Positions 1-64,000 of a stretch of 64,000 nt of DNA are shown here, in pieces (within the stretch, counting starts at the first letter, position 1; each line of letters starts with the position of its first letter). This DNA comes from Polytrichum commune (taxonomy: Eukaryota; Streptophyta; Polytrichopsida; Polytrichales; Polytrichaceae): positions 21,660,527 through 21,724,526 of the forward strand of contig OX485808.1 in the NCBI GenBank assembly GCA_950295325.1, given 5' to 3'. The notes under the pieces were generated by a model that searched no databases, was not told the DNA's origin, and saw nothing but the letters and a program-made list of their open reading frames with translations. The translations under genes and the position numbers were made by a program.

Positions 1-54
1 GGAGGCATCAATATATGAGATTGAAAGGGTCCGATTGAACACCAGTTTGGGCAG
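1..54 (+). CDS. Possible 3' end of an exon at the window edge
   Basis: An open frame starting at base 2 (EASIYEIERV...) runs to a perfect plant splice donor, AG|GTAAGT, with GT at 55-56. If real, this is the last part of an exon whose gene begins left of the window, and the intron would continue to the right. No downstream exon was recognised. The fragment is too short to assign to a family. The call rests only on the consensus donor and the open frame. Confidence 0.25.
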
Positions 55-1470
55 GTAAGTTAATAACTTCGTCACTGTACTAAGTGTTATGTGTTGCTAT
101 ATTTGTTAACCGATATTATCATATTTTTACAAACTAAGTTACATCATATTCTTCGTTGTGTATAATAACTACTTATGTTATTTGGATAAAAATTGATAAT
201 CTTAGTAAAATGTTACAATAATACTTAATTCCGAAGGCAACCCACACTAAAAATTATACAAAATAATGTACCTAGAAAGAGCAATACATGTTAAGTTCGG
301 GCACCCAGTAGGTGACAAGAGGTGAGGCCATTGGATATTTACCTTTAGGGTTGGCTTACACCATGGACCATGAAGTCGTACCAATGGAAGATGATCTTTT
401 TCCATGGTCCGACTTGATGGTCCAACTTTCATGCTCTGATTTCCTTAAAAAAAACCCATTCACAAAAGCCTACGGGCCCCTTACGAGGTGTGAACCGAAT
501 GTGGACCAAGAGGACCGACCACGCACCAAAAAGTGAATGTGTTGATTTTCTTTCTAATACGCATCCAAAAAGGGCAGTTTTGGAAAAAAAATAATCAAAA
601 TTGACCATTCTTTTGTCTTCTCTCTTGTCTTGTCTTGTCTTCATCTTCTCTCTCTCTCTCTCCCCCCCCCCCTCCCCAAAAATAAAACGATAATAAAAAT
701 TAATTAATTAATTAATTAATTACATCATTACATCATTATTTGCCTGCCATGGGCCCTCTTGCCTTTTGTCTGCCATAGGCCCTCGCCTTTTGTTTGTCAT
801 AGCGCCTCTTTTGCCTCCCACCGCAAAACCCATTGAACCGTGTCAGTGAATAATGAAGGCCTTAAAATCACGTCTTTCGGGGACCTCAAACTCCATAATC
901 CCTCTGACATTCCTTCCCCTACGTGGAAGTAAGTAAGTAAAACCGAAGTGATCATCCGGAGACGAGTTCAACAGCCATCCACACATATTGTACACAGGGC
1001 CGGGCCGGGCCGGGCCTTGGGACCAACTTCATGGTCCCTGGTGTAAACAAGCAGCCTCTTCTATATTAGCCTCAACTCTTGTTTGGTGGAGTAAAAGCAC
1101 CTCCCGGAGAAAAGGGGGGGGGGGGGGGTCGCCGGGTGGATGGAGATTCCCGGGGGCTGCAATGAGGGCCTCGGAACCGCTCCGGCCACCGTGAGCCACA
1201 CGTTTTTTCGGCGAATGCGGGCACGCCATGTGGCAATACGGGCGGTGCGGGGGGGGGGTGGGGAGTCATCAGTCTGTGGCTTATTAGTGTTGTAAAGCAG
1301 GGAGTGCCTGACACCGTGCAACTAACTTGCTTGCGGAGTTTGAAACTCCGGAGTGGCCAGCCAGGAGTCCTTTTGCAGTCTATTGGCAAATACCTGTACT
1401 AGCCTATCATTGCTCACGGCTTCAATACTCGTGCTCCCTGCCAAGTTCAATTCCATTGAATTCCAAGGAG
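55..1470. other. Intergenic DNA with simple repeats
   Basis: No gene was recognised. It holds a CT/C tract (about 640-673), a TTAA run (about 698-721), a GGGCC run (about 998-1016) and a G homopolymer (about 1114-1128). A near-palindrome around 367-423 pairs GGACCATGAAGTC with GACTTGATGGTCC. The overlapping open frames at about 1030-1390 come from the GC-rich patch and show no family motif. Confidence 0.5.
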
Positions 1471-1948
1471 CAGTGCCTGGGGAGAATTTCTTCGGGTCGT
1501 TGGTCGATCGGTGCTATGGCCGGGGAGAACCGGCGCTTAGTTACAGATGAACCGGTTGGGTTTGAGAAATAACCGGTTGGAGGTGGAGGCTTGAGGAGGA
1601 TTGCCGATCACTTTAGAGGAATCTTGTGGAATATACCTCAATTTAGTGTAGGAAAACCGAAGGATGTCAACATGTAACCGGTTGGACTTGCAAACACTAG
1701 GGTCTCAGCTGAGTAAGCCCAAAATCCTCCCCGATCACTCGATCGGTGGTTGGTTATGCTAATGTTTTCAAGTGCAACGTGTTACATGTTGGCATCTTTC
1801 GGTCTTTTCGGCTTCACTGGATTGGGGTTTTGTTCTATGAATGTCTCGAGAACGATCGATATTTCTTGAAGTCTTTTGAGAACTTCAACTGGTTATTTCG
1901 CAAGCTTAACATGTTCTTTTGTAACTACACTAAATAGTCTTGGTAGTG
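1471..1948 (+). mobile_element. CAGTG MITE, outer copy split by a second copy
   Basis: It begins CAGTGCCTGGGGAGA, the family left end. After the inner insertion it continues with recognisable internal blocks (CGTGTTACATGTTGGCATC, TTGAGAACTTCAACTGG). The inner copy is inserted near its left end. The right end is eroded and the boundary at about 1948 is approximate. No target duplication of this outer copy was found. Confidence 0.6.
1514..1740 (-). mobile_element. CAGTG MITE (hAT-type), inner copy
   Basis: A 227-bp element in the orientation opposite to its host copy. It is flanked by a perfect 8-bp target duplication GATCGGTG (1506-1513 and 1741-1748). The ends are CTATGGCCGGGGAGA and, on the other strand, GAGTGATCGGGGAGG. 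An 8-bp duplication and a CA(G/A)TG-type terminus are typical of hAT elements. It is far too short to encode a transposase. Confidence 0.85.
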
Positions 1949-1967
1949 TGGGTGGAAAATTAGTATG

Positions 1968-2220
1968 GGGATAATTAATGTGGACCACATTAAGAAGGTG
2001 GAATCAGCGTGCGTGCAAGACTCGCGGTCTTTTCCCAAGTCTTCATGAAGACTTCGGACCAACACATTCTATATTAGTTGTAGGACAAAAAAAAAGCACG
2101 AAATAAAATGATCACCCACATTCATTCTCTAGAAGAAAATAAAAATTGTGGCCCATGCTAATTTTCTCCGAGAAATTTAGCATGGGTTGAAAATTAATGT
2201 GGCCCACATTAATTCTCATC
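1968..2220. mobile_element. Small inverted-repeat element
   Basis: GATAATTAATGTGGACCACA at the left is inverted at the right as TGTGGCCCACATTAATTCTC. Inside is a strong 35-nt palindrome at about 2153-2187, pairing CCCATGCTAA with TTTAGCATGGG. It looks like a foldback or MITE-type sequence. No target duplication was identified, so the ends are approximate. Confidence 0.45.
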
Positions 2221-4344
2221 ATAAGAATCATCGTGGGCTCTAGAAAATAGTGTGGTCCACAGTAATAGGGCTATTTGGTGTAGTAGATGGTTCTCCCCAT
2301 TCGTTGTCAAGAAACCACTTCCATGGGTGAATGGTCACAACACGTACCAAGGAGGAGGGCAAATCGGGGTTTGGGGGGGGGAGGAGAGGAGAGGGTGAAG
2401 ATGTTGATCATTATTATAGAGACCATAGATTGCCATTTTTAGTCAAATCAACCTCTAAATTTGTGTTAGATGTTTATGATTAGTTTAGTGAGGTGAAATT
2501 GGAATAAATCAACAACCAACCTATGAGGGGTGGGTAGGTCGTTGTTTATTATTGCCCCCTTTGGTAGATGTTAGGAAACCAAAGCGCACCACAACCAGCC
2601 AACATTTTTTCATTTTATAATTGAATCTAAGATGACTATTGGAGGGTTGTAGTAGAACATGTGGGTGGATGAGTGAAGGAGGGGTTAAAGTCGGGGGCAC
2701 CACATGACAACCACCAATTGTTTGATGTTGCCGGCCCACCATCCATGGTCGAAATTCGGCAAAACCAAGGGTTGGGATTGCAAATCGTGCTTTTGATGTA
2801 GATCGATGTGGGGATGTATAGATCTGCCCAAGCGCTGAAACTTTGGCTACGGACAACGATGAACTTATATTATGCAAGGTGGCAGCAAGTGGGTGTTGGG
2901 TTAGCTCAACCCAACACCTTCTTTTTTTGAAACATACTTGTTCCCTTGTCAACCTATTCTAGATTGATGCAATCGGGTCTTTTTAGCCCAATTGATTTTG
3001 AGTTCAAGCCAACTTAAAACCGACCTCACTTTCTTTTCAACAAAACCAATACAAAGAGAATTTCGAGTGTTCCTGAAGACAACCCGCAAGACAAAACCAT
3101 CCCATCATGAATTGCCTATGCAACACCATACCGTGCATTTTTTTAGTGAAATTACTATCAAACATCTGTATATAATAGAGCTTGTAGTGATGGTGAGAGT
3201 CTATGTAAGATGGACACATGTCCAACTAGCTTTCTTTTCTTTTCTTTTCTTTTTGAGACAGAAGGCCAAAGGCCAACGCCAAATATTCTAGCTTTTCAAA
3301 GAACGAGGGTCACATCATAATTTCTATCTTATGACAAACATGTGACAAAAGAAAAAAAGAAACAAATGTGGAAAGGTCGGCGACTACAACTGCAAAAGGT
3401 GGGCATGGAGGGGGAACCTAGGGGGAGGTGGTAGGCATGACATGGACAACTTAATTTAAAATACTTTTTTCTTTTCTTTTGCTTTGAAGCACTCTATGGG
3501 GCATGATCGTGCATCACAAGGGGCTTATGAGCACGGGCATGGGCATACATGCATACAGTAAGTATGCACAAGCATGGGCATACGGGTGCATGGGGTTGGG
3601 TTCATTCAAGATATTAAATCAAATGCATAGATGCAATGGGCTAGGATGACATAGGTTCAAGCTAGCACCATACATACAAGGGGTTGTGCTAGAACAAACA
3701 TGACCACTAGTACCCAGACCTAACCTCACCATCCAAATAAAACAAAAGCATATTAATAAGACCCCTAATAAAAGCAACCATAGCACGAGGATGGAAAGTC
3801 AACACCCTGATCATAGTCACCATAGGAGTAAGAGGCGCCTTACATACAATATGCATAAACCTCATAGAAAATCTACACATCCCCACATCGATAATCAAAA
3901 ACCCATTGAAAGCAATGCATTGAATAGCCATCAAATATCTCACCTACCTTGGCCTAAACAAATAAATTTTAGAGAGTAAAAATGAACCGATGTTCCCCCC
4001 TGCCCCCCCCCCCCACAACACACACACACACACAACATCACATAGGGATGAATGCCATTCTAACACAACAATTAGATAGAGACCACTCACCACAAGGTAG
4101 GAAGTAAATCCTACTTTGTACGAAGGGGACTCTTGAACATGATAGGGCCAATGGGCTCAAATTCACATCAATAATAGTTATTGGTGTTAGTGTTTCTTTG
4201 TTTCTTTGTTTCTTTGTCTTCTCATAAGAAGGGGAGAAGGTTTATCGTCAGATTCACTGAATCTTTTGTAAGACCTTGGGGATTAGGTTATTTTTTGGGG
4301 GTCCTACCACATTAAACATATGTGGTCTTATTTCAAGAATTAAT
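2221..4344. other. Intergenic repeats, no gene recognised
   Basis: The segment 3180-3440 has a diverged second copy at 26495-26740; shared blocks include GATGGACACATGTC and TTGTGACAAAAGAAA. The segment 4080-4170 is related to 7436-7530 and 27420-27520. Low-complexity tracts: CTTTT repeats at about 3229-3254, an ACACAC run at about 4017-4034, and TTTCTTTG repeats at about 4192-4216. A 143-codon minus-strand frame at 2521-2952 shows no known motif and is not called. Confidence 0.5.
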
Positions 4345-4769
4345 TTACATACCACGGGGGGGTCACACCCCCTTACATTTCATAACCACGTGCGATAAAA
4401 TTTTGCTATCCTATATTACATGCCATAGATAATTTTTAAAATTATGATATTTTTTCTACATACACATAACCATTGATAATATCTTTTGTATATTGTTTTG
4501 AAATTTTTAGTCATCTTCATTTTTTGTAGTAATTTTTTTAGTTCAATGTTGCGTCATTCTAGTTAGAAACGGTATGTTTTATAAAAAAAAACAAATCATC
4601 AAATTTGGTTACCAATTTTTACTATGTAATAGATACTATGTATATCTACTCATTAAAAAAAAATCATAAACTTTTGAACCATTTTGGTGATGCTTTATGT
4701 AAAAAGTAGATTTTGTTTTATCGCACGTGGTGTTCAACTTGACAATGAAGTGCACCCCCCGTGTTACAT
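4345..4769. mobile_element. Inverted-repeat element with CACGTGCGATAAAA arms
   Basis: The left arm has TTACATACCACGGGGGG and, about 40 bases in, CCACGTGCGATAAAA. The right arm has the inverse of both, TTTTATCGCACGTGG then CCCCCCGTGTTACATA. The arms are about 60 nt and imperfect, with about 300 AT-rich bases between. No transposase frame was seen. Class is unassigned. Confidence 0.55.
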
Positions 4770-5249
4770 ACATATGTGTGTCAATAAAACCCATATTAAA
4801 TGTAGCTTCTTTAATGAAAAAAATTGTGTTCTTATTGAACCCATAAGATTCTTCAATATATGACACTAAACGATAGCAGAGAGATGTCCGCGAATCAAAT
4901 CTCCAAGGTATATATGTTTCTAAGATTTCCAACTAAATCTGAATAGCTCAGGGTGCTTTCAAAGTAGACTTGCATAAACCCCTTCACATGGTGCATTTTC
5001 CAATGGTGACATGAACCTCTTCAATTTGGAGAAAGAGTTGATTCATTCAGACATGGCCCTGAGTACCAATGACAAGTCCAACTAAAATTAAGCATTCATC
5101 ATCCCAAAACTGAGCCATGTGGACTTGGAATTAGTGTGTTTTGTGATGCACTTTGCTACCCCTGATACACTATTGATTTACTCATAGATGCATGAATGTG
5201 TATTGTACGTATTATTTTATTCCCAATCAAACTTACTTTCCGTACGTTA
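4770..5249. other. Intergenic, nothing recognised
   Basis: AT-rich DNA with no supported gene. The only frame of note, 4636-4932 on the minus strand, overlaps the arm of the preceding inverted-repeat element and is not credible as a gene. Bases 5247-5249 (TTA) are the left target duplication of the next element. Confidence 0.5.
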
Positions 5250-5537
5250 AGGTTGTGTTCACATTAGGGCCTAGGTCCAAGAAACTTGGGATTCAAATCA
5301 CCTTTTAATGGACTTCATTTTTGGACTCAAGATTTGATTCTCAAACTCGTAGTTCTTTCTTGAGTGGGAATGTCAAGATTTGGCAAGAAAGTGATGCCAT
5401 ATCAACAACATTTTACTTTTTAATATCTTGGACCCGTGCCCTAGTGTAAACTCTTTGGGTCCATAATTTAGCTCTTGACTAGTAAGATCACTCAAGTTGG
5501 TGTTTCTTTGGTCTTGGACCCTAGTGTAAACCTACCT
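5250..5537. mobile_element. Harbinger/Tourist-like MITE, TTA target duplication
   Basis: A 288-bp element flanked by TTA on both sides (5247-5249 and 5538-5540). The left arm AGGTTGTGTTCACATTAGGG matches the inverse of the right arm (AGGTAGGTTTACACTAGGG), followed by a shared GTCCAAGA block. A TTA duplication with arms of this kind is typical of PIF/Harbinger-derived Tourist MITEs. There is no coding capacity. Confidence 0.6.
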
Positions 5538-5726
5538 TTACGCATGTCTAGTAACCGGTTGACCTCAACGTATTCTAAAACCTTTTCTTCTCTTCTTATA
5601 TCATTTCTACTTTGACCAATGTCATGTGAATCGTGGTACTTGGTGCTGAGTTGCCATTGGTTATTTAGCTACTATTAAAAATTCAACGTGGTTATAAACT
5701 TGGTTGCAACGGAGTGATATGGTATA

Positions 5727-6093
5727 AGGTATGCAGGTGGTATCAATTAACTTTCTTAATCCGACACCTATATTTGATTGGTGTGTGCTTATGTAGGATC
5801 AAAGAACAAGCATCATAAAGACACATGTTTGACAAAGTTTGGACTACGTCTTCAAATTTGATTAACTATTTCACACTCAATAGTGAACTTAATCAAAAGA
5901 ATATTCGGTTAAGGATCAACGAACATGCAATAATTATGATAATTATAACTAAGTTAGGGGAGGTCCAATTTTCAATATGACTTTTGTTGATACTTCATCA
6001 TAGATTTGCTAATGTAACACAAGATTTGTTATGTAAATCTAACCGGTAGAAGTTGGAGAACGTGAAAAATGAACCGAATACACCCACATACCT
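5727..6093. mobile_element. AGGTATG element, copy 1
   Basis: First of six near full-length copies of a roughly 370-bp family. The ends are AGGTATGCAGGTGGTAT and, on the other strand, AGGTATGTGGGTGTATTC. Shared internal blocks include TTTGATTGGTGTGTG, GACACATGTTTGA and GGGGAGGTCCAATTTT. Several copies are flanked by TA, which suggests a TA-targeting element, but no transposase is present in any copy. Confidence 0.65.
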
Positions 6094-6470
6094 AGGCTCT
6101 ATTCAGCTTCTCTCCTAACAATTCTTCTTCCCCAGCCCCATAAGGCCAAAATCCACAAGATCATCTGGCATGTAAAAGTTGTGGTAGTGAACTCCCTTGA
6201 TAATACAAGTGTGCCCAAAACATGAATCACTCAGGATATTTTGAATAACCTGACAAAATTGAAGATCTTCAGTAAGAATTTCAAAGCATTTCCAAGCTGA
6301 CTTTGTAAGTCTAGATTGAGAAATTTTTCATTAAAGAAAGCTTATAAGAACAACTGCTTGTAATATGATCATATTGCCCAAAACTAATGAGAGCTCTCGA
6401 TACTTGGAAGTTGACAACGGAGGGAAGTTGTTACACCTGGGAGTTGGGATGAAGATGTTGTAAGGCCTTA
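6094..6470. other. Intergenic, nothing recognised
   Basis: No gene, repeat array or structured element was recognised between the AGGTATG element and the next inverted-repeat element. The last three bases, TTA (6468-6470), are that element's left target duplication. Confidence 0.5.
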
Positions 6471-7434
6471 GGGCAAGCCCAGTGACCCTGCATCTGCATT
6501 TGCACTTTTTCATCCGCGATGCAGATGCAGATGTAGGATATTGGCCCAGTCACCCTATTATTTGCTAAAATTGGATGTAAAATAATACAGGAAGTGCAGA
6601 ACTCCCTGCATTTCGTCGAGATATGCAGGGAGCCTGCTATCAGCTAAGGACAAACAACTTCATGGCGGCTTTTAACTAAAGACAACTCAATATGGTAGGG
6701 TCCTAGTGAATGATGAAATAATTCTAGTTACACACAAAATTAGGGATGAGTTTGAGAAATAACCAGTCGAGGTTTAGGGTAAACTAGGAGATTCTAGTTA
6801 CGTGCAAATTACGGATGAGTTTGAGAAATAACTTGTTGAGGTTTAGGGTAAACCAGGAGATAATTCTAGTTACGCGCAAAATTAGGGATGAGTTTGAGAA
6901 ATAACAGGTTGAGGTTTAGGGTAAACCAGGAGATAATTATAGTTATGTGCAAATTACGGATGAGTTTGAGAAATAATCGGTTGAGGTTTAGGGTAAACTA
7001 GGAGATAATTATATTCACGTGCACATTATGGATGAGTTTGAGAAATAACCGGTTGAGGTTTAGGGTAAACCAAGAGATAATTATATTCACATGCACATTA
7101 CGGATGAGCTTGAGAAATAACCGGTTGAGGTTTAGGGTAACCCAAGAAATAATTATAGTTACGCATGAAGCATGGATGAGCTTGAAAATAACCAGTTATA
7201 GTTTAGGGTAAACCAGGAAAAAAATACTAGTTAAGCATGAAGCACATATGAGTTTGAGAACTAACCGGTTGAAGTTCATGACTTCAGAAAACTACAAATC
7301 ATTTTAGAGGGAATTCTGATGAAAGCAATGCAGAATGAGTGGCAGTTTTGCCTGGGTCTGCATCTGCATTCTGGATGGAGGCCACTTTTCATTCCCGGAT
7401 GCAGATGCAGATCCAGGAACGACTGGGCTTGCTC
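6471..7434. mobile_element. Harbinger-like element carrying a minisatellite
   Basis: A 964-bp element with TTA on both sides (6468-6470 and 7435-7437). Terminal repeats are GGGCAAGCCCAGT at the left and GAGCAAGCCCAGT, read inward, at the right. Next to each end is a hairpin made of CTGCATCTGCAT and its inverse. The middle is filled by the array described separately. No transposase is present, so it would depend on an autonomous relative. Confidence 0.65.
6722..7290 (-). repeat. Minisatellite, about 8 units of about 72 bp, derived from the CAGTG MITE
   Basis: About eight head-to-tail units share GATGAGTTTGAGAAATAACC, then GGTTGAGGTTTAGGGTAAAC. The first block is the internal block of the CAGTG MITE. 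The last unit runs on into further MITE sequence in the correct order (7245-7315: GGTTGAAGTTCATGACT, then CATTTTAGAGGGAATTC). Each unit also contains TTTAGGG, the plant telomere-type motif, within the palindrome GGTTTAGGGTAAACC. Units differ by substitutions and small indels. Confidence 0.8.
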
Positions 7435-7437
7435 TTA

Positions 7438-8157
7438 GAACCCATCCACCACAAGGTAGATAGTAAATCCACCCTGCATCAAGGTGACTCTTGAGTAGGT
7501 TAGGGTCAGATTCACATCGGATTGCCCGAAGTCGATTTTTCTATTTTTTTGGGTCTAAGACCTGCATGCCTTATTTCAAATCAAATGTTCATGCACTAAT
7601 CCTAGCCCTTTGAGAAGGATGTAGGTGATAAGCACCTTCAACATTTTGGTGACACATGAGATTTTTTATAAACATTCAGATTGATAGAAAGATGATATGT
7701 GACATTTTGCTCAAATTTTTAATAAATTTGTGTGGAACTTGCTTATCGCCTACGTTATGTTAGCCCCAAGCTTTCTTGTCTTAAAGGGTTTGGCATCCAT
7801 GAAAGCCCAAGATCTGAACATGTCGTGACTTCCTCTTAAGCGATTTTGACTAAAGTTCTCTAGCAATTTCCAAAGATTTACTTGGACCCACTTAGTCAGA
7901 TTCCATCCTCAATGTTTGTTTGAACGTAGTCTAGGTTACATTTGGACCATGTATGACATCGAGGGATCCTCTAATGAAAGCCAAATCCGTTGAATCCAGG
8001 CACTAGACGTAATTGAGTGCGTATGTGGCAAGGCTTGTAGTTAAACAAAAACACTAAACAAAAAGAAAAAGAAAAAGAAAGTAAAGTGGAATGATGAGAT
8101 TTGACTCGAGGTCCTAGGCTCAGAATACATTATTCATTCTTATTATTATTATTATTA
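7438..8157. other. Intergenic, weak repeat only
   Basis: No gene was recognised. The left part (7436-7530) is related to 4080-4170 and 27420-27520 (CCACAAGGTAG..., GACTCTTGA...). A short ATT-repeat tract lies around 8138-8158. Confidence 0.45.
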
Positions 8158-8159
8158 TA

Positions 8160-8640
8160 CAAAAACACTTCCAGAGCCAATCCAACCATCGAAAATCGTT
8201 GTGGGAGCTGAAAGTGCCCTCAATAGAACCACATACCTTATCTTACCTTACATTTTCATAGAGAGAGGCCGTAAGTTCCAAGGTTTGGACTTGTAGGTAT
8301 TGCACAACGCATCACAACCATGTTCATGAACTTCAACTCTTACATCCCTCGCATCTCAACTCCGATTTTGAAACTTGAAAAAAAGCCAATCCACACGATT
8401 GAAACGTATTCAACTATACAAAACAATTCCAGAGCCAATCCAACCGTCCAAAGTGTTTGTGGAGTTGAAATTGCCCACAACGGGACACGTACTTTTCACT
8501 CCGCCTTAAGTTACATATTGAAGGAAAGATTGAGAGAGAGAGAGAGAGGCTGTAAATTTCAAAGTCTGGGCTTGTGGGTGGGTACTGCTGCATAATAACA
8601 CATCACATTCCAGGACAGCCAGATTCATGAACTTCAATGC
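8160..8640. repeat. Diverged tandem duplication, about 259-bp period
   Basis: Two copies start at about 8167 and 8426, sharing TTCCAGAGCCAATCCAACC, the block from AGAGAGAGGC into TTTGGACTTGT/TCTGGGCTTGT, and TTCATGAACTTCAA at their ends. They differ at many sites, so this is an old duplication. A GA-repeat lies in the second copy at about 8532-8548. No coding function was seen. Confidence 0.6.
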
Positions 8641-9201
8641 GGAGAGAGAGGGAGGTAGTAATTAAGGGTAGTAATAAAGAAGCCATATATATAAAATAGG
8701 TGTTATAAGTATGTGTCCTGGCTGTAGGATGCGGATGTGTTGAAGTTAGTGCGCAATTTATGTGAGAAAGCTCCTTTTGTCCACATCTCGGGGCTGTACA
8801 ATTGGGTACTGCATTGGGGCGGCTGCATTCAATACCACAGGCTCACAGCGCGCGCAGGCAGGCAGCAGGAGGGTGCAATTGTAGGAGCCCTAAGTTATTG
8901 AGTGAGCTAGATTTGAGGGAGGATGAGGCAGTGTCCTCGGAGATTTTTGGGCACACTTTATCGGTCCATATTCTAGTGTTACTTTTTAAGTCCAACCGCT
9001 TTACCATGTTGTGATATTTCAGGGTTCCTTTAATAATAGAAGGAGGCGTATTCTACAAATCCCTCTAAAATAATCGGTAATGTTCTGGAGCAGTGCCCGG
9101 GAAGTTTTTGGGCATATATATATGTATAGTCGGCCAAGATCCTGGTGGTTCTAATTCCAGCCGGTTACATGTTGACATCATCTTCCGGTCAGTGATCCGG
9201 C

Positions 9202-10307
9202 CAGGGCATAAAATTGACACCCTGGGGGGTGTATTTTGCTTCCTAGAGTGTCCTAGGACACCCAAATCTCAAACATGGTGTGCCCGAGGACACCCAAAAA
9301 TCCTACAAGGGTGTCCTTTTTACACCCAAAAAAATTTCAGGGTGTCCCCTATACTTGTAGGGCCTATCAGTAGATACCAAATTTGTGGCACAATTTTTGG
9401 ACATTTCTAGAGGTGGTGAGATCCATTTTCAAGACTCTACAGGAGTGGTGCATTCACATATATTGCATTATGCACCATTGCCTCATGCAATTGAGTTTGG
9501 TGGTGATGGTACCCTCCATGGGTGCAAGGTGATTGCACATGCCTATGTAGTTAAGGTGATAGAATCATTGCAGCAACGATTTCCTGATTTGAAGCTCTTC
9601 AATGCAGCTAAGCTATTTAGCCCTGTCTGTTTTTCAACAAACTTGACACTTCTTCATTGAATTGCTCGTTTATGGCTTCAGAGTTTCATTGACCACTTCT
9701 GCACTAATGGAGGGAATCTTTTTGATGAGCGTGGTTTAAAATCATAGCTTCGAGGTTTTTTGGATACACTTCATATTTCATGTGGTGGTCTTAAAATGCA
9801 CCAAGCTTGGATGGTTTATTCTTCCAATTTGGACTATGTTGGAAGATATCCTCATATGACAAAGTTGTGGCAAGCTGTTCTTGTAATTCCTGCTAGTACA
9901 GCTTCTTGTGAGAGAGGATTTTCTACTCAAAATCATATTAAATCTACTTTACGGTGTAGTTTGGTATTAGAGACTTTGGAAGCACAAATGAGAGTTGCAA
10001 TGGCAAAAATCCCCATAGAGGCCATTGACTTTGAACAAGTATGGGTAAAGTGGTGTGCTATGAAAGGCCGCCGCTTGTAGGTTTGATTTGCATTGCAAGT
10101 TATGATATGTAGTGATTTTTTGATTTTTAATTGAGATTTTGAAATGATATTATATATTTTTCAAAATTGTACCTATTTTGACAAAAAAAAATTTAAGAGA
10201 AATTTATGAGGACACCCAACAATTGGAGCAGGGTGTCCTTGGGACACCCAAAATTTGGGACAGGGTGTCCCTTGGAAATTTGGCTAGGGTGTCAAATTTA
10301 TGGCCTG
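9202..10307 (+). mobile_element. hAT transposon remnant, level 4 (innermost) of the nest
   Basis: A 1106-bp element with terminal repeats CAGGGCATAAAATTGACACC and, inverted at the right, CAGGCCATAAATTTGACACC. Its 8-bp target duplication has one mismatch, GATCCGGC (9194-9201) and GATCCGGG (10308-10315). Clusters of GGTGTCC/GGACACC lie near both ends, the usual arrangement for hAT transposase binding. Inside is the C-terminal part of a hAT transposase. It is internally deleted and cannot be autonomous. Confidence 0.9.
9385..10080 (+). pseudogene. hAT transposase, C-terminal fragment
   Basis: The protein trace continues through 9385-9660 and 9760-10080 with in-frame stops at 9658-9660 and 9745-9750. 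The second block (about 106 residues) carries the hAT C-terminal dimerisation signature: LWQAVLVIPASTASCERGFS, then QNHIKSTLR and a conserved LETLEAQMRVA stretch. In the family this region follows the DDE catalytic domain and mediates dimer formation. The zinc-finger and most catalytic regions are absent, so this is a dead internal-deletion copy. It ends at the TAG at 10078-10080, before the right subterminal repeats. Confidence 0.85.
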
Positions 10308-10739
10308 GATCCGGGAGATTTTTGGGCATAACCGGTTGAGATCCTAGTGTTTGCAAGTCCAACCGGTTACATGTTCACATCCTCTGGTTTTCCTTTATTA
10401 AATTGGGGTATATTCTATAGATTCGTCTAAAGCAATCGGCAATTTTCCTACAATCTTGAACTTCAACCGGTTATTTCTCAAACTCAGCCGGTGCGTTTGT
10501 AACTAACTGCCGGTTCTCCCCGATCATTGCTTCCGGTGTTGCTTTATTCACTTGAGGTAAATTCCTTCTATAGATCCCTCTAAAACGATCGCTAATCCTC
10601 TGACGTCTCGAACTTCAACCGGTTGTTTCTCAGACTCCACCGGTTCATCTGCAACTAACCACCGGTTCACCCCGAGCCCTGTTCCGGAGGTCTTTGAACT
10701 TCAACCGGTTCATGTGTAACTCGCAGTCCTCCGCTCATG

Positions 10740-11200
10740 GGGCTGAAGTTAACGAAGCCTCAACTAATAAGTAGTGCCACTACTAATGTAGAGGGTATGA
10801 CACCACTGGGGATTGGTGCGAAGGGAATACACCGCTTATCTATTGATGTCAGTAAGAAAAAGTACTGTGCTTTGTTCTGAGTCCAACGTCCCTCCAAGGG
10901 ACAAGGAGGCCAGCAAGAGCAGCAGATAAGTTAGATAGTGGAAGCTCCAGGAGGACCAAAATCCACTGTGCCCGATCTCCCACAGTCTACGGTGTCGCAT
11001 GCGCATGCCACCTCTCATATGTGTACTCTTATATATTAGGGCCAGTTTTCCACTACAGCCAAGCAAGGGCCCTATGATGTGTCCATTGTATGTGAGTTTG
11101 ATGTGGTCACGGACCGTCAAGTGTTTGGGCTCTCAACCGAACATTAGTTCACTACTACCTTATGCATGTGGGTTCTTTAACGCAACCCCTACTTAATCAG
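10740..11200. other. Intergenic, nothing firm
   Basis: No gene was recognised. A 94-codon minus-strand frame (10836-11120) and short plus frames show no family motif and no codon signal that separates them from chance. The text around 11100-11160 (TCAACCGAACATTAGTTC) resembles that at 11500-11530, hinting at another diverged repeat unit. Confidence 0.4.
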
Positions 11201-11205
11201 ATATA

Positions 11206-11780
11206 ATGAATAAAGGGATTTCATCATACTTTGAAGTGGCATGGGCTTTTGTGGTTTTTTTTTTGTTAAACCCACCTCGTTTCTTTGCGATGGGTTCAGT
11301 ACAAAATGCACTTCACCATGAAATATGCCTACACTCGTATATCTACTTAAATAGGGCTAGGTCACACTATGGCCAAGGAGTGTGTGCATGTCCATGGAAT
11401 GTGAGGAGCCTTGAATCTCGTCCGAAGGCCATGCTGCGGAAAGTTGATATTGAATTTTATGTGGCCGTGGGCCTTCAAGTGTAGCGTCAACGTATACACG
11501 ATTGGGCTCTCAACCGAATGCCATTTCATTACCGGTCTATTCATGTGGGTCTTTTACACAATAAGTTATAAATGAATCAAAGATTTTGAAGCATGGTCTC
11601 TTGGTTTTGAATTTTATTTTTTTTATTTTTTTTTGGAGGTGGGTTCGATACAAAATCCAGTAGGCCATGAAACATTATGCAGTGCATGCCAAGTGGGGTT
11701 TCATTATGTTTTCTAATCCATTTAACATCTTTGGTCCCTTAGGCCCTCAAGTTCTATTGTAATATGAATTGGAATGGCCT
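11206..11780. repeat. Diverged dispersed repeat, two local units
   Basis: Units at about 11206-11560 and 11580-11780 share a T-rich stretch followed by a GGGTTCRGTACAAAAT-type block and a CCATGAAA block. A third relative lies at about 20440-20830, sharing CCTTAGGCCCTCAAG and the CACAATAAGTYATAA block. The repeat type is unassigned and no coding domain was found. Confidence 0.5.
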
Positions 11781-13212
11781 CAAGGTTTTCTACCTATGAG
11801 AGATCTTAGATTTCAATGGTCGAGGACCCTCAAGCTCTCTTGTGTAAGTGCCCTTCACCTCAAAAAGGTGGCCATGCTACAAACTGCCTCCTCTTATCAC
11901 CACTACTCGGAGCATCTCCATTGCTGCCACCACATCTCCCTCCACCACTACTTTAGAGGGAGCAAAGGCATAACAATCTTTACGACATCTCCTACACTCG
12001 TCGATGTAGGTTTAGAGGGACTAAGACAAAAAGGGCACATTATTTTCATGTATGAATATAAAAGGTCGTCCATCACGGTCAATGCTACAAAGCGCTTCCT
12101 TCATAGAACTTCATGTTGTATATTGACCTTTGCATAGTTACTTCATTGATGTTACCACACACATAAATTATCTTGCACGTTTCTCGGACTATAATATTAT
12201 GTATGAGGAAAACCCTTTACATATGCCTCAAGGGCGTTGTTCAATCAATCAACACCTATCTTGATTGGGTGTCTATTGATACTTGATTCATTAGCATTAA
12301 TACCTCTCTCCTATGCCAAAAAGGTTTAGTTTTAATTTTAAAACAACGAAGGATCTACATCATGGTCAAAGTGAAAAAATATCATGGCCACATGACATGA
12401 CTCACATGCAAACTTGCGATTGCACTATTGTGAAACATAAGCACTCTTGAAGAAGGATTCTCTCTTATATGTGCACACACCCGTCTTCATTTTTCAAGCA
12501 ATTAAAGGTAGCAATGCCAACCATGTGTTTGAGAGTCATTTTCCCTTATTGATGCTAACAACTAACCACATGTTGTTGCCAATGCACTTTCAAGTAACTC
12601 ATCCTCCCAATGATGGTTATTAGACTAACCTAAAGACACTTCACACTTTTGTCGGGTTACGTCCAACAAAAAGGGTCACACTCATCTACCTTACAAACCC
12701 AACCTCTCATATCCATTGCAATTGTTCACATCTCCCCATGATCTACTTAGCACTCATGGATTGTTATTTATTGATAAATTTTAATTGTTTAGACAATACT
12801 CCTAAATGGATCTTTTCCCACTATCGGGAATTATATTATAATGAACTTTATGATGGGGAATCTTTTGAATCCCCATGACCATACTTTCTTCTCGAACCTT
12901 ACACGTAAATCACTAGAATCTAGTTCCATGGTAGATGGCATTGCTTGGAGATTGTGAAAGCCACAAGGTCCATAAAGGTTGAGATCGAGTTGGGATCATT
13001 GTTCAGAAATCGTCGATGGCATCATCTAGTGCTATTGGTGTTGCTTTACCAAGGGTTTTATACATCATTTAGCTGAACACAAACTTGAATATCAAATGTT
13101 GAGAGTGCTCACATCTTAATCACACAAACTTGAGTACCAAATGTTGAGACTACACGAGTCTCAATCTATAAATTTTAAATACCCTTTCATATAAAGCATG
13201 GGCAAACACAAC
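11781..13212. other. Intergenic, no gene supported
   Basis: A 122-codon frame at 11769-12137 has no recognisable domain and sits in unremarkable sequence; it is not called. The rest is AT-rich and fragmented in all frames. No tRNA-like or other structured RNA was noticed. Confidence 0.4.
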
Positions 13213-13214
13213 TA

Positions 13215-13596
13215 AGGCATGTGGGAGTTCATCCATTTACTTCTCTTAATTATACACCTATACTTGATTGGTGTGTGGTTAGGTGTGGGTCTAGGAACAT
13301 TTAGCACCAACAAAACCTGTGTTTGAAAGAGATTGGACTATGTCTTCACAATTTATTTTTTATTTTACATTCAATAATGAATATAATTGAGAGGACCTAG
13401 GTATTTATTTAAAGAATGAATGCATGTGCGTTGTTGATAATCCCAACTAAATAAAATAAAATAAAGGTAAAATATTCAATCTGGTTTTTTTGATGCTTCA
13501 TCATAGATATGGTAATGCAATAACGCAAATTTTACATAGTTTGCTCATCAAAAGATGGTGAACATTAAAAACTAACAGAGTTAAACTCACATACCT
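13215..13596. mobile_element. AGGTATG element, copy 2
   Basis: It begins AGGCATGTGGGAGTTCAT and ends CTCACATACCT, with TA on each side (13213-13214, 13597-13598). Internal blocks shared with copy 1 include CTTGATTGGTGTGTG, GATTGGACTATGTCTTC and GATGCTTCATCATAGAT. It is the first of three copies that follow one another closely. No transposase. Confidence 0.65.
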
Positions 13597-13644
13597 TAAA
13601 ATATTATAAAACCCCATCTCACATTCAGACCCCCCCCCCCCCCG

Positions 13645-13995
13645 AGGTATGTGGGTGTTATTCGCTTACATTTCTTAATCGAGCACCTATATTTGATTGG
13701 TGTGTGGTCTAGTGAGGCTCAAAGAACAAACACATAAATACACATGTTCAAAAAAAAGACTACATCTTCAAATTTTACTAACCACTCCACTAGTGAACAC
13801 AATGGGGACAACACATGTATCCAATTAAAGAATCAACAAACATTCACTAAATTAGGAGAGGTCTGATTTTTAATTTGATTTTTGATGAAGCTTCGTCATA
13901 GGCTTGTTAATGCAATGCAAGCTTGTCATGTAAATATAAATGGTAGAAGTTGGAGAACAAGAAAAGCAATCCACATAGAAACAACCCACACACCT
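13645..13995. mobile_element. AGGTATG element, copy 3
   Basis: It begins AGGTATGTGGGTGTTATT right after a C homopolymer (13630-13643) and ends CCCACACACCT followed by TA. It is in the same orientation as copy 2 and about 48 bases away. Internal family blocks are well preserved (TTTGATTGGTGTGTGG, TAGAAGTTGGAGAAC). Confidence 0.65.
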
Positions 13996-14077
13996 TAGTG
14001 GATCAAGGAGGAGGAGGAGGAGGATGGGGGGAAAACACCAATGACTCATCAATCACTAAAGTAACGTATTGGTGTAC

Positions 14078-14451
14078 ATTATGTGGGTGTTATTGGGTTC
14101 ACTTTTCATGTTCTCCAACATCTACTGATCAGATACACACAACAAAGGTTGCGTTGCATTAGCAAACCTACAATGAAACATCTCCGAAAATTGGGTTGAC
14201 AATTGAACCTCCCGTGATTTAGTTATGGTTATTGGAAGCGCATGTTTGTTGATTACTTAACTGGGTACACAAGTCCTCCTAGTTACGTTCACTATTGCGT
14301 GTGGAATAATATTTGAAGACATAATCCAATCTCTTTTCAACGTGTGTCTTTATGACGTTTGCTCTTTGATTCTCACTGAACCATATACCGATCAAATATA
14401 GGGGCCCGATTAAGGAAACAAACCACTTAAGACCCATGCATCTACACACCT
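14078..14451. mobile_element. AGGTATG element, copy 4, inverted
   Basis: The reverse complement of copies 2 and 3. It starts near CATTATGTGGGTGTTATTGG and ends CTACACACCT followed by TA. Blocks such as GTTGATTACTTAACTGGG and CACTATTGCGTGTGGAA are the inverse of those in copy 3. The left end is diverged and approximate. Copies 3 and 4 together form an inverted pair around 14 kb. Confidence 0.6.
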
Positions 14452-14970
14452 TAGTAGATGGAGGACTCGTCGAATACCAAACTTAGTGGACTCGTGTAGA
14501 TCTCTCCTGAACGAAATCCTTGGAATGTACGTCCATCGCCAACGCTGACTCTGGGACAACGCACCAGGGTTGTTCCGTAATTCTGTCACGTTTCTCTGCC
14601 ACTCCCAGGCTTATTTTACTAGCATATATACTACCAGCCTCCCTGCAGCGGCTGCTATAGGCCACCCGGTTGCCTCTTTAGTCAATAAAACAGAGGAGGA
14701 AGTTGGCACATTGAAAAGCACCAGGGTGTCCTCTGTGCAAAGGCCATGCGATTGGAACTGCCCTCGCATTATCTGGACCATGAAACTTAATAGCTGGCAC
14801 CTCGGGACATGCGTCCTCCTCGTCTATCGTGATGCTCTTTTCTTTACGGAGCTTTTCTCTTCAGCCTTCTTTTCTTTTCTTTTCTTTTCTCCGTGAGGGG
14901 GGTTTTGTCTTCCCCCATACCGATTACGATCCTTGTAACCTGCATACCCTTCCGCATGGTTATAGCAAGA
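14452..14970. other. Intergenic; CTTTT tract
   Basis: No gene was supported. Short frames at 14483-14665 and 14570-14896 lack family motifs. A CTTTT repeat lies at about 14866-14889 in a pyrimidine-rich stretch, which generates the lysine/glutamate-rich shadow frames on the minus strand. Confidence 0.4.
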
Positions 14971-15060
14971 TTTGGGTGAACCAACCCATACACTCGTTCC
15001 TTGTTCGATGTGTGAACCCTTGCCTCCAAGGAACTGGTGTACGGGTTGGTTCGCCCCAAC
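14971..15060. mobile_element. 90-bp hairpin element, copy 1
   Basis: It is nearly all inverted repeat: GGGTGAACCAACCCATACAC and CGTTCCTTG at the left pair with CAAGGAAC and GTGTACGGGTTGGTTCGCCC at the right, around a loop of about 25 bases. A second copy in the opposite orientation lies at 63194-63284. Two dispersed copies of one hairpin suggest a very small mobile element. No target duplication was clear. Confidence 0.55.
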
Positions 15061-15084
15061 TGTTATAGTTGCTTGCAAGATTAC

Positions 15085-15640
15085 AAGATTCTAGTGCCAG
15101 GTTATGCAATTGCACAATTACACTTGGTTATGTGGTCCCTAATGGTTACATGGAACCCCATGGTTATAAACACTCCACGATTATGCAGTGCAAGGATACA
15201 CCCTCCACGGTTACGTCCTTTTAAGGGTTAAGGTCCGAGCATAGTTACAAGCAATTACAAGGTTACAAGATACCAAGTCTGCTAGCACCAAGTTACACAA
15301 TCCCACAGTTACACTTCATTATGTGGTCCCCAATGGCTACATGGAACCCCATGGTTACGGGTGCTCCACAGTTACCCAGTGCAGAGATACACCTTCCACG
15401 ATTACATCCTTTTTAGGGGTAAGGTCCGAGCATGGTTAAAGGCAATTACATGGTCACAAGATACCAAATCTTCCAGCACCAAGTTACGCAATCCCACAGT
15501 TCCACTTCATTATGTGGTCCCCAATGACTACATGGAACCCATGGTTACGGACACTCCACGGTTATGCAATGCAAGGATACAACCTCCACGGTTACATCAT
15601 TTTGAGGGTTAAGGTCCGAGCACGGTTACGGGCACACGTC
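15085..15640. repeat. Three tandem units of about 191 bp, rich in GGTTAC
   Basis: Three units are aligned on TATGTGGTCCC (about 15129, 15320, 15511), each followed by an ATGG...ACATGGAACCC block, a CCACGGTTA block and TTAAGGTCCGAGCA or a close variant. GGTTAC, AGTTAC and their variants recur every 10-30 bases within the units and continue, less regularly, past the array. This is a short satellite-like array. Confidence 0.75.
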
Positions 15641-16369
15641 CCGGTTTAGGTTACGCCTCTTCTGTAATTTAGGTCATTCGACGGGTTAGGTTACACCCAT
15701 TCCATGGCTTATGTACTCCATGCATAAGATTGTGAGGCCCTCCTAAGATAGGCTCCTTTGTTGGTTACGCCCGACTAGGTTACACTCCTTCCATAGTTGA
15801 GACCAATGTAGGGTTCAATATTGCATAATTCAATTCATTTCGCAGTTATGAGTGTATACATGGTTCAATTCATTGGGATTTCTCTCAAAAAGAAACCTCC
15901 TTGCATTTTCCTTGCATTTTCTTCCCAAAACATACTCCAAAGTGCTTTCCTTGGTTTGTGTGCAACTAGTAAATTGATAATATCATGGTGAACTTAGTGA
16001 TTTAGGGTTTGGGGCGCTTCTTTATGTAATCGGCATGAGGTTTGATTGTTCTAGAAAAACCATAGCCCCATGAGAATGTCTTGTTGGGTCGATTAGGTTT
16101 GAAATGATGCAATCTTCCAAATGCTAGTGGATGTCTTGCAACGGTTACCAAACATGAGCAAGCAATTAGGGTTGCCCCTTGTGTGGTTGTAGTGCTTACA
16201 ATAACCTTTTAAGTTCCCATGTATGATTATAGAATGCTCTGCAGTTACAAAGGTGACAACCTTTACCACAATTATGACCATGGTTGTAACCGATGACTCG
16301 AAGAACTCGCTCACCACCCTTGCCCAAGAATAATTGGTGTGGTATTATGTGAACATGGGCAACAACAGG
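15641..16369. other. GGTTAC-rich sequence after the array
   Basis: It continues the GGTTAC flavour (GGTTAGGTTAC, GGTTACGCC) in the first part and then changes to sequence that may be a decayed coding region. Minus-strand frames at 16093-16546 lie opposite the plus-strand trace and are judged shadows. Confidence 0.35.
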
Positions 16370-17860
16370 TTTGTGGAGCAGTGGGTCACGCCATTTGTTT
16401 ACAACGAACTTCTTGAGGAGGCGGTGAATGTTAGAGTCCAATGCATTGATCCATAGAAGAATCGCTTGGATGCATTGTGCATATATTGTGGCAAAGAGTA
16501 CCCTTACAAACTCAAGTTCGTGGATTATTATTGGAAAGGATGTCATGTGGGCCCTTTGGTTCTTAGTTACAAAGTAAAGGGAGAGGGATTGCCACTACGC
16601 TCAACCTTGAAAATCATTGCATTAGCTTTGGTAATAGCAAAACATGTTGAGAGTGGCGTGCCTTTGTCAATTCATAACTAGAGAGGCATTGACAATGACC
16701 ATGATCTCAACAAATATACCAAACGCAATGATGTTGTAACCAAGCATGTGTTTAGGTTACACAATCTTAAGAAATTGTCACCTAAGACGTGGAACAAGGA
16801 CCACCGCAATAAAATTAATAAATTAATAAAAAAAAGGTTGTCAATAGTGTTGTTCCTAACAAAGAAGGTGACGAAGAAGGTGATGGTGAAAGAAGTGGAA
16901 AGGGCAAGGGCAAGGGCAAGGGCAAGGGCAAGGCAAGGCAAAGCAAAAGAGCAAGATGGTTAGTAAACCACCGCCAAGATTGGAGAGGGACGCAGTTGTG
17001 AAGGAGCTATCTTCTTATAGCAATGGCAAAGAAACATCAGCCAAATTCTTTGAAGGAGAAACTGATGGCAATGAAGGCAACAAGAAGAAATATTCTCAAA
17101 AAATATCCTCAACCCAGGTTGCTACCATCTAGACCACATATGCACTTGTGCATGTAACCAATGTACCCACGGAAACATTGTGCCTATAATGACAAAAACA
17201 CAAACAACAATTGTCCTTGTAACACACCGTACCCAAACTATAGGCACAGGTGTGGCCGTCCAAACCCAGATGGTGCCCCCATCTATAACCAACACAACCG
17301 TAGACAACATGGATGGTGCAACCTTTACAACAATCTTTCACAATGTGTCCCCACCATTTGGTGGAATGGCAAAATCAACCACTAATTTACATGGACAAGA
17401 CCTCGTGATCGTGAACCATGTAACCAACTTCAAGGCCATCGACAATGTCATGGACACTATGTTGGAAGACATACTTGGAGAGGGAGGCAACCAATTTCAT
17501 AGAAAGGTTTGTAGCAACCAATACCAAGGAACTCAGCGAAGAATTGGAAAAAAGAAGCAAGGAATTGCTTTAAATTGAAGTGGAGCATGCAACCGCCCAA
17601 ATTTGGTTCACAGTGGAGGTTGAGTCCATAGTTACTCAACAATTTGTTGTGCCAAATTTCTTGCCTCTTGTCCTAGCAGCTAGCCTTGTCGAGCTTTTGC
17701 ATTTTATGTTCTCTGGTTACAATTGGGAATCATACAACCTTGTAAGATTCAACAAAATGCTTGCAAAGTATAGGGATTTGTCACCGTTTGATTGCAACTA
17801 CACTATCTGGTTTGACAACAAGGATTCTAAGTACCTTTGGATTTATGTATGAATTTTGAA
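16370..17860 (+). pseudogene. Unrecognised decayed coding region
   Basis: Plus-strand frames follow each other with stops and shifts: about 16370-16681 (with CIYCGKEYPYK), 16682-16963, 17180-17578 and 17580-17852 (LPLVLAASLVELLHFMF; ends near WIYV). A GGCAAG repeat (about 16895-16937) would encode an alternating Gly-Lys stretch in one frame. The CxxC pair and basic repeat could suit a nucleic-acid-binding protein of a transposon, but no family was recognised. Treat as a candidate only; a chance origin for some segments is possible. Confidence 0.3.
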
Positions 17861-19855
17861 TAATTCCAACCGCTAATATGACGTACACTAGATCGCAAAA
17901 CTACACAAATATGGTGGTTGGTGAACATGGAATACAAATATTTGAAATTATGGTGTATTTGATGTTTTTGTCCCCACAATTGCATATCTCTTATCACTAT
18001 CCAACAACGGGTTTGTCCAAATATACCTAAATGTTAGTTTATGTACGACTCAAAAAAATTGCAATTAAGAAGAGTGGCCACATAAGGCCCACATACATAC
18101 ATTAAATATGGTCAATACCTAGTGGGGTTGACACTAATTTCCCAATGCTTTGCACATATGCATAATATTTACTTGCAATGGAATAGAAAATCTAATATTG
18201 GACTAAAACTAAGGTAGAAAATAAATTGTTGCAATAAAAATGGAAGAAGACACACTCACACTACAAACATAAACACAAACATAAACACACTCATACACAC
18301 TCATACACACAACTCCTCGTGTCTCCACTTGAAAGTACAAGCCAACACACATTAAGTCACACAAAAGAACTTGTTTAGTGGAGAGAATTTGATGATGGCC
18401 AACTACATGGTCAATAAGGTATGTGTGCCATATTGTGGGCACTTCCAACTCCACAACAATTATGATCATTGGATTGGATTAGGAATTGTCTCACCTTGTT
18501 AGCAACTATGGACTTGAAAAATTGTCATTTCAAGTTCCATAATCAAAGTTGGGATGCAACAATTACGAAAAGGTCCAAATTACGATTCTCTTTCTCCTTA
18601 AATAGTCCCATAGACCCTCCTAATCTTGTTAGATATTGAATATACTATAGTTAGCAAATTTGAGCACATAGTCCAATCTCATCGTAACACATGGCCTCTT
18701 GGTGTCCAATCTTACTTTCAAACCTTGCTATAAGGTATGTAAACCCCAAACCAACAACTAACCTAACACCTAGAACTCTTGCATACACTTGGGCACCTTT
18801 ATGCCTAATAATTTATTAAAGTGCAAAAGTAAGTTAGGCAACCTATAAAATAATATTCTAAAATTGGGCATATCCAAAAAGTAATTTAACATAAGTCAAA
18901 CATTCATCCAAGTCATTTTTATAATTCATGAATGGTTTTCCTAATTTCATCTATGGCAGCTACGATTAACCTAAACACTTCCCTTAACCAACATTTCCTT
19001 ACCCTTAAGTTTGTCTTTTACGTGTATGTCAAGGTTTTGCTTGGCAACAAATTCTGCTTTGATTTGATGCTACTTTGTTGCATTTCAGTGAATGTCACTT
19101 GCATTATTGTGATTTTTGACACTCTTTGAATGTCATCTCTTTTTTTTGGGGGGGGGGGGGGACACTCAACGAAATTAATATCCCATAAATTTAGGCACCT
19201 TCAAAATTAATTGTTTTCTGCCCAAGTTGCTAGAAAGCTCTGGTAATGGGATACATATTCATTATGAAGATGTACACACTCTGAACATCCAATATAAGTG
19301 TTGGTGTTCGGTCACCTGCAAACACAACTTTAAACTTTTATAACTTTAGCATGTGATATTGAAACAATATGTTTTGTGTGTTGGAATCCTTTTTATCATG
19401 CAAATAAGAAACTAGCTAGAAAACACCAACCATTTTAATAATAAGAACATATTCCTCACTTATTCCATTAGTTTTGAATACTATGTATTCCTTATACCAC
19501 TCAAGTATAGGTGTCCAATCAACAAGATTGGCCACATAATGGCCACGTACCTTTAGTGCCCAATGCCCATGCATGGAGGTAGTACTCCAGGGTCATTTCA
19601 TCCTCGATGGTCGATGGCCTTTCAATTTGCCAGCAGAGACACAAATAGACAATTTGATGACGAGGGCTGCCTGCAGGCCCAGTACTCTGAGTTGAAATTA
19701 TATGACTTATACACATCACAGGACACCCACTTTACTTTGTTGATGGGAATTATAAAGAAGGTGCACCATGGAGATGTACCCTAATAAGAAATTTAAAACT
19801 GGCTACGTACCGTTATTGCCGGTTTTTTTCTACACAAAAAAAACCTTCTCAAGAG
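17861..19855. other. Intergenic, no gene recognised
   Basis: AT-rich DNA with a CACTCATACACA-type repeat at about 18240-18312, whose minus strand gives a Val/Cys/Tyr-rich artefact frame, and a G homopolymer at about 19148-19160. Bases 19848-19855 (CTCAAGAG) are the left target duplication of the next MITE. Confidence 0.45.
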
Positions 19856-20084
19856 CTATGATCGGGGAGAACCGGCAGTTAGTTACAAATGAACCGGTTG
19901 AGTTTGAGAAATAACCGGTTGAAGTTCAAGACTGTAGAAAATTTACCGATCATTCTAGAGGAATCTATAGAATATACCCCAGTTTAATAAAGGAAAACCT
20001 GAGGATGTCAACATGTAACCAGTTGGAATTGCAAACACTAGGATCTCAACCGATTAGTATGCCCAAAAATCTCCCCAGTTACTG
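19856..20084 (-). mobile_element. CAGTG MITE, copy with perfect target duplication
   Basis: A 229-bp copy with a perfect 8-bp target duplication CTCAAGAG (19848-19855 and 20085-20092). The ends are CTATGATCGGGGAGA and, on the other strand, CAGTAACTGGGGAGA. All internal family blocks are present and close to consensus, making it one of the best reference copies in the window. Confidence 0.88.
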
Positions 20085-20092
20085 CTCAAGAG

Positions 20093-21101
20093 CGAAGGAG
20101 TTTGCTTCTAGGTCCAGCTTCTAAGATCCAGCAAAACATGTGTATGAACTCAGTGGGTAAAGTTTTGCGAATCTACCATGGGGGAGGATGAAAACGTAGA
20201 GAAATATTGTGTAATTTTAGTATCTTGATTTGATCATAACTGATCTTTCATTTTGGGGGTCAGAGGGTTTGATTTAGTCTAGTGGAACTCAATTGGAATG
20301 AATGAACAACAAACTTGGGAGGACAATTTTTAACTGTAGCCTCCATGGTAGGTGTCATGAACCGAAATCCAATCCAGCTAGCACGTCAATTTGTTATTGG
20401 AGCTCCATGCCTAGGCTCAACTCCAAGAGTATGGGCAAATTCCTAAAATCGTACCCATGCATAAGTGCAAAGTAGAGTTGTATGGCAGAGTGGCTTGGTG
20501 ATATTATGCTCCATATAGGGTGTCATTGGGCTTTCAACCAAATGCTCGATATTACCATCCCAATCCAATATTTGTCCTCTACACAATAAGTCATAATAAA
20601 TATAGGGCTATGATATTTTAAAGTGTTAGGGTCTCCCAAGTTTTTGTTAGACCCATCTCTTTGTGGTGGGTTTGATGCAATTCCCGGTAAACTATCAACA
20701 TTCCCTATAGCATGTCAAGTATGGCTCCATGTAGGTTTGTCCATCCATTCATGCTTCCTTGGCCCCTTAGGCCCTCAAGCTATTGTAAATTGAAGTGGGA
20801 CGGTCTCAACATTTTCCATCAATGACAAATTGTAAGGTAAATGGAACTCTCATACAATAAGTAGATACTAAATTTGAGGATGTTCACCACCTTAACATTA
20901 GGCTTGTTTATTGGTTTTGGGTCATCTACCAAAAAACTTTGGATCCTTCTAACTTTTGCTTACAAAATGTGAATATAACACAGTCAATTTGATATGTTGG
21001 AATCCCAAGTCAATTACTCACAATAATCATTTAAACCTTTTAAACCTAATTATAGTGCATGTGCTCATCACTTAAGTGACAATTTAGCACCATCTACCTT
21101 A
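20093..21101. other. Intergenic; relative of the 11.2 kb repeat
   Basis: The segment 20440-20830 is a diverged relative of the repeat at 11206-11780. Nothing else was recognised, and all frames are short. Confidence 0.4.
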
Positions 21102-21473
21102 AGGTATGTGTGCCTAAATCAAGTATTTATCTTAATCGAACGCCTATATTTTTATGTAACTATGCAATTAGGTTAGGCTTTTAAAAAAAACCCACCAAGA
21201 CACGTATTGAAAAAAAGATGGGACTACTTGTTCAAATTTTATCAACCATTTTAGATTCAATAGTCAACATAATTGGAGGAACCTAGATATTCGTTGAAAG
21301 AATTAACACAAATGCACTTTTGATAATCGTAACTAAATCAAGGCCGAATATCCAATGTTTGTTGATGGCTTATCATAGATTTGCTAATGCACCAAAGGAT
21401 TGCTAGTGGATTTCATCTAATTGAAAGAAGTTTGAGAATAGAAAAAAACTAACCGAATGACACCCACAAACCT
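21102..21473. mobile_element. AGGTATG element, copy 5
   Basis: It begins AGGTATGTGTGCCTAAATC and ends GACACCCACAAACCT, with TA on both sides (21100 region and 21474-21475). Shared internal blocks include TTCAAATTTTATCAACCATT and TTGTTGATGGCTTATCATAG. It ends about 180 bases before the LINE remnant. Confidence 0.6.
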
Positions 21474-21649
21474 TAGATTTCAAAGGTCACGAGCTATCAA
21501 ACTCAAGTTGTGGTTGAATCCGAGCAAAGTGCTTCCATCTAAAATATTCAAATGACCATGTACATTTGTTGACATTAGTGAACAAAATTAGTAGCATCCC
21601 CCAAATGGAACATCAAAAAAGAAACCACTACTACAAAATTTAAGAAACA

Positions 21650-22200
21650 AAGTATGGCACTACTCCGATCACCAACCTCACTACAACAAATAATAAAAAT
21701 CCTCAATATAATCATCTACCCAGGTATTGAATATGCCTTCTATGCCATCCCATTATTTGTCCTCAACATCCACAAACTTGATAAACACCTCATTAAACTC
21801 ACAAAATCCATCTATAATAAACTTAGAGACTCCCCTAATATCCTCACTCATTTACCCAAGATGCCTTTGGAATAGGTGTATTTTCTCTCCTCCCTCAATA
21901 TGCAACCACATTGAGTGAACAAGTCACCCAAACACTTAACACCCACCCAAGCCCACTATGACAAATCTACCAAGGACTAGTAAATTATGCAGTGAATAAA
22001 TTAAGAGGAGTGGAACACCTACCCTGTCTACTTTACCGAACAAACTCTAGGTCCCCTACCATACAAACCCTCTACATATTGAAAAAACACTACAATATCC
22101 ATATCGACTCCAAAGACACCACCTTCCCCCTTAACAAATCACTCCAAGGTAATGGTTGTTATAGAAGCCCATTCTACACTTCCCTCACTCCCCATTAGAG
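21650..22200 (+). pseudogene. LINE open reading frame, segment after the RT core
   Basis: The frame 21654-21875 contains LRSPTSLQQIIKILNIIIYP followed by GIEYAFYAIPLFVLNIHKL, and continues after a shift through 21992-22198 (QTLYILKKHYNIHIDSKDTT). The pattern resembles the part of plant non-LTR polyproteins between reverse transcriptase and the downstream RNase H domain. The assignment leans on the RNase H domain found about 1 kb later on the same strand. The 5' part, with endonuclease and RT core, is not present, as expected for a 5'-truncated LINE. Confidence 0.45.
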
Positions 22201-23125
22201 AACAAACATGAACAAATTCCTTAATAAATTGGCCTCATTCAACATCGTGGCCCTTCCCCAACTCTACGACCCTACCGAAACATGTATACTCCCCCCCCCC
22301 AAGCCCAAATACATAATAATTTTGGAAACTTCCAAACTAACATCTCATTAGAAAGATCAGCTTGGCTATGGGAAAAATACTCAACATATATATATCCCTA
22401 TCCACCCATCATATCTCCCCCTTGCCCCTCCAGACTTCGCTACATAAATACACCTCCTTATCAACCGCTACATAAAACCACTACTGTAGTAAGACATGCA
22501 CCCCCTACTATACCATCCATATTAACCACCACACACTCCCCTCATCAGTATTAGACAACCTTATAAAGACCTTCCAAGTCACACACTCATACTTCTCTAG
22601 CCCATTAACATGCCCCACAAATTTTACTCATTGTCATTGCCAATACGAAAAAAGATAGAATCTTTGGCTGACTAAGCCCAACTTTCTCCACCCAATGGAC
22701 AAGTAGAAGCTATGCTCACATCACGGACCTCAACCTCCTCCCTAAAGTCATCAAAAGGGCAAGGCTTGCAACCCTTTCCAACCCAAACTCAACCACAATA
22801 ATCACCTCCACTCATGATGATTGGACAAACAATAAACATAACCATGTTCAACATATGAATGTTACACCTATAGTATCATCCCCCCAACTCACTATGCATT
22901 CTCCCTCATCCCCATCCCTTCCTACACACTACTTTAATAAATAATCTATTCTTACCTCAATACCAATCCTTTTCCACAAGACCACCACACTCCTTCATAT
23001 ACATACCACCTACCCCACCACAAACGAACATGGCACAAAGCCCAACCTCCACTAATTACACCCCCACTTAATAACAACTCACCCCTCTCCCTTCATCCAT
23101 CATAACCTTACATCCACTAGGAATC
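22201..23125 (+). pseudogene. LINE linker region, decayed
   Basis: C- and A-rich sequence between the two recognised LINE segments, with short proline/threonine-rich frames (for example 22282-22554) and many stops. It is best read as decayed LINE coding sequence because composition and strand are continuous with both sides. No domain was identified. Confidence 0.35.
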
Positions 23126-23580
23126 CCCACCCACCTAATCATACTACGTAGACGGCTCCTCCACACCCCCCAACAGAGAAGGACATGGTTACATTGTAGG
23201 TTCAAAGTGTAATTAACGAACCAAGGAAGATCAACATTGTTGCCTGGTTGCCAAGATACCCAAATACCCTTCAAGCGAAACTATATGCATTACTTCATGT
23301 TCTAGAACACACTAAAATACTCACTAGGCACATACATATTCACCGATAGCCTAAATAGTATATACCTACTCCTTAACCACATCAAAACCCCTCCTCCCAA
23401 TATAACCAATGTAAGAAACTCCTCGTAGCATATATTATAAACACAATAAAGAAATCACACTACAACAACACCATCTGTAAAGTTAGAGCCCTCACAAATA
23501 TCGCAAGCAATGATGAAGCTGAAAAACTCACCAAAAAAGGAGCAGAAGAACCATGTATCATGATCACCCCCTTCAATCTC
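23126..23580 (+). pseudogene. RNase H domain of a LINE, frameshifted
   Basis: Ribonuclease H motifs appear in order across frames: YYVDGSSTPP (first catalytic Asp at 23151-23153), the AKLYALLHVLEHTK helix at about 23274 where the catalytic Glu lies, FTDSLNSIYLLLN (second Asp at 23345-23347), and RALTNIASNDEAEKLTKKGA at about 23484, where the family usually has a His in place of the Leu. RNase H degrades the RNA strand of the RNA/DNA hybrid during retrotransposition. A stop follows the first motif and at least two frameshifts are needed. Confidence 0.65.
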
Positions 23581-24632
23581 ATTCGTCACTCCACCCATAT
23601 TGGCCATCAATTCCCCCAACCCCCACTCAACATGACGGATCACTCCACCGCCTTAAAAGTTACATCAACAAAGAATGTGAAAGTGCATTAATATCTAAAG
23701 CAAAAACACACTCCCCTATTTAGACAAATGGCTCTCCAACCCTGACCTTCACCTAAAATAATCCAACCTCATTCTGGGACGCCCCTTGGATCATCAACAC
23801 ACAAACTACACAAACCCTCAAATTCTGATGCAACAAGTACTTAGGAAACTACAAGGGGACCCACACACAAAAAAGAAAGAAAGAAAGAAAGAAAGAAAGA
23901 AGTCCTTAAGCAAGACATATCTCCCTTTATATAACCTATGCACATCACAACAAATTGACACATCCCTCCACTTACTATCATGTTGTACAAACAAACACAT
24001 AAATAACCTAAGGACCAAGCAACACAACAAAGCAATACATGTACTGGCTAGCACACTAAATGCCATCCCAACAACAAGCTACTTCACACAAATCAACACT
24101 GGTAGGATGAATGACCAAACTCCCAACAACACCATACCATCATGGTCACTCCCATGCATTCCTAGATGCAAGTGCCCTACAAGATTGTGACCAAATATAT
24201 TATGCGTCCTCAGCGCACCCACCACAACCCAAACCTCCCCTCACACCAAAGCCAAACCTCAAAATACAAATATTCTAGTTCATCTACTGTAACACCAAAT
24301 TCCCCACTGAAGCCACCACTTGAAAATAGGATAGATATGTTGTACTATAACCACTATTAACCCAACCATGGGAAGTACTACCACCTATCATCATCCACTA
24401 CATGTATACGGGGAGCCATACATACCACAACAACTAAATGCCTCCTAGACCTCCATCTCCCCACCACCAAAATCCACAAACCAATGAAAACTTTCTCATG
24501 AATAGTCAAAAGATACTTAACACACATCAATAGAAAGAAATTAGAAAAGAAACAAGCCTTGATCCCTCTTCACTAAAGTCAACATCAAGTGATACATAGT
24601 TTAAGTTATTCAACTAACACTTACCAATGGTC
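23581..24632 (+). pseudogene. LINE 3' part, decayed, with an AAAG repeat
   Basis: The plus-strand traces 23786-24190 and 24166-24360 continue the C/A-rich composition of the LINE to about 24500. An AAAG repeat at about 23872-23900 has expanded inside it. No 3' tail or target duplication could be defined, so the end is approximate. Bases 24625-24632 are the target duplication of the following MITE. Confidence 0.35.
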
Positions 24633-24858
24633 CAATGATCGGGGAGATTTTTGGGCATAATCGGTTGAGATCCTAGTGTTTGCTAGTCCAACCCGTTACA
24701 TGTTGACATCCTTCGGTTTTCCTTAATTAAATTGGGGTATATTCTATAAATTCCTCTAAAATGATCAGTAATTTTCCTGCAGTCTTGAACTTCAATTGGT
24801 TATTTCTCAAACTCAACCAGTTCATATGTAACTAACTGCCGGTTCTCCCCAATCATTG
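24633..24858 (+). mobile_element. CAGTG MITE, complete copy
   Basis: A 226-bp copy starting CAATGATCGGGGAGATTTTT and ending CTCCCCAATCATTG. The 8-bp target duplication has one mismatch, CAATGGTC (24625-24632) and CTATGGTC (24859-24866). It is close to consensus throughout. Confidence 0.85.
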
Positions 24859-24866
24859 CTATGGTC

Positions 24867-25236
24867 CATGTATAAAATAGGCATTAAACCACCCTCTCCC
24901 CAGTGTCTCGGTGGACACTCAGGAGCAGTAGCAAACAAACATCACATGTCAATGTAAAGTGCATTGATGTTACTTTTAATTATTTGTTGACACGGTCCTT
25001 TGATGAAATCTTGTCACACGCCCAACATGTGTGTGTAAGGTACTAAGTCACGGAGAAATCCCCAAAACTTAAGCAACACTGCTGCTAGATGTGGTCCTTG
25101 TGAAGGTGCACTTACATAATATGATTGTGACCCTATGTTACATCTTACATCAATGTGCAGCCAGTTTATTAAGAACTTTGGCTAACAAGGGACAGTGAAA
25201 ATTACAAGAATTCAATGCTCCTTAACTACACTATGA
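24867..25236. other. Intergenic, nothing recognised
   Basis: Between a CAGTG MITE and a Tourist-like MITE. No gene, array or inverted repeat was noticed. Confidence 0.45.
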
Positions 25237-25239
25237 TAA

Positions 25240-25403
25240 GGGCCGCTTTCACACGGAGTCCCGAGTCCTACGTTCTAACTGTAATGATGATTAATCATAT
25301 TCTAATGGTTTCTTGAGGCTCAAAAGTTGGGACTTTGTCTCCAAGTTGGGACTTGCTAACATGAGTGGGACTTGGGACTTAGAATCCCATGTGAACTTGC
25401 CCC
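25240..25403. mobile_element. Tourist-like MITE, TAA target duplication
   Basis: A 164-bp element flanked by TAA (25237-25239 and 25404-25406). The left arm is GGGCCGCTTTCACACGG; the right arm read inward is GGGGCAAGTTCACATGG, followed in both by a GAGTCCC/GATTCTAAGTCCC-type block. Three-base TWA duplication and a GGGC start fit PIF/Harbinger MITEs. Confidence 0.65.
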
Positions 25404-25519
25404 TAAATATCGTATTTACTGCAATATGATATTTTATGTGACTATTGATATTTCTTATAAACAAGTTTACAAGTGTTGTCATGGATGATTGAAATTTGGA
25501 TGAAATTGATGTAAATTTC

Positions 25520-25791
25520 TAAACACAATTTGGTATATTCTACATCCTAACAATTTTGTATTGAAATGTTGTCATGGATGATTGAAATTTGGACAAAAGA
25601 TCACTTGGTAAGTGATAGTGTTACAGTGTTTGCAACATTGTAAATCTATAATGCCCATTTCTGTTTATAGTTTCTGTCAAATCATTTAGGTTTACATATA
25701 GTGTTGGTGACACTACATGGGCGGTTTACAATTAGTATTGAGCAAGACAATTAGAATTGGTGACACTAAATACAATATTTAGTGCATTGTC
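25520..25791 (+). repeat. Dispersed repeat ending in TTTAGTG, copy 1
   Basis: It matches the inverse of 59411-59680; shared blocks include TTGGTGACACTAAATACAAT, GGCGGTTTACAATTA and TGTCATGGATGATTGAAAT. The end reads AATATTTAGTG, so on the other strand it begins CACTAAATATT, a CACTA-type terminus. A 27-base block (GTTGTCATGGATGATT...) occurs twice here, at about 25476 and 25567. Confidence 0.6.
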
Positions 25792-26494
25792 CATAGTTCA
25801 GCTTGGGTATTATATCTCTAAATCTCTAAGAAGTAAGAGAAAGTGAGGAAAAGCAAGAATAATGCATCCTATAGAAGGATGCGGGACATGGATGGGGACC
25901 TATCATACCAATTAAGGAGGCCCCCCCCCAAAAGAAAAGAAAAGAAACACACACACGTTGTTGTTGTTGTAATTCTTCTCTAAGTAACTGTCTAATTCTT
26001 GAAGTTGCCTTGTATTTAAGTAAAGCTAGACAGATTTTCAAAATTTGGAGTTTTGGGTACTTCATTTCTATGGGTGGATTTACCGATACAATATCAATAC
26101 ATCTAAAGTCATGGTGAACCCTCGACGGACATTTGAATGTAGCGATATTGAAATATGATTAAGAAAAAAATGCAATGTTAGAGATATGCAATTGATTGAT
26201 GGATAATGCAAATCTAATCAAGACCTTTGTTTTAATATCATCTTAATCATCTCTACATGTTATGTCAAAGGATCTTGTAACATAGTTCAACATGTTGTAG
26301 TTGTGGACTGGGGTTTTGTCCAATTTTACTTGATATAAGTTGGTTAAATGTTGTGTGTGCCATGGCATGGATTGTTACACACACACACACACACACACAA
26401 ATGTATATATATGTGTGTGTATATATATATGGCTTTTTGAATCTCCATTCTCCATGATTATTTAAATGTTTGTATGCTCCATCTATATACAACA
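25792..26494. other. Intergenic with CA and TA/TG repeats
   Basis: No gene. A CA repeat at about 26376-26399 is followed by a TATATATGTGTGT stretch to about 26430. A minus-strand frame (25826-26065) overlaps a C/A-rich stretch and lacks motifs. Confidence 0.45.
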
Positions 26495-26740
26495 TTTATG
26501 AGCTTGTCGTGGTGGGACTCTACGAAAGATGGACACATGTCTAACTAACTTTTCAAAGAGAAAAGTCCTCATGTCGAATGTTCTTCCCCAAAACAAACTT
26601 GTGACAAAAGAAAGAGGAATCAAATGTGAAAAGGGATGGGACTATAAATCCAAAAGGGGAGGTGGATATGGTGGGAGAAACTAGGTTGAGGTGGAGGGAT
26701 GGTGCTAAAGTGGTGGCATGGCATGGGCAATAGGATAAAG
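26495..26740 (+). repeat. Dispersed repeat, second copy of 3180-3440
   Basis: It shares GAGCTTGT, AGATGGACACATGTC, TTGTGACAAAAGAAA and a GGGAGAAACTAGG...GAGGTGG block with 3180-3440. It is diverged by substitutions and indels. Neither copy shows coding potential or clear inverted ends. Confidence 0.5.
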
Positions 26741-27794
26741 TAGGATAATATAATAAAAAAGAAAAGAATTTTCAAATCACCCAAGACTACACTAAATTGT
26801 CCAGTGTGGGTTACTATTTGGTGTTGAGCATTGCTACAATATTTTATTGATTGTATGCTTTTTTATACTCAAACTACACAAATGGTTCGTATGCACATCA
26901 CAGAGCATGATATAACTTACTTGATTAAAAATGATGGTGTCAGTAAGAAGTTATAGCAACATGTAACTCCAAATGGTAACCCACACTAATAAGACAAATT
27001 AGTGTAGTGTATGCTTTTTCATTTTATATGATAACCAAAGGCATGCTCACTGTCATAGTAGATTCCAATTCCATGACATTGCTTGAATAGGATGTCATAC
27101 TCATACAAACATTTAATGTTGTTAATCATAAATTGACAATTCCATCCATTTGAAACCTTTTAAACTAAAATTTGGCAAAATTGTACACACACACACACAC
27201 ACACACACGTAGAGATATATACATATATACATTCAGATAATTAAATTTTCTCTATTAAGATCTTGTCAAAGTAACTAACATACACTACTCAAAACCCCGT
27301 TATTTGTGATTGGGGAAAATGCGGTTTGCAATTGTGTGTACAAAATTAGCACTTGTTCTTTTTCTTTACCTTAGCCAAAGCAATTGGTATTAATGTAGTG
27401 AGGAGGATGATTCAACCATGATAAACGTAGATACCATATAAGCACTGCACCCTATCTCAAAACAAGAGGACTCTTGTACATGAATGGGATAACGGGCTCA
27501 TATTCACGTCAATGAACACATTTATTTTCATATTTTCTTCTTCTTTTTAGTTTTATTTATTTTTCAATTTCAAAGGGATTCAAAGTATACAATTATGGGG
27601 AGTCCAATGCTTTTCATAAAGCACAAGTGGTAAGCTCATCTTGGGAATGATTGGACCCATTCTCCGTACTAGGGGGTTGGGGCGGTACAGAGCTCGACGT
27701 TTAAGCAAGCTTGCAAATCCTCCAAGTTTGCAGTTCCATTGACTCTTTCAACTTTCATCCAAACTCCCAAATTAAACTCATGAATCTCGTGCTT
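26741..27794. other. Intergenic, CA repeat
   Basis: No gene was recognised. A CA repeat lies at about 27184-27209. The segment 27420-27520 belongs to the small repeat family also at 4080-4170 and 7436-7530. Bases 27787-27794 (TCGTGCTT) flank the next MITE. Confidence 0.45.
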
Positions 27795-28441
27795 CAGTGT
27801 CCGGGGAGATTTTTGGGCATAATTGGTCAAAATCCTAGTGTTTCCGAGTCCAACCGGTTACATGTTGTCATCGTACGGTTTTTAATTTATTAATTTGAGG
27901 TATGTTCCCTAGATTCCTCTAAATCGATCAGTACACTAAAAAGGATATTCAATGTTTGATTATATTTAATGTTGTTACCACCCTACCATGCTCAACACTA
28001 CTTTTCAATTCCTTGACAATTAGTGTTAGACATAAATGTGCTGCTACCTTCCCTACTGCCACCTCCCTTCCTGTGAAGCGTGGATTTTCACTGGACTTGC
28101 GATGTTAGGTGTGGCTCCCCACCTTCCAACTCGTTGATCTCTCGTTTGCCAAAGTCAACAACATTTTAAAGTTGATGTCTTCCTGTCTTACTCACACTAA
28201 ACTCAAACATGTAACTTCCACATATTACCATAATTGATATATAATGTTTGAATTTACATTTAATGTTACTTACTTTCATAGGGTTATAGACATTTAGTGT
28301 ATGCGTTCGTATTTAGTGTGTCGAACACTAAATATCCTTTTTAGTGTAGTTTTTCTTGAAGCCTGGAACGTCAACTAGTTTACTTCTCAAACTCAACCAA
28401 TTCATCTATAACTAGCAGTTGGTTCTCCCCATTCATTAATC
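27795..28441 (+). mobile_element. CAGTG MITE split by a CACTA-ended element
   Basis: The left part, 27795-27933, begins CAGTGTCCGGGGAGATTTTT, the best left end in the window. The right part, 28347-28441, has TTCTCAAACTCAACCAATTC and GGTTCTCCCC. The flanks TCGTGCTT (27787-27794) and TCCTGCTT (28442-28449) form an 8-bp target duplication with one mismatch if the right end lies at 28441. Confidence 0.75.
27934..28346. mobile_element. CACTA-ended element nested in a MITE
   Basis: A 413-bp element beginning CACTAAAAAGGATATTCAAT; its right end read inward is CACTAAAAAGGATATTTAGT. The terminal CACTA fits CACTA (En/Spm) transposons. Removing it and one TA restores the host MITE sequence exactly (GATCAG-TA-GTTTTTC), so the visible duplication is only TA rather than the usual 3 bp. 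No transposase is present. Confidence 0.7.
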
Positions 28442-28449
28442 TCCTGCTT

Positions 28450-28796
28450 GGAGATTTCTGCAATTTGCAAACCCACAACCAGGCAGGGTCCCAATTACTA
28501 AGCCTATTCATCTGATGATAATCAAGCACTAGTTCGTTTTCCCATTTGTTTCATCATCCTCTCTTTCAGGCAGCATTTACAACGTTGTGTTGGTCATTCT
28601 TTCATTTTAGTGTTCAGTAAGTTAACCTATCTTCACATCATTTCTAGTTGAATTGCCAATTTGCAGTAGTAACTTGGTAGACGTGCTAAATTCAAACACA
28701 ACAATAATCTGGACACCTCTATTTGAATGCTACATAGTGGGTCGTGGATCTAAGAATTGGCACCAACAAGACACATGTTTAAGAAAGATTGCAGAC
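28450..28796. other. Intergenic; AGGTATG fragment
   Basis: No gene. The stretch around 28700-28790 (GGACACCTCTATTTGAATG, GACACATGTTTAAGAAAGATT) resembles the left third of the AGGTATG element family, a truncated copy. Confidence 0.4.
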
Positions 28797-29405
28797 CTTG
28801 GACAACTGCCAAAATAACTATAGTTGACTAGATTTTTTTCAAGACATTTTCGGGAACAACTATAGTCAACTAGGAAGTTTCCAAACGAATTTGAAGGAAA
28901 ACTACAGTTAACTAGAAAAATTTCAGCCAACTACAATTTGAGAGTTTCAAAATCTGTAAGGAGCCAGCCGGCAAGTTCTTTCATTTATGAATTGAAATAT
29001 ATTATAATAACTTCTTTACGAGACCTTATGTTAGAATCAGTGTTTGTCACCCATGCTGGCCCATCCCAACAAGGAATAGAACCCACTGTTCCTTGCAAGA
29101 GTTGAACCCGTTAAACTCTAAGTTACTTAGAGATAATGAAGTCGTGCTCATTGGGTGTTGATTGAGTGCGAGTCACAATTGGAATCATGTCCCAATTTTA
29201 AAATTTTGAATTAAAAAAAAGGAAAAGATATAGATGCTATGATCTATCATGGTACTATACTGCAGGCTACGCCCAACTTTAGTCAACTAGATATAACTAT
29301 AGTTAACTAGATTTTTTGGCAGACTGAAATTAAGACAACTATAGTTAACTACATTTTTTGGTCAAATCACAAACAGTAGTTACGGAAGGCAACTAGTTAA
29401 CTAAT
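28797..29405. repeat. Two clusters of CTATAGTTAACTAG-type palindromic motifs
   Basis: The motif AACTATAGTT(G/A)ACTAG or its variant occurs about three times at 28815-28925 and three to four times at 29278-29400, separated by about 350 bases of unrelated sequence. Motif clusters at both ends of a segment often mark subterminal binding sites of a DNA transposon. No terminal repeats or target duplication could be fixed, so the boundaries are approximate. Confidence 0.45.
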
Positions 29406-29836
29406 ATTTAACTAATATGCTAAGCATTATAGGTTCAATAGTCAACATGATCGGGTGGACTTATATTACCACTAAGGAACACTAGAATCTTTACTTTGAG
29501 TGTGTAGTGTCAATATTCCCAATAAATACTGGCAAGATGGACAATGCTTCATGTGAATAGTACCAAGAATATAACTCCACCCAAATTTCCAAGTGTCAAC
29601 TTGTGTGTATGAACACTCAACTAAATATTACCACTTTGTTTGCAAGGCCTGCAAAAATAGGAAATTATTTATTACGAGGTCTAGCAAATTGACTTGAATG
29701 ATTGAAGAATGTTTAGTGAGGAAAGTGGTTGCGGCGTTGATTTGGATTTGCTAATCATCATCTTGCAGTAATTGCATGTTTTTTATCCTACGAAAAATGG
29801 GTGTAGAGACAAAAGCATTCATCTAAGGTATATCTA
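29406..29836. other. Intergenic, nothing recognised
   Basis: No gene or structured element was noticed before the next inverted-repeat element. Bases 29835-29836 (TA) flank that element. Confidence 0.4.
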
Positions 29837-30546
29837 AGGTAGAGGGTGCTAAAACCAACACCCCACTCAAAACCAACACCTATAAACGCCTCCCAATCAC
29901 CAACACTCTACTACCTTGAAGTGTTCCCCATGGTGTAGGATTGTATGGGCCCACGGAGTGATGCTTTTAGGTGGCATTAGTGGCGTCACCTCATAGCGAC
30001 CTAGGTAACGGGCTCCACTCTATCTCGGGTTGGTTCAAGGTGGGTTTAGGGTGGCTTGTCAATGCCTATTCTGGCCATTCTATACATGCAGGGGGGTGGG
30101 GGGTTATAGCTATTCTATTCACAAAGTCACGGAGGTAGGCCCACAAAGCACAAAGGGGGTTGGTACCAGGATGCAAGGTGATGGTTTTGCAAGCGAACTA
30201 GGTGGGATCATGGAGGTGGCGATGTGGCTTTGCGCACTGTTATTAGTTGGTCTTTGATCTAGCTTGCGTCTAGTACGCAATTATGTTGTGTTGGTTTTAG
30301 AAAATGAAGGTGGGGGTCCTCATCATATCCAAGGTCATCATACACGGGGCCTATATATTGGTTTAAGGAAGCTAGTGGTTTTGGCTTTGAATATTCATCA
30401 AATATCTAATTGAGACTAATTTTTTTTCTTTATACCTATGTTTACAAGAAAGCTTAATATGATTTTTTTTTTTTTTTTTTAATATCAACCATGTAGCCAT
30501 ATGTATGTGCAATAGCTTAAAGTGTTGGTTTAAGCACCCTCTACCT
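29837..30546. mobile_element. TA-flanked inverted-repeat element, 710 bp
   Basis: The left arm is AGGTAGAGGGTGCTAAAACC and the right arm read inward is AGGTAGAGGGTGCTTAAACC; the match extends to CAACAC. TA lies on both sides (29835-29836, 30547-30548). The AGGTA start and TA flanks recall the AGGTATG family, but the interior is unrelated. A frame at 30030-30257 lacks motifs. A T homopolymer lies at about 30463-30480. Confidence 0.65.
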
Positions 30547-30627
30547 TACCTTATGAGTTTTCCTATTCCTTTTAACTAAGTCGCGTCGATTCCAATATTC
30601 TATATGTCATTCATAATTGGAACAGTG

Positions 30628-33050
30628 TCACGGTATGCGGCGTTGGCGGCCGCACCTTATCTGTTGGATTTCATTCATTTAGATTTGGATGGATGAATCT
30701 TAGATGTGGAGAGGAAGGCTCCTAAGTGAGGAACCTCCTCCTTGGCTTGGCATTCTTGCCAAGTCAAGTCTTGTAAGTGAGTGTGTGCAGATAGCTTGTT
30801 TGAGATGAAGATTGCATGTTTTTGCAATAAATTTTGAGTTCTTATCCCTTTTCTTACATTCTTGGATTCTCCCGTGGTGGAGTGAGAGATAGCTTGACTC
30901 ATTGTGTACATTTGAAGAAAGAATTAAAGCTCTTACAAGGGTTTGACTCTCTTCCTTCTCACTTGGTAAGAATTGCTTCATTTTTATTTTTTTCTCCTTC
31001 ATTCTTGAGATATTACATGCAAGGAAGGGCGTGAAGATAAGGGGTGACGAAGTTGCGAAACGTTGGAGCGAAGAACATCACGGATTTGAGGATCAAGAAG
31101 AAGAAGAATGCCTACTTGTGAAGGCCACATCAAAGTGAATTGTAGTGAGATATCATTGATTTTTTTATAGAGTTTCTTATTACTCGGCCGTTTTCAAGCT
31201 TAAATTCATGCCATTGAGTTGTTAAGGCGAATTCTTGATGCTAAGTGAAGGAAAACTTTGATTCAAAAAAAATTTTGAAGAAGAAAGGGAGGGGAGCCGA
31301 AGCCCTTGGCCGGTCCTGTTCACTCTCCCTCCGCAGTCGGCGGCTATTTCGGCGGTAGCCAACAACAATTGTGTTTTATTCCATATTTTATTTCAACAAC
31401 TAATTTTTACTCCATGGGACTTGGGGTCATGTCCCGTTGGTCTTCGGGGCCGGAGTAATGATTAATAAGGACGGTTGGGGGCATTCGCATTTCATTCTCC
31501 TGGTGAAATTTGTGGATTTATGAAAGACGAACAGTTACGAACACATTTGCCACAAGTGTTCTCATTGATCAATAACGAAATTTTGGGCTCAAAGACGATT
31601 AGATGCCGTCTTAGTTTCAACCGTAGACGATGTTGAGGACAGGTTTACGGGTTTGAAATTAATGACCTTGGAATTACCTTATGAGATATTAAGGATGGAA
31701 CATCACGGGAGGGGTTCGCGGAAGCACCCAGGAACAAGCAGAGGGCGTGGAATTGTGGCAAGCTTGCGGTTGGCTCACTCTTCTTCCACATCAAGTTTTA
31801 AGGGGTACTTGGCATAAGATGGGGTTTTCATTTTCTTTTGCTTGAAAGAAAAATAAGAAAAAAATAATTAAACAATCATACACTTGTTTCTTGGGAGCGA
31901 GTTGAGGGCGTTGGGATTTTTTTAGAGGTATGTATATAGGATTGCCGAGGGATTGCCATTGAAAGTTGTGTGGCACATAGAATCACCATTCAATTTAACA
32001 ACATAGTTGTTAAGATTATAAATTGTGTTTAGCAACACAAATTCCGGGGGATTGTTGTGGGAGGGGATTTCTATGTTCTAGTGGGTATGAGAGATGTGCT
32101 TATGTGCCAATTCTTCTCCACGGCAACAGAGATATCTCATGCTTGACCACCAGTCGCAGACGAGTGCCGGTTGGACGCAGTCAATTTGAATTTTGCTTAT
32201 TTGTTGTTTGGGGAAGAGGATCTAGTGCTGTATTTGCATTGCTTTTCATGTTTCGTTGTCATACCTTCCCCCATGGAGGGTTGTGTTGCTGGACATTGCC
32301 AGCATTGCCCCATTTTGTGTTGTACTAGTTTGTAATAGGGTATTGTGGGGGTGAGGTCGGAGTGATGACCGACGAGACTTTTGTATGTACACCAAGTGGT
32401 CGGTGCTTATATTCCCTCATGGTGAGGCTGGAGTAATGACCAACACACTATAAGGTTGGTGATAATTGCAGGTGCAAGTTGTTTTTTTTAATTTTTTTTT
32501 CCTATTTTACCTTAACACCATAATAGTGTAGGTTGTTGGCTCCAATTACCATATTCATTATGGGTTTTTGGTTACAACTCGAAGCCAACATTATTGTTCA
32601 CCATCTCTAAGAGCGTCAGAAGGTCGATCATTGGACCTCTTAGACGTTGAATTAGTCGTAGAATCTGACGAGGCTTTTCGGCCTACTTCGGCGTAGGGGA
32701 CTGTCACTCGGTCACACATCCTTTGGGTAAGGACCTTTGACGATATGGAGGAGGAGATGCGAGGTGGAGTCCGAGACTGGTATTCTAGTCGAGCAGGGAC
32801 CATTTCCTTGCAAGACTGGAAAATTCGGTTTAGGTTGTGAATGCGTGAAAAACGTCAACGCAATACTACTTTTAATGACTGGTATGTGTTTGAATTTTTG
32901 CCCAACATTTGGAGTACGAAACAATCCAAACTTATGAGCAATGGAGGGACGCTCATTGGATGGAGCTGCGCTAGGTGAAGTGGTATTGGGAGACTCATGT
33001 GAAGTTGGTTTCCGCGTTAAAGGAGGATGCAACTTCTAGTTCATTAGGTA
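30628..33050 (+). other. 5' region of the Ty3/gypsy element; LTR not defined
   Basis: The segment starts TGTCACGG at 30628, a plausible Ty3 LTR start, and leads without any other recognised feature into gag. The candidate 3' LTR starts TGTCGAGG at 44000, but beyond the first dozen bases the two could not be matched by eye. No primer binding site was identified. Repeated phrases such as GGAGTAATGA...CC recur around 31452, 32360 and 32430. All frames are short. Confidence 0.35.
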
Positions 33051-34369
33051 TTCATGTGGTGAAAACGGAGCAAACAGAGAGCATCTTCGTAGTAGACGTG
33101 GAGAGAGCCTTTCCTAGTGAACCTTAGGAAAATTTTCATGTTTTCGCATCGGCAAATATTTTGAGTCCAATCTTTCCACTTTCCCGCTATGTGCATACTA
33201 TATAGGCGGCCTTAGCCTCCCTTGGGGCTCCGCCTGATTTCGATCATTTGCAAAAATTCCAGCTTCATTTGGAGGAGGAATATGGAGGTTTCTGCCATGA
33301 TCAAATATAGCGGACTCAAGACTTCTGGCGGGAGAAAGAGGACATACCTCGCATCATGTATACGAGGTTGGTAAGATTTGTCATCGAATATGGAGGTGTT
33401 TTCGCGGAAAGCCAGTTGGTAAAGATCTTTTTGTCAAAGACTGACAAATGCCTCAATTACTAAGCGTTGTCTAAGATCATCATGGATTATGGTGGCCGGA
33501 CGACACTTGCAGAGGCTTTTGCCATTGTTGAGCAATTTGATCGTGCCTTGTATCAGCATGATGCCATTGACTTGGTGTCCTTGTTAGTGGATTCTAGCAA
33601 ATCCCGGAAATTTTCGGTTGTGGCTGCAGGATTGGCGGAGGCAGAGATAGACAAGACTTTGTATTGTTGGTCTTGTGGGTAGGCGGGCTACGCTAAGAAG
33701 GATTGTCCATCACAGCAAAGGCAAGCCTAAACCGTAGGTAATACGAAGCGGAAACTAGTTGTTCCCACTAAGGATTCGACAAAGGGGACATGTAATCATT
33801 TACCCAAGCAGTTGAAGTGTTTCCATTGTGGGCGGAACATTCACGCGGTGGAGAATTGCTTCGCTCTCCATCTAGAGAAACATCATTCTTCCAAATGGAG
33901 AAAGGTGTTGGAGATGAAGATTGACACCTTAAAGGAGAGGTTCAAGAATTTGGCGTCATCCGGCCAAATCTTGGACTCACCATCTTCCTCTAGAGCTAAG
34001 GCTAGTTCTTTGACTCCAAATTATTATATGTTTGGAGTCTCGGGGGAGGTGGTCAGTTCCGCAGCGGTGATGCGTGTTCAATCCATGTCACGAGCCACGC
34101 CTTCGACCATAGGGGAGTCTGTCGACAACTTATGAGGTCGGGACAATGGTCCCACGGATTACATTGACCAAGTATGCCTACCATTGTCTTTTGGATTGGC
34201 AGATGCTGTCCAATCTGTAAGTGGTTGTAATTCGAGTGTAGATACTTCAAATCCAACGATCTACGTGGTGCACACTTTGGCATCTAAAGTGTTGCATATA
34301 CCTTTGTTTACAACGATGGAGTGGTCGTCATCCAACATCCAACCAACTAAAATTTTCCACCTAGCATGA
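33051..34369 (+). pseudogene. gag (capsid and two zinc knuckles)
   Basis: Gag packages the element RNA. The capsid-like trace is clearest at 33350-33682 (RLVRFVIEYGGVFAESQLVK, then IIMDYGGRTTLAEAFAIVEQ), with a stop at 33461-33463. The first knuckle at about 33666 reads CWSCG and then has a stop and Tyr where the family has His, ending KKDC. The second at 33818-33859 is intact in pattern, CFHCGRNIHAVENC (CX2CX4HX4C). The trace continues through a linker with stops to about 34369. The N-terminal part of gag was not resolved. Confidence 0.7.
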
Positions 34370-34373
34370 AGGA

Positions 34374-35195
34374 TTTTGGAAGGCAAGGCATCCCCGTCCT
34401 CCTCTGATTGTGGATCAAGCCACCGCAGACCTCTCTACCACTGAGGATCATGAGGAAGCGACCAGACGGCGAGCGTGGCTTGCAATAGAGGCCATTGCAT
34501 CTTTTGACGCACATGCCTCCGACGGCCAAATACTGATAACATCTTATAATTCACCAGCATCTGCGGGAGTAGCTTATCTATCAGATGTAGCTGCCGACCT
34601 GTTTGCAAGCGTTGAGGCATTTGACCTGGCGTCGTACGTATGCTGAATGATTGCGGTATTTTGATGTTCATTCGACTAGACGCAACATTATTCGGGTTGC
34701 TCCCAAGTGTGCGATGATGGATTTGGGGGCACAACCCGTTATGATCGGCAAAAACTTGCGTAGGAATTGCAGTTGATGGTTGACGACTTGGCTCCTTGCC
34801 CATTTACCATCGTCACATCCATTGGCCACGTGGAGCGGGCCATTGGTTATACTCGAGAGTCATTACAGAGTAGCTTCCGAATGAAGTCCGGAGATCCACC
34901 TGCACCTCTTCTTATTAGGTGTGCAGTGACGGATGCGACCAACTATGACATTTTAGTTGGTCAGCAAGCCTTTTACCCCCTCAGTTTTGATTTGGACAAT
35001 TGGACTGAGAATGCGTGGATCCGACCAGGTTGGTCGGCTGGAGATGGCCGCAAGAAACTTATTCCTGTGGCATTCGCGGTGGCTGCTACTATAGCACCCT
35101 TATCCATGGTTTTTGGATGTGGCGCTTTTGTTGACACATTGCCCTATGGTTCCGTATTGTTGGAGGAGATCATTGGCATTTATGGGGAGTTCTGA
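34374..35195 (+). pseudogene. Aspartic protease region
   Basis: After a linker (34410-34646) the trace at about 34709 reads CDDGFGGTT in one frame and MMDLGAQPVMIG in the next, the latter matching the protease active-site triplet D-S/T-G-A with Leu in place of Ser/Thr. It continues through 34767-35195 with TNYDILVGQQAFYPL at about 34938, the usual downstream ILVG block. In the family it cleaves the polyprotein. Frameshifts separate the active site from the rest, so it is not functional as read. Confidence 0.65.
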
Positions 35196-35379
35196 GGATC
35201 AACAGGAGATGGCACCTAAATATGCATTGGTGTGCCATCCCAAGGATCCTCTTCCTCCTTGGCGTGATTCCGCCGAGCTACTCCGTGGTGTGAGGACATT
35301 ATCCTCTCTCTCGCCTCTATGACACCGGTCATACCAGATAGCCCATTGGCGTTGCCACACCCCATTGTGTGGCGCCCGC

Positions 35380-38050
35380 CAGACGCGAGAATTACGTTGA
35401 TGAAACTGTTTGGGGGCATCGGAACATGATTGGTGGCCATGTTGGAGGCTGGCCTCACGGTTCAATAGTATGTCTATGTGAACAACAATCACGTGTCCAC
35501 CTGTGTGGCTCGCCACCATTTCCACCAGTTGATGGTGTTGTATCCATAGCAGTTACACCCAACATCCATTCGTGGGTGTTTTGCACGTCTTTTTTGTGAT
35601 GTTACACTTATTGTCGCAGAAACAAACTTATGACATTTGGGTCCGGTGGATATGGTGATTGCGGGATGGCCCTACTAGGGCCACTCATGTGTTGGGGCAG
35701 GCCGAGGTTTAGAGGATCCCAGGTCTAGTCTATTCTGGGACCTCATCTTGCTCATGTAGGTGTAGTTTGCCCACCAATCTTTTCCTCTAGGGTATATCTT
35801 TGAGAATGTACATTTGTTGGGAGCTCTCGGGACAAGGTGTTGGAAGGCCGACATTATGTTTGTCAGGACCTTGGAGATCCCATTTTTGTGGATGCCGCGA
35901 GCCTTGGTTCTTATGTCCACCGGCCTCGGTGGATTTGGACGAACCTCGCACCGCTATTCACTTTAGCTGCAACATTTTTTGCAGTGCCTCTACCTTTTGA
36001 TTAGAAGGTGGATGACATCTTGGATCAAAACCAAACTTCTTTGCCAGTTCTTTGAGATGATTTATCCCCGTTGGCATTGGTTAACAAAGTGGGGGCACCA
36101 TGGAGGGTCTTTTCCACTGTTGTGACGTTTCCACAATCATTTGCATTCTGTGATCGGGGGTCGGGTATGGTGTGGTATGCTCACACCAAAACTCACACCG
36201 GACCATTGGCTGATATGAGCCCAAAATGGTATGCTCATATGTGCTTAGTGTTAGTAACTGCACAGTAGTTAGCATTGATGCTTCCATCAAATTATATAAA
36301 ATATAAAAAGAGTGCAAGCTTTAGTTTGGGGTTGAATTACTTGTAGGAATGATAGGTGGGTTTTGATGCTTTTAAGTTTGGAATTTAATTATTATAGGGG
36401 AGTTAGCTAAGTGGTGGGCTTAAGTGGTAAGGTTGTAGGCTGGGGTTAAGTAGCCGAATAGAGCTTGATTAATGTTCATTCAAGGGGGCTGGCCACTGCA
36501 CCCTAGTGAAATCCGGGGCAGCGGACAGGGCAGTTGGAAGTCGGGAGGCACGAAGGTTTTTTCTCTCTCTCTTGACGGCTGGAAGGAGCGGGGGCGAAGC
36601 CCTGCTGGAGAGGCGTTAGGATTACCGCTACAGGGGAAACAAGGATTTGAGGTTCTGGTGCGGGGATGCTGCTGGGCATAGGGAAAGATCCTCGACTGCA
36701 GGTTGTCACGGCAAGGGCAGGGTAAGCATTCTTTGAGGGAGAGAGGGAATCGACATTATGGCCGAATCTGGCAGGGAGGTAATGCTTTCAAACTGAGAAT
36801 TGGGGGCTGTCCTCAGAGAGGGGGAATTGGCGAGGTGTGAGCTGGGCCTAATGCAGGCTTCGGGGGAATCGAAGGAGGCTGCCTGGTCTCGAACCGGATC
36901 TCAAAGATGGATACATATGCAAGCTCTGTTTTGGGTCGCCAAGATGTATCAAGGAAGGAGGCATGTTGTAGCCTGGACTACATCACAGAGTGGGAGAATG
37001 CAAGGCGAGTTGAATTAGTTGCGGCTTGCTCGAATCTGAGGTAACAGCCAGCTGAAGAGAAGGAGGAGGCGATTTCAGTTAAGACAAGTTGGATGGTGGG
37101 AGTCGAAGCTGCCTAGTCGGCATAAGGCTATGGGAATGCTGGCCGCATCCCTGACTCATACCCACAACGACAAATCAATCTCGATCCAGTAGCGGAAGCT
37201 GGAGTAGGCACTTCCTCGGTCTGAGGAGTTGCGAATTCAGTCAAAATTGGAATCAGGAGCGAGGAGGTAGACTGTGGCGAGGAGGGAGCTGGCTTCGAGG
37301 GCAATGTCAAGGCAACGACTAAGAACATGGCCTTAGGGGACTCACTGTGCTAGGACAGAGGTCGTGACTAGCTGAAGAACCAAGGGCTAGGGCTTGCTAC
37401 AGTGGGACTTACCTCGAGGGTGCCGAGACCAGGGGAGCCCTTTGGCCAGGTGACAGTAAGGGGTGCGGAAGGAGGACAGTAGGTATCAAGGGAAAGGTTT
37501 GATCTGGACTGCCGAGGGACCTCTAAATGGACCGGTCCAGGGAGTAACCAACTGCTAGTTGGGGGTTAAAGAAGGAGGATGGGAATTAGCAATTAGTTTA
37601 GCTTAGGTATTATATTAGGGATTAGAGTAATGGGTTAGGTTTAGTGAGGAGGCCGAGGAATACAACAGTATTCTTAAATACTTGTGGGTTTTGTGGACGT
37701 GTTGAAATAATAATAAAAAGAGTGGAGTGTTAAGATTATTATTGGGCACCAAGGATGGCTGGTCACGATTACAAACTATCATTCACGAGCATGTTAGCCC
37801 TGAACTCTCACCTGGATTACGACGCCTAAGGGTGGGGGTTTGGGGCTGACAGCTGACGAACGGGAGCATGCCATGGGATTCCGCACTGGCACCACCGCAA
37901 CTCCTGGCCTTTCTGAGGGCCAACGACGCTTCGTGTTGGGCCGAGCCATGGATCTCCATACCATGATGTGGACTGTTAATTTATGCCTTGCATTGCAACG
38001 ACATCATGGTGACCAATTGTTGTCTCTGGGGGCAGAGGATTCTGGTTAGG
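35380..38050 (+). pseudogene. C5 cytosine DNA methyltransferase domain, interrupted
   Basis: Motifs follow the canonical order. Motif I (AdoMet binding) is LMKLFGGIGT at 35403-35429, followed after a stop by MLEAGLTV. Motif IV is VDMVIAGWP at 35646-35672, where the catalytic PCQ has become Pro-Tyr-stop (Tyr codon 35673-35675). GAGRGLEDPRSSLFWDL follows. Motif VI, FENV, is at 35799-35810, motif VIII, HRPRWIWTNLA, at about 35918-35950, and motif X, GFRTGTTATPGLSEGQRRF, at about 37873. A 1638-bp element splits it between VIII and X. It sits between protease and RT, as part of the polyprotein. Such enzymes methylate cytosine in DNA; this copy has lost its nucleophile. Confidence 0.85.
36214..37851. 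mobile_element. 1638-bp insertion, probable solo LTR
   Basis: It is flanked by a perfect 5-bp duplication GCTGA (36209-36213 and 37852-37856), the size made by LTR-element integrases. The right end is TTTGGGGCTGACA; the left end TATGAGCCCAAAA is its imperfect inverse, so the ancestral start was probably TG. No coding domain, internal LTR boundary or second LTR was seen, hence solo LTR. Its sequence is unrelated to the host element. Small frames inside (36472-36709, 37128-37328) are ignored. Confidence 0.65.
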
Positions 38051-38069
38051 GGCATAGCGGTTCACATCC

Positions 38070-39060
38070 ATGGAGGAGGAAATTGATGTCATGATTGAAA
38101 AAGCCGAACAAATCTTTCAATTCGAGCAGCAAGTGATGGAGGAGCTCCGAGTTCAACGGATTTATACTCCTTTGGCTTCTTCACCTCCGGTGGTGGTTTC
38201 ATCATCAGATATTGGTGGTGATGAAGAGGGGACTGACTCTATTGCTAGCACTGAGGTTGGGGCAATGGTTAATGCCCCCTCCTTTCAATAGCAGTCAGAG
38301 CCCGTTCCAGCATCATGTGGATTCTCTTTGGTGGAGAGGAAGACTACGGAATTTGATGATTGGCCATTGGAATTAAGCCCTCATCTCACTGGTGCCAAGG
38401 CACGGAAAATACAAGTGTTTATTCATTCATACCGTAGGTGTTTTGCTTTTAGCCTTCAAGATCTTGAAGGTTATAAAGGAAAACCCATCTACATTCAGTT
38501 GGAGGACGACCGTCCCATTTTTCGGAGACCTTATAAGTTCAGTGTTTCCGAGCGGATTGGCATTCAAGCTCGTTGCCGAGAGCTCTTGGCACCAAGGCTA
38601 ATCGAAATTTCCAACGGGGAGTATGCTTATGCTACGGTTATGCCATCGAAAAAGAATATCTTTGGCAATTGGATGGAGAAGCGGATGTACGAGGATTACT
38701 GTCCAGTTAATCGGAAGACCAACTTGGATCGGTATTCCATGCTGATACCAAAAGAGTTGTTCGATGCTATCAGATTTTATCAAATCTTTAGCACCCTAGA
38801 CTTGAGATCCGCCTATCACCAACTCCCATTACTTGCAGGTTATTGACTGAAAACCGTATTTTGGGAAGTTGATCATGATGGAAATGATCAATTGTATCAT
38901 TGGGAGTTTCTTCCATTTGGCCTCAAGAATGCGTTTGCTAAGTTTCAGAGAATGATGGACCAAGTCCTCTCTGGTTTGCCCTTTGCTCGGTGTTACATTG
39001 ATGACGTGATCATTTTCTGCAAAACACTACAATAGCATGTAAGACATCTGCAAGCCGTTT
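38070..39060 (+). pseudogene. Reverse transcriptase
   Basis: An acidic linker (38070-38291) leads into the RT domain, open from 38328 to 38846. Seen in order: the fingers region (YKGKPIYIQLEDDRPIFRRP), motif A (FSTLDLRSAYHQLP, about 38787), a stop at 38844-38846, motif B (FLPFGLKNAFAKFQ, about 38910) and the catalytic YIDD (about 38995-39006), then a stop. It makes cDNA from element RNA. After HLQAVF (about 39045-39062) the thumb is missing and the sequence jumps to RNase H, an internal deletion of roughly 100 or more codons. Confidence 0.85.
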
Positions 39061-39480
39061 TTTAGCGGCTCCAGTGCTTCGACGTCCGGATGTCTCCAAA
39101 TCTTTCCAGTTGCATACAGACTGGAGCTCATTGGATTTGGGAGCAGTCTTCACTCAGAAGAATGATTTTAGCCGAGAGCATGTTGTTGTTTACACGTCGC
39201 GAAGCAACAATACGGCGGAGGTCAATTATTCGTCCTATGAGGGAGAAACATTGGCGGCGGTGTGAGCTATTGTCCATTTCCGGCAATATCTTTATGGTCA
39301 GCGCTTTATTTTGGTAACTGACCATCAACCGTTACAGTGGCTCATGGAGTTGGATAAGCTTATTGGTAAGCTCGCCAGATGGGCTTTGTTGCTCCATGAG
39401 TATGACTTTGAGATGGTGTAATGTGCTAGGATTACCAACCTAGATGAAGATGGACTCTCGTGCAATCCAAGTCCTTTGGA
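39061..39480 (+). pseudogene. RNase H of the Ty3/gypsy element
   Basis: It continues from the RT deletion with SKSFQLHTDWSSLDLGAVFT (39098-39157), where the first catalytic Asp lies in HTD, then YSSYEGETLAAV (catalytic Glu in YEGE), a stop at 39263-39265, then ILVTDHQPLQWLMEL (second Asp in TDH), and WALLLHEYDFEMV followed by a stop. The order and spacing match Ty3/gypsy RNase H. The front of the domain is lost in the same deletion that removed the RT thumb. Confidence 0.8.
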
Positions 39481-40092
39481 TGAGGACTTAACCAGGGCCA
39501 GGTGGCATGGAAATTGTGATCGAGAGGCGGTTCCAAGTTGGCACGCGGCTGCTTACCTCACTTTATTTTCTAGTGTAGCTATTGAGGTTCCGATGCATGG
39601 CTCGGATGATAAGACTGATCGACCTCAAGCTATCGCGGATATATGGGAAGATCTACCCGTATTGCATAAGCTTCAGCAAGGGACCTTTCCTTTGTCTACC
39701 TCGTCAATGGAAAGGGATAGAATTGGACATCAAATAACAAGGTTCCATTGGTAGAACGGTTTGTTATTTCGATTGTGGCCGGATGGGATAAGGCGTATAT
39801 ATTGTCCCTAGGCCGGATCAGAGGGCGTCTTTGGTGCGACAAATGCATGAGGAACTTGGCCATTTTGGCATACGCAGGACACATTCGATATTGCGTGGCC
39901 AATATTGATGGACTGGCATGTATTGACAGGTGGTTGTTTATGTCGGGAGGTGTGAAGTTTGTGACCAGGTCAAGTCTAGCTTTAATACCTTGTCACCTCA
40001 GTTACAACCCTTACATATCATGGGATTGGGCTACCGTTGGTCACATGACTTTGCAGGACCGTTGGTTGTCACACCACATGGAGCAAAGTACG
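39481..40092 (+). pseudogene. Integrase, zinc-binding domain and start of the core
   Basis: In one frame at about 39830-39962 the HHCC zinc domain is visible: HEELGH (His codons 39846-39848 and 39861-39863) and CEVC (Cys codons 39951-39953 and 39960-39962), with stops at several Trp or Gln positions between. The core starts with the first catalytic Asp in DFAGPLVVTPHG (Asp codon 40047-40049). The domain is cut at 40092 by a 2.64 kb insertion and resumes at 42736. Confidence 0.8.
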
Positions 40093-42730
40093 TGTGGTAC
40101 AACTTTTTGGTCTCAGAATAGTCATTTTAGGATTTTGATAGGATGTGAATTCATATCGACACTCGAAATGTGAAATGGACACTAAAGTAAGTCATTAGTG
40201 ACCAATTATCTGAAGTGAGCTAAGGGTGAGACATTTAGTTCATATGAAACAGTTTCCAAGAGGAAGAGTCTTTTGGGCAGGGCAATAGACATGTGACCAA
40301 GTCGAAGAGCCTTATGAAATCTGGCCCCAAGAGGCAAGGAAGCTAGTTCAGGGGATATAGAGGAGAAGGGAGAGAGGAGAAAGTAGTTCCTCTCGAGAAG
40401 AGAGTCTCCCTCGTCTTGCAGTTTTTGAGTGAGTCTAGCTTGGGTGTGAAGCCCTTTTAAATGTACATTTTACTCTACATAATATCATAAGCGTGAAGCT
40501 TTATTATCACTTGTGTGTGTGAGGATTAAATGTGTTGTGTTGGTGCTGGTCGTGAATCGTTTACATCAAATTTGTACTTCCCTGGTTCGGGAAGAATCCA
40601 TATTGAATTTGTGATACCTTATTCCTGTGAAGGGAGTGAGTCTTAATGTGTGGTTGTTTCTCTCAAGGGAATTGAGAGGAATTGCTTGTGGGAATGTTGA
40701 GTCTCTTCTGAGAAGGAAGAGATCCTTCCGGGTTCATCGAAGTGAATGGAATTCCATGAATTGTCTTGAAAGCCTCTAGTTGTAATAAGTCGTGTTGTGA
40801 ATGTATCTAAGTACGATGAGGACTTTAACAATGTAATCCTGTGAAAGGAGTTTGTCTGAGAAGATACACGGATTGTGTCTTGAATCCTGTCAAAGGAAAT
40901 TGGGATAGTTTGTAAGTGTCCCTCTGTCTGGTGCATAGAATGTCAGAGGGAGTTTCTGTCACCGTGCTACTGCAGTTGATGTTGCAACATATTCGTAGGT
41001 TTCAGAAGTGTGAACACCTACTTTAGTCGAAGGGAATTGTCCACAAATTGAAGTGGTTTTGCAGAATAAGTCTGAGGGAACCTCAAGTGTAGAATTCTAA
41101 CACCTGTTTGAGTTCAAGTATGATGGTGCGGTGCATTCCTCTTGAGAAAGGAGTGAAAATAACCACCGCTTAATCTTATGAGTACGGTGAGAAGTAATGT
41201 TGTGTTGTGTGTCGTCTCCCTTGGTAGTGAAGTGAATGAATCTTGTGAGTGTGAAGTTAATTCTCTCTGGGTGTGTTCGGCCATGTGATTTGGCTGTGGC
41301 AATCTTGAGCTATCTGATGTGAAGTCAGAGCAAATGCTTAAGCACCAACTTTTCACCCAATCTGAAATTCCGATAAGTGCGCACGTTGAGATCGAAATCC
41401 TGTGAAAAGAGATTGAAAAGTCTGTGAGAATTAATTTGTTCAAACTATAATCTTGCACAGAAAAAGGCGAGGGAAGCAACCTCTTGTTTGTCTCCCCTTC
41501 TCAGAGAAAAGGGTGGGGAATTGAATTGAAGTCGAATAAAGTACTGAACCGGAATAGGAGTAACGTTTGGAAATATCAGTTTGATCAGTCGGAAACGGTG
41601 TTCATAAATGGAGAGAAGATGCCCCTCAGTTTCGGAATCGATCGCAGTCTTGACGGGAAAATGGAGCATGCATTATCCCTTAAAAATCTGTGAGATTACA
41701 GGTATGGAGATGGCTGGATGGTGATCGCAATTACATCAGTGAAGGAGCCTGAGAGAGTTTTCCTTGTGGAAAGATGCGACGGAGACAATGCGGTGGATCG
41801 CGGAGAAGTAGCTGTGGGGGAGAATTAAGCCGCCCATTAACCCATATTGTTTGGGTGAGGCTGGAAGGGCACGCATAAAAGGAGAAGTGGCCAGCATCAC
41901 ATTCGAGAACTTGACGCTGACTTGGTTACTGGTGACTGGCTATTTGTTACTGGTTACTGGTTACTAAGACTATGGCCCTCTCTATGAGACGTGACTTGAC
42001 ATTGGTTACTTGTGACTGTTACTGGTGACTAGACTATGGCTGTGCCGTGCAGACTATGGTCCTACCGATTAGACTCTTACGGTCCCGGTCCGGTTCAGTT
42101 CGCTTCGCTTAGACTCGGTCACTAGGTTACTGTCACACGTTAGACTTTGTTAATTTCAATCATTTATTTTAATGCATTCAATTCCACTGTGATAGTGTTA
42201 AGTCTAAAACTGACTAAGGAAATAATTCATTTCTGTGGTCTTTATCTAATTTAATTTAATCAATCACTTAACCATAGGAGGAGTCAATTGTGAACATGAT
42301 ATCCTTACTAACTGTGGTGTGGCCTTTTGGTACTTGGTTACTTTACTGAAGAGACTATGGTTCACTCAAGGAGTTCATGCCTTGGGTTTTCTAAGACTAT
42401 GGCGTAACCAAATGACAATGGCTGAGCTGTGACACCTTGAATTGCAAAACACATTATAAGAGTGATGTTAATGACGAGAGTGGGTTGTGAGGGAGTGACT
42501 GATCAATTGCATGTACCGCTGTGAGTGACCCTCAACTTTAATTGAATCAATCCTAAAACTTGCTCTAGAAGTCTTCTTTCCTGTGTTTGTTGTCCTAAAT
42601 TCGTTATAATCCCCTTGTAATCTATCAATTAACTCAATGGTGATCCCTAGATGTAACACCTGACACTCATTTGGTCTTCCCTGTGTGGTTTTCTTAATTG
42701 GAACCCAATCTAAAAACCTATCTATAGTAC
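40093..42730. mobile_element. 2638-bp non-coding insertion in the integrase
   Basis: It is flanked by a perfect 5-bp duplication GTACG (40088-40092 and 42731-42735), and removing it rejoins the integrase frame. It starts TGTGGTACAAC and ends CTATCTATAGTAC. No transposase, RT or other domain was found. The left half repeats a CCTGTGAAAGGAG-like phrase (about 40623, 40838, 40886, 41399), and 41920-42150 is rich in GGTTACT and AGACTATGG. A large non-autonomous retroelement or a solo LTR is the best guess; a primer binding site was not identified. Confidence 0.6.
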
Positions 42731-42735
42731 GTACG

Positions 42736-43240
42736 TGTTGGTAATGGTGGAGCATTTTAGCAAGTGGATTGAGCTTGTTGTTCTACCCCAAAATTCTATA
42801 GAGTTGGCCGCGGCCGCCTTTTTGGACCGTATGTTGGCACGTTTTAGAGCACCGGCTGAGGTATTGACAGACCAAGGGAGGGAGTTCTTCGGTGTTTTTG
42901 AGGAGTTGTGCACTAAGGCGCTCATAAATCACTGCACCACCTCTCGGGATCATTCGGAGGCGGATGGCTTGGCTGAACGGGTTGTTCAGACAACCGAGCG
43001 TGACTTGAGGAAGTATGGATTACTTTGGGAGAGCCACCGGGATTGGGATCTTATGCTGCCTTGGATTGCTATGGGTTATCAATTTAGTATGTAGGCCTCT
43101 TTGGCGTCCTACAACTTATATCAGTTGTTGTATGGACATGAGCCTATACTCCCGAGTGCTATTCGGAAAAAACTAGCTCATGTTGTAGATTCGGATGACC
43201 CAAACATTTGGGCAGAGTGTTTGCAGGAGCGGGCTTAATT
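42736..43240 (+). pseudogene. Integrase core, second part, and C-terminal segment
   Basis: It resumes the core with LVMVEHFSKWIELV. The second catalytic Asp is in VLTDQGREFF (Asp codon 42870-42872) and the Glu in DGLAERVVQT (Glu codon 42975-42977), 34 residues apart, completing D,D,E with the Asp at 40047. After a stop at 43093-43095 the trace runs through the family's LYGHEPILPSAI block to about 43238. It would join cDNA to the host genome. Confidence 0.85.
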
Positions 43241-43249
43241 CTTCTAGAG

Positions 43250-43730
43250 GGCCATGCCTTTGGCCATGGAGAATTTGTCCATTCCTCAGTTGCGGAGATT
43301 CCGACTAGGTGATTATTTTTATCTCCAACGTGAGGCGCCTACGACATTGGATGTCAGGACGGGCGCACTATCCTTCAAGTGAAGGAGGTGTTGCTGAGTG
43401 GTTTGTTGTTGTTGGAAGACAATGATGGTAGGGAATGTCGTGAGCATTCCAAAAATTGTGCCCCATGTCATCTACCCATTGAGGGTACAGTTCATCATGA
43501 ACTGGCCGTCGTGCCAGAGGGTCTTCCATGTTTTGTGTGTGGAGAGAAGAAAAGAGCGGTTATTATGCTCTTGTGTGATCAGTGTCAACGTGGTTGGCAC
43601 ATAACATGCTTGAGGCCACCCTTGACTTCTCTACATCTGGACAGTGGGGTTGTCCTCGCTATCAAGGATCTTCAGTACCTAGTGCTTCCACCAATCGTAC
43701 TCAATGATCTTGTGTAGTTTTCATCATCTT
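43250..43730 (+). pseudogene. PHD finger at the C-terminus of the polyprotein
   Basis: After a short integrase tail, a zinc finger of the PHD class is seen at 43529-43665: CFVCGEKKRAV, MLLCDQCQRGWHITC, then, after a +1 shift, SGQWGCPRY. The pattern is CX2C-X11-CX2C-X4-H-X2-C-...-W-X-C-X2-Y, so only the last Cys is lost. PHD fingers read histone tails. Here it lies where other Ty3 elements have a chromodomain and could bias integration to certain chromatin (inference). The trace ends near 43717. Confidence 0.8.
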
Positions 43731-44252
43731 GTGCATGTCCAAATGGAAAATGAGGAGTTATGGCTTAGAAACGCAATCAAACATGAGACGGTAGAATTAA
43801 TTCTTTGGATCTGATTGCCAAACATCAGAGGCGATTGTGGATGGGGCTCACACTGCACCCAACCTACAATTCCTTGGAATGACGTTCACCACACTAGTTG
43901 GTTGCGGAGCAATCCTTCATTATCCATGCGGAACAACCCTTTGGATTGGCATTGGTCTTAGCTGCTTGGCGGGACTCCATAGTCAACTAAGGGGGGGCAT
44001 GTCGAGGTGTGTTGTTTACGTGTGACTTTGCTATGTTTTAGTGTTGTTTGTTAGTGGTGGTTGGTACTCGAGCTGCAGTAACACACGATTGTTATTTACA
44101 CGACAACAGTCATTTGTAATGAGCATTCCCCAAACTAACTCAAAGATTCACGAAACTATAATAATCACACGGACCATACTTATGTTGATCATAGTCAGTG
44201 TAGGGAGATAACATTAGCACACTGCAGACACATTTCTTCATACACACATAAC
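43731..44252 (+). other. 3' non-coding part, polypurine tract and possible 3' LTR start
   Basis: The segment 43740-43988 may still be decayed coding sequence but shows no domain. AAGGGGGGGCA (43989-43999) followed by TGTCGAGGTGTG fits a polypurine tract and LTR start. The LTR end could not be found, and the candidate LTR is probably truncated before the MITE at 44256. Confidence 0.45.
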
Positions 44253-44255
44253 TTA

Positions 44256-44743
44256 GGGCCACTTCAAACACGAAACTGAGAGCCCGTGACCATTACAATT
44301 CAAACTCTCATTGGTGGAAAAGGCGGAGCCGGTACAAATTATCTTCATACTACGCTTGAGGGACCAACAGAGCAAGTGAATCCAAGATGGATGTAAAGTC
44401 TACATGGATTCCTACATGGCATCGAAATGGATCATGTTTCATGGTCACTTGGACTATTTTCAAAAGCCACCTCTTGGAGATAGGCCTAACACAAAACCGG
44501 GAGACCATGGCATTCCGAACGCTCACAATCGTTGATTTATTTTATTTTATCATATGTGAAAACCCGCATGAATAGAAATAGCATTTGGTTGAGGACCCAG
44601 TCACATATGACTTCACACTATACTTGAGGATCCATGACCACACCACATGATTTTGGAGGTGTGTTGAGACGGCCCTTGGACACTTTCTTTTGGACTCTCA
44701 CAATTTCATGGTCACAGCTCTTGGCTCGTGTGTGAAGTGGCCC
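44256..44743. mobile_element. Tourist-like MITE, 488 bp, TTA target duplication
   Basis: It is flanked by perfect TTA (44253-44255 and 44744-44746). The terminal repeats are GGGCCACTTCAAACACGA at the left and GGGCCACTTCACACACGA, read inward, at the right, followed by a shared GTGACCAT block. Three-base TTA duplication and a GGGCC start fit PIF/Harbinger-derived Tourist MITEs. There is no coding capacity. Confidence 0.8.
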
Positions 44744-44746
44744 TTA

Positions 44747-45924
44747 GCTAGAAGCAATATAAGCTTAAACATTTAAACCCCACATGGTACTTAGACTTGA
44801 GAAAGGCGGTCTCGGCCTCTATAAATAAATTAAAGAACCTAAATTTTGCAATTCCAAGGTTCAAGTACTGCCGGAGCTTCATGTAAGCAACATAGACTCA
44901 GTGTTTATATCTTTGGCTTCCTGAGGCCAAATTGCACCTAAGATAGAGAGATAGATTTAATTTTTAATTTTTTAGAACGAAAACTTGAAAATAGGGTTAG
45001 AGAAGTCAATGAAGCAACATGGTTTGGCGGGTTAGTGCCAACTCCACATCAAATGTGGCATATGCAATCTATGTTGATAACAACACATCAACCATGACGA
45101 CTCTTCTCTTGTGATTTAGCTCCAATTATTAGAAACGTTTTGCATCCTATCATCAACTTTAAATTTGGATAAAACAAAACGTCAAATTATATTATTCATT
45201 GTGTATTGTGTAGACAACATGCAAATTCGCATAAAACCCAAAAGAAGACCTTGTAGAGACTCAACAAAGTACAGGAGCCTACGTGGCAACTCGAAGATAT
45301 AAGGTAAGAGTGAAACTCAACATGCAATGCCCTAATAAATGTGACAACCTCTTAGCTCCAAGCTGGAGCAAGGGAATTATTGCACACGAGTGTACCTCTT
45401 CATCCATCCAACATAAAAACTTGACCTCCTTTAGGCTTGTGGTTGATTCATCTCAAATGACTTGGACTACACCATTTATGGTAATGTTGAGGCATCTATA
45501 ACTGGTAAAATAAGAGAGTTTGCATATGTTTAGGAGGAGTAGTAGATTTTTTTAATTTTAATAAAAATTAATAGATAAAATTTTAAGAGAAACAAATTCT
45601 AAGGAGAATGCAATTTGTAATTTTATAAATATTTTTCATGAACATGAGAATTGCTACAAATTTTGAAGTGGTAATGTTTAGGGTAACACTTAGTTGATAT
45701 TTAGGTTAACCCATAACCGCTCATCTGAATGCTAACTCTTGGCTATAACAATTATCAAAACTCTTATTCATGAGGGAAATCAAACACAAGCCGCCACCAC
45801 ATAAACCTTATTCCGCTCGCCTAAAAAATATAGATCTCATCCATGTCCACATTGCATGACCCTAGTGAGCAGTTAAATGGACATGGTTGACTATGGATGC
45901 CTCAACCTTATTTATGGTCGTACA
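44747..45924. other. Intergenic, nothing recognised
   Basis: AT-rich DNA. Small frames (44387-44575, 45283-45501) have no motif. No array or inverted repeat was noticed. Confidence 0.45.
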
Positions 45925-46420
45925 CCCATGGAGTGGACTCTTCATACAATGTACAAAATAACGTGAGTGTAAGAAGGGGTACTATGCAAGGCATTAGCAT
46001 ACATAGTAAACATAAGGGAGAGGTATTATTTTATCTAATGTGTACATTTAGAAAGGCTATTAATAATTTTGAAGTAAACATAAATGTACAAAAGGGGCCC
46101 CTGAACTTTAGAGAAATTCTCACAATAGATGTTAGTTTCATCCAATCCACATTTTCATCTATTGTTGTCATACAATAATAGTCCTCAAATGACTACATTG
46201 TCCATTCTTGTTAGGGTTTGCATTTGGATTCTTGATTTTACAAATTGAAGGCTCTTAGACAGCATAGGCTCCTTTGTGTTTTGCTCTTTGCATTGTGGCT
46301 AAATTAATGTAGTCTTATTATAATGCAATCGTTGAGTTACATGTTATGGATGAAAATACATTCCATGACTTTTTCATTGGAAGTGAAAGTGGATTTTATA
46401 TGTAATAAAGGCCCACTTAA
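45925..46420 (+). repeat. Dispersed repeat, about 500 bp, copy 1
   Basis: It has a direct second copy at 59775-60285. Shared blocks in order: GGAGTGGACTCTTCATAC, GTGAGTGTAAGAAGGGGTA, GGCATTAGCATACA, AAAGGCTATTAA, ATGTACAAAAGGGG, GTTAGTTTCATC and GAAAGTGGATTYTATA. The copies are diverged and lack clear inverted ends. Type unassigned. Confidence 0.6.
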
Positions 46421-47615
46421 TTCATGATTTATAATTTGTAGATGTAGTGGAGGCATTTATCAAATTAAATTGAGGAGCTTAGTATAAATACATGAGTCCA
46501 TTTTCTACCTTGCCGTCAGTACGTATACATTTGTTGTTCTTTGTAAACTTGTATATGGAGGGTTTAATTGCATACTGACCCATGCATGTCAATTAGGTAT
46601 CCAATGAATAATCTACCCCTGGGCACATACACTATTTACAAAGGGCCTAAACTAGATGCCTAGAGGTCTCCAAGTGTCGCGCCCGCTAATTGTCAATATG
46701 ATTCCATTAGTCAACATAAGTATTCTTTTTTAAGTGACAAAATATATTATGATATTTAGAGTAGCACATTGGAATACTTTAGATGGTAGTCTTGCATTTT
46801 AGTATGCAAGGGGAAGATATTTTTTTGCGTACTAATGGCAACTGTCATGTGTTTACATTAGGAAGCTATTCTTGAGCATACTAAAGGCAAGTGCCATTTA
46901 TGTGCACTTTAGTCAACTTGTAAACCATTGTGTAAGATAGGCATGCACCTCATAACACTACACCCTATCCTCCATAAGGTCACCTTTTGTAATGACATTC
47001 CCTCTTTTATATCCCAAAGCTCTAGGGAATGAATGTGCTCAATTTTTGCCTCCCTCCTTGTTGTCACATTTTCCTCCCATATATCATGGGTGTTGACATT
47101 AAAATAATCCACCAAAGAATTTAAACCACATGCTTGCACGCATCATGTTGTCATCATTGTCATCATTGGAAGGTTGACTTTGCACTATTCCATAATGTCA
47201 TATGCTACACTAATTCTCTATTATCATGCATCCAAGTTAACACTATAATCTCCTTAATATCACGTGCACTTTGGTTGCCGTAGGCATGATATTAGGGAGG
47301 TGAGAGTGTATTGAACATACTCATGCCAAGATATTAGTAAGCGCACTTGAACACCAAGTGTCATAAGGTGATTGATACTTATGGTGAAGTTATTAATCAT
47401 CTGTGTAACCTAGCATAAGTCTCAAAATAGGGTAAGTGACACTATTACACATGTGACACTAAATTCCATAAGCGGTGTAGACTAATTCAAGGTCTTCAAA
47501 ACTAATTTTGTTGTCATCTCCACCAAAAATGGCAACCTCCGAGCTGCATAGTATTTCAGGACTGTTACGTTGGATGAAGAAGAGTTAATGTAAGCTTGTA
47601 TGCAATAAAGCCCAC
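46421..47615. other. Intergenic, nothing firm
   Basis: No gene was supported; the minus frame at 46909-47139 has no motif. Two phrases (CAATGTTGACTTTG... and TAATATCACGTGCACTTT) are repeated in inverse order near 53385-53490, indicating another diverged repeat shared with intron 4 of the HOTHEAD-like gene. Confidence 0.4.
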
Positions 47616-47833
47616 CAGTGCCTGGGAAGTTTTTGGACATAATCGGTCAAGATCCCAATGATTCTAAATCCAACCGGTTACATGTTGACATCTTCTGGTT
47701 TGACTTTCTTCATTTGAGGTATATTCTTCTATAGATTCCTCTAAAATGTCGGTAATCCTCCCGAGGTCTCGAACTTCAACCGGTGATTTCTCAAACTCAA
47801 CCGGGTTCATCTGTCAGTTCTCCCCAGACACTG
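47616..47833 (+). mobile_element. CAGTG MITE downstream of the HOTHEAD-like gene
   Basis: It starts CAGTGCCTGGGAAGTTTTT and ends CTCCCCAGACACTG, a near-perfect inverse. Flanks AAGCCCAC (47608-47615) and ATTCCCAC (47834-47841) match at 6 of 8 positions, an eroded target duplication. It is 218 bp long, with internal blocks preserved. Confidence 0.75.
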
Positions 47834-47841
47834 ATTCCCAC

Positions 47842-48495
47842 CCTCCCTTGAGGCCTACATATATTGTAATCAGTTTCCCATGTTGTGCAGTAATGATTGA
47901 TTACTTGTTATTAACTAAGTTGCGTTATATGTTAAGTGCCTGCATAACGTCATCGAAATCGGTCAAGGCAAACTTCGCCTTCACAGCAGCTTAAAACCGC
48001 CTCCATTATCAGTGATCAGCTGCTACAGAATGTTGAAACAAAAATCAAATAAAATGTTAGATCTGTAGTATGTACTGTGTATCTATACCTGCTAGAAGAC
48101 TCACTTGCCAGGAATCTTGGACCCAATCTGAAGCAACCCTGCAACTCTGTTAGAAGGAGCCAGGCATCTTGGACCCCAAATCTAAACCTTCCCTGCAACT
48201 ACTCTGGTGATGCCAAGTAAACACCTCCCTATATACGAGGCACAAATAATTCATGTGCACATATTGAAAATAGCAATCATCCACTTGGAGTCGGGTTGTG
48301 CTCATCGCTGTTGCTGTTGTAGTTTAATCTCAGCCACGGATCATATTGCGGGTGTGTTGAGCATCGATTGAATATCGGAATGTCGCAGATCGGAAATCCA
48401 TCTATCAATAAATTGTGGATTGTCCTATATATACATATGTATATATATGTATATATATGTATATGATGTCAGCTTGTAGTGCTCTGGTGGATCTT
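47842..48495. other. 3' flank of the HOTHEAD-like gene
   Basis: It contains the 3' untranslated region and terminator of the minus-strand gene, but no clear polyadenylation signal could be chosen by eye. A TATATATG repeat at about 48428-48466 lies 30 bases beyond the stop codon. Confidence 0.35.
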
Positions 48496-48550
48496 TCAAA
48501 CACCAGCATCGATGCCAAGCCTGCTACGAAGGATCTGCACCCCCATGTAC
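48496..48550 (-). CDS. HTH-like: HOTHEAD-like exon 7, 55-nt terminal exon
   Basis: After the acceptor CTCTAG the exon encodes [17 protein letters not shown] and TGA (stop at 48498-48496). YMGV followed by a basic helix is the normal end of HOTHEAD proteins, and the split codon (AG|G, Arg) matches exon 6. It lies 2.2 kb from exon 6 and is too short to appear as an isolated open frame. Confidence 0.88.
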
Positions 48551-51500
48551 CTAGAGAGGAGCCATGCAACCCAAATTAAATTCAAGCCGTAGAGTGTCAT
48601 AACATTGAGTCACTATGGGAGTTTGCCCTCTATAAGTGTTAACATTTATGTTATAATTTGAATTTTTAAATTTTTTTAAAGAATTTTTTACCTTGTAATA
48701 GAAATGTTAACACTTGTGGGGGCAACACTTATAGAGGGTAGACTGTACCATTAGTTGTCTTGCATTAGAGTCTGGAAGCATTTGAAATTTATGAATATGG
48801 ATAGGAAATCTATCATCATGGTAGATCATTAGACTATCCAGTGGGAAAGAACTATAGTAGTGGTAAGGAACCATGATTCATGTATTCATGATTCTTTTGC
48901 AACATTAATTATTCAATTATTAATCATGATCTTCGCTCCCTCTGTTATTTAGGTTCATTTTGAAATCAAAGGATCAACCTACGCACTTTGAAGGTTTGAT
49001 TCATGGACATCTTTATGTAAATATTCTTTGGACTCAGTGAGCAATTTGAGTGAATTGGAGAATGTTATGAAAGTGTGATTCATCCCCACTACAATAATCT
49101 TAGTCTTTGACGATGGCAAATCAAATGCTACCATGTAAACATGATTACAAAGTTGTCAATCACCACCCCTTGGAGCAAGGAGATGGGCATCGATATCTAA
49201 GATGCTTCTTTGATGAGTATTTGTGTGTTCGTTAACATGCCTTAAGCATCCACTTTGGTAGTTGGTTGTTAGCTTTTAGTCTTACTGAGTCCCATTGCGT
49301 AGTAGACTTATTGGTTGTTTGTACTTTGAGTAAGGCTTGCTACCAGTCATTGTCAAAAGCGAGATCCATTTCATAACAAACAAGAGTCTAGTTGCATCTA
49401 CCTTGAAGCAATGGCCGGAGAGAACTCACCGCTAGTTACAAATGAACCAGTTGGGTTTGAGAAATAACTGGTTGAAAGTCAAGATTTCCCATCATTTTAG
49501 AGGAATCTATGGAATTACCTCAAATACGTAAAGAAAAAACTGAAAGATGTCAACCTGTAACCGTTTGGATTTGAAAACACTAGGATCTCAACCGGTTATG
49601 CCCAAAAATCTCCCTGGACACTGCCTTGAAGCAAAGGCTAGTCATTTCTTTAAGCCTTTACAATCTCAATACTTAATTGTCTAATCATTATTCACTGTTT
49701 ATTAGTACTGTTGTTGCTCATACCTAATACAAACATAATCTAATCATTTGTAAAGAATTTCCCTAGATTTCTTTTTGTATTTTTCTGCACCTTTCTCACA
49801 AAAATGGGACTCGAAAACGCTGAGATGTTACAGAATGTGTTCAGGACACAGCTTTTTAGACAGGCGTATTTTACAAATATTGTAAGAATCACACAAGGGT
49901 TAGGATTCGGGCTGTACGAAGGCATCTCTGTGGACCCTTGCAGAATATGAAAAGAAGCTCACAAGGACAATTTTGTGGAGAGCGCTGGCCCTCGAAAGGT
50001 TTATTTCATTGTATAGTTCATTGTTTGTGGCTGGCCCTCCGAATGTGCTAACACACTTTTGTTATTGATTTGTGCAAATGATGACATGATTCCTGGTGGA
50101 GCTCTTTTCAAGCTAAGAGATTTACTCCTGTCTACCTACACCAACTTGTAAATGCTAAGGTATGTCAGCCTTATGTGGGTACTCTTCTCAATCAGAAACC
50201 TATATTTAAGTGATATATGGCAAGTTACGTGTGTAGTTAAGGACGGACACCAAGATGACAGGTGTTATGATGAGATTGCCTATATGCTCGAAAAAACCCA
50301 TTCCAGGTTCAATAGTAACACAATTGGGAGGACCTATTTGAGCAAGAACCGTAAGGTATCTGGGTGTTATTCAGTTACTTTTCTTGATCAGACACAATAT
50401 TTGATTGGTGTGTGGTGAGGTGAGGGTCAAAGAACAAACACCATAAAGACACATGTTTAAAACAGTTTGCGCTACATCTTCAAATTCCTTTTAATCATTC
50501 CACATTCAGTAGAGAACACAATTGGGAGACGACTTAAGTATTCAGTTAAACAATCAACAAACATGCACTTCCAATAACCATACCTAAATAAGAGGAGGTC
50601 CGATTTTCAATCCGGATTTTTCTGATCAATGCTTCATCACAGATTCGCAAGCGAGTGCAACATCACAAGTTTCGTTGTGTAAATCTAATTGGTAAGAGTT
50701 GGAGAACTAGGAAAACTCACCAAATAACTCCTGTATACCTTATACAGATGGAAGAAAAGGGCTTGTAATATATTTACCTTCCGAGCATCATGACAGTGGC
50801 TTGCGGGTTAGTCCCCGGGGAGCGTCGGAAAGTGGAGCCATCAATCACACGTAAGGCTCCAACACCCAACACTCGGTAGTCGCGATCTACCACTTGCCCG
50901 ACAACGCATCCGCCATGGTAATGCCAAATGGTGGTCAAGCTATCCTTGCACCATTGCTGGATGTTGAGCGTGTCTTGAGTCTCATTATACAAGTCACGGG
51001 GTGGCCATGTGCTATCGATGGCAAGTTTCACCGGTTGGAGCTCTGGAGGAACTGTGTCGTCTGTGTACATCAGCGCCTGGAACCTGTTCGTGGTGGTGGC
51101 CTGTAAGATGGTGCGCGTGCCCTGGACGCACGTGTCGAGGTCGATCTGCTCTTGGAAGTAGTTGAATCGCACGCTAGGGTTTTCGCTCACGTTCCGGCTG
51201 ACCAACAAGAGCTCCCCCGTTGATTGCGGGCCCCATACCTATGAAGAGGGGGGGGGGGAGGTTGGATCGCTAGTTAGAGATGAGTCAGTCAAGTTTGAGA
51301 ATTAATCGGTTCAATTTCATCCAGAGTTTTGGTGAATTGCCAATGATTTTAGAAGAATAGAGTTAGAGAAAGAAAAGAAGAAGAAACTTTGGTGTTTGTG
51401 CACTGACGTGAATGAGAGCCCCGTTTACCTTATACTGATCATGGTGTTCCAAGATGCAGAATAAGGTGTATGATCTTCCTTTCGGAAAATGAGCTCTACA

Positions 51501-54500
51501 GGTAGAAGAATAGAGTTATCCTTTTAATTCAACTGGAGTTTTGGTTGTATGCAAAACAACCAACTCCCACCCAAAACTCGAACCGGTTGAATTAAAGGAT
51601 AATTTTGATATGTGGAATATACTTAAAGCTTAATAACGAAAAACCGAAAGGAAATCAACATGCTGGAAACATCAGTAGGATCTGGACTGAGATTGAGCCC
51701 AAATTCTCCCCATTCATTGCAGGCCCACACCTTCTGGAGGATGCTCCCGCCATATGCTGCACGGGCCTGGTATGCCCTTGGAAGGGCGGCGATCGCACCG
51801 TAGATCCGTCTGTAAAGAGACGCCGCCGTTACCGAGTCATTGTTCAGCTTTTTAGGGTTGATGTGTCCTGTTTCAGGATTAATAAACGTGGTAGTCGTAG
51901 CTGCTGTTGGATTGAGATTCTTGGATACCTGGCTGCTTAGTAAGACCGTTTGATCCTGAGACTTGCTTGCAGTTGCAGTTGCTCGCCAGCTTGACACAGC
52001 CAACTGGGCTTGCCCGCTGGCGACCTCAATGTAGCTCCCAAAGCTCGTGATCCCGACCACTTGAATGAGTGTGGTTTCGACCCGTCGCCGGGTGAGCACC
52101 CACACGGAGTTCGTCGGGTTGTCAGCCATTGAACCCCCCACAGCACTGTTGTTGACAACTGTGGGGATATTGAAGGAAGACAAGTGGTCGGCAGGGCCAA
52201 TGCCACTCAGCATCAAGAGCTGTGGGCTGCCCAGTGCACCTGCTGAAACGATCACCTCGCTCGCGTCGTTGCCATTCAATAGCGCCGTGTGATCGTTTCC
52301 GTCTAAATCCTTATACAGAACTCCAATCACCCTCGGCTCTGCGCAATTTGCTCAAGGATGAATTTCGGTAACTGATCCCTTTGCTTCATGTGCTCAACTT
52401 TTGGGAGAGGGGAAATTATCGCATGTGAGCGTACCCTCTCATTCATCCAACATAAGAACCCGAAACAGTTTGCAGCCCGGAGGGTTCTAGTTTTGATCGA
52501 TTTGACACTGGAATTAGCTTCAAAGGCCTTGAATTAGTGTCGTCCGAAACATTTGAGATGAATCAGCCATGAACTTATAGGAGATCAAGTTTTCATGTTG
52601 GGTGGATGATAATTTATAATAAATGTTATTTGGTAGCATAAGTGGTAACCAAAACTACACTAAAAAACTTTGATTTACTGTGGCCCACACTATTCATCGT
52701 CAACCTGCATGAATTGTTTTGTATTTCTAATCACTGGTTGGCAAATGGAGAGGATGTCACATGACATTTGATACTACACAACAAGTTGTGAAGACCATTG
52801 TAATGAACAAGGCGGACCACATCAATGTTTAGTGTAGCTATTGATGAAAGTTATTTAGTAGGAGACAATATCCAAACCTAGTTGCCGGCATCCCAAATCA
52901 AACCAAATATGATACTTGGGATGCAGATTTGTAACAATCAATTCAAACCCCTTTCATTAGACCAGATGATGTATGAGAGATCCATTCAACAAATTTTATA
53001 GCCCGGTACTACCTTCATTGCTTTTATTAGATTCTTCATGCACTAAGGTAATTAAGCGGGCCTAGTTTAGTTACTCGGACACCTCTATATGAATGATGGG
53101 TGGGTATGTGTATATCTAAGAATGAAAGGCGTCATGTGTTCAAAAGAGATTTGACTACATGCTCAAAATCTGGTAACCATTCTAAGTTGAACAATAAACA
53201 TAATTGGGGAAACTTATGTGGCTTTTTTTTATGGCCCATTGTTAGTGGACTTTGATAATTCATATCAATCGAAGATTAGCTCCAACACGTCATTTTGGGA
53301 GTTATCTTGGCTTCTAAGTTACATTTGCAGCGCACATAAAATTGAACCTCGCAAATTTGAGCAATGCACTTTAACCTCCCTAATATCATGCATGTGGCAA
53401 ATAAAGTGCATGTGATATTAAGGAGGTTTGTAGTGTTAACATAGATGCATGCTAATAGAGAATTAGTGTAGCATGTGACAAAGTCAACATTGCAATAATG
53501 ACAATGATGACAACATGATGCATACCAACGTGTGGTTTGAATTCTTTGACGGATTATTTCAATCTCAAAACCCATGATATATGAGAAGGAAATGTTACAA
53601 CAAGAACAAAGATTGAAACTGAGAACATGTATTCCCTAGGGTTTCAGGTTATGAGAGAGGGAGTGACATTACAAAGGTTAGGATGTATAAGGTAGCAAAC
53701 AGTGAGAAAGTAAGCAAATAAGGCCTGTCTACGATACAGCCATAGTATCTGACCAGGTGATGACAGCATGGAGTCAATGAATTGGGTCAAAGATTGTAAT
53801 TCAGATACCATACCTGATGAATTGGTGTCAAAGAGCAGTTGGTGTGCATTGGCCCAGATGTACACTGTCAGGTTGCTTGGATTCGCATAAGTTAGAAGGT
53901 CAGCTGCAGTGTGGCGATGACCGGTGCTGTCAAAAATGGAGCCACCAATCTTGGTGCCCACCATGTGTTCATATGTGCCGCCGTTATAAGGAGTCACTCC
54001 CGCTTCCAACAATGCATCCCTCGCCGCTGTCTGGAAATAAATCAACACTTGATTTTTTTGCTCGAATACTTGTTACATAATAATCTCCCAGTAATCAGCT
54101 CAAATCCAACTTGTGAATTGTAGGTGGGGATCAAGTTTTGACGTTTTCAGCTAACAATAACAACTACTCCCTCTGTTTCAAAATAAAATTGTGGTTTCTA
54201 TTTCAGTGCGGGATTAAGAACAGTGACCGGATTTGAACCACAATGCGCTTTTTAACCAAAATTGGGAGTTGCCGAAAAGTTGCCGACGTCTCTGTCATGC
54301 CCGGAGGAGGTCCGTAACGAAACCATGGTTTTATTCTGGCACGGAGTTTATGCAGAAACCATGGTTTTATTGTGAAACAGAGGGAGTAGTAGCCTTAAGA
54401 CACCTCAGGCCCATTGTGGGTGCCTCTTCGATCTTGGATCAAGAGTGGGGAGGGGCAGTATGGGCGTAGGCCTTAGGATCAGAATTCTAAGATAGAGAGC

Positions 54501-57500
54501 ATGTTAAACCATTCCCCCACCCAAAATCAAATCAACACCCTAAAATGCTGCACAATAAAGTACATATGTTTTATCTTGAGAAAACCCTCCGTCCACCTTA
54601 AATATCAGGCTCTTGTGGTGATCTATGTTCGGGGAAAACCGACGGCTAGTTCATTATCAGCCGATGGATTTCCCCTCATGGCCGGTCCAAATTTCCAACC
54701 ATCAGATGGCAATCCGATTGTAATTTCAATCCTCCAGCAATTAGTCGATGGACCAGAAAATGTCCCGGAAATGTAGCCAATTCTTCTTGTGAGTTATTGG
54801 ATTTCAGCCGGAAGCATCCAGAGCGCTATTTGTCTGGGGCATTTGATGATGCACTTGAGGAAGTACCCTAAACTTTAAACTTTTTGAATTATGCAACCTT
54901 TCCATGACCAAATCCAATTGCTTCTATGAAGAATTGGGGGACCCTTGACCTTCAAGCGGTGAAGGCATTGCTAGGTTCAATTCTTGCCAAGGATATTAAC
55001 TCTTCAAATTTAAAGTTCTGAACATGCCTTTCTTTTCACTTATTCAAGATTTTGTACTAAGAAATGATTTCTAATAACTTTTCATACATTTTTTAAACAA
55101 TTAGTGCCGATATGAATTCCATTCAATCGGATATTGGCCAATGAAAATATGAAAATATAGGCAATTGGCCGATTGATTTTACAAAAGACTGGCTCTTGCC
55201 GATGTAAATTGGAAAAAATCCGACCCTTCGTAGCAACTACCGGCAATTAGCCACTAAGGCTTCAAAAACTTCCCGAACTCTGGTGGTGATATTGGGTCAT
55301 ATACCAATAAAAACGTTTTGGAAATCAGACACACTTTGGCGCATTGGAATTATCCTGTGGATTGCTTTAGACGACGGCCATTTTAAAAACTTCATGGTCT
55401 AGCAATAGTATCTGTACTCAGTGGTTAAAAAGTGATGGTTGTCTGTAGCACCATCTACGTTACCTGAAACTCGTACAGCCTGGGGATCTGTGCAATTTCT
55501 TGAGCCACCCAATCGTACGAAGCATTCACTAAGGCTCCATCCCAGCCAGCAAGTGCGACATATTCAGGGCTGGCGTATGTGAAGAAGCCGGCATTGAGGG
55601 CACTCCCACCACCAAGGACCCGAGCTCGCTGGTTGGGCACCCCATCTTCGGAGGTGAAGGACTGGGAGGGTGACGTGGCCGTATCAATCCCCAAATCACG
55701 TGCAAAGCCTACAAGGTTCTCCACAAGTGCATTGCCGTATGGCTCACCTGTATTCCATCGTGCAACTTCATCTCACATGTCTCAATGCATATTTGTTTAT
55801 TTTATATATATATATAGAGAGAGGGGATTGTTAAATCGACCACACGTTGGTTAAGACGACCACGAAGATGCGTCGTGCGGTCACATGACCTGTCAAAATT
55901 ATTTGAACAATTCTAGTTGTGAGCTGAAATGTAAAGAAAGAGGGAGCGAAGCTGGTACCTTGCTCCTCTTCCTGTGTGTGATGAAGAATCAAATTTTAAT
56001 AGGTCATTTGACCACGTGGCGTGTCTTTGTGGTTGTTTTTACAAACTGCGTGGTTGATTCAACAATTCCCTATATTTATTTATTTATTTATTTCATGTGC
56101 TACCAACTTACAAACTTACATATGTTGGAAAGCACAATCTACATAAAGAAATATAGAGTATTTGGAAGGATGGCTCGGATGTTGCCACAGGTGCGAATTG
56201 TGGTGTTGCTTCGTTTTCGAGTTGATTTAAGTTCATGTGTAATCTGGAACGGGCATTACAAGAATTAGAGGGACCCCTGAAGACAATCGCCTCCTTTCCA
56301 AGGTGAACATGTTTGAATTGGCGTGGACAACCGTGTTAGCAGTGATCTCCCCAAGCAGAAGCCCCTAGGTTCCCCTATGTTCATTTGGATATCCCCACTA
56401 TAATTGGGTGGACCATAAGTGGTAAGGTGCAAGTGTTAGGTGTGAATTATGGTGTTGCTTCATTTCCAGTTGGTGTAAGTTTATATGTAATCCCAAAACG
56501 GGCATTATGAGAATCAGAGGGTCTCTTGAGAAGACTACTACCTCTTTTCAAAGGTGAACATGTTTAACGGGCGGAGGCAACCCGGCTGGCACCTATCTCC
56601 CCAAGAGCAAGCCCCTAGGTACCCACATGGTTGCTGAAAATATCGAATTCAGTCCGGATGCCCCCACTATGATTGGGAGGATCATATTAAGTGATAGAGT
56701 GCCACCAAAAATCAAGTATTAGGAAGGTCACCCATCCAAGTACTATTCCGACCTTAGGCCACTCAATTTGGAGTTCCCATGATGACAAAAAATGACCTTG
56801 GGTTTAAGCAACCCTTGCACAATTTGCTTAGTACTACAAGAACAAGTTTGTAACATCTCTTTCATCGAAATTTGACTCATGAGCAGTAGTAGTTTCCTCT
56901 CCCATGCCAATACGATGTAGCAAAACATAAGAACAAGAAAAGAATAACAAGGAACCCAATGAATAGGATATTCATATGAGCTCCGAAAGGTGCGAGGAAA
57001 ATGGCTGCATCCTCAAATTGGATTTTGTTAATCATCTCATACTAAAACAATTGTAGGAAAAGTGGGTGCTGAGAAAAATGTAATGATTAAAATATTCAAG
57101 ACCCATCTACCTTACAGATTTGGGATGGATGAGAATTTTTCACACCTCCACGTTCTAAAAGCAGGACACTGAAATTGTGCGAAAGTGTTGCTGCCAAAGG
57201 GCAGCCTGCCGTTCCACCTCCAATGATGATGTAGTCATACTGCTGACTTGAGGCTGGAGCTTCCGTGGCATTATACACAAATGTGTAATGAGGATCTGAA
57301 CATGCTATACAAATTTAGTCAATTCATGGTTCATCTTTTTAGCAACCCTATACCTTTCTGGAACAATATTAGGCGATCACAACATCATACATACATATAC
57401 GCGCACACATATATATATATATATAAGTAAACAGGCCTCATTCAGTTACTCATTTAAGAACGGACACCAAAAAAGATATGTGTTTAAAAGAGAGTGGATT

Positions 57501-58909
57501 ACATGTTCAAAATCGTTTAATCATCATATTGGGCTTAATAATCAAACATTATTGGGAGCACTATTAGAATCTAGTGAATTTAATGTCATCTTCGTTTGTC
57601 AACTTTGTGATATTCTTAATTTCCGCTGAGAGAAAGTGTCATACTTGTGACATTATTGTGCTCAATAAGTTGACATCCACACAATCAAAATGCATATGAA
57701 TATAGTCATATGAGCTCCAATTATTGTGAGGAAAAATGGTTACGGACACGAGTTGGATTTGCTCATCATCTTCCACTAATCGAGTGTTTCATATACTACG
57801 AGAAGAGGATGCAGACCTAAAAGTGTCTGCTTTACACCCGCTTACCGGTCTTACACATATTATACATACCGGAGCTGCTGTCTGTACCCAAACTTTCCTC
57901 CTCGTGCATCTCTAGATATAACTTACGCCAGCTCCTGTTTGGAGGTTTGAGAGCTTACATGAAGAGCAATGCAATGCAGTTCCAGTGCCTCTAGCTAAAA
58001 TCTAATGTAACTCGCAGAGTATTTGACATTATTAACCGTTGTGAACTTGCACCATTTTGAGTCCAATTGGGCTGCAGGAGCCAAATCTCTTAGAATGGGG
58101 TTCCTCCTCATTTCTAGGAATGAAAGCTTCTAAGCAAACATATTAACCGTCAGTGCCAATTTCAAAGCTCTTATTGGGTCCTCGCCTCACTGTTGCCTAT
58201 CTGAGGACAAGAAACCAACACGAAGTTAATCACAAGATTCAACTTATGAATAAATGTGCACAAACTTCGGAAACGTTCCCAGCGTCTCTTAAAAACATGT
58301 GGAAGGGATGCACATCTAATGGGAGGGAGTCTTTCAACAACTCAAAAGTGCCCAATAATCTAATGGGAAGACGACTCAGTCTTCCAACAACTCTCTTTTA
58401 TCAAGAATGCTATGGACGATTCCCACATAATGAATCGAAGCATTGCATTGCCAAACCTCAAAAACTCTCACAGTGCCACAAGATTGCACCACAATGATCA
58501 TCTCGAAGAAAGTCACATGTATAATATATTTTCTTCCGAACCAATCCAACATGGCCCTCATGTACCTCCAGAGAGTGGAACAAAACAAGGATAGTAGGAA
58601 AACGAGTACGTACAAATGCAGGCGGGAGGTTCATCATGTACATCTGGTAAGTCTAATATCAGCTACAAATATGACACCTTCAGGAGTGCTGTATAACTAG
58701 TTTGCACATCTAGCTGATTTCCAAAAAGCAATGTAACAGTGCAAAACCAAGTCATACATTTGAATTTGCAGCTCTCAGGGTTATCTCATAGCCCAAATAT
58801 TGATCTACTCACCGCTATAAATCTTGGCAGCATTGCAGTTGTAGGGTAAGCCTAGCAGTACAAGCTGTAGGAGAATTAAGTTCCAAATGCATGCAAGCTC
58901 CACCGCCAT
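48496..58909 (-). CDS. HTH-like: HOTHEAD-like GMC oxidoreductase, seven exons
   Basis: A FAD-dependent GMC-family enzyme. The Arabidopsis relative HOTHEAD is assigned to oxidation of omega-hydroxy fatty acids for cutin and to preventing organ fusion; other family members are mandelonitrile lyases. Exons (minus): 58909-58813, 57295-57146, 55747-55464, 54030-53814, 52338-51731, 51238-50778, 48550-48496. Together they make 1872 nt, 623 codons plus stop, without a break, and all introns are GT-AG. Visible: hydrophobic signal peptide (about residues 8-26), FAD motif IIIGGGTAG (about 55-63), GMC signature 1 [10 protein letters not shown] (about 125-134), signature 2 ending LMLSGIGP (about 281-298), catalytic WHYHG (about 557-561) and Asn in NPQAT (about 596). 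The signal peptide suggests secretion. It appears intact. Confidence 0.92.
48624..48742. mobile_element. Small inverted-repeat element, CCCTCTATAAGTGTT ends
   Basis: CCCTCTATAAGTGTTAACAT at the left is matched inverted at the right (AACACTTATAGAGGG), with an AT-rich centre. A related sequence with ACCCTCTGTAAGTGTTAC lies at about 61950. No target duplication was identified. Confidence 0.5.
49409..49623 (-). mobile_element. CAGTG MITE in intron 6
   Basis: A 215-bp copy with a perfect 8-bp target duplication CCTTGAAG (49401-49408 and 49624-49631). The ends are CAATGGCCGGAGAGA and, on the other strand, CAGTGTCCAGGGAGATTTTT. It lies on the plus-strand side opposite to the gene's transcription and does not touch the splice sites. 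Confidence 0.88.
50354..50740. mobile_element. AGGTATG element, copy 6, in intron 6
   Basis: It begins AGGTATCTGGGTGTTATT and ends CTCCTGTATACCT, with TA on both sides (50352-50353 and 50741-50742). Its edge is only 37 bases from the exon 6 donor. Family blocks (TTTGATTGGTGTGTGG, GACACATGTTTAAAA, GATCAATGCTTCATCA) are well preserved. Confidence 0.7.
50778..51238 (-). CDS. HTH-like: HOTHEAD-like exon 6 (catalytic region)
   Basis: It begins [20 protein letters not shown] and contains [15 protein letters not shown], the catalytic [11 protein letters not shown] and [15 protein letters not shown]. The donor is AAG|GTAAAT; reading through it meets an immediate TAA, but the family's conserved YMGV tail lies in exon 7. 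Confidence 0.92.
51239..51719 (-). mobile_element. CAGTG MITE forming intron 5, itself interrupted
   Basis: The ends are CTATGAAGAGGGGG at 51239 (plus strand) and CTCCCCATTCATTG ending at 51719. Family blocks are at 51262-51355 and 51605-51719. Between them about 250 bases are foreign and include a foldback of about 90 bases (51510-51603), in which TTATCCTTTTAATTCAAC pairs with GTTGAATTAAAGGATAA. Three extra bases separate the right end from the presumed target copy. Confidence 0.7.
51239..51730 (-). other. Intron 5, apparently formed by a CAGTG MITE
   Basis: The intron is 492 bases. Its first eight bases (GTGTGGGC, 51730-51723) match exon 6's first eight (GTATGGGG, 51238-51231) at 6 of 8 positions, like a target duplication. 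Almost everything between is CAGTG MITE sequence, ending with the terminal repeat CTTCATAG, whose AG is the acceptor. The C-run just before it serves as pyrimidine tract. Confidence 0.7.
51731..52338 (-). CDS. HTH-like: HOTHEAD-like exon 5 (GMC signature 2)
   Basis: It begins after GCGCAG with [15 protein letters not shown] and carries the second GMC signature [16 protein letters not shown], then [18 protein letters not shown]. It ends GGSILQK at AAG|GTGTGG. The frame stays open for 108 bases into the following MITE, giving an artefactual extension if splicing is ignored. Confidence 0.92.
52339..53813 (-). other. Intron 4
   Basis: A 1475-base intron. It contains a fragment of the AGGTATG family at about 53046-53215 and an inverse relative of the repeat near 47150-47290 at about 53385-53510. 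No gene was seen inside. Confidence 0.6.
53814..54030 (-). CDS. HTH-like: HOTHEAD-like exon 4
   Basis: It encodes [20 protein letters not shown] and [20 protein letters not shown], a conserved stretch of plant HOTHEAD proteins, and ends in [12 protein letters not shown]. Acceptor TTCCAG, donor G|GTATGG. Confidence 0.9.
54031..55463 (-). other. Intron 3
   Basis: A 1433-base intron. A pair of AACCATGGTTTTATT blocks (about 54323 and 54358) and a CTCCCTCTGTTTCA / GAAACAGAGGGAGTA inverted pair (about 54170-54388) indicate a Stowaway-like MITE in the region 54170-54390. No other feature was recognised. Confidence 0.55.
54170..54388. mobile_element. Stowaway-like MITE in intron 3
   Basis: Left end TACTCCCTCTGTTTCAAAAT and right end GAAACAGAGGGAGTA are inverse copies, matching the CTCCCTC(C/T)GT terminus typical of plant Stowaway elements (Tc1/mariner superfamily), which insert at TA. 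TA is present at both sides. It is about 219 bp long and non-coding. Confidence 0.75.
55464..55747 (-). CDS. HTH-like: HOTHEAD-like exon 3 (GMC signature 1)
   Basis: It encodes [19 protein letters not shown], then the signature region [20 protein letters not shown]. Acceptor ATACAG, donor CAG|GTAACG. It contributes the FAD-contacting loop of the family. Confidence 0.92.
55748..57145 (-). other. Intron 2
   Basis: A 1398-base intron. It contains a direct pair of related segments at about 56194-56350 and 56440-56605 (shared GAATTRTGGTGTTGCTTC, GGGCATTA, GGTGAACATGTTT), a tandem duplication of about 245 bases, and a TATATA tract at about 55802-55818 followed by a GACGACCAC repeat region. No gene inside. 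Confidence 0.55.
56194..56620. repeat. Diverged tandem duplication in intron 2
   Basis: Two units about 245 bases apart share GTTGCTTCRTTT, AGTTGRTTTAAGTT-like, GGGCATTA, AGAATYAGAGGG and the AAGGTGAACATGTTT block, then CTCCCCAAG...AGCCCCTAGGT. Divergence indicates an old duplication. Confidence 0.6.
57146..57295 (-). CDS. HTH-like: HOTHEAD-like exon 2 (FAD-binding motif)
   Basis: It encodes [12 protein letters not shown], the dinucleotide-binding [20 protein letters not shown] and VLLLERGG. The acceptor TTCAG and the donor GTGTGA keep the frame with exons 1 and 3. The open frame continues past the donor to 57096, but that extension does not match the family. Confidence 0.9.
57296..58812 (-). 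other. Intron 1
   Basis: A 1517-base intron, with a fragment of the AGGTATG family at about 57423-57560 (GACACCAAAAAAGATATGTG, GTTTAAAAGAGAGTGGATTAC) beside an ATATAT tract (about 57409-57427). Open frames at 58153-58700 on both strands have no motif. Confidence 0.6.
58813..58909 (-). CDS. HTH-like: HOTHEAD-like exon 1 (start codon, signal peptide)
   Basis: It starts at ATG 58909 in good context (GCATGGCGG) and ends at the donor GTGAGT. It encodes [20 protein letters not shown] then a short tail (NAAKIYS), a typical cleavable signal peptide. In-frame Met codons upstream (to 59026) would add a hydrophilic 39-residue extension; the inner start is preferred because it puts the hydrophobic core at the N-terminus. 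Confidence 0.8.
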
Positions 58910-59038
58910 GCTCCACAAAAATCTGCATTCTGTGGTGATGCTGGACCCTAGTTTCCTGCAGCTTTCCGTATTAGTCTTCATTTTGCCTTCCCAGCCAAGC
59001 TCTAGAACAAGTACTGAACTTACCATATTTGAGGTGGA

Positions 59039-59041
<3 letters not shown>

Positions 59042-59072
<31 letters not shown>

Positions 59073-59097
59073 CTTGTGTGGATTGTGTGTCTATAAG
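59042..59097 (-). promoter_or_regulatory. CT tract and TATA-like box upstream of the HOTHEAD-like gene
   Basis: Read on the gene's strand, CTTATAGA (59097-59090) is a weak TATA-like box, followed about 20-50 bases downstream by a CT repeat (59071-59042). Pyrimidine tracts near the start site are common in plant promoters. If used, the 5' leader would be about 130-160 bases before ATG 58909. This is only position and composition. Confidence 0.3.
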
Positions 59098-59410
59098 CAG
59101 GAGCTTTCTGGGTTCCGAACCTGAGCCTTAAAGAGATGGGTCATTAAGAGGGAATTAATTAGGTTTGTGAAGTATGCACCAGCATCGAAGCTTGCACGGA
59201 GAGGTCAGAATAAGTAAAGCAAATTTAGTTTTTTTCCTGCATTTCATCACCAGTAATTGAGTTACAATGCATGGGTCAGAATCTGTTTTCCTCCCTCGTC
59301 CACTTTTCGATGCCATTTGTGTGAGTGTTTTCATGCAGTGTGCTTGTTGATTTCTGCGGTGGATCAGCAGCGTTTTATAAGTATAACTGATGTGAGCCTC
59401 CTGTGAGTAT

Positions 59411-59680
59411 TACACTAAATATTGTGTTTAGTGTCACCAACTCAATTTTTCTTGCTCAATGATAATCGTAAACTGCCTGTGTAGTGTCACCAACACTCAA
59501 TGTAAACCTGACATTATTTTTCACTCCTTGTAAATGTTTTTTGGGCATTATGAATTACAATGTTGCAATTACTGTCACTTACTGCTGAGTGATTTTTCAT
59601 CCAGATATCAATAATCCATGACAATGTTTCATTAAAGAATGAGTAGGATGCAGAATATACCAAGCTTTGTTTTAATAATT
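59411..59680 (-). repeat. Dispersed CACTA-type repeat, copy 2
   Basis: The inverse of 25520-25791. It begins ACACTAAATATTGTGTTTAG and shares CAATGTAAACCT, GGGCATTATGAATTACAATG, CATGACAATGTTTCA. It lies about 500 bases upstream of the HOTHEAD-like start codon. No transposase. Confidence 0.6.
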
Positions 59681-59774
59681 GGCTTAGGTTTTATCTAGTA
59701 AATTCATAAGTTGTCACTAGAAAGTTACAACAATGACATAAATTACCATATGACACTAATTACAACTCAAGGGG

Positions 59775-60285
59775 TGGACTCTTCATACCACATACGAACT
59801 AACATGAGTGTAACAAGGGGTATTATTTGAGGCATTAGCGTACAAAGTATAATATATAAGCAAGAGGTATTATTTCTCACTAGTGCATGTATATTAAAAA
59901 GGCTATTAAGAATATTGAAGTAGATTATGTAGATGTACAAAAGGGGGCTCTAAGGTTTTGAGATTTGAATTGACAGTAGATGAGTTAGTTTCATCAAATT
60001 TATGTTTTCATCTATTATGGTCAAATGTTGATATTCCTCAATGACTACCTTGTCCAATTTTTTTTTGTTAGGGATTGCATTTGGGTTCTAAGTTTTTACC
60101 AACTGGAGGTTCCTAAAGTGCGCATGGGCTCCTTGAATTTTTCTCTCCAAATTGTGGCTAAGTTATCATGCTCTTGTCTTTGTTTGTTTGTTTGATGCAA
60201 TTGTAAAGCAACATGCTATGTATGAAAAAGTGTTCCATGACTTTCTCTTTGGAAAGCGAAAGTGGATTCTATAAATAATAAAGGG
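59775..60285 (+). repeat. Dispersed repeat, about 500 bp, copy 2
   Basis: A direct relative of 45925-46420, with the same blocks in the same order from GGGGTGGACTCTTCATAC to GAAAGTGGATTCTATAAATA. The two copies lie on either side of the HOTHEAD-like gene, about 13.9 kb apart. Confidence 0.6.
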
Positions 60286-60578
60286 TTAACCCTACCCAAA
60301 GAGTCACCCCCCCCCCCCAAAATAGTTGGTGGATGACAAATTGACAATACTAGACATAAGGAGATCCATTGATGAGACAAGATTGAAGAAACTACAAGCT
60401 CTACAAAGTGGAGTATAGTAATCGGAAATAGTTGGAGCACCCGTACCGAGCAAGAAAGATGACCTATACACATAGGTTAGTCACCATTAGCTGCTTCAAA
60501 AACATAACGTGCTTCTCTACACACATATTAGAGAGCAAGCCTCTTGAAAGAGGACTCTTCTTGGCATTAGCAAGTGTA
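60286..60578. other. Intergenic, nothing recognised
   Basis: A C homopolymer at about 60307-60318. No gene was supported. Bases 60579-60586 are the target duplication of the hAT element. Confidence 0.4.
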
Positions 60579-60586
60579 ATCACAAT

Positions 60587-61627
60587 CAGGGTTAATTTTT
60601 GCACCCATCACAGCCCGTCACATGTCAAATTTCCGTCGAATTTTACCACAACTCGTCACAAGACAGAAAAATGTAAAACTGAATCCGTCAAAAGACATAA
60701 AGCTTTTAAAATGCCCGTCAAATGACAGGACCCAGTCTGAGATGACCTGTCACAGATTTAACTTTACAAGTTCCCTACATTCATCTACTAATCATCTTAA
60801 ATTCCCAACAGGCATTCATTCATGCTAGGGCTCCCGTAAAGCACGATAGAAGCCGCCACGACAAGTTAAACATTGTTTCATAGACAACAGCTTATCAGCC
60901 TTATCTGTTGAGGTTTGCTTCTCTCAGCTCGTCAAGTTGGGATCTGTTGAGTACCCGAGGTATGTTCTTATGCATTTTTCGTAGCGTATCTGCGGTTGCC
61001 ATAATGTCCTGCAATGTTGTCTCTTTGAGAAGCTCGCACATCACTTAACGTAGAGCAGTAGACTCAGTGGAGGACCAATTGGCCCAATCTCACAAGATTA
61101 TGGCAGAAGGTGCTTGTAATACCATCGAGTATTGCAATATGCGAGAGGGGATTTTCAAAGCAAAATTTGGTGAAGAGTGCATTGCGTTCTCGACTTCGAT
61201 TGAATACATTGGACGCGTTAATGCGCGTATCTCTATGTGGCATAGATGTGGGAGATATAGATTGGTTAGCTGTTATGCAAGAATGGAGAAATATGCGAGA
61301 TAGACGTATTCTAGCATTGGATTGAGTGATCCCAATTTTTTTGGGTTGAGGTTGTGGATAGTGGACATTTACATATAAATGTTTTTGATATAAGAGTTTA
61401 TTGGTATTTTAGTACAAGAATTTATGATGTATTGCAAAGGGACTTCATTCTTTGAATACATGTTGAAGTTTACTTTGTAAATGAGCATTAGATAAATTCA
61501 ACCCGTCAAATGAGAATTTTGCCCGTCAAAAAACTGGTTTATATTGGATGAACCCGTCACAAAAACAGGTCAAGAAATTACAGCCCGTCACAAGATAGAT
61601 GGGACCCCTTGTCAAAAATTACCACTG
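60587..61627 (+). mobile_element. hAT transposon remnant with perfect 8-bp target duplication
   Basis: A 1041-bp element flanked by perfect ATCACAAT (60579-60586 and 61628-61635). Terminal repeats are CAGGGTTAATTTTTG at the left and CAGTGGTAATTTTTGAC, read inward, at the right. Both subterminal regions carry many CCCGTCAAA or CCCGTCACA motifs (about 60615-60725 and 61500-61600). Only the end of a transposase remains inside. It differs from the 9.2 kb hAT in both ends and subterminal motif. Confidence 0.88.
61106..61325 (+). pseudogene. hAT transposase C-terminal fragment
   Basis: The frame 61110-61325 encodes LVIPSSIAICERGFSKQN followed by SALRSRLRLNTLDALMRVS and ends at TGA. This is the hAT dimerisation region, about 70 residues, and it lies inside the element with CAG ends. 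Everything upstream of the dimerisation block is missing. Confidence 0.75.
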
Positions 61628-61704
61628 ATCACAATTTGTACTTGAGCCATGTGGCTATTGAATATTTTTGGTATGAAGTGGATCCCTTCTCTGTCTTTTG
61701 CTAT

Positions 61705-61936
61705 CAGTGTTAAGGGAGATTTTTAGCATAATCGGTCGAGATCCTAGTGTTTCCAAGTCCAACCGGTTACATGTTGACATCTTTCAATTTTCTTCATTGG
61801 TTTGAGAAATGTTCTTTAGATTCTTCATAATTCTAACACGATTGGTAATTTTCTTGAGGTTTTGAATTTTAAATGTTTATTTCTCAAAACTCAACCAGTT
61901 CATTTGTAAGTATGAGTTAGTTCTTCCGGCTCATTG
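61705..61936 (+). mobile_element. CAGTG MITE beside the hAT remnant
   Basis: It starts CAGTGTTAAGGGAGATTTTT and ends CTTCCGGCTCATTG. The 8-bp target duplication has one mismatch, TTTGCTAT (61697-61704) and TTTGCTAC (61937-61944). It is 232 bp and somewhat diverged from consensus. Confidence 0.8.
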
Positions 61937-62013
61937 TTTGCTACAATCTACCCTCTGTAAGTGTTACCTCTTTAAGTGCCATAAGTGTTACATACATCAT
62001 CCTCCCTTGAAAA

Positions 62014-62793
62014 ATATACTAGTAAGTGTTATATGTTAACTCTGTTATAAAAAAAAATACTCCCTTCCTTGTCAATTTACATTGTACAACTATTATTTGC
62101 ACCCAAATCCATGAAACATATATATTGCAATGATTTGAATTTAAGACCACTGCTAAGTGACAATGGTAGAGGGTGGGGAGTGTGGGCCACCCTCCACCCT
62201 TTACAATGAAGGAGTGGAGAGTGGTGGAGAATGAACCTCGCCAATTTGATTATCCAAATTGATTTGCATGTAAGCTTTTCATTGGGTGGTGAGGAGTTTT
62301 ATTGTTGAGTCTTAAAAAAAATTGGATACTTAAGAATCTATTTGGTGAGTCATTGGTATGTTCAGCAATGTTTGTTTCTTATCCTAGTTTCTCTTCTTAT
62401 GTATTATATACTAGTAAGTGTTATATGTTAACTCTGTTATAAAAAAAAATACTCCCTTCCTTGTCAATTTACATTGTACAACTGTTATTTGCACCCAAAT
62501 CCATGAAACATATATATTGCAATGATTTGAATTTAAGACCACTGCTAAGTGACAATGGTAGAGGGTGGGGAGTGTGGGCCACCCTCCACCCTTTACAATG
62601 AAGGAGTGGAGAGTGGTGGAGAATGAACCTCGCCAATTTGATTATCCAAATTGATTTGCATGTAAGCTTTTCATTGGGTGGTGAGGAGTTTTATTGTTGA
62701 GTCTTAAAAAAAATTGGATACTTAAGAATCTATTTGGTGAGTCATTGGTATGTTCAGCAATGTTTGTTTCTTATCCTAGTTTCTCTTCTTATG
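62014..62793. repeat. 392-bp tandem duplication, almost identical copies
   Basis: Copy 1 is 62014-62405 and copy 2 is 62406-62793. The period is 392 at both ends (CTAGTAAGTG at 62019 and 62411; TTTCTCTTCTTATG ending 62401 and 62793). Only one mismatch was noticed (CAACTATTATT versus CAACTGTTATT). This is either a very recent duplication or an assembly artefact. No gene content. Confidence 0.9.
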
Positions 62794-63193
62794 ACTTTCA
62801 TTCTTATGATTGCACATGTGTCAAGTGCTCTTCGCTTGGTTCATTGTATACTCCACATCAAGTCTTGCAACTACAAGTTACCACGAAATTTTTTTGTAAG
62901 CCTTGATTTTGTCGTGAGATCAAGAAGGGTTGAGTGCCAGTGTTTGCGTAGATCAACCTTTTCACCCTACCAACACTAACGGAGAATTACGTTTCCCAAT
63001 ATTGGCCTATCATAAAGAAGAAGGGGACACGTAAAATCATCGCGCCCCTACATATTCGTTGTCGATTCATTCAATTTGAACTCACTAGACTAATTGGAGC
63101 CCTCTAACCTTGATTTCGATGTTTGTTTCGCTAAACACAGAAGGCACGAAGGCTCTTCATAGTGATCAGCGCCTTCACGCTCCCTAGAGGGCT
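62794..63193. other. Intergenic, nothing recognised
   Basis: No gene was supported; the frames at 62694-62979 run out of the tandem duplication and lack motifs. Confidence 0.4.
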
Positions 63194-63284
63194 GGGGCAA
63201 ACCAACCCGTACACTGGTTCCTTGGAGGCAAGGGTTTAGACATCCAACAAAGAACGAGTGTATGGCTTATTAATTCGCCCAAAT
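63194..63284. mobile_element. 90-bp hairpin element, copy 2 (inverted)
   Basis: The reverse complement of 14971-15060. GGGGCAAACCAACCCGTACA and GGTTCCTTGGAGGCAAGGG match the right arm and loop of copy 1. The other arm (AGAACGAGTGTATGG, TTCGCCCAAAT) is more diverged. Confidence 0.55.
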
Positions 63285-63506
63285 CTCCCCTCGAGGCGGT
63301 AGGTGGTGTGAACGAGGACCCACAAACTGGCAATCGACACAAGATAGGCTGAGATCAAACGCCGTGCCAACCAGATCCTAGAGATCATGCACACAAATAT
63401 CTCCAACTAGAAGTATGATCATAGTGTAGAGTACCATCTCTCTCACCACGCTTTAAAGACGTTGCTGACCTCCTAAACCCTAGTCACCCACAACGTCACG
63501 ATTGAC

Positions 63507-63696
63507 CCATGAACGAGGAGGAACCCACCGCTCGTCGCAAATGAACTGACCACTCAAAGCTCCAAGACTCCAGGAAAATTACCGAGTATTTTTTTGAGGA
63601 ATGTATAAAAACACGGCTCGAGTTACTGAAGAGAATCCGAAAGATCCCAGCATGCGACCAGTTGGAGTTGGAAACCCTAGAATCTCCCAGGACACT
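63507..63696 (-). mobile_element. CAGTG MITE, diverged and deleted copy
   Basis: The ends are CCATGAACGAGGAGG at the left and, on the other strand, CAGTGTCCTGGGAGAT. About 30 bases near the right end are deleted (the GCCCAAAAA block is missing). Flanks CGATTGAC (63499-63506) and CGCTTGAT (63697-63704) match at 6 of 8 positions. Confidence 0.65.
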
Positions 63697-63704
63697 GCGC
63701 TTGA

Positions 63705-64000
63705 TGCCTAGCTACGCTCACACATCTGTCCTCCGATTAAACAGACTTAAGTTTACAGCTAACTTAACTTGATGCATTTGTCTCATCAGCTGCTGAGGTG
63801 AGGGCCTGTCTGTCTCCTTGTCTCAGGACTACACATCGTCAGTTTGTTTGTACAAATGAATTCAAGTGTGACCGGTCCTTCAATTCACATCTAACTTAAT
63901 TGAATTTCTTCAGCCTTGGCCTTGGCCCTTCACACTGCCCACAGTAGTAGTGTTAGTAGTCGTCGTAGTAGTAGTAATAGTACTTCATCACAGTCACCTA
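63705..64000. other. Right edge, nothing recognised
   Basis: No gene was recognised. A GTAGTAGTCGTCGTAGTAGTA trinucleotide tract lies at about 63944-63976. The minus strand has no clear exon. Confidence 0.4.

Follow-up and report, generated by a model that had tools for sequence, protein, structure and literature searches.

DNA methylation marks normally silence jumping genes, and a methyltransferase carried by such an element is therefore surprising. Retrotransposons with a cytosine methyltransferase have nevertheless been described. The closest known to us from the accessible part of the literature is KnitGypsy-Dnmt3 of the alga Klebsormidium nitens, which combines a DIRS-like repeat structure with Gypsy domains (PMC5890265, Figure 4 legend). 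Its methyltransferase showed no activity in yeast, a result that the authors call inconclusive (PMC5890265). The dinoflagellate elements SymbioDIRS-Dnmt3 and SymbioLINE-Dnmt likewise carry a cytosine methyltransferase but differ in being a DIRS element with a tyrosine recombinase and a LINE, respectively, and the authors describe independent captures (PMC5890265). Why a transposon should carry an enzyme of the class that normally silences it is a question left by that paper, as far as its accessible text goes. Among plant elements, Ty3/Gypsy retrotransposons of orchids have also gained a nucleic-acid modifying enzyme, although theirs is an m6A RNA demethylase domain, which acts on RNA (PMC9289625, accessible part).

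The family described here, whose host is most probably a moss, resembles KnitGypsy-Dnmt3 in having Gypsy domains, a Dnmt3-type methyltransferase with its motifs in canonical order inside the polyprotein, and purifying selection on that domain (PMC5890265, accessible part). The comparison is one of descriptions, not of sequences, and on this footing it supports the likeness to a charophyte kind of methyltransferase retrotransposon that was proposed in a preliminary description of the locus. The two differ in host, an alga in one case and most likely a moss in the other, and in the PHD finger of the moss family, the word PHD not occurring in the accessible text on KnitGypsy-Dnmt3. The UAG-CAR-YYA junction and the 4-bp target duplications measured in the moss family also set it apart from KnitGypsy-Dnmt3 as described there (PMC5890265). 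Methylase transposons have been said to be absent from land plants (PMC6338049, accessible part), and in the accessible part of a further paper retrotransposon DNMT3 is mentioned just as earlier reports in streptophytes and dinoflagellates (PMC12344493). In the open-licence literature, as far as it was accessible, we found no description of bryophyte elements of this kind (titles and starts of abstracts), and no prior description of a UAG-CAR-YYA context between methyltransferase and reverse transcriptase (RT) or of 4-bp target duplications around split repeats.

The decayed element and its copies in the genome

The window, that is, the whole stretch of 64,000 nucleotides analysed, contains a single decayed Ty3/Gypsy-type retrotransposon at 30626-44105, with ACAG on each side. 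Its bounds come from alignment to L017/L018, the nearest of the copies fetched from the same genome, to which it is 80-89% identical across long coding blocks. With L017 the identity is 80% over 32020-36213 and 86% over 37852-39074, and the methyltransferase lies between the protease and the RT. The features, in window coordinates, are as follows.

30622-30625, no strand: left 4-bp target duplication ACAG (alignment)
30626-30960, plus: terminal repeat segment A, 87% to A of L018
33464-34135, plus: part of gag with zinc-knuckle-like residues (frame reading and L017 alignment; nothing above the Pfam cut-off)
34767-35195, plus: protease region, aligned to L017 (no Pfam match in the window)
35373-35838, plus: methyltransferase piece 1 with motifs I-VI, an altered catalytic Cys and seven in-frame stops (PF00145, E 3.3e-5)
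35831-36213, plus: methyltransferase piece 2, motif VIII region, in a frame different from piece 1 (frame reading and alignment; no Pfam match alone)
36214-37851, no strand: nested repeat insert of 1,638 bp within the methyltransferase (alignment gap, 5-bp repeat at its ends; recurs elsewhere in the genome)
37852-37950, plus: methyltransferase piece 3, motif IX/X block, in a third frame (frame reading and alignment; no significant Pfam match alone)
38289-38297, plus: TAG CAG TCA, putative leaky-stop context between methyltransferase and RT (TAG CAR YYA here in 21/21 copies)
38292-39036, plus: part of the RT, decayed (L017/L018 alignment; 38292-38846 without Pfam match)
39066-40093, plus: RNase H and first part of the integrase, 89% to L018 149-1172
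40094-42730, no strand: second nested insert (alignment gap, 6-bp overlap)
42731-43385, plus: integrase core (rve, 1.4e-10 for 42714-43094)
43505-43642, plus: PHD finger, interrupted by a frame break (PF00628, 1.7e-8 and 7.6e-8 in two Pfam runs)
44000-44105, plus: terminal repeat segment B, single, with no A2-B2 after it, 95% to B of L018
44106-44109, no strand: right 4-bp target duplication ACAG (alignment)

This copy is dead, with a frameshift, stops and a changed catalytic cysteine, and the anatomy of the element is best taken from its relatives. The preliminary description had reported C5-methyltransferase motifs in canonical order between the protease and the RT of one element on the plus strand, and frame-by-frame reading confirmed this. 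The profile check that it proposed gave 23.9 bits for 35373-35838 against the curated PF00145 cut-off of 22 (E 3.3e-5), despite the seven stops. The interval of 35380-38050 that it assigned to the methyltransferase holds for 35373-36213 and from 37852 onwards, whereas 36214-37851 is the nested insert. The PHD finger behind the integrase (PF00628, 1.7e-8) was absent from that description. The first insert itself has 40 scored places in the genome out of 545 candidates, mostly partial, and both its ends were found again at many genome sites.

The genome searched was an assembly of 407.8 Mb, in which the window is 21660527-21724526 of contig C6. Seven large contigs make up about 406 of 408 Mb; rbcL is on contig C8. 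A PF00145 profile search gave at least 123 scored methyltransferase places out of 353 candidates, and a search with the RT at least 126 out of 1644. Less decayed copies, whose presence had been anticipated, were found, and 14 full copies were fetched as adjacent stretches; they were picked mostly for long open frames and form a non-random sample. By tblastn all 14 contain the methyltransferase, RNase H, integrase and PHD finger. In the five copies examined for reading frames ORF1 is 1372-1386 aa long; three of them have an open ORF2 and two a broken one. Pfam searches of L013/L014 and L017/L018 identified the methyltransferase (1.3e-11 and 1.2e-11), followed by RVT_1, RT_RNaseH, Integrase_H2C2, rve and PHD, together with a weak protease below the cut-off and, in one of the two, a weak zinc knuckle. 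The RT, RNase H and integrase (rve) are thus in the order of a Ty3/Gypsy-type LTR retrotransposon, and full copies with the same arrangement support the placement of a cytosine methyltransferase domain inside a Ty3/Gypsy-type polyprotein.

A host methyltransferase gene lying by chance beside or inside one Ty3 copy could produce such a picture solely if the decayed window copy stood alone. The arrangement is alike in 14/14 full copies, at separate sites and each with its own target duplication, and it is also found in other species. Related Ty3 copies that lack the domain had been named as grounds for rejecting the proposal. We chose 20 RT places by eye from those without a methyltransferase in the PF00145 genome listing, and 19 of these 20 have a methyltransferase within 3 kb upstream. 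It is partial in three of the 19 (326, 121 and 217 of 330 residues at L040, L044 and L047). For the twentieth place the PF00145 genome search has a same-strand match some 3.8 kb upstream. The 14/14 full copies and 19/20 RT places rule out a chance neighbour, an explanation to which we give next to no credence.

A land-plant host, also proposed earlier, is supported by the LEAFY domain, from which a moss is most likely. LEAFY has four matches in the genome. One of them has a DNA-binding piece whose nearest PDB chain is 4bhk (3.7e-31), which we take to be Physcomitrella LFY1; both have Asp at a position that is occupied by Asn, His or Gln in the other chains listed.

Class, distribution and constraint of the methyltransferase

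Both its sequence and its predicted fold mark the methyltransferase as Dnmt3-like. C5-methyltransferase motifs I, IV, VI, VIII and X are found in canonical order. A sequence search of the PDB places DNMT3A/3B at the top (1.3e-11; 1.2e-19 in a profile search). An AlphaFold model made with seven sequences has a mean pLDDT of 82.0 and a pTM of 0.83, and the best 50 of its 204 Foldseek matches (E up to 0.001) are all DNMT3 structures. Among eukaryotic DNMT3 and plant DRM enzymes the best match by both sequence and fold is therefore DNMT3A/3B. The moss enzyme differs from these in sitting in a retrotransposon, in having PCQ or ECQ where the DNMT3A alignment has PCN, and, unlike DRM, in not being rearranged. 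Of 40 copies, 14 full and 26 partial, 31 have exactly GWPCQG as motif IV; it is changed in six and unaligned in three. An origin from DRM or CMT was considered and rejected on the profile scores, which are 1.2e-19 for DNMT3A against 6.8e-11 for 4onj, 1.7e-10 for HhaI and 1.7e-8 for DRM2. The chain 4onj is named merely DNA methyltransferase in the match list and is presumably a plant DRM; among the PDB matches listed, none bears the name DNMT1 or CMT. Capture from bacteria may be less likely: the named bacterial protein P0151 (3e-7) falls outside in the tree, but this is a quick tree with long outgroup branches. Host DNMT is represented in that tree by a single DNMT3A row of half length, whose branch is long.

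Protein searches gave 235 relatives, most of them metagenome proteins, with named hosts that include Marchantia polymorpha, Calypogeia fissa, Closterium, Haematococcus lacustris and Monoraphidium neglectum; no Klebsormidium sequence is named among the 235. Two relatives, P0072 and P0212, are filed as bacterial (Obscuribacterales and Minisyncoccia) and probably stem from eukaryote DNA that was assigned to bacterial genome bins. The relatives are in liverworts and Closterium and, with a different domain order, in chlorophytes. According to phmmer the methyltransferase is before the RT in 19 of the 235 proteins and behind the RT or RNase H in 101, of which 77, including those of Haematococcus and Monoraphidium, have the order RT-RH-methyltransferase-integrase-PHD; the other 115 have no RT or RNase H by which to judge the order. 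In a tree of the methyltransferase made by a quick method (103 rows), the 71 rows with the methyltransferase behind lie on one side of a branch with an SH-aLRT of 91, and the 19 rows with the methyltransferase before the RT do not form one clade. In a tree of the RT and RNase H (73 rows), which is without Marchantia because none of its RTs is long enough, the two domain orders are split with a support of 99 (7 versus 66 rows). Both trees part the two orders alike, which suggests that the methyltransferase and the RT have travelled together.

Constraint was estimated as dN/dS over nine copies, with the minus-strand loci L001, L005, L006 and L007 left out. For the methyltransferase the ratio is 0.20, 0.24 and 0.32 within subfamily 2 and 0.43-0.61, on few changes, within subfamily 1. 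Between subfamilies it is 0.08-0.13 where dS is finite and otherwise saturated, so that these values are rough. The RT has lower ratios in comparable pairs, the methyltransferase being the less constrained of the two. Differences of the C-to-T or G-to-A type between the window copy and L017/L018, with the change on either side, are found at 154 of 793 CG positions and 480 of 3652 positions elsewhere, an excess at CG that is as expected for decay under methylation. CpG depletion was not seen in the element stretches tested, where observed/expected is 0.66-0.72 against 0.63-0.74 in two flanks, and there is thus no footprint of self-methylation.

These results bear on whether the methyltransferase might be a passenger, captured once and hitch-hiking on a successful element without contributing to its cycle. 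Its weaker constraint relative to the RT, the ratios within subfamily 1 and the absent CpG footprint would fit this idea. The low ratios between subfamilies and within subfamily 2 are against it, as are the retention of motif IV in 31/40 copies and the presence of the domain under both domain orders in green plants and algae, and we regard it as quite improbable.

The UAG junction, the split repeats and a proposed cycle

ORF1 encodes gag, protease and methyltransferase, and ORF2 the RT, RNase H, integrase and PHD finger; the two are in a common frame with a single TAG between them. At this junction of methyltransferase and RT, TAG-CAR-YYA is present in 21/21 copies (14 full, six partial and that of the window), and we take it to be a leaky-stop context of the TMV type. 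The 21 contexts come from two subfamilies, between which synonymous divergence is saturated, and the window copy, and they therefore amount to few independent observations. In the relatives P0025 and P0026 the frame is continuous, so the stop is not universal. To judge from the reading frames, a leaky UAG would put the methyltransferase in the abundant Gag-side product. Such a position would permit contact with RNA. The enzyme might act elsewhere than on new element DNA: on element RNA, on host DNA in trans, or in taming the element for host tolerance. RNA methylation and host benefit are both raised in the accessible discussion of PMC5890265, but the moss enzyme is nearest to DNMT3 and not to DNMT2, and we consider a target of this other kind unlikely.

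All 14 full copies and the window copy (15/15) have a 4-bp target duplication around TGTCA...GACA, and TG...CA ends are present on the copies. The repeat layout is A - coding - B - A - B in 11/14 and A - coding - B in 3/14 and in the window; the ordinary layout of LTR - internal - LTR was not found in the 14 full copies. Split direct repeats are a feature of the DIRS order. However, no tyrosine recombinase is among the Pfam matches of L013/L014 and L017/L018, which have an rve integrase instead, and target duplications are present where none would be expected in the DIRS order. The 4-bp duplications around the split repeats thus point to a DDE integrase. The inner junction of B and A contains GACAGCTGTC in 11/11 copies. 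The integrase would need DNA that begins with A and terminates with B; as these two ends adjoin in a circle, a circular or end-joined substrate may serve. The combination of split repeats, DDE integrase and target duplications means that the replication route needs explaining. A1 and A2 are 97.9-100% identical in 10/11 copies and 94.6% identical in the eleventh (two mismatches and three gap openings). This near-identity indicates young insertions, and the copies dated in this way are mostly young.

The best PDB relatives of the PHD finger (best 60 of 96) include fingers of CHD4, PHF12, KAT6A, PHF21A, KDM5, ATXR5 and UHRF1. Several of these read the N-terminus of histone H3, and the PHD finger of the element may accordingly serve in targeting integration.

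We consider it probable that the window holds a dead copy of a young moss family of Ty3/Gypsy type which encodes its own Dnmt3-class methyltransferase, and which would use it as follows. Ribosomes would mostly stop at the UAG, so that the methyltransferase is about as abundant as Gag and enters the particle; occasional readthrough would yield the RT, integrase and PHD finger. Newly made element DNA would be methylated by this enzyme ahead of integration or in the course of it. Insertion would be the task of the DDE integrase, and not of a tyrosine recombinase, acting on DNA that begins with A and terminates with B and that may derive from a circular form, and the PHD finger could bias insertion by reading the H3 tail. 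New copies might benefit by entering as chromatin that is methylated beforehand and passes as self, or the cDNA might be protected, at the cost of silencing. Against this scheme are the missing CpG footprint, the weaker constraint on the methyltransferase than on the RT, the two broken ORF2s of five, the few independent lineages behind the 21 stop contexts, the continuous frame of relatives such as P0025 and P0026, and the inactivity in yeast, judged inconclusive, of the closest published enzyme (PMC5890265, accessible part).

More tentatively, and with clearly less confidence than in the scheme itself, we speculate that the family belongs to a green-lineage clade older than land plants with a kit for writing chromatin. 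The kit would consist of a Dnmt3-type methyltransferase that is translated as abundantly as Gag ahead of a leaky UAG, a DDE integrase with a PHD finger that reads H3, and DIRS-like split repeats, which this integrase would insert by acting at a circle-like junction of B and A, each copy arriving methylated and aimed at chosen chromatin. With at least 123 methyltransferase places in a genome that most likely belongs to a moss, and with relatives in Marchantia, the question of the transposon-borne methyltransferase becomes testable, since mosses and Marchantia are good laboratory plants.

Elsewhere in the window there are exons of a plant-type GMC oxidoreductase at 50777-55772 on the minus strand (PF05199, 3.1e-25; PF00732, 9.4e-9), with mandelonitrile lyases of plants as their best relatives in the PDB, and a hAT transposase dimerisation piece at 9748-10077 on the plus strand (PF05699, 8.8e-9). 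The stretch 22001-24000 has a strong strand asymmetry, with a GC skew of -0.52 and an AT skew of 0.22.
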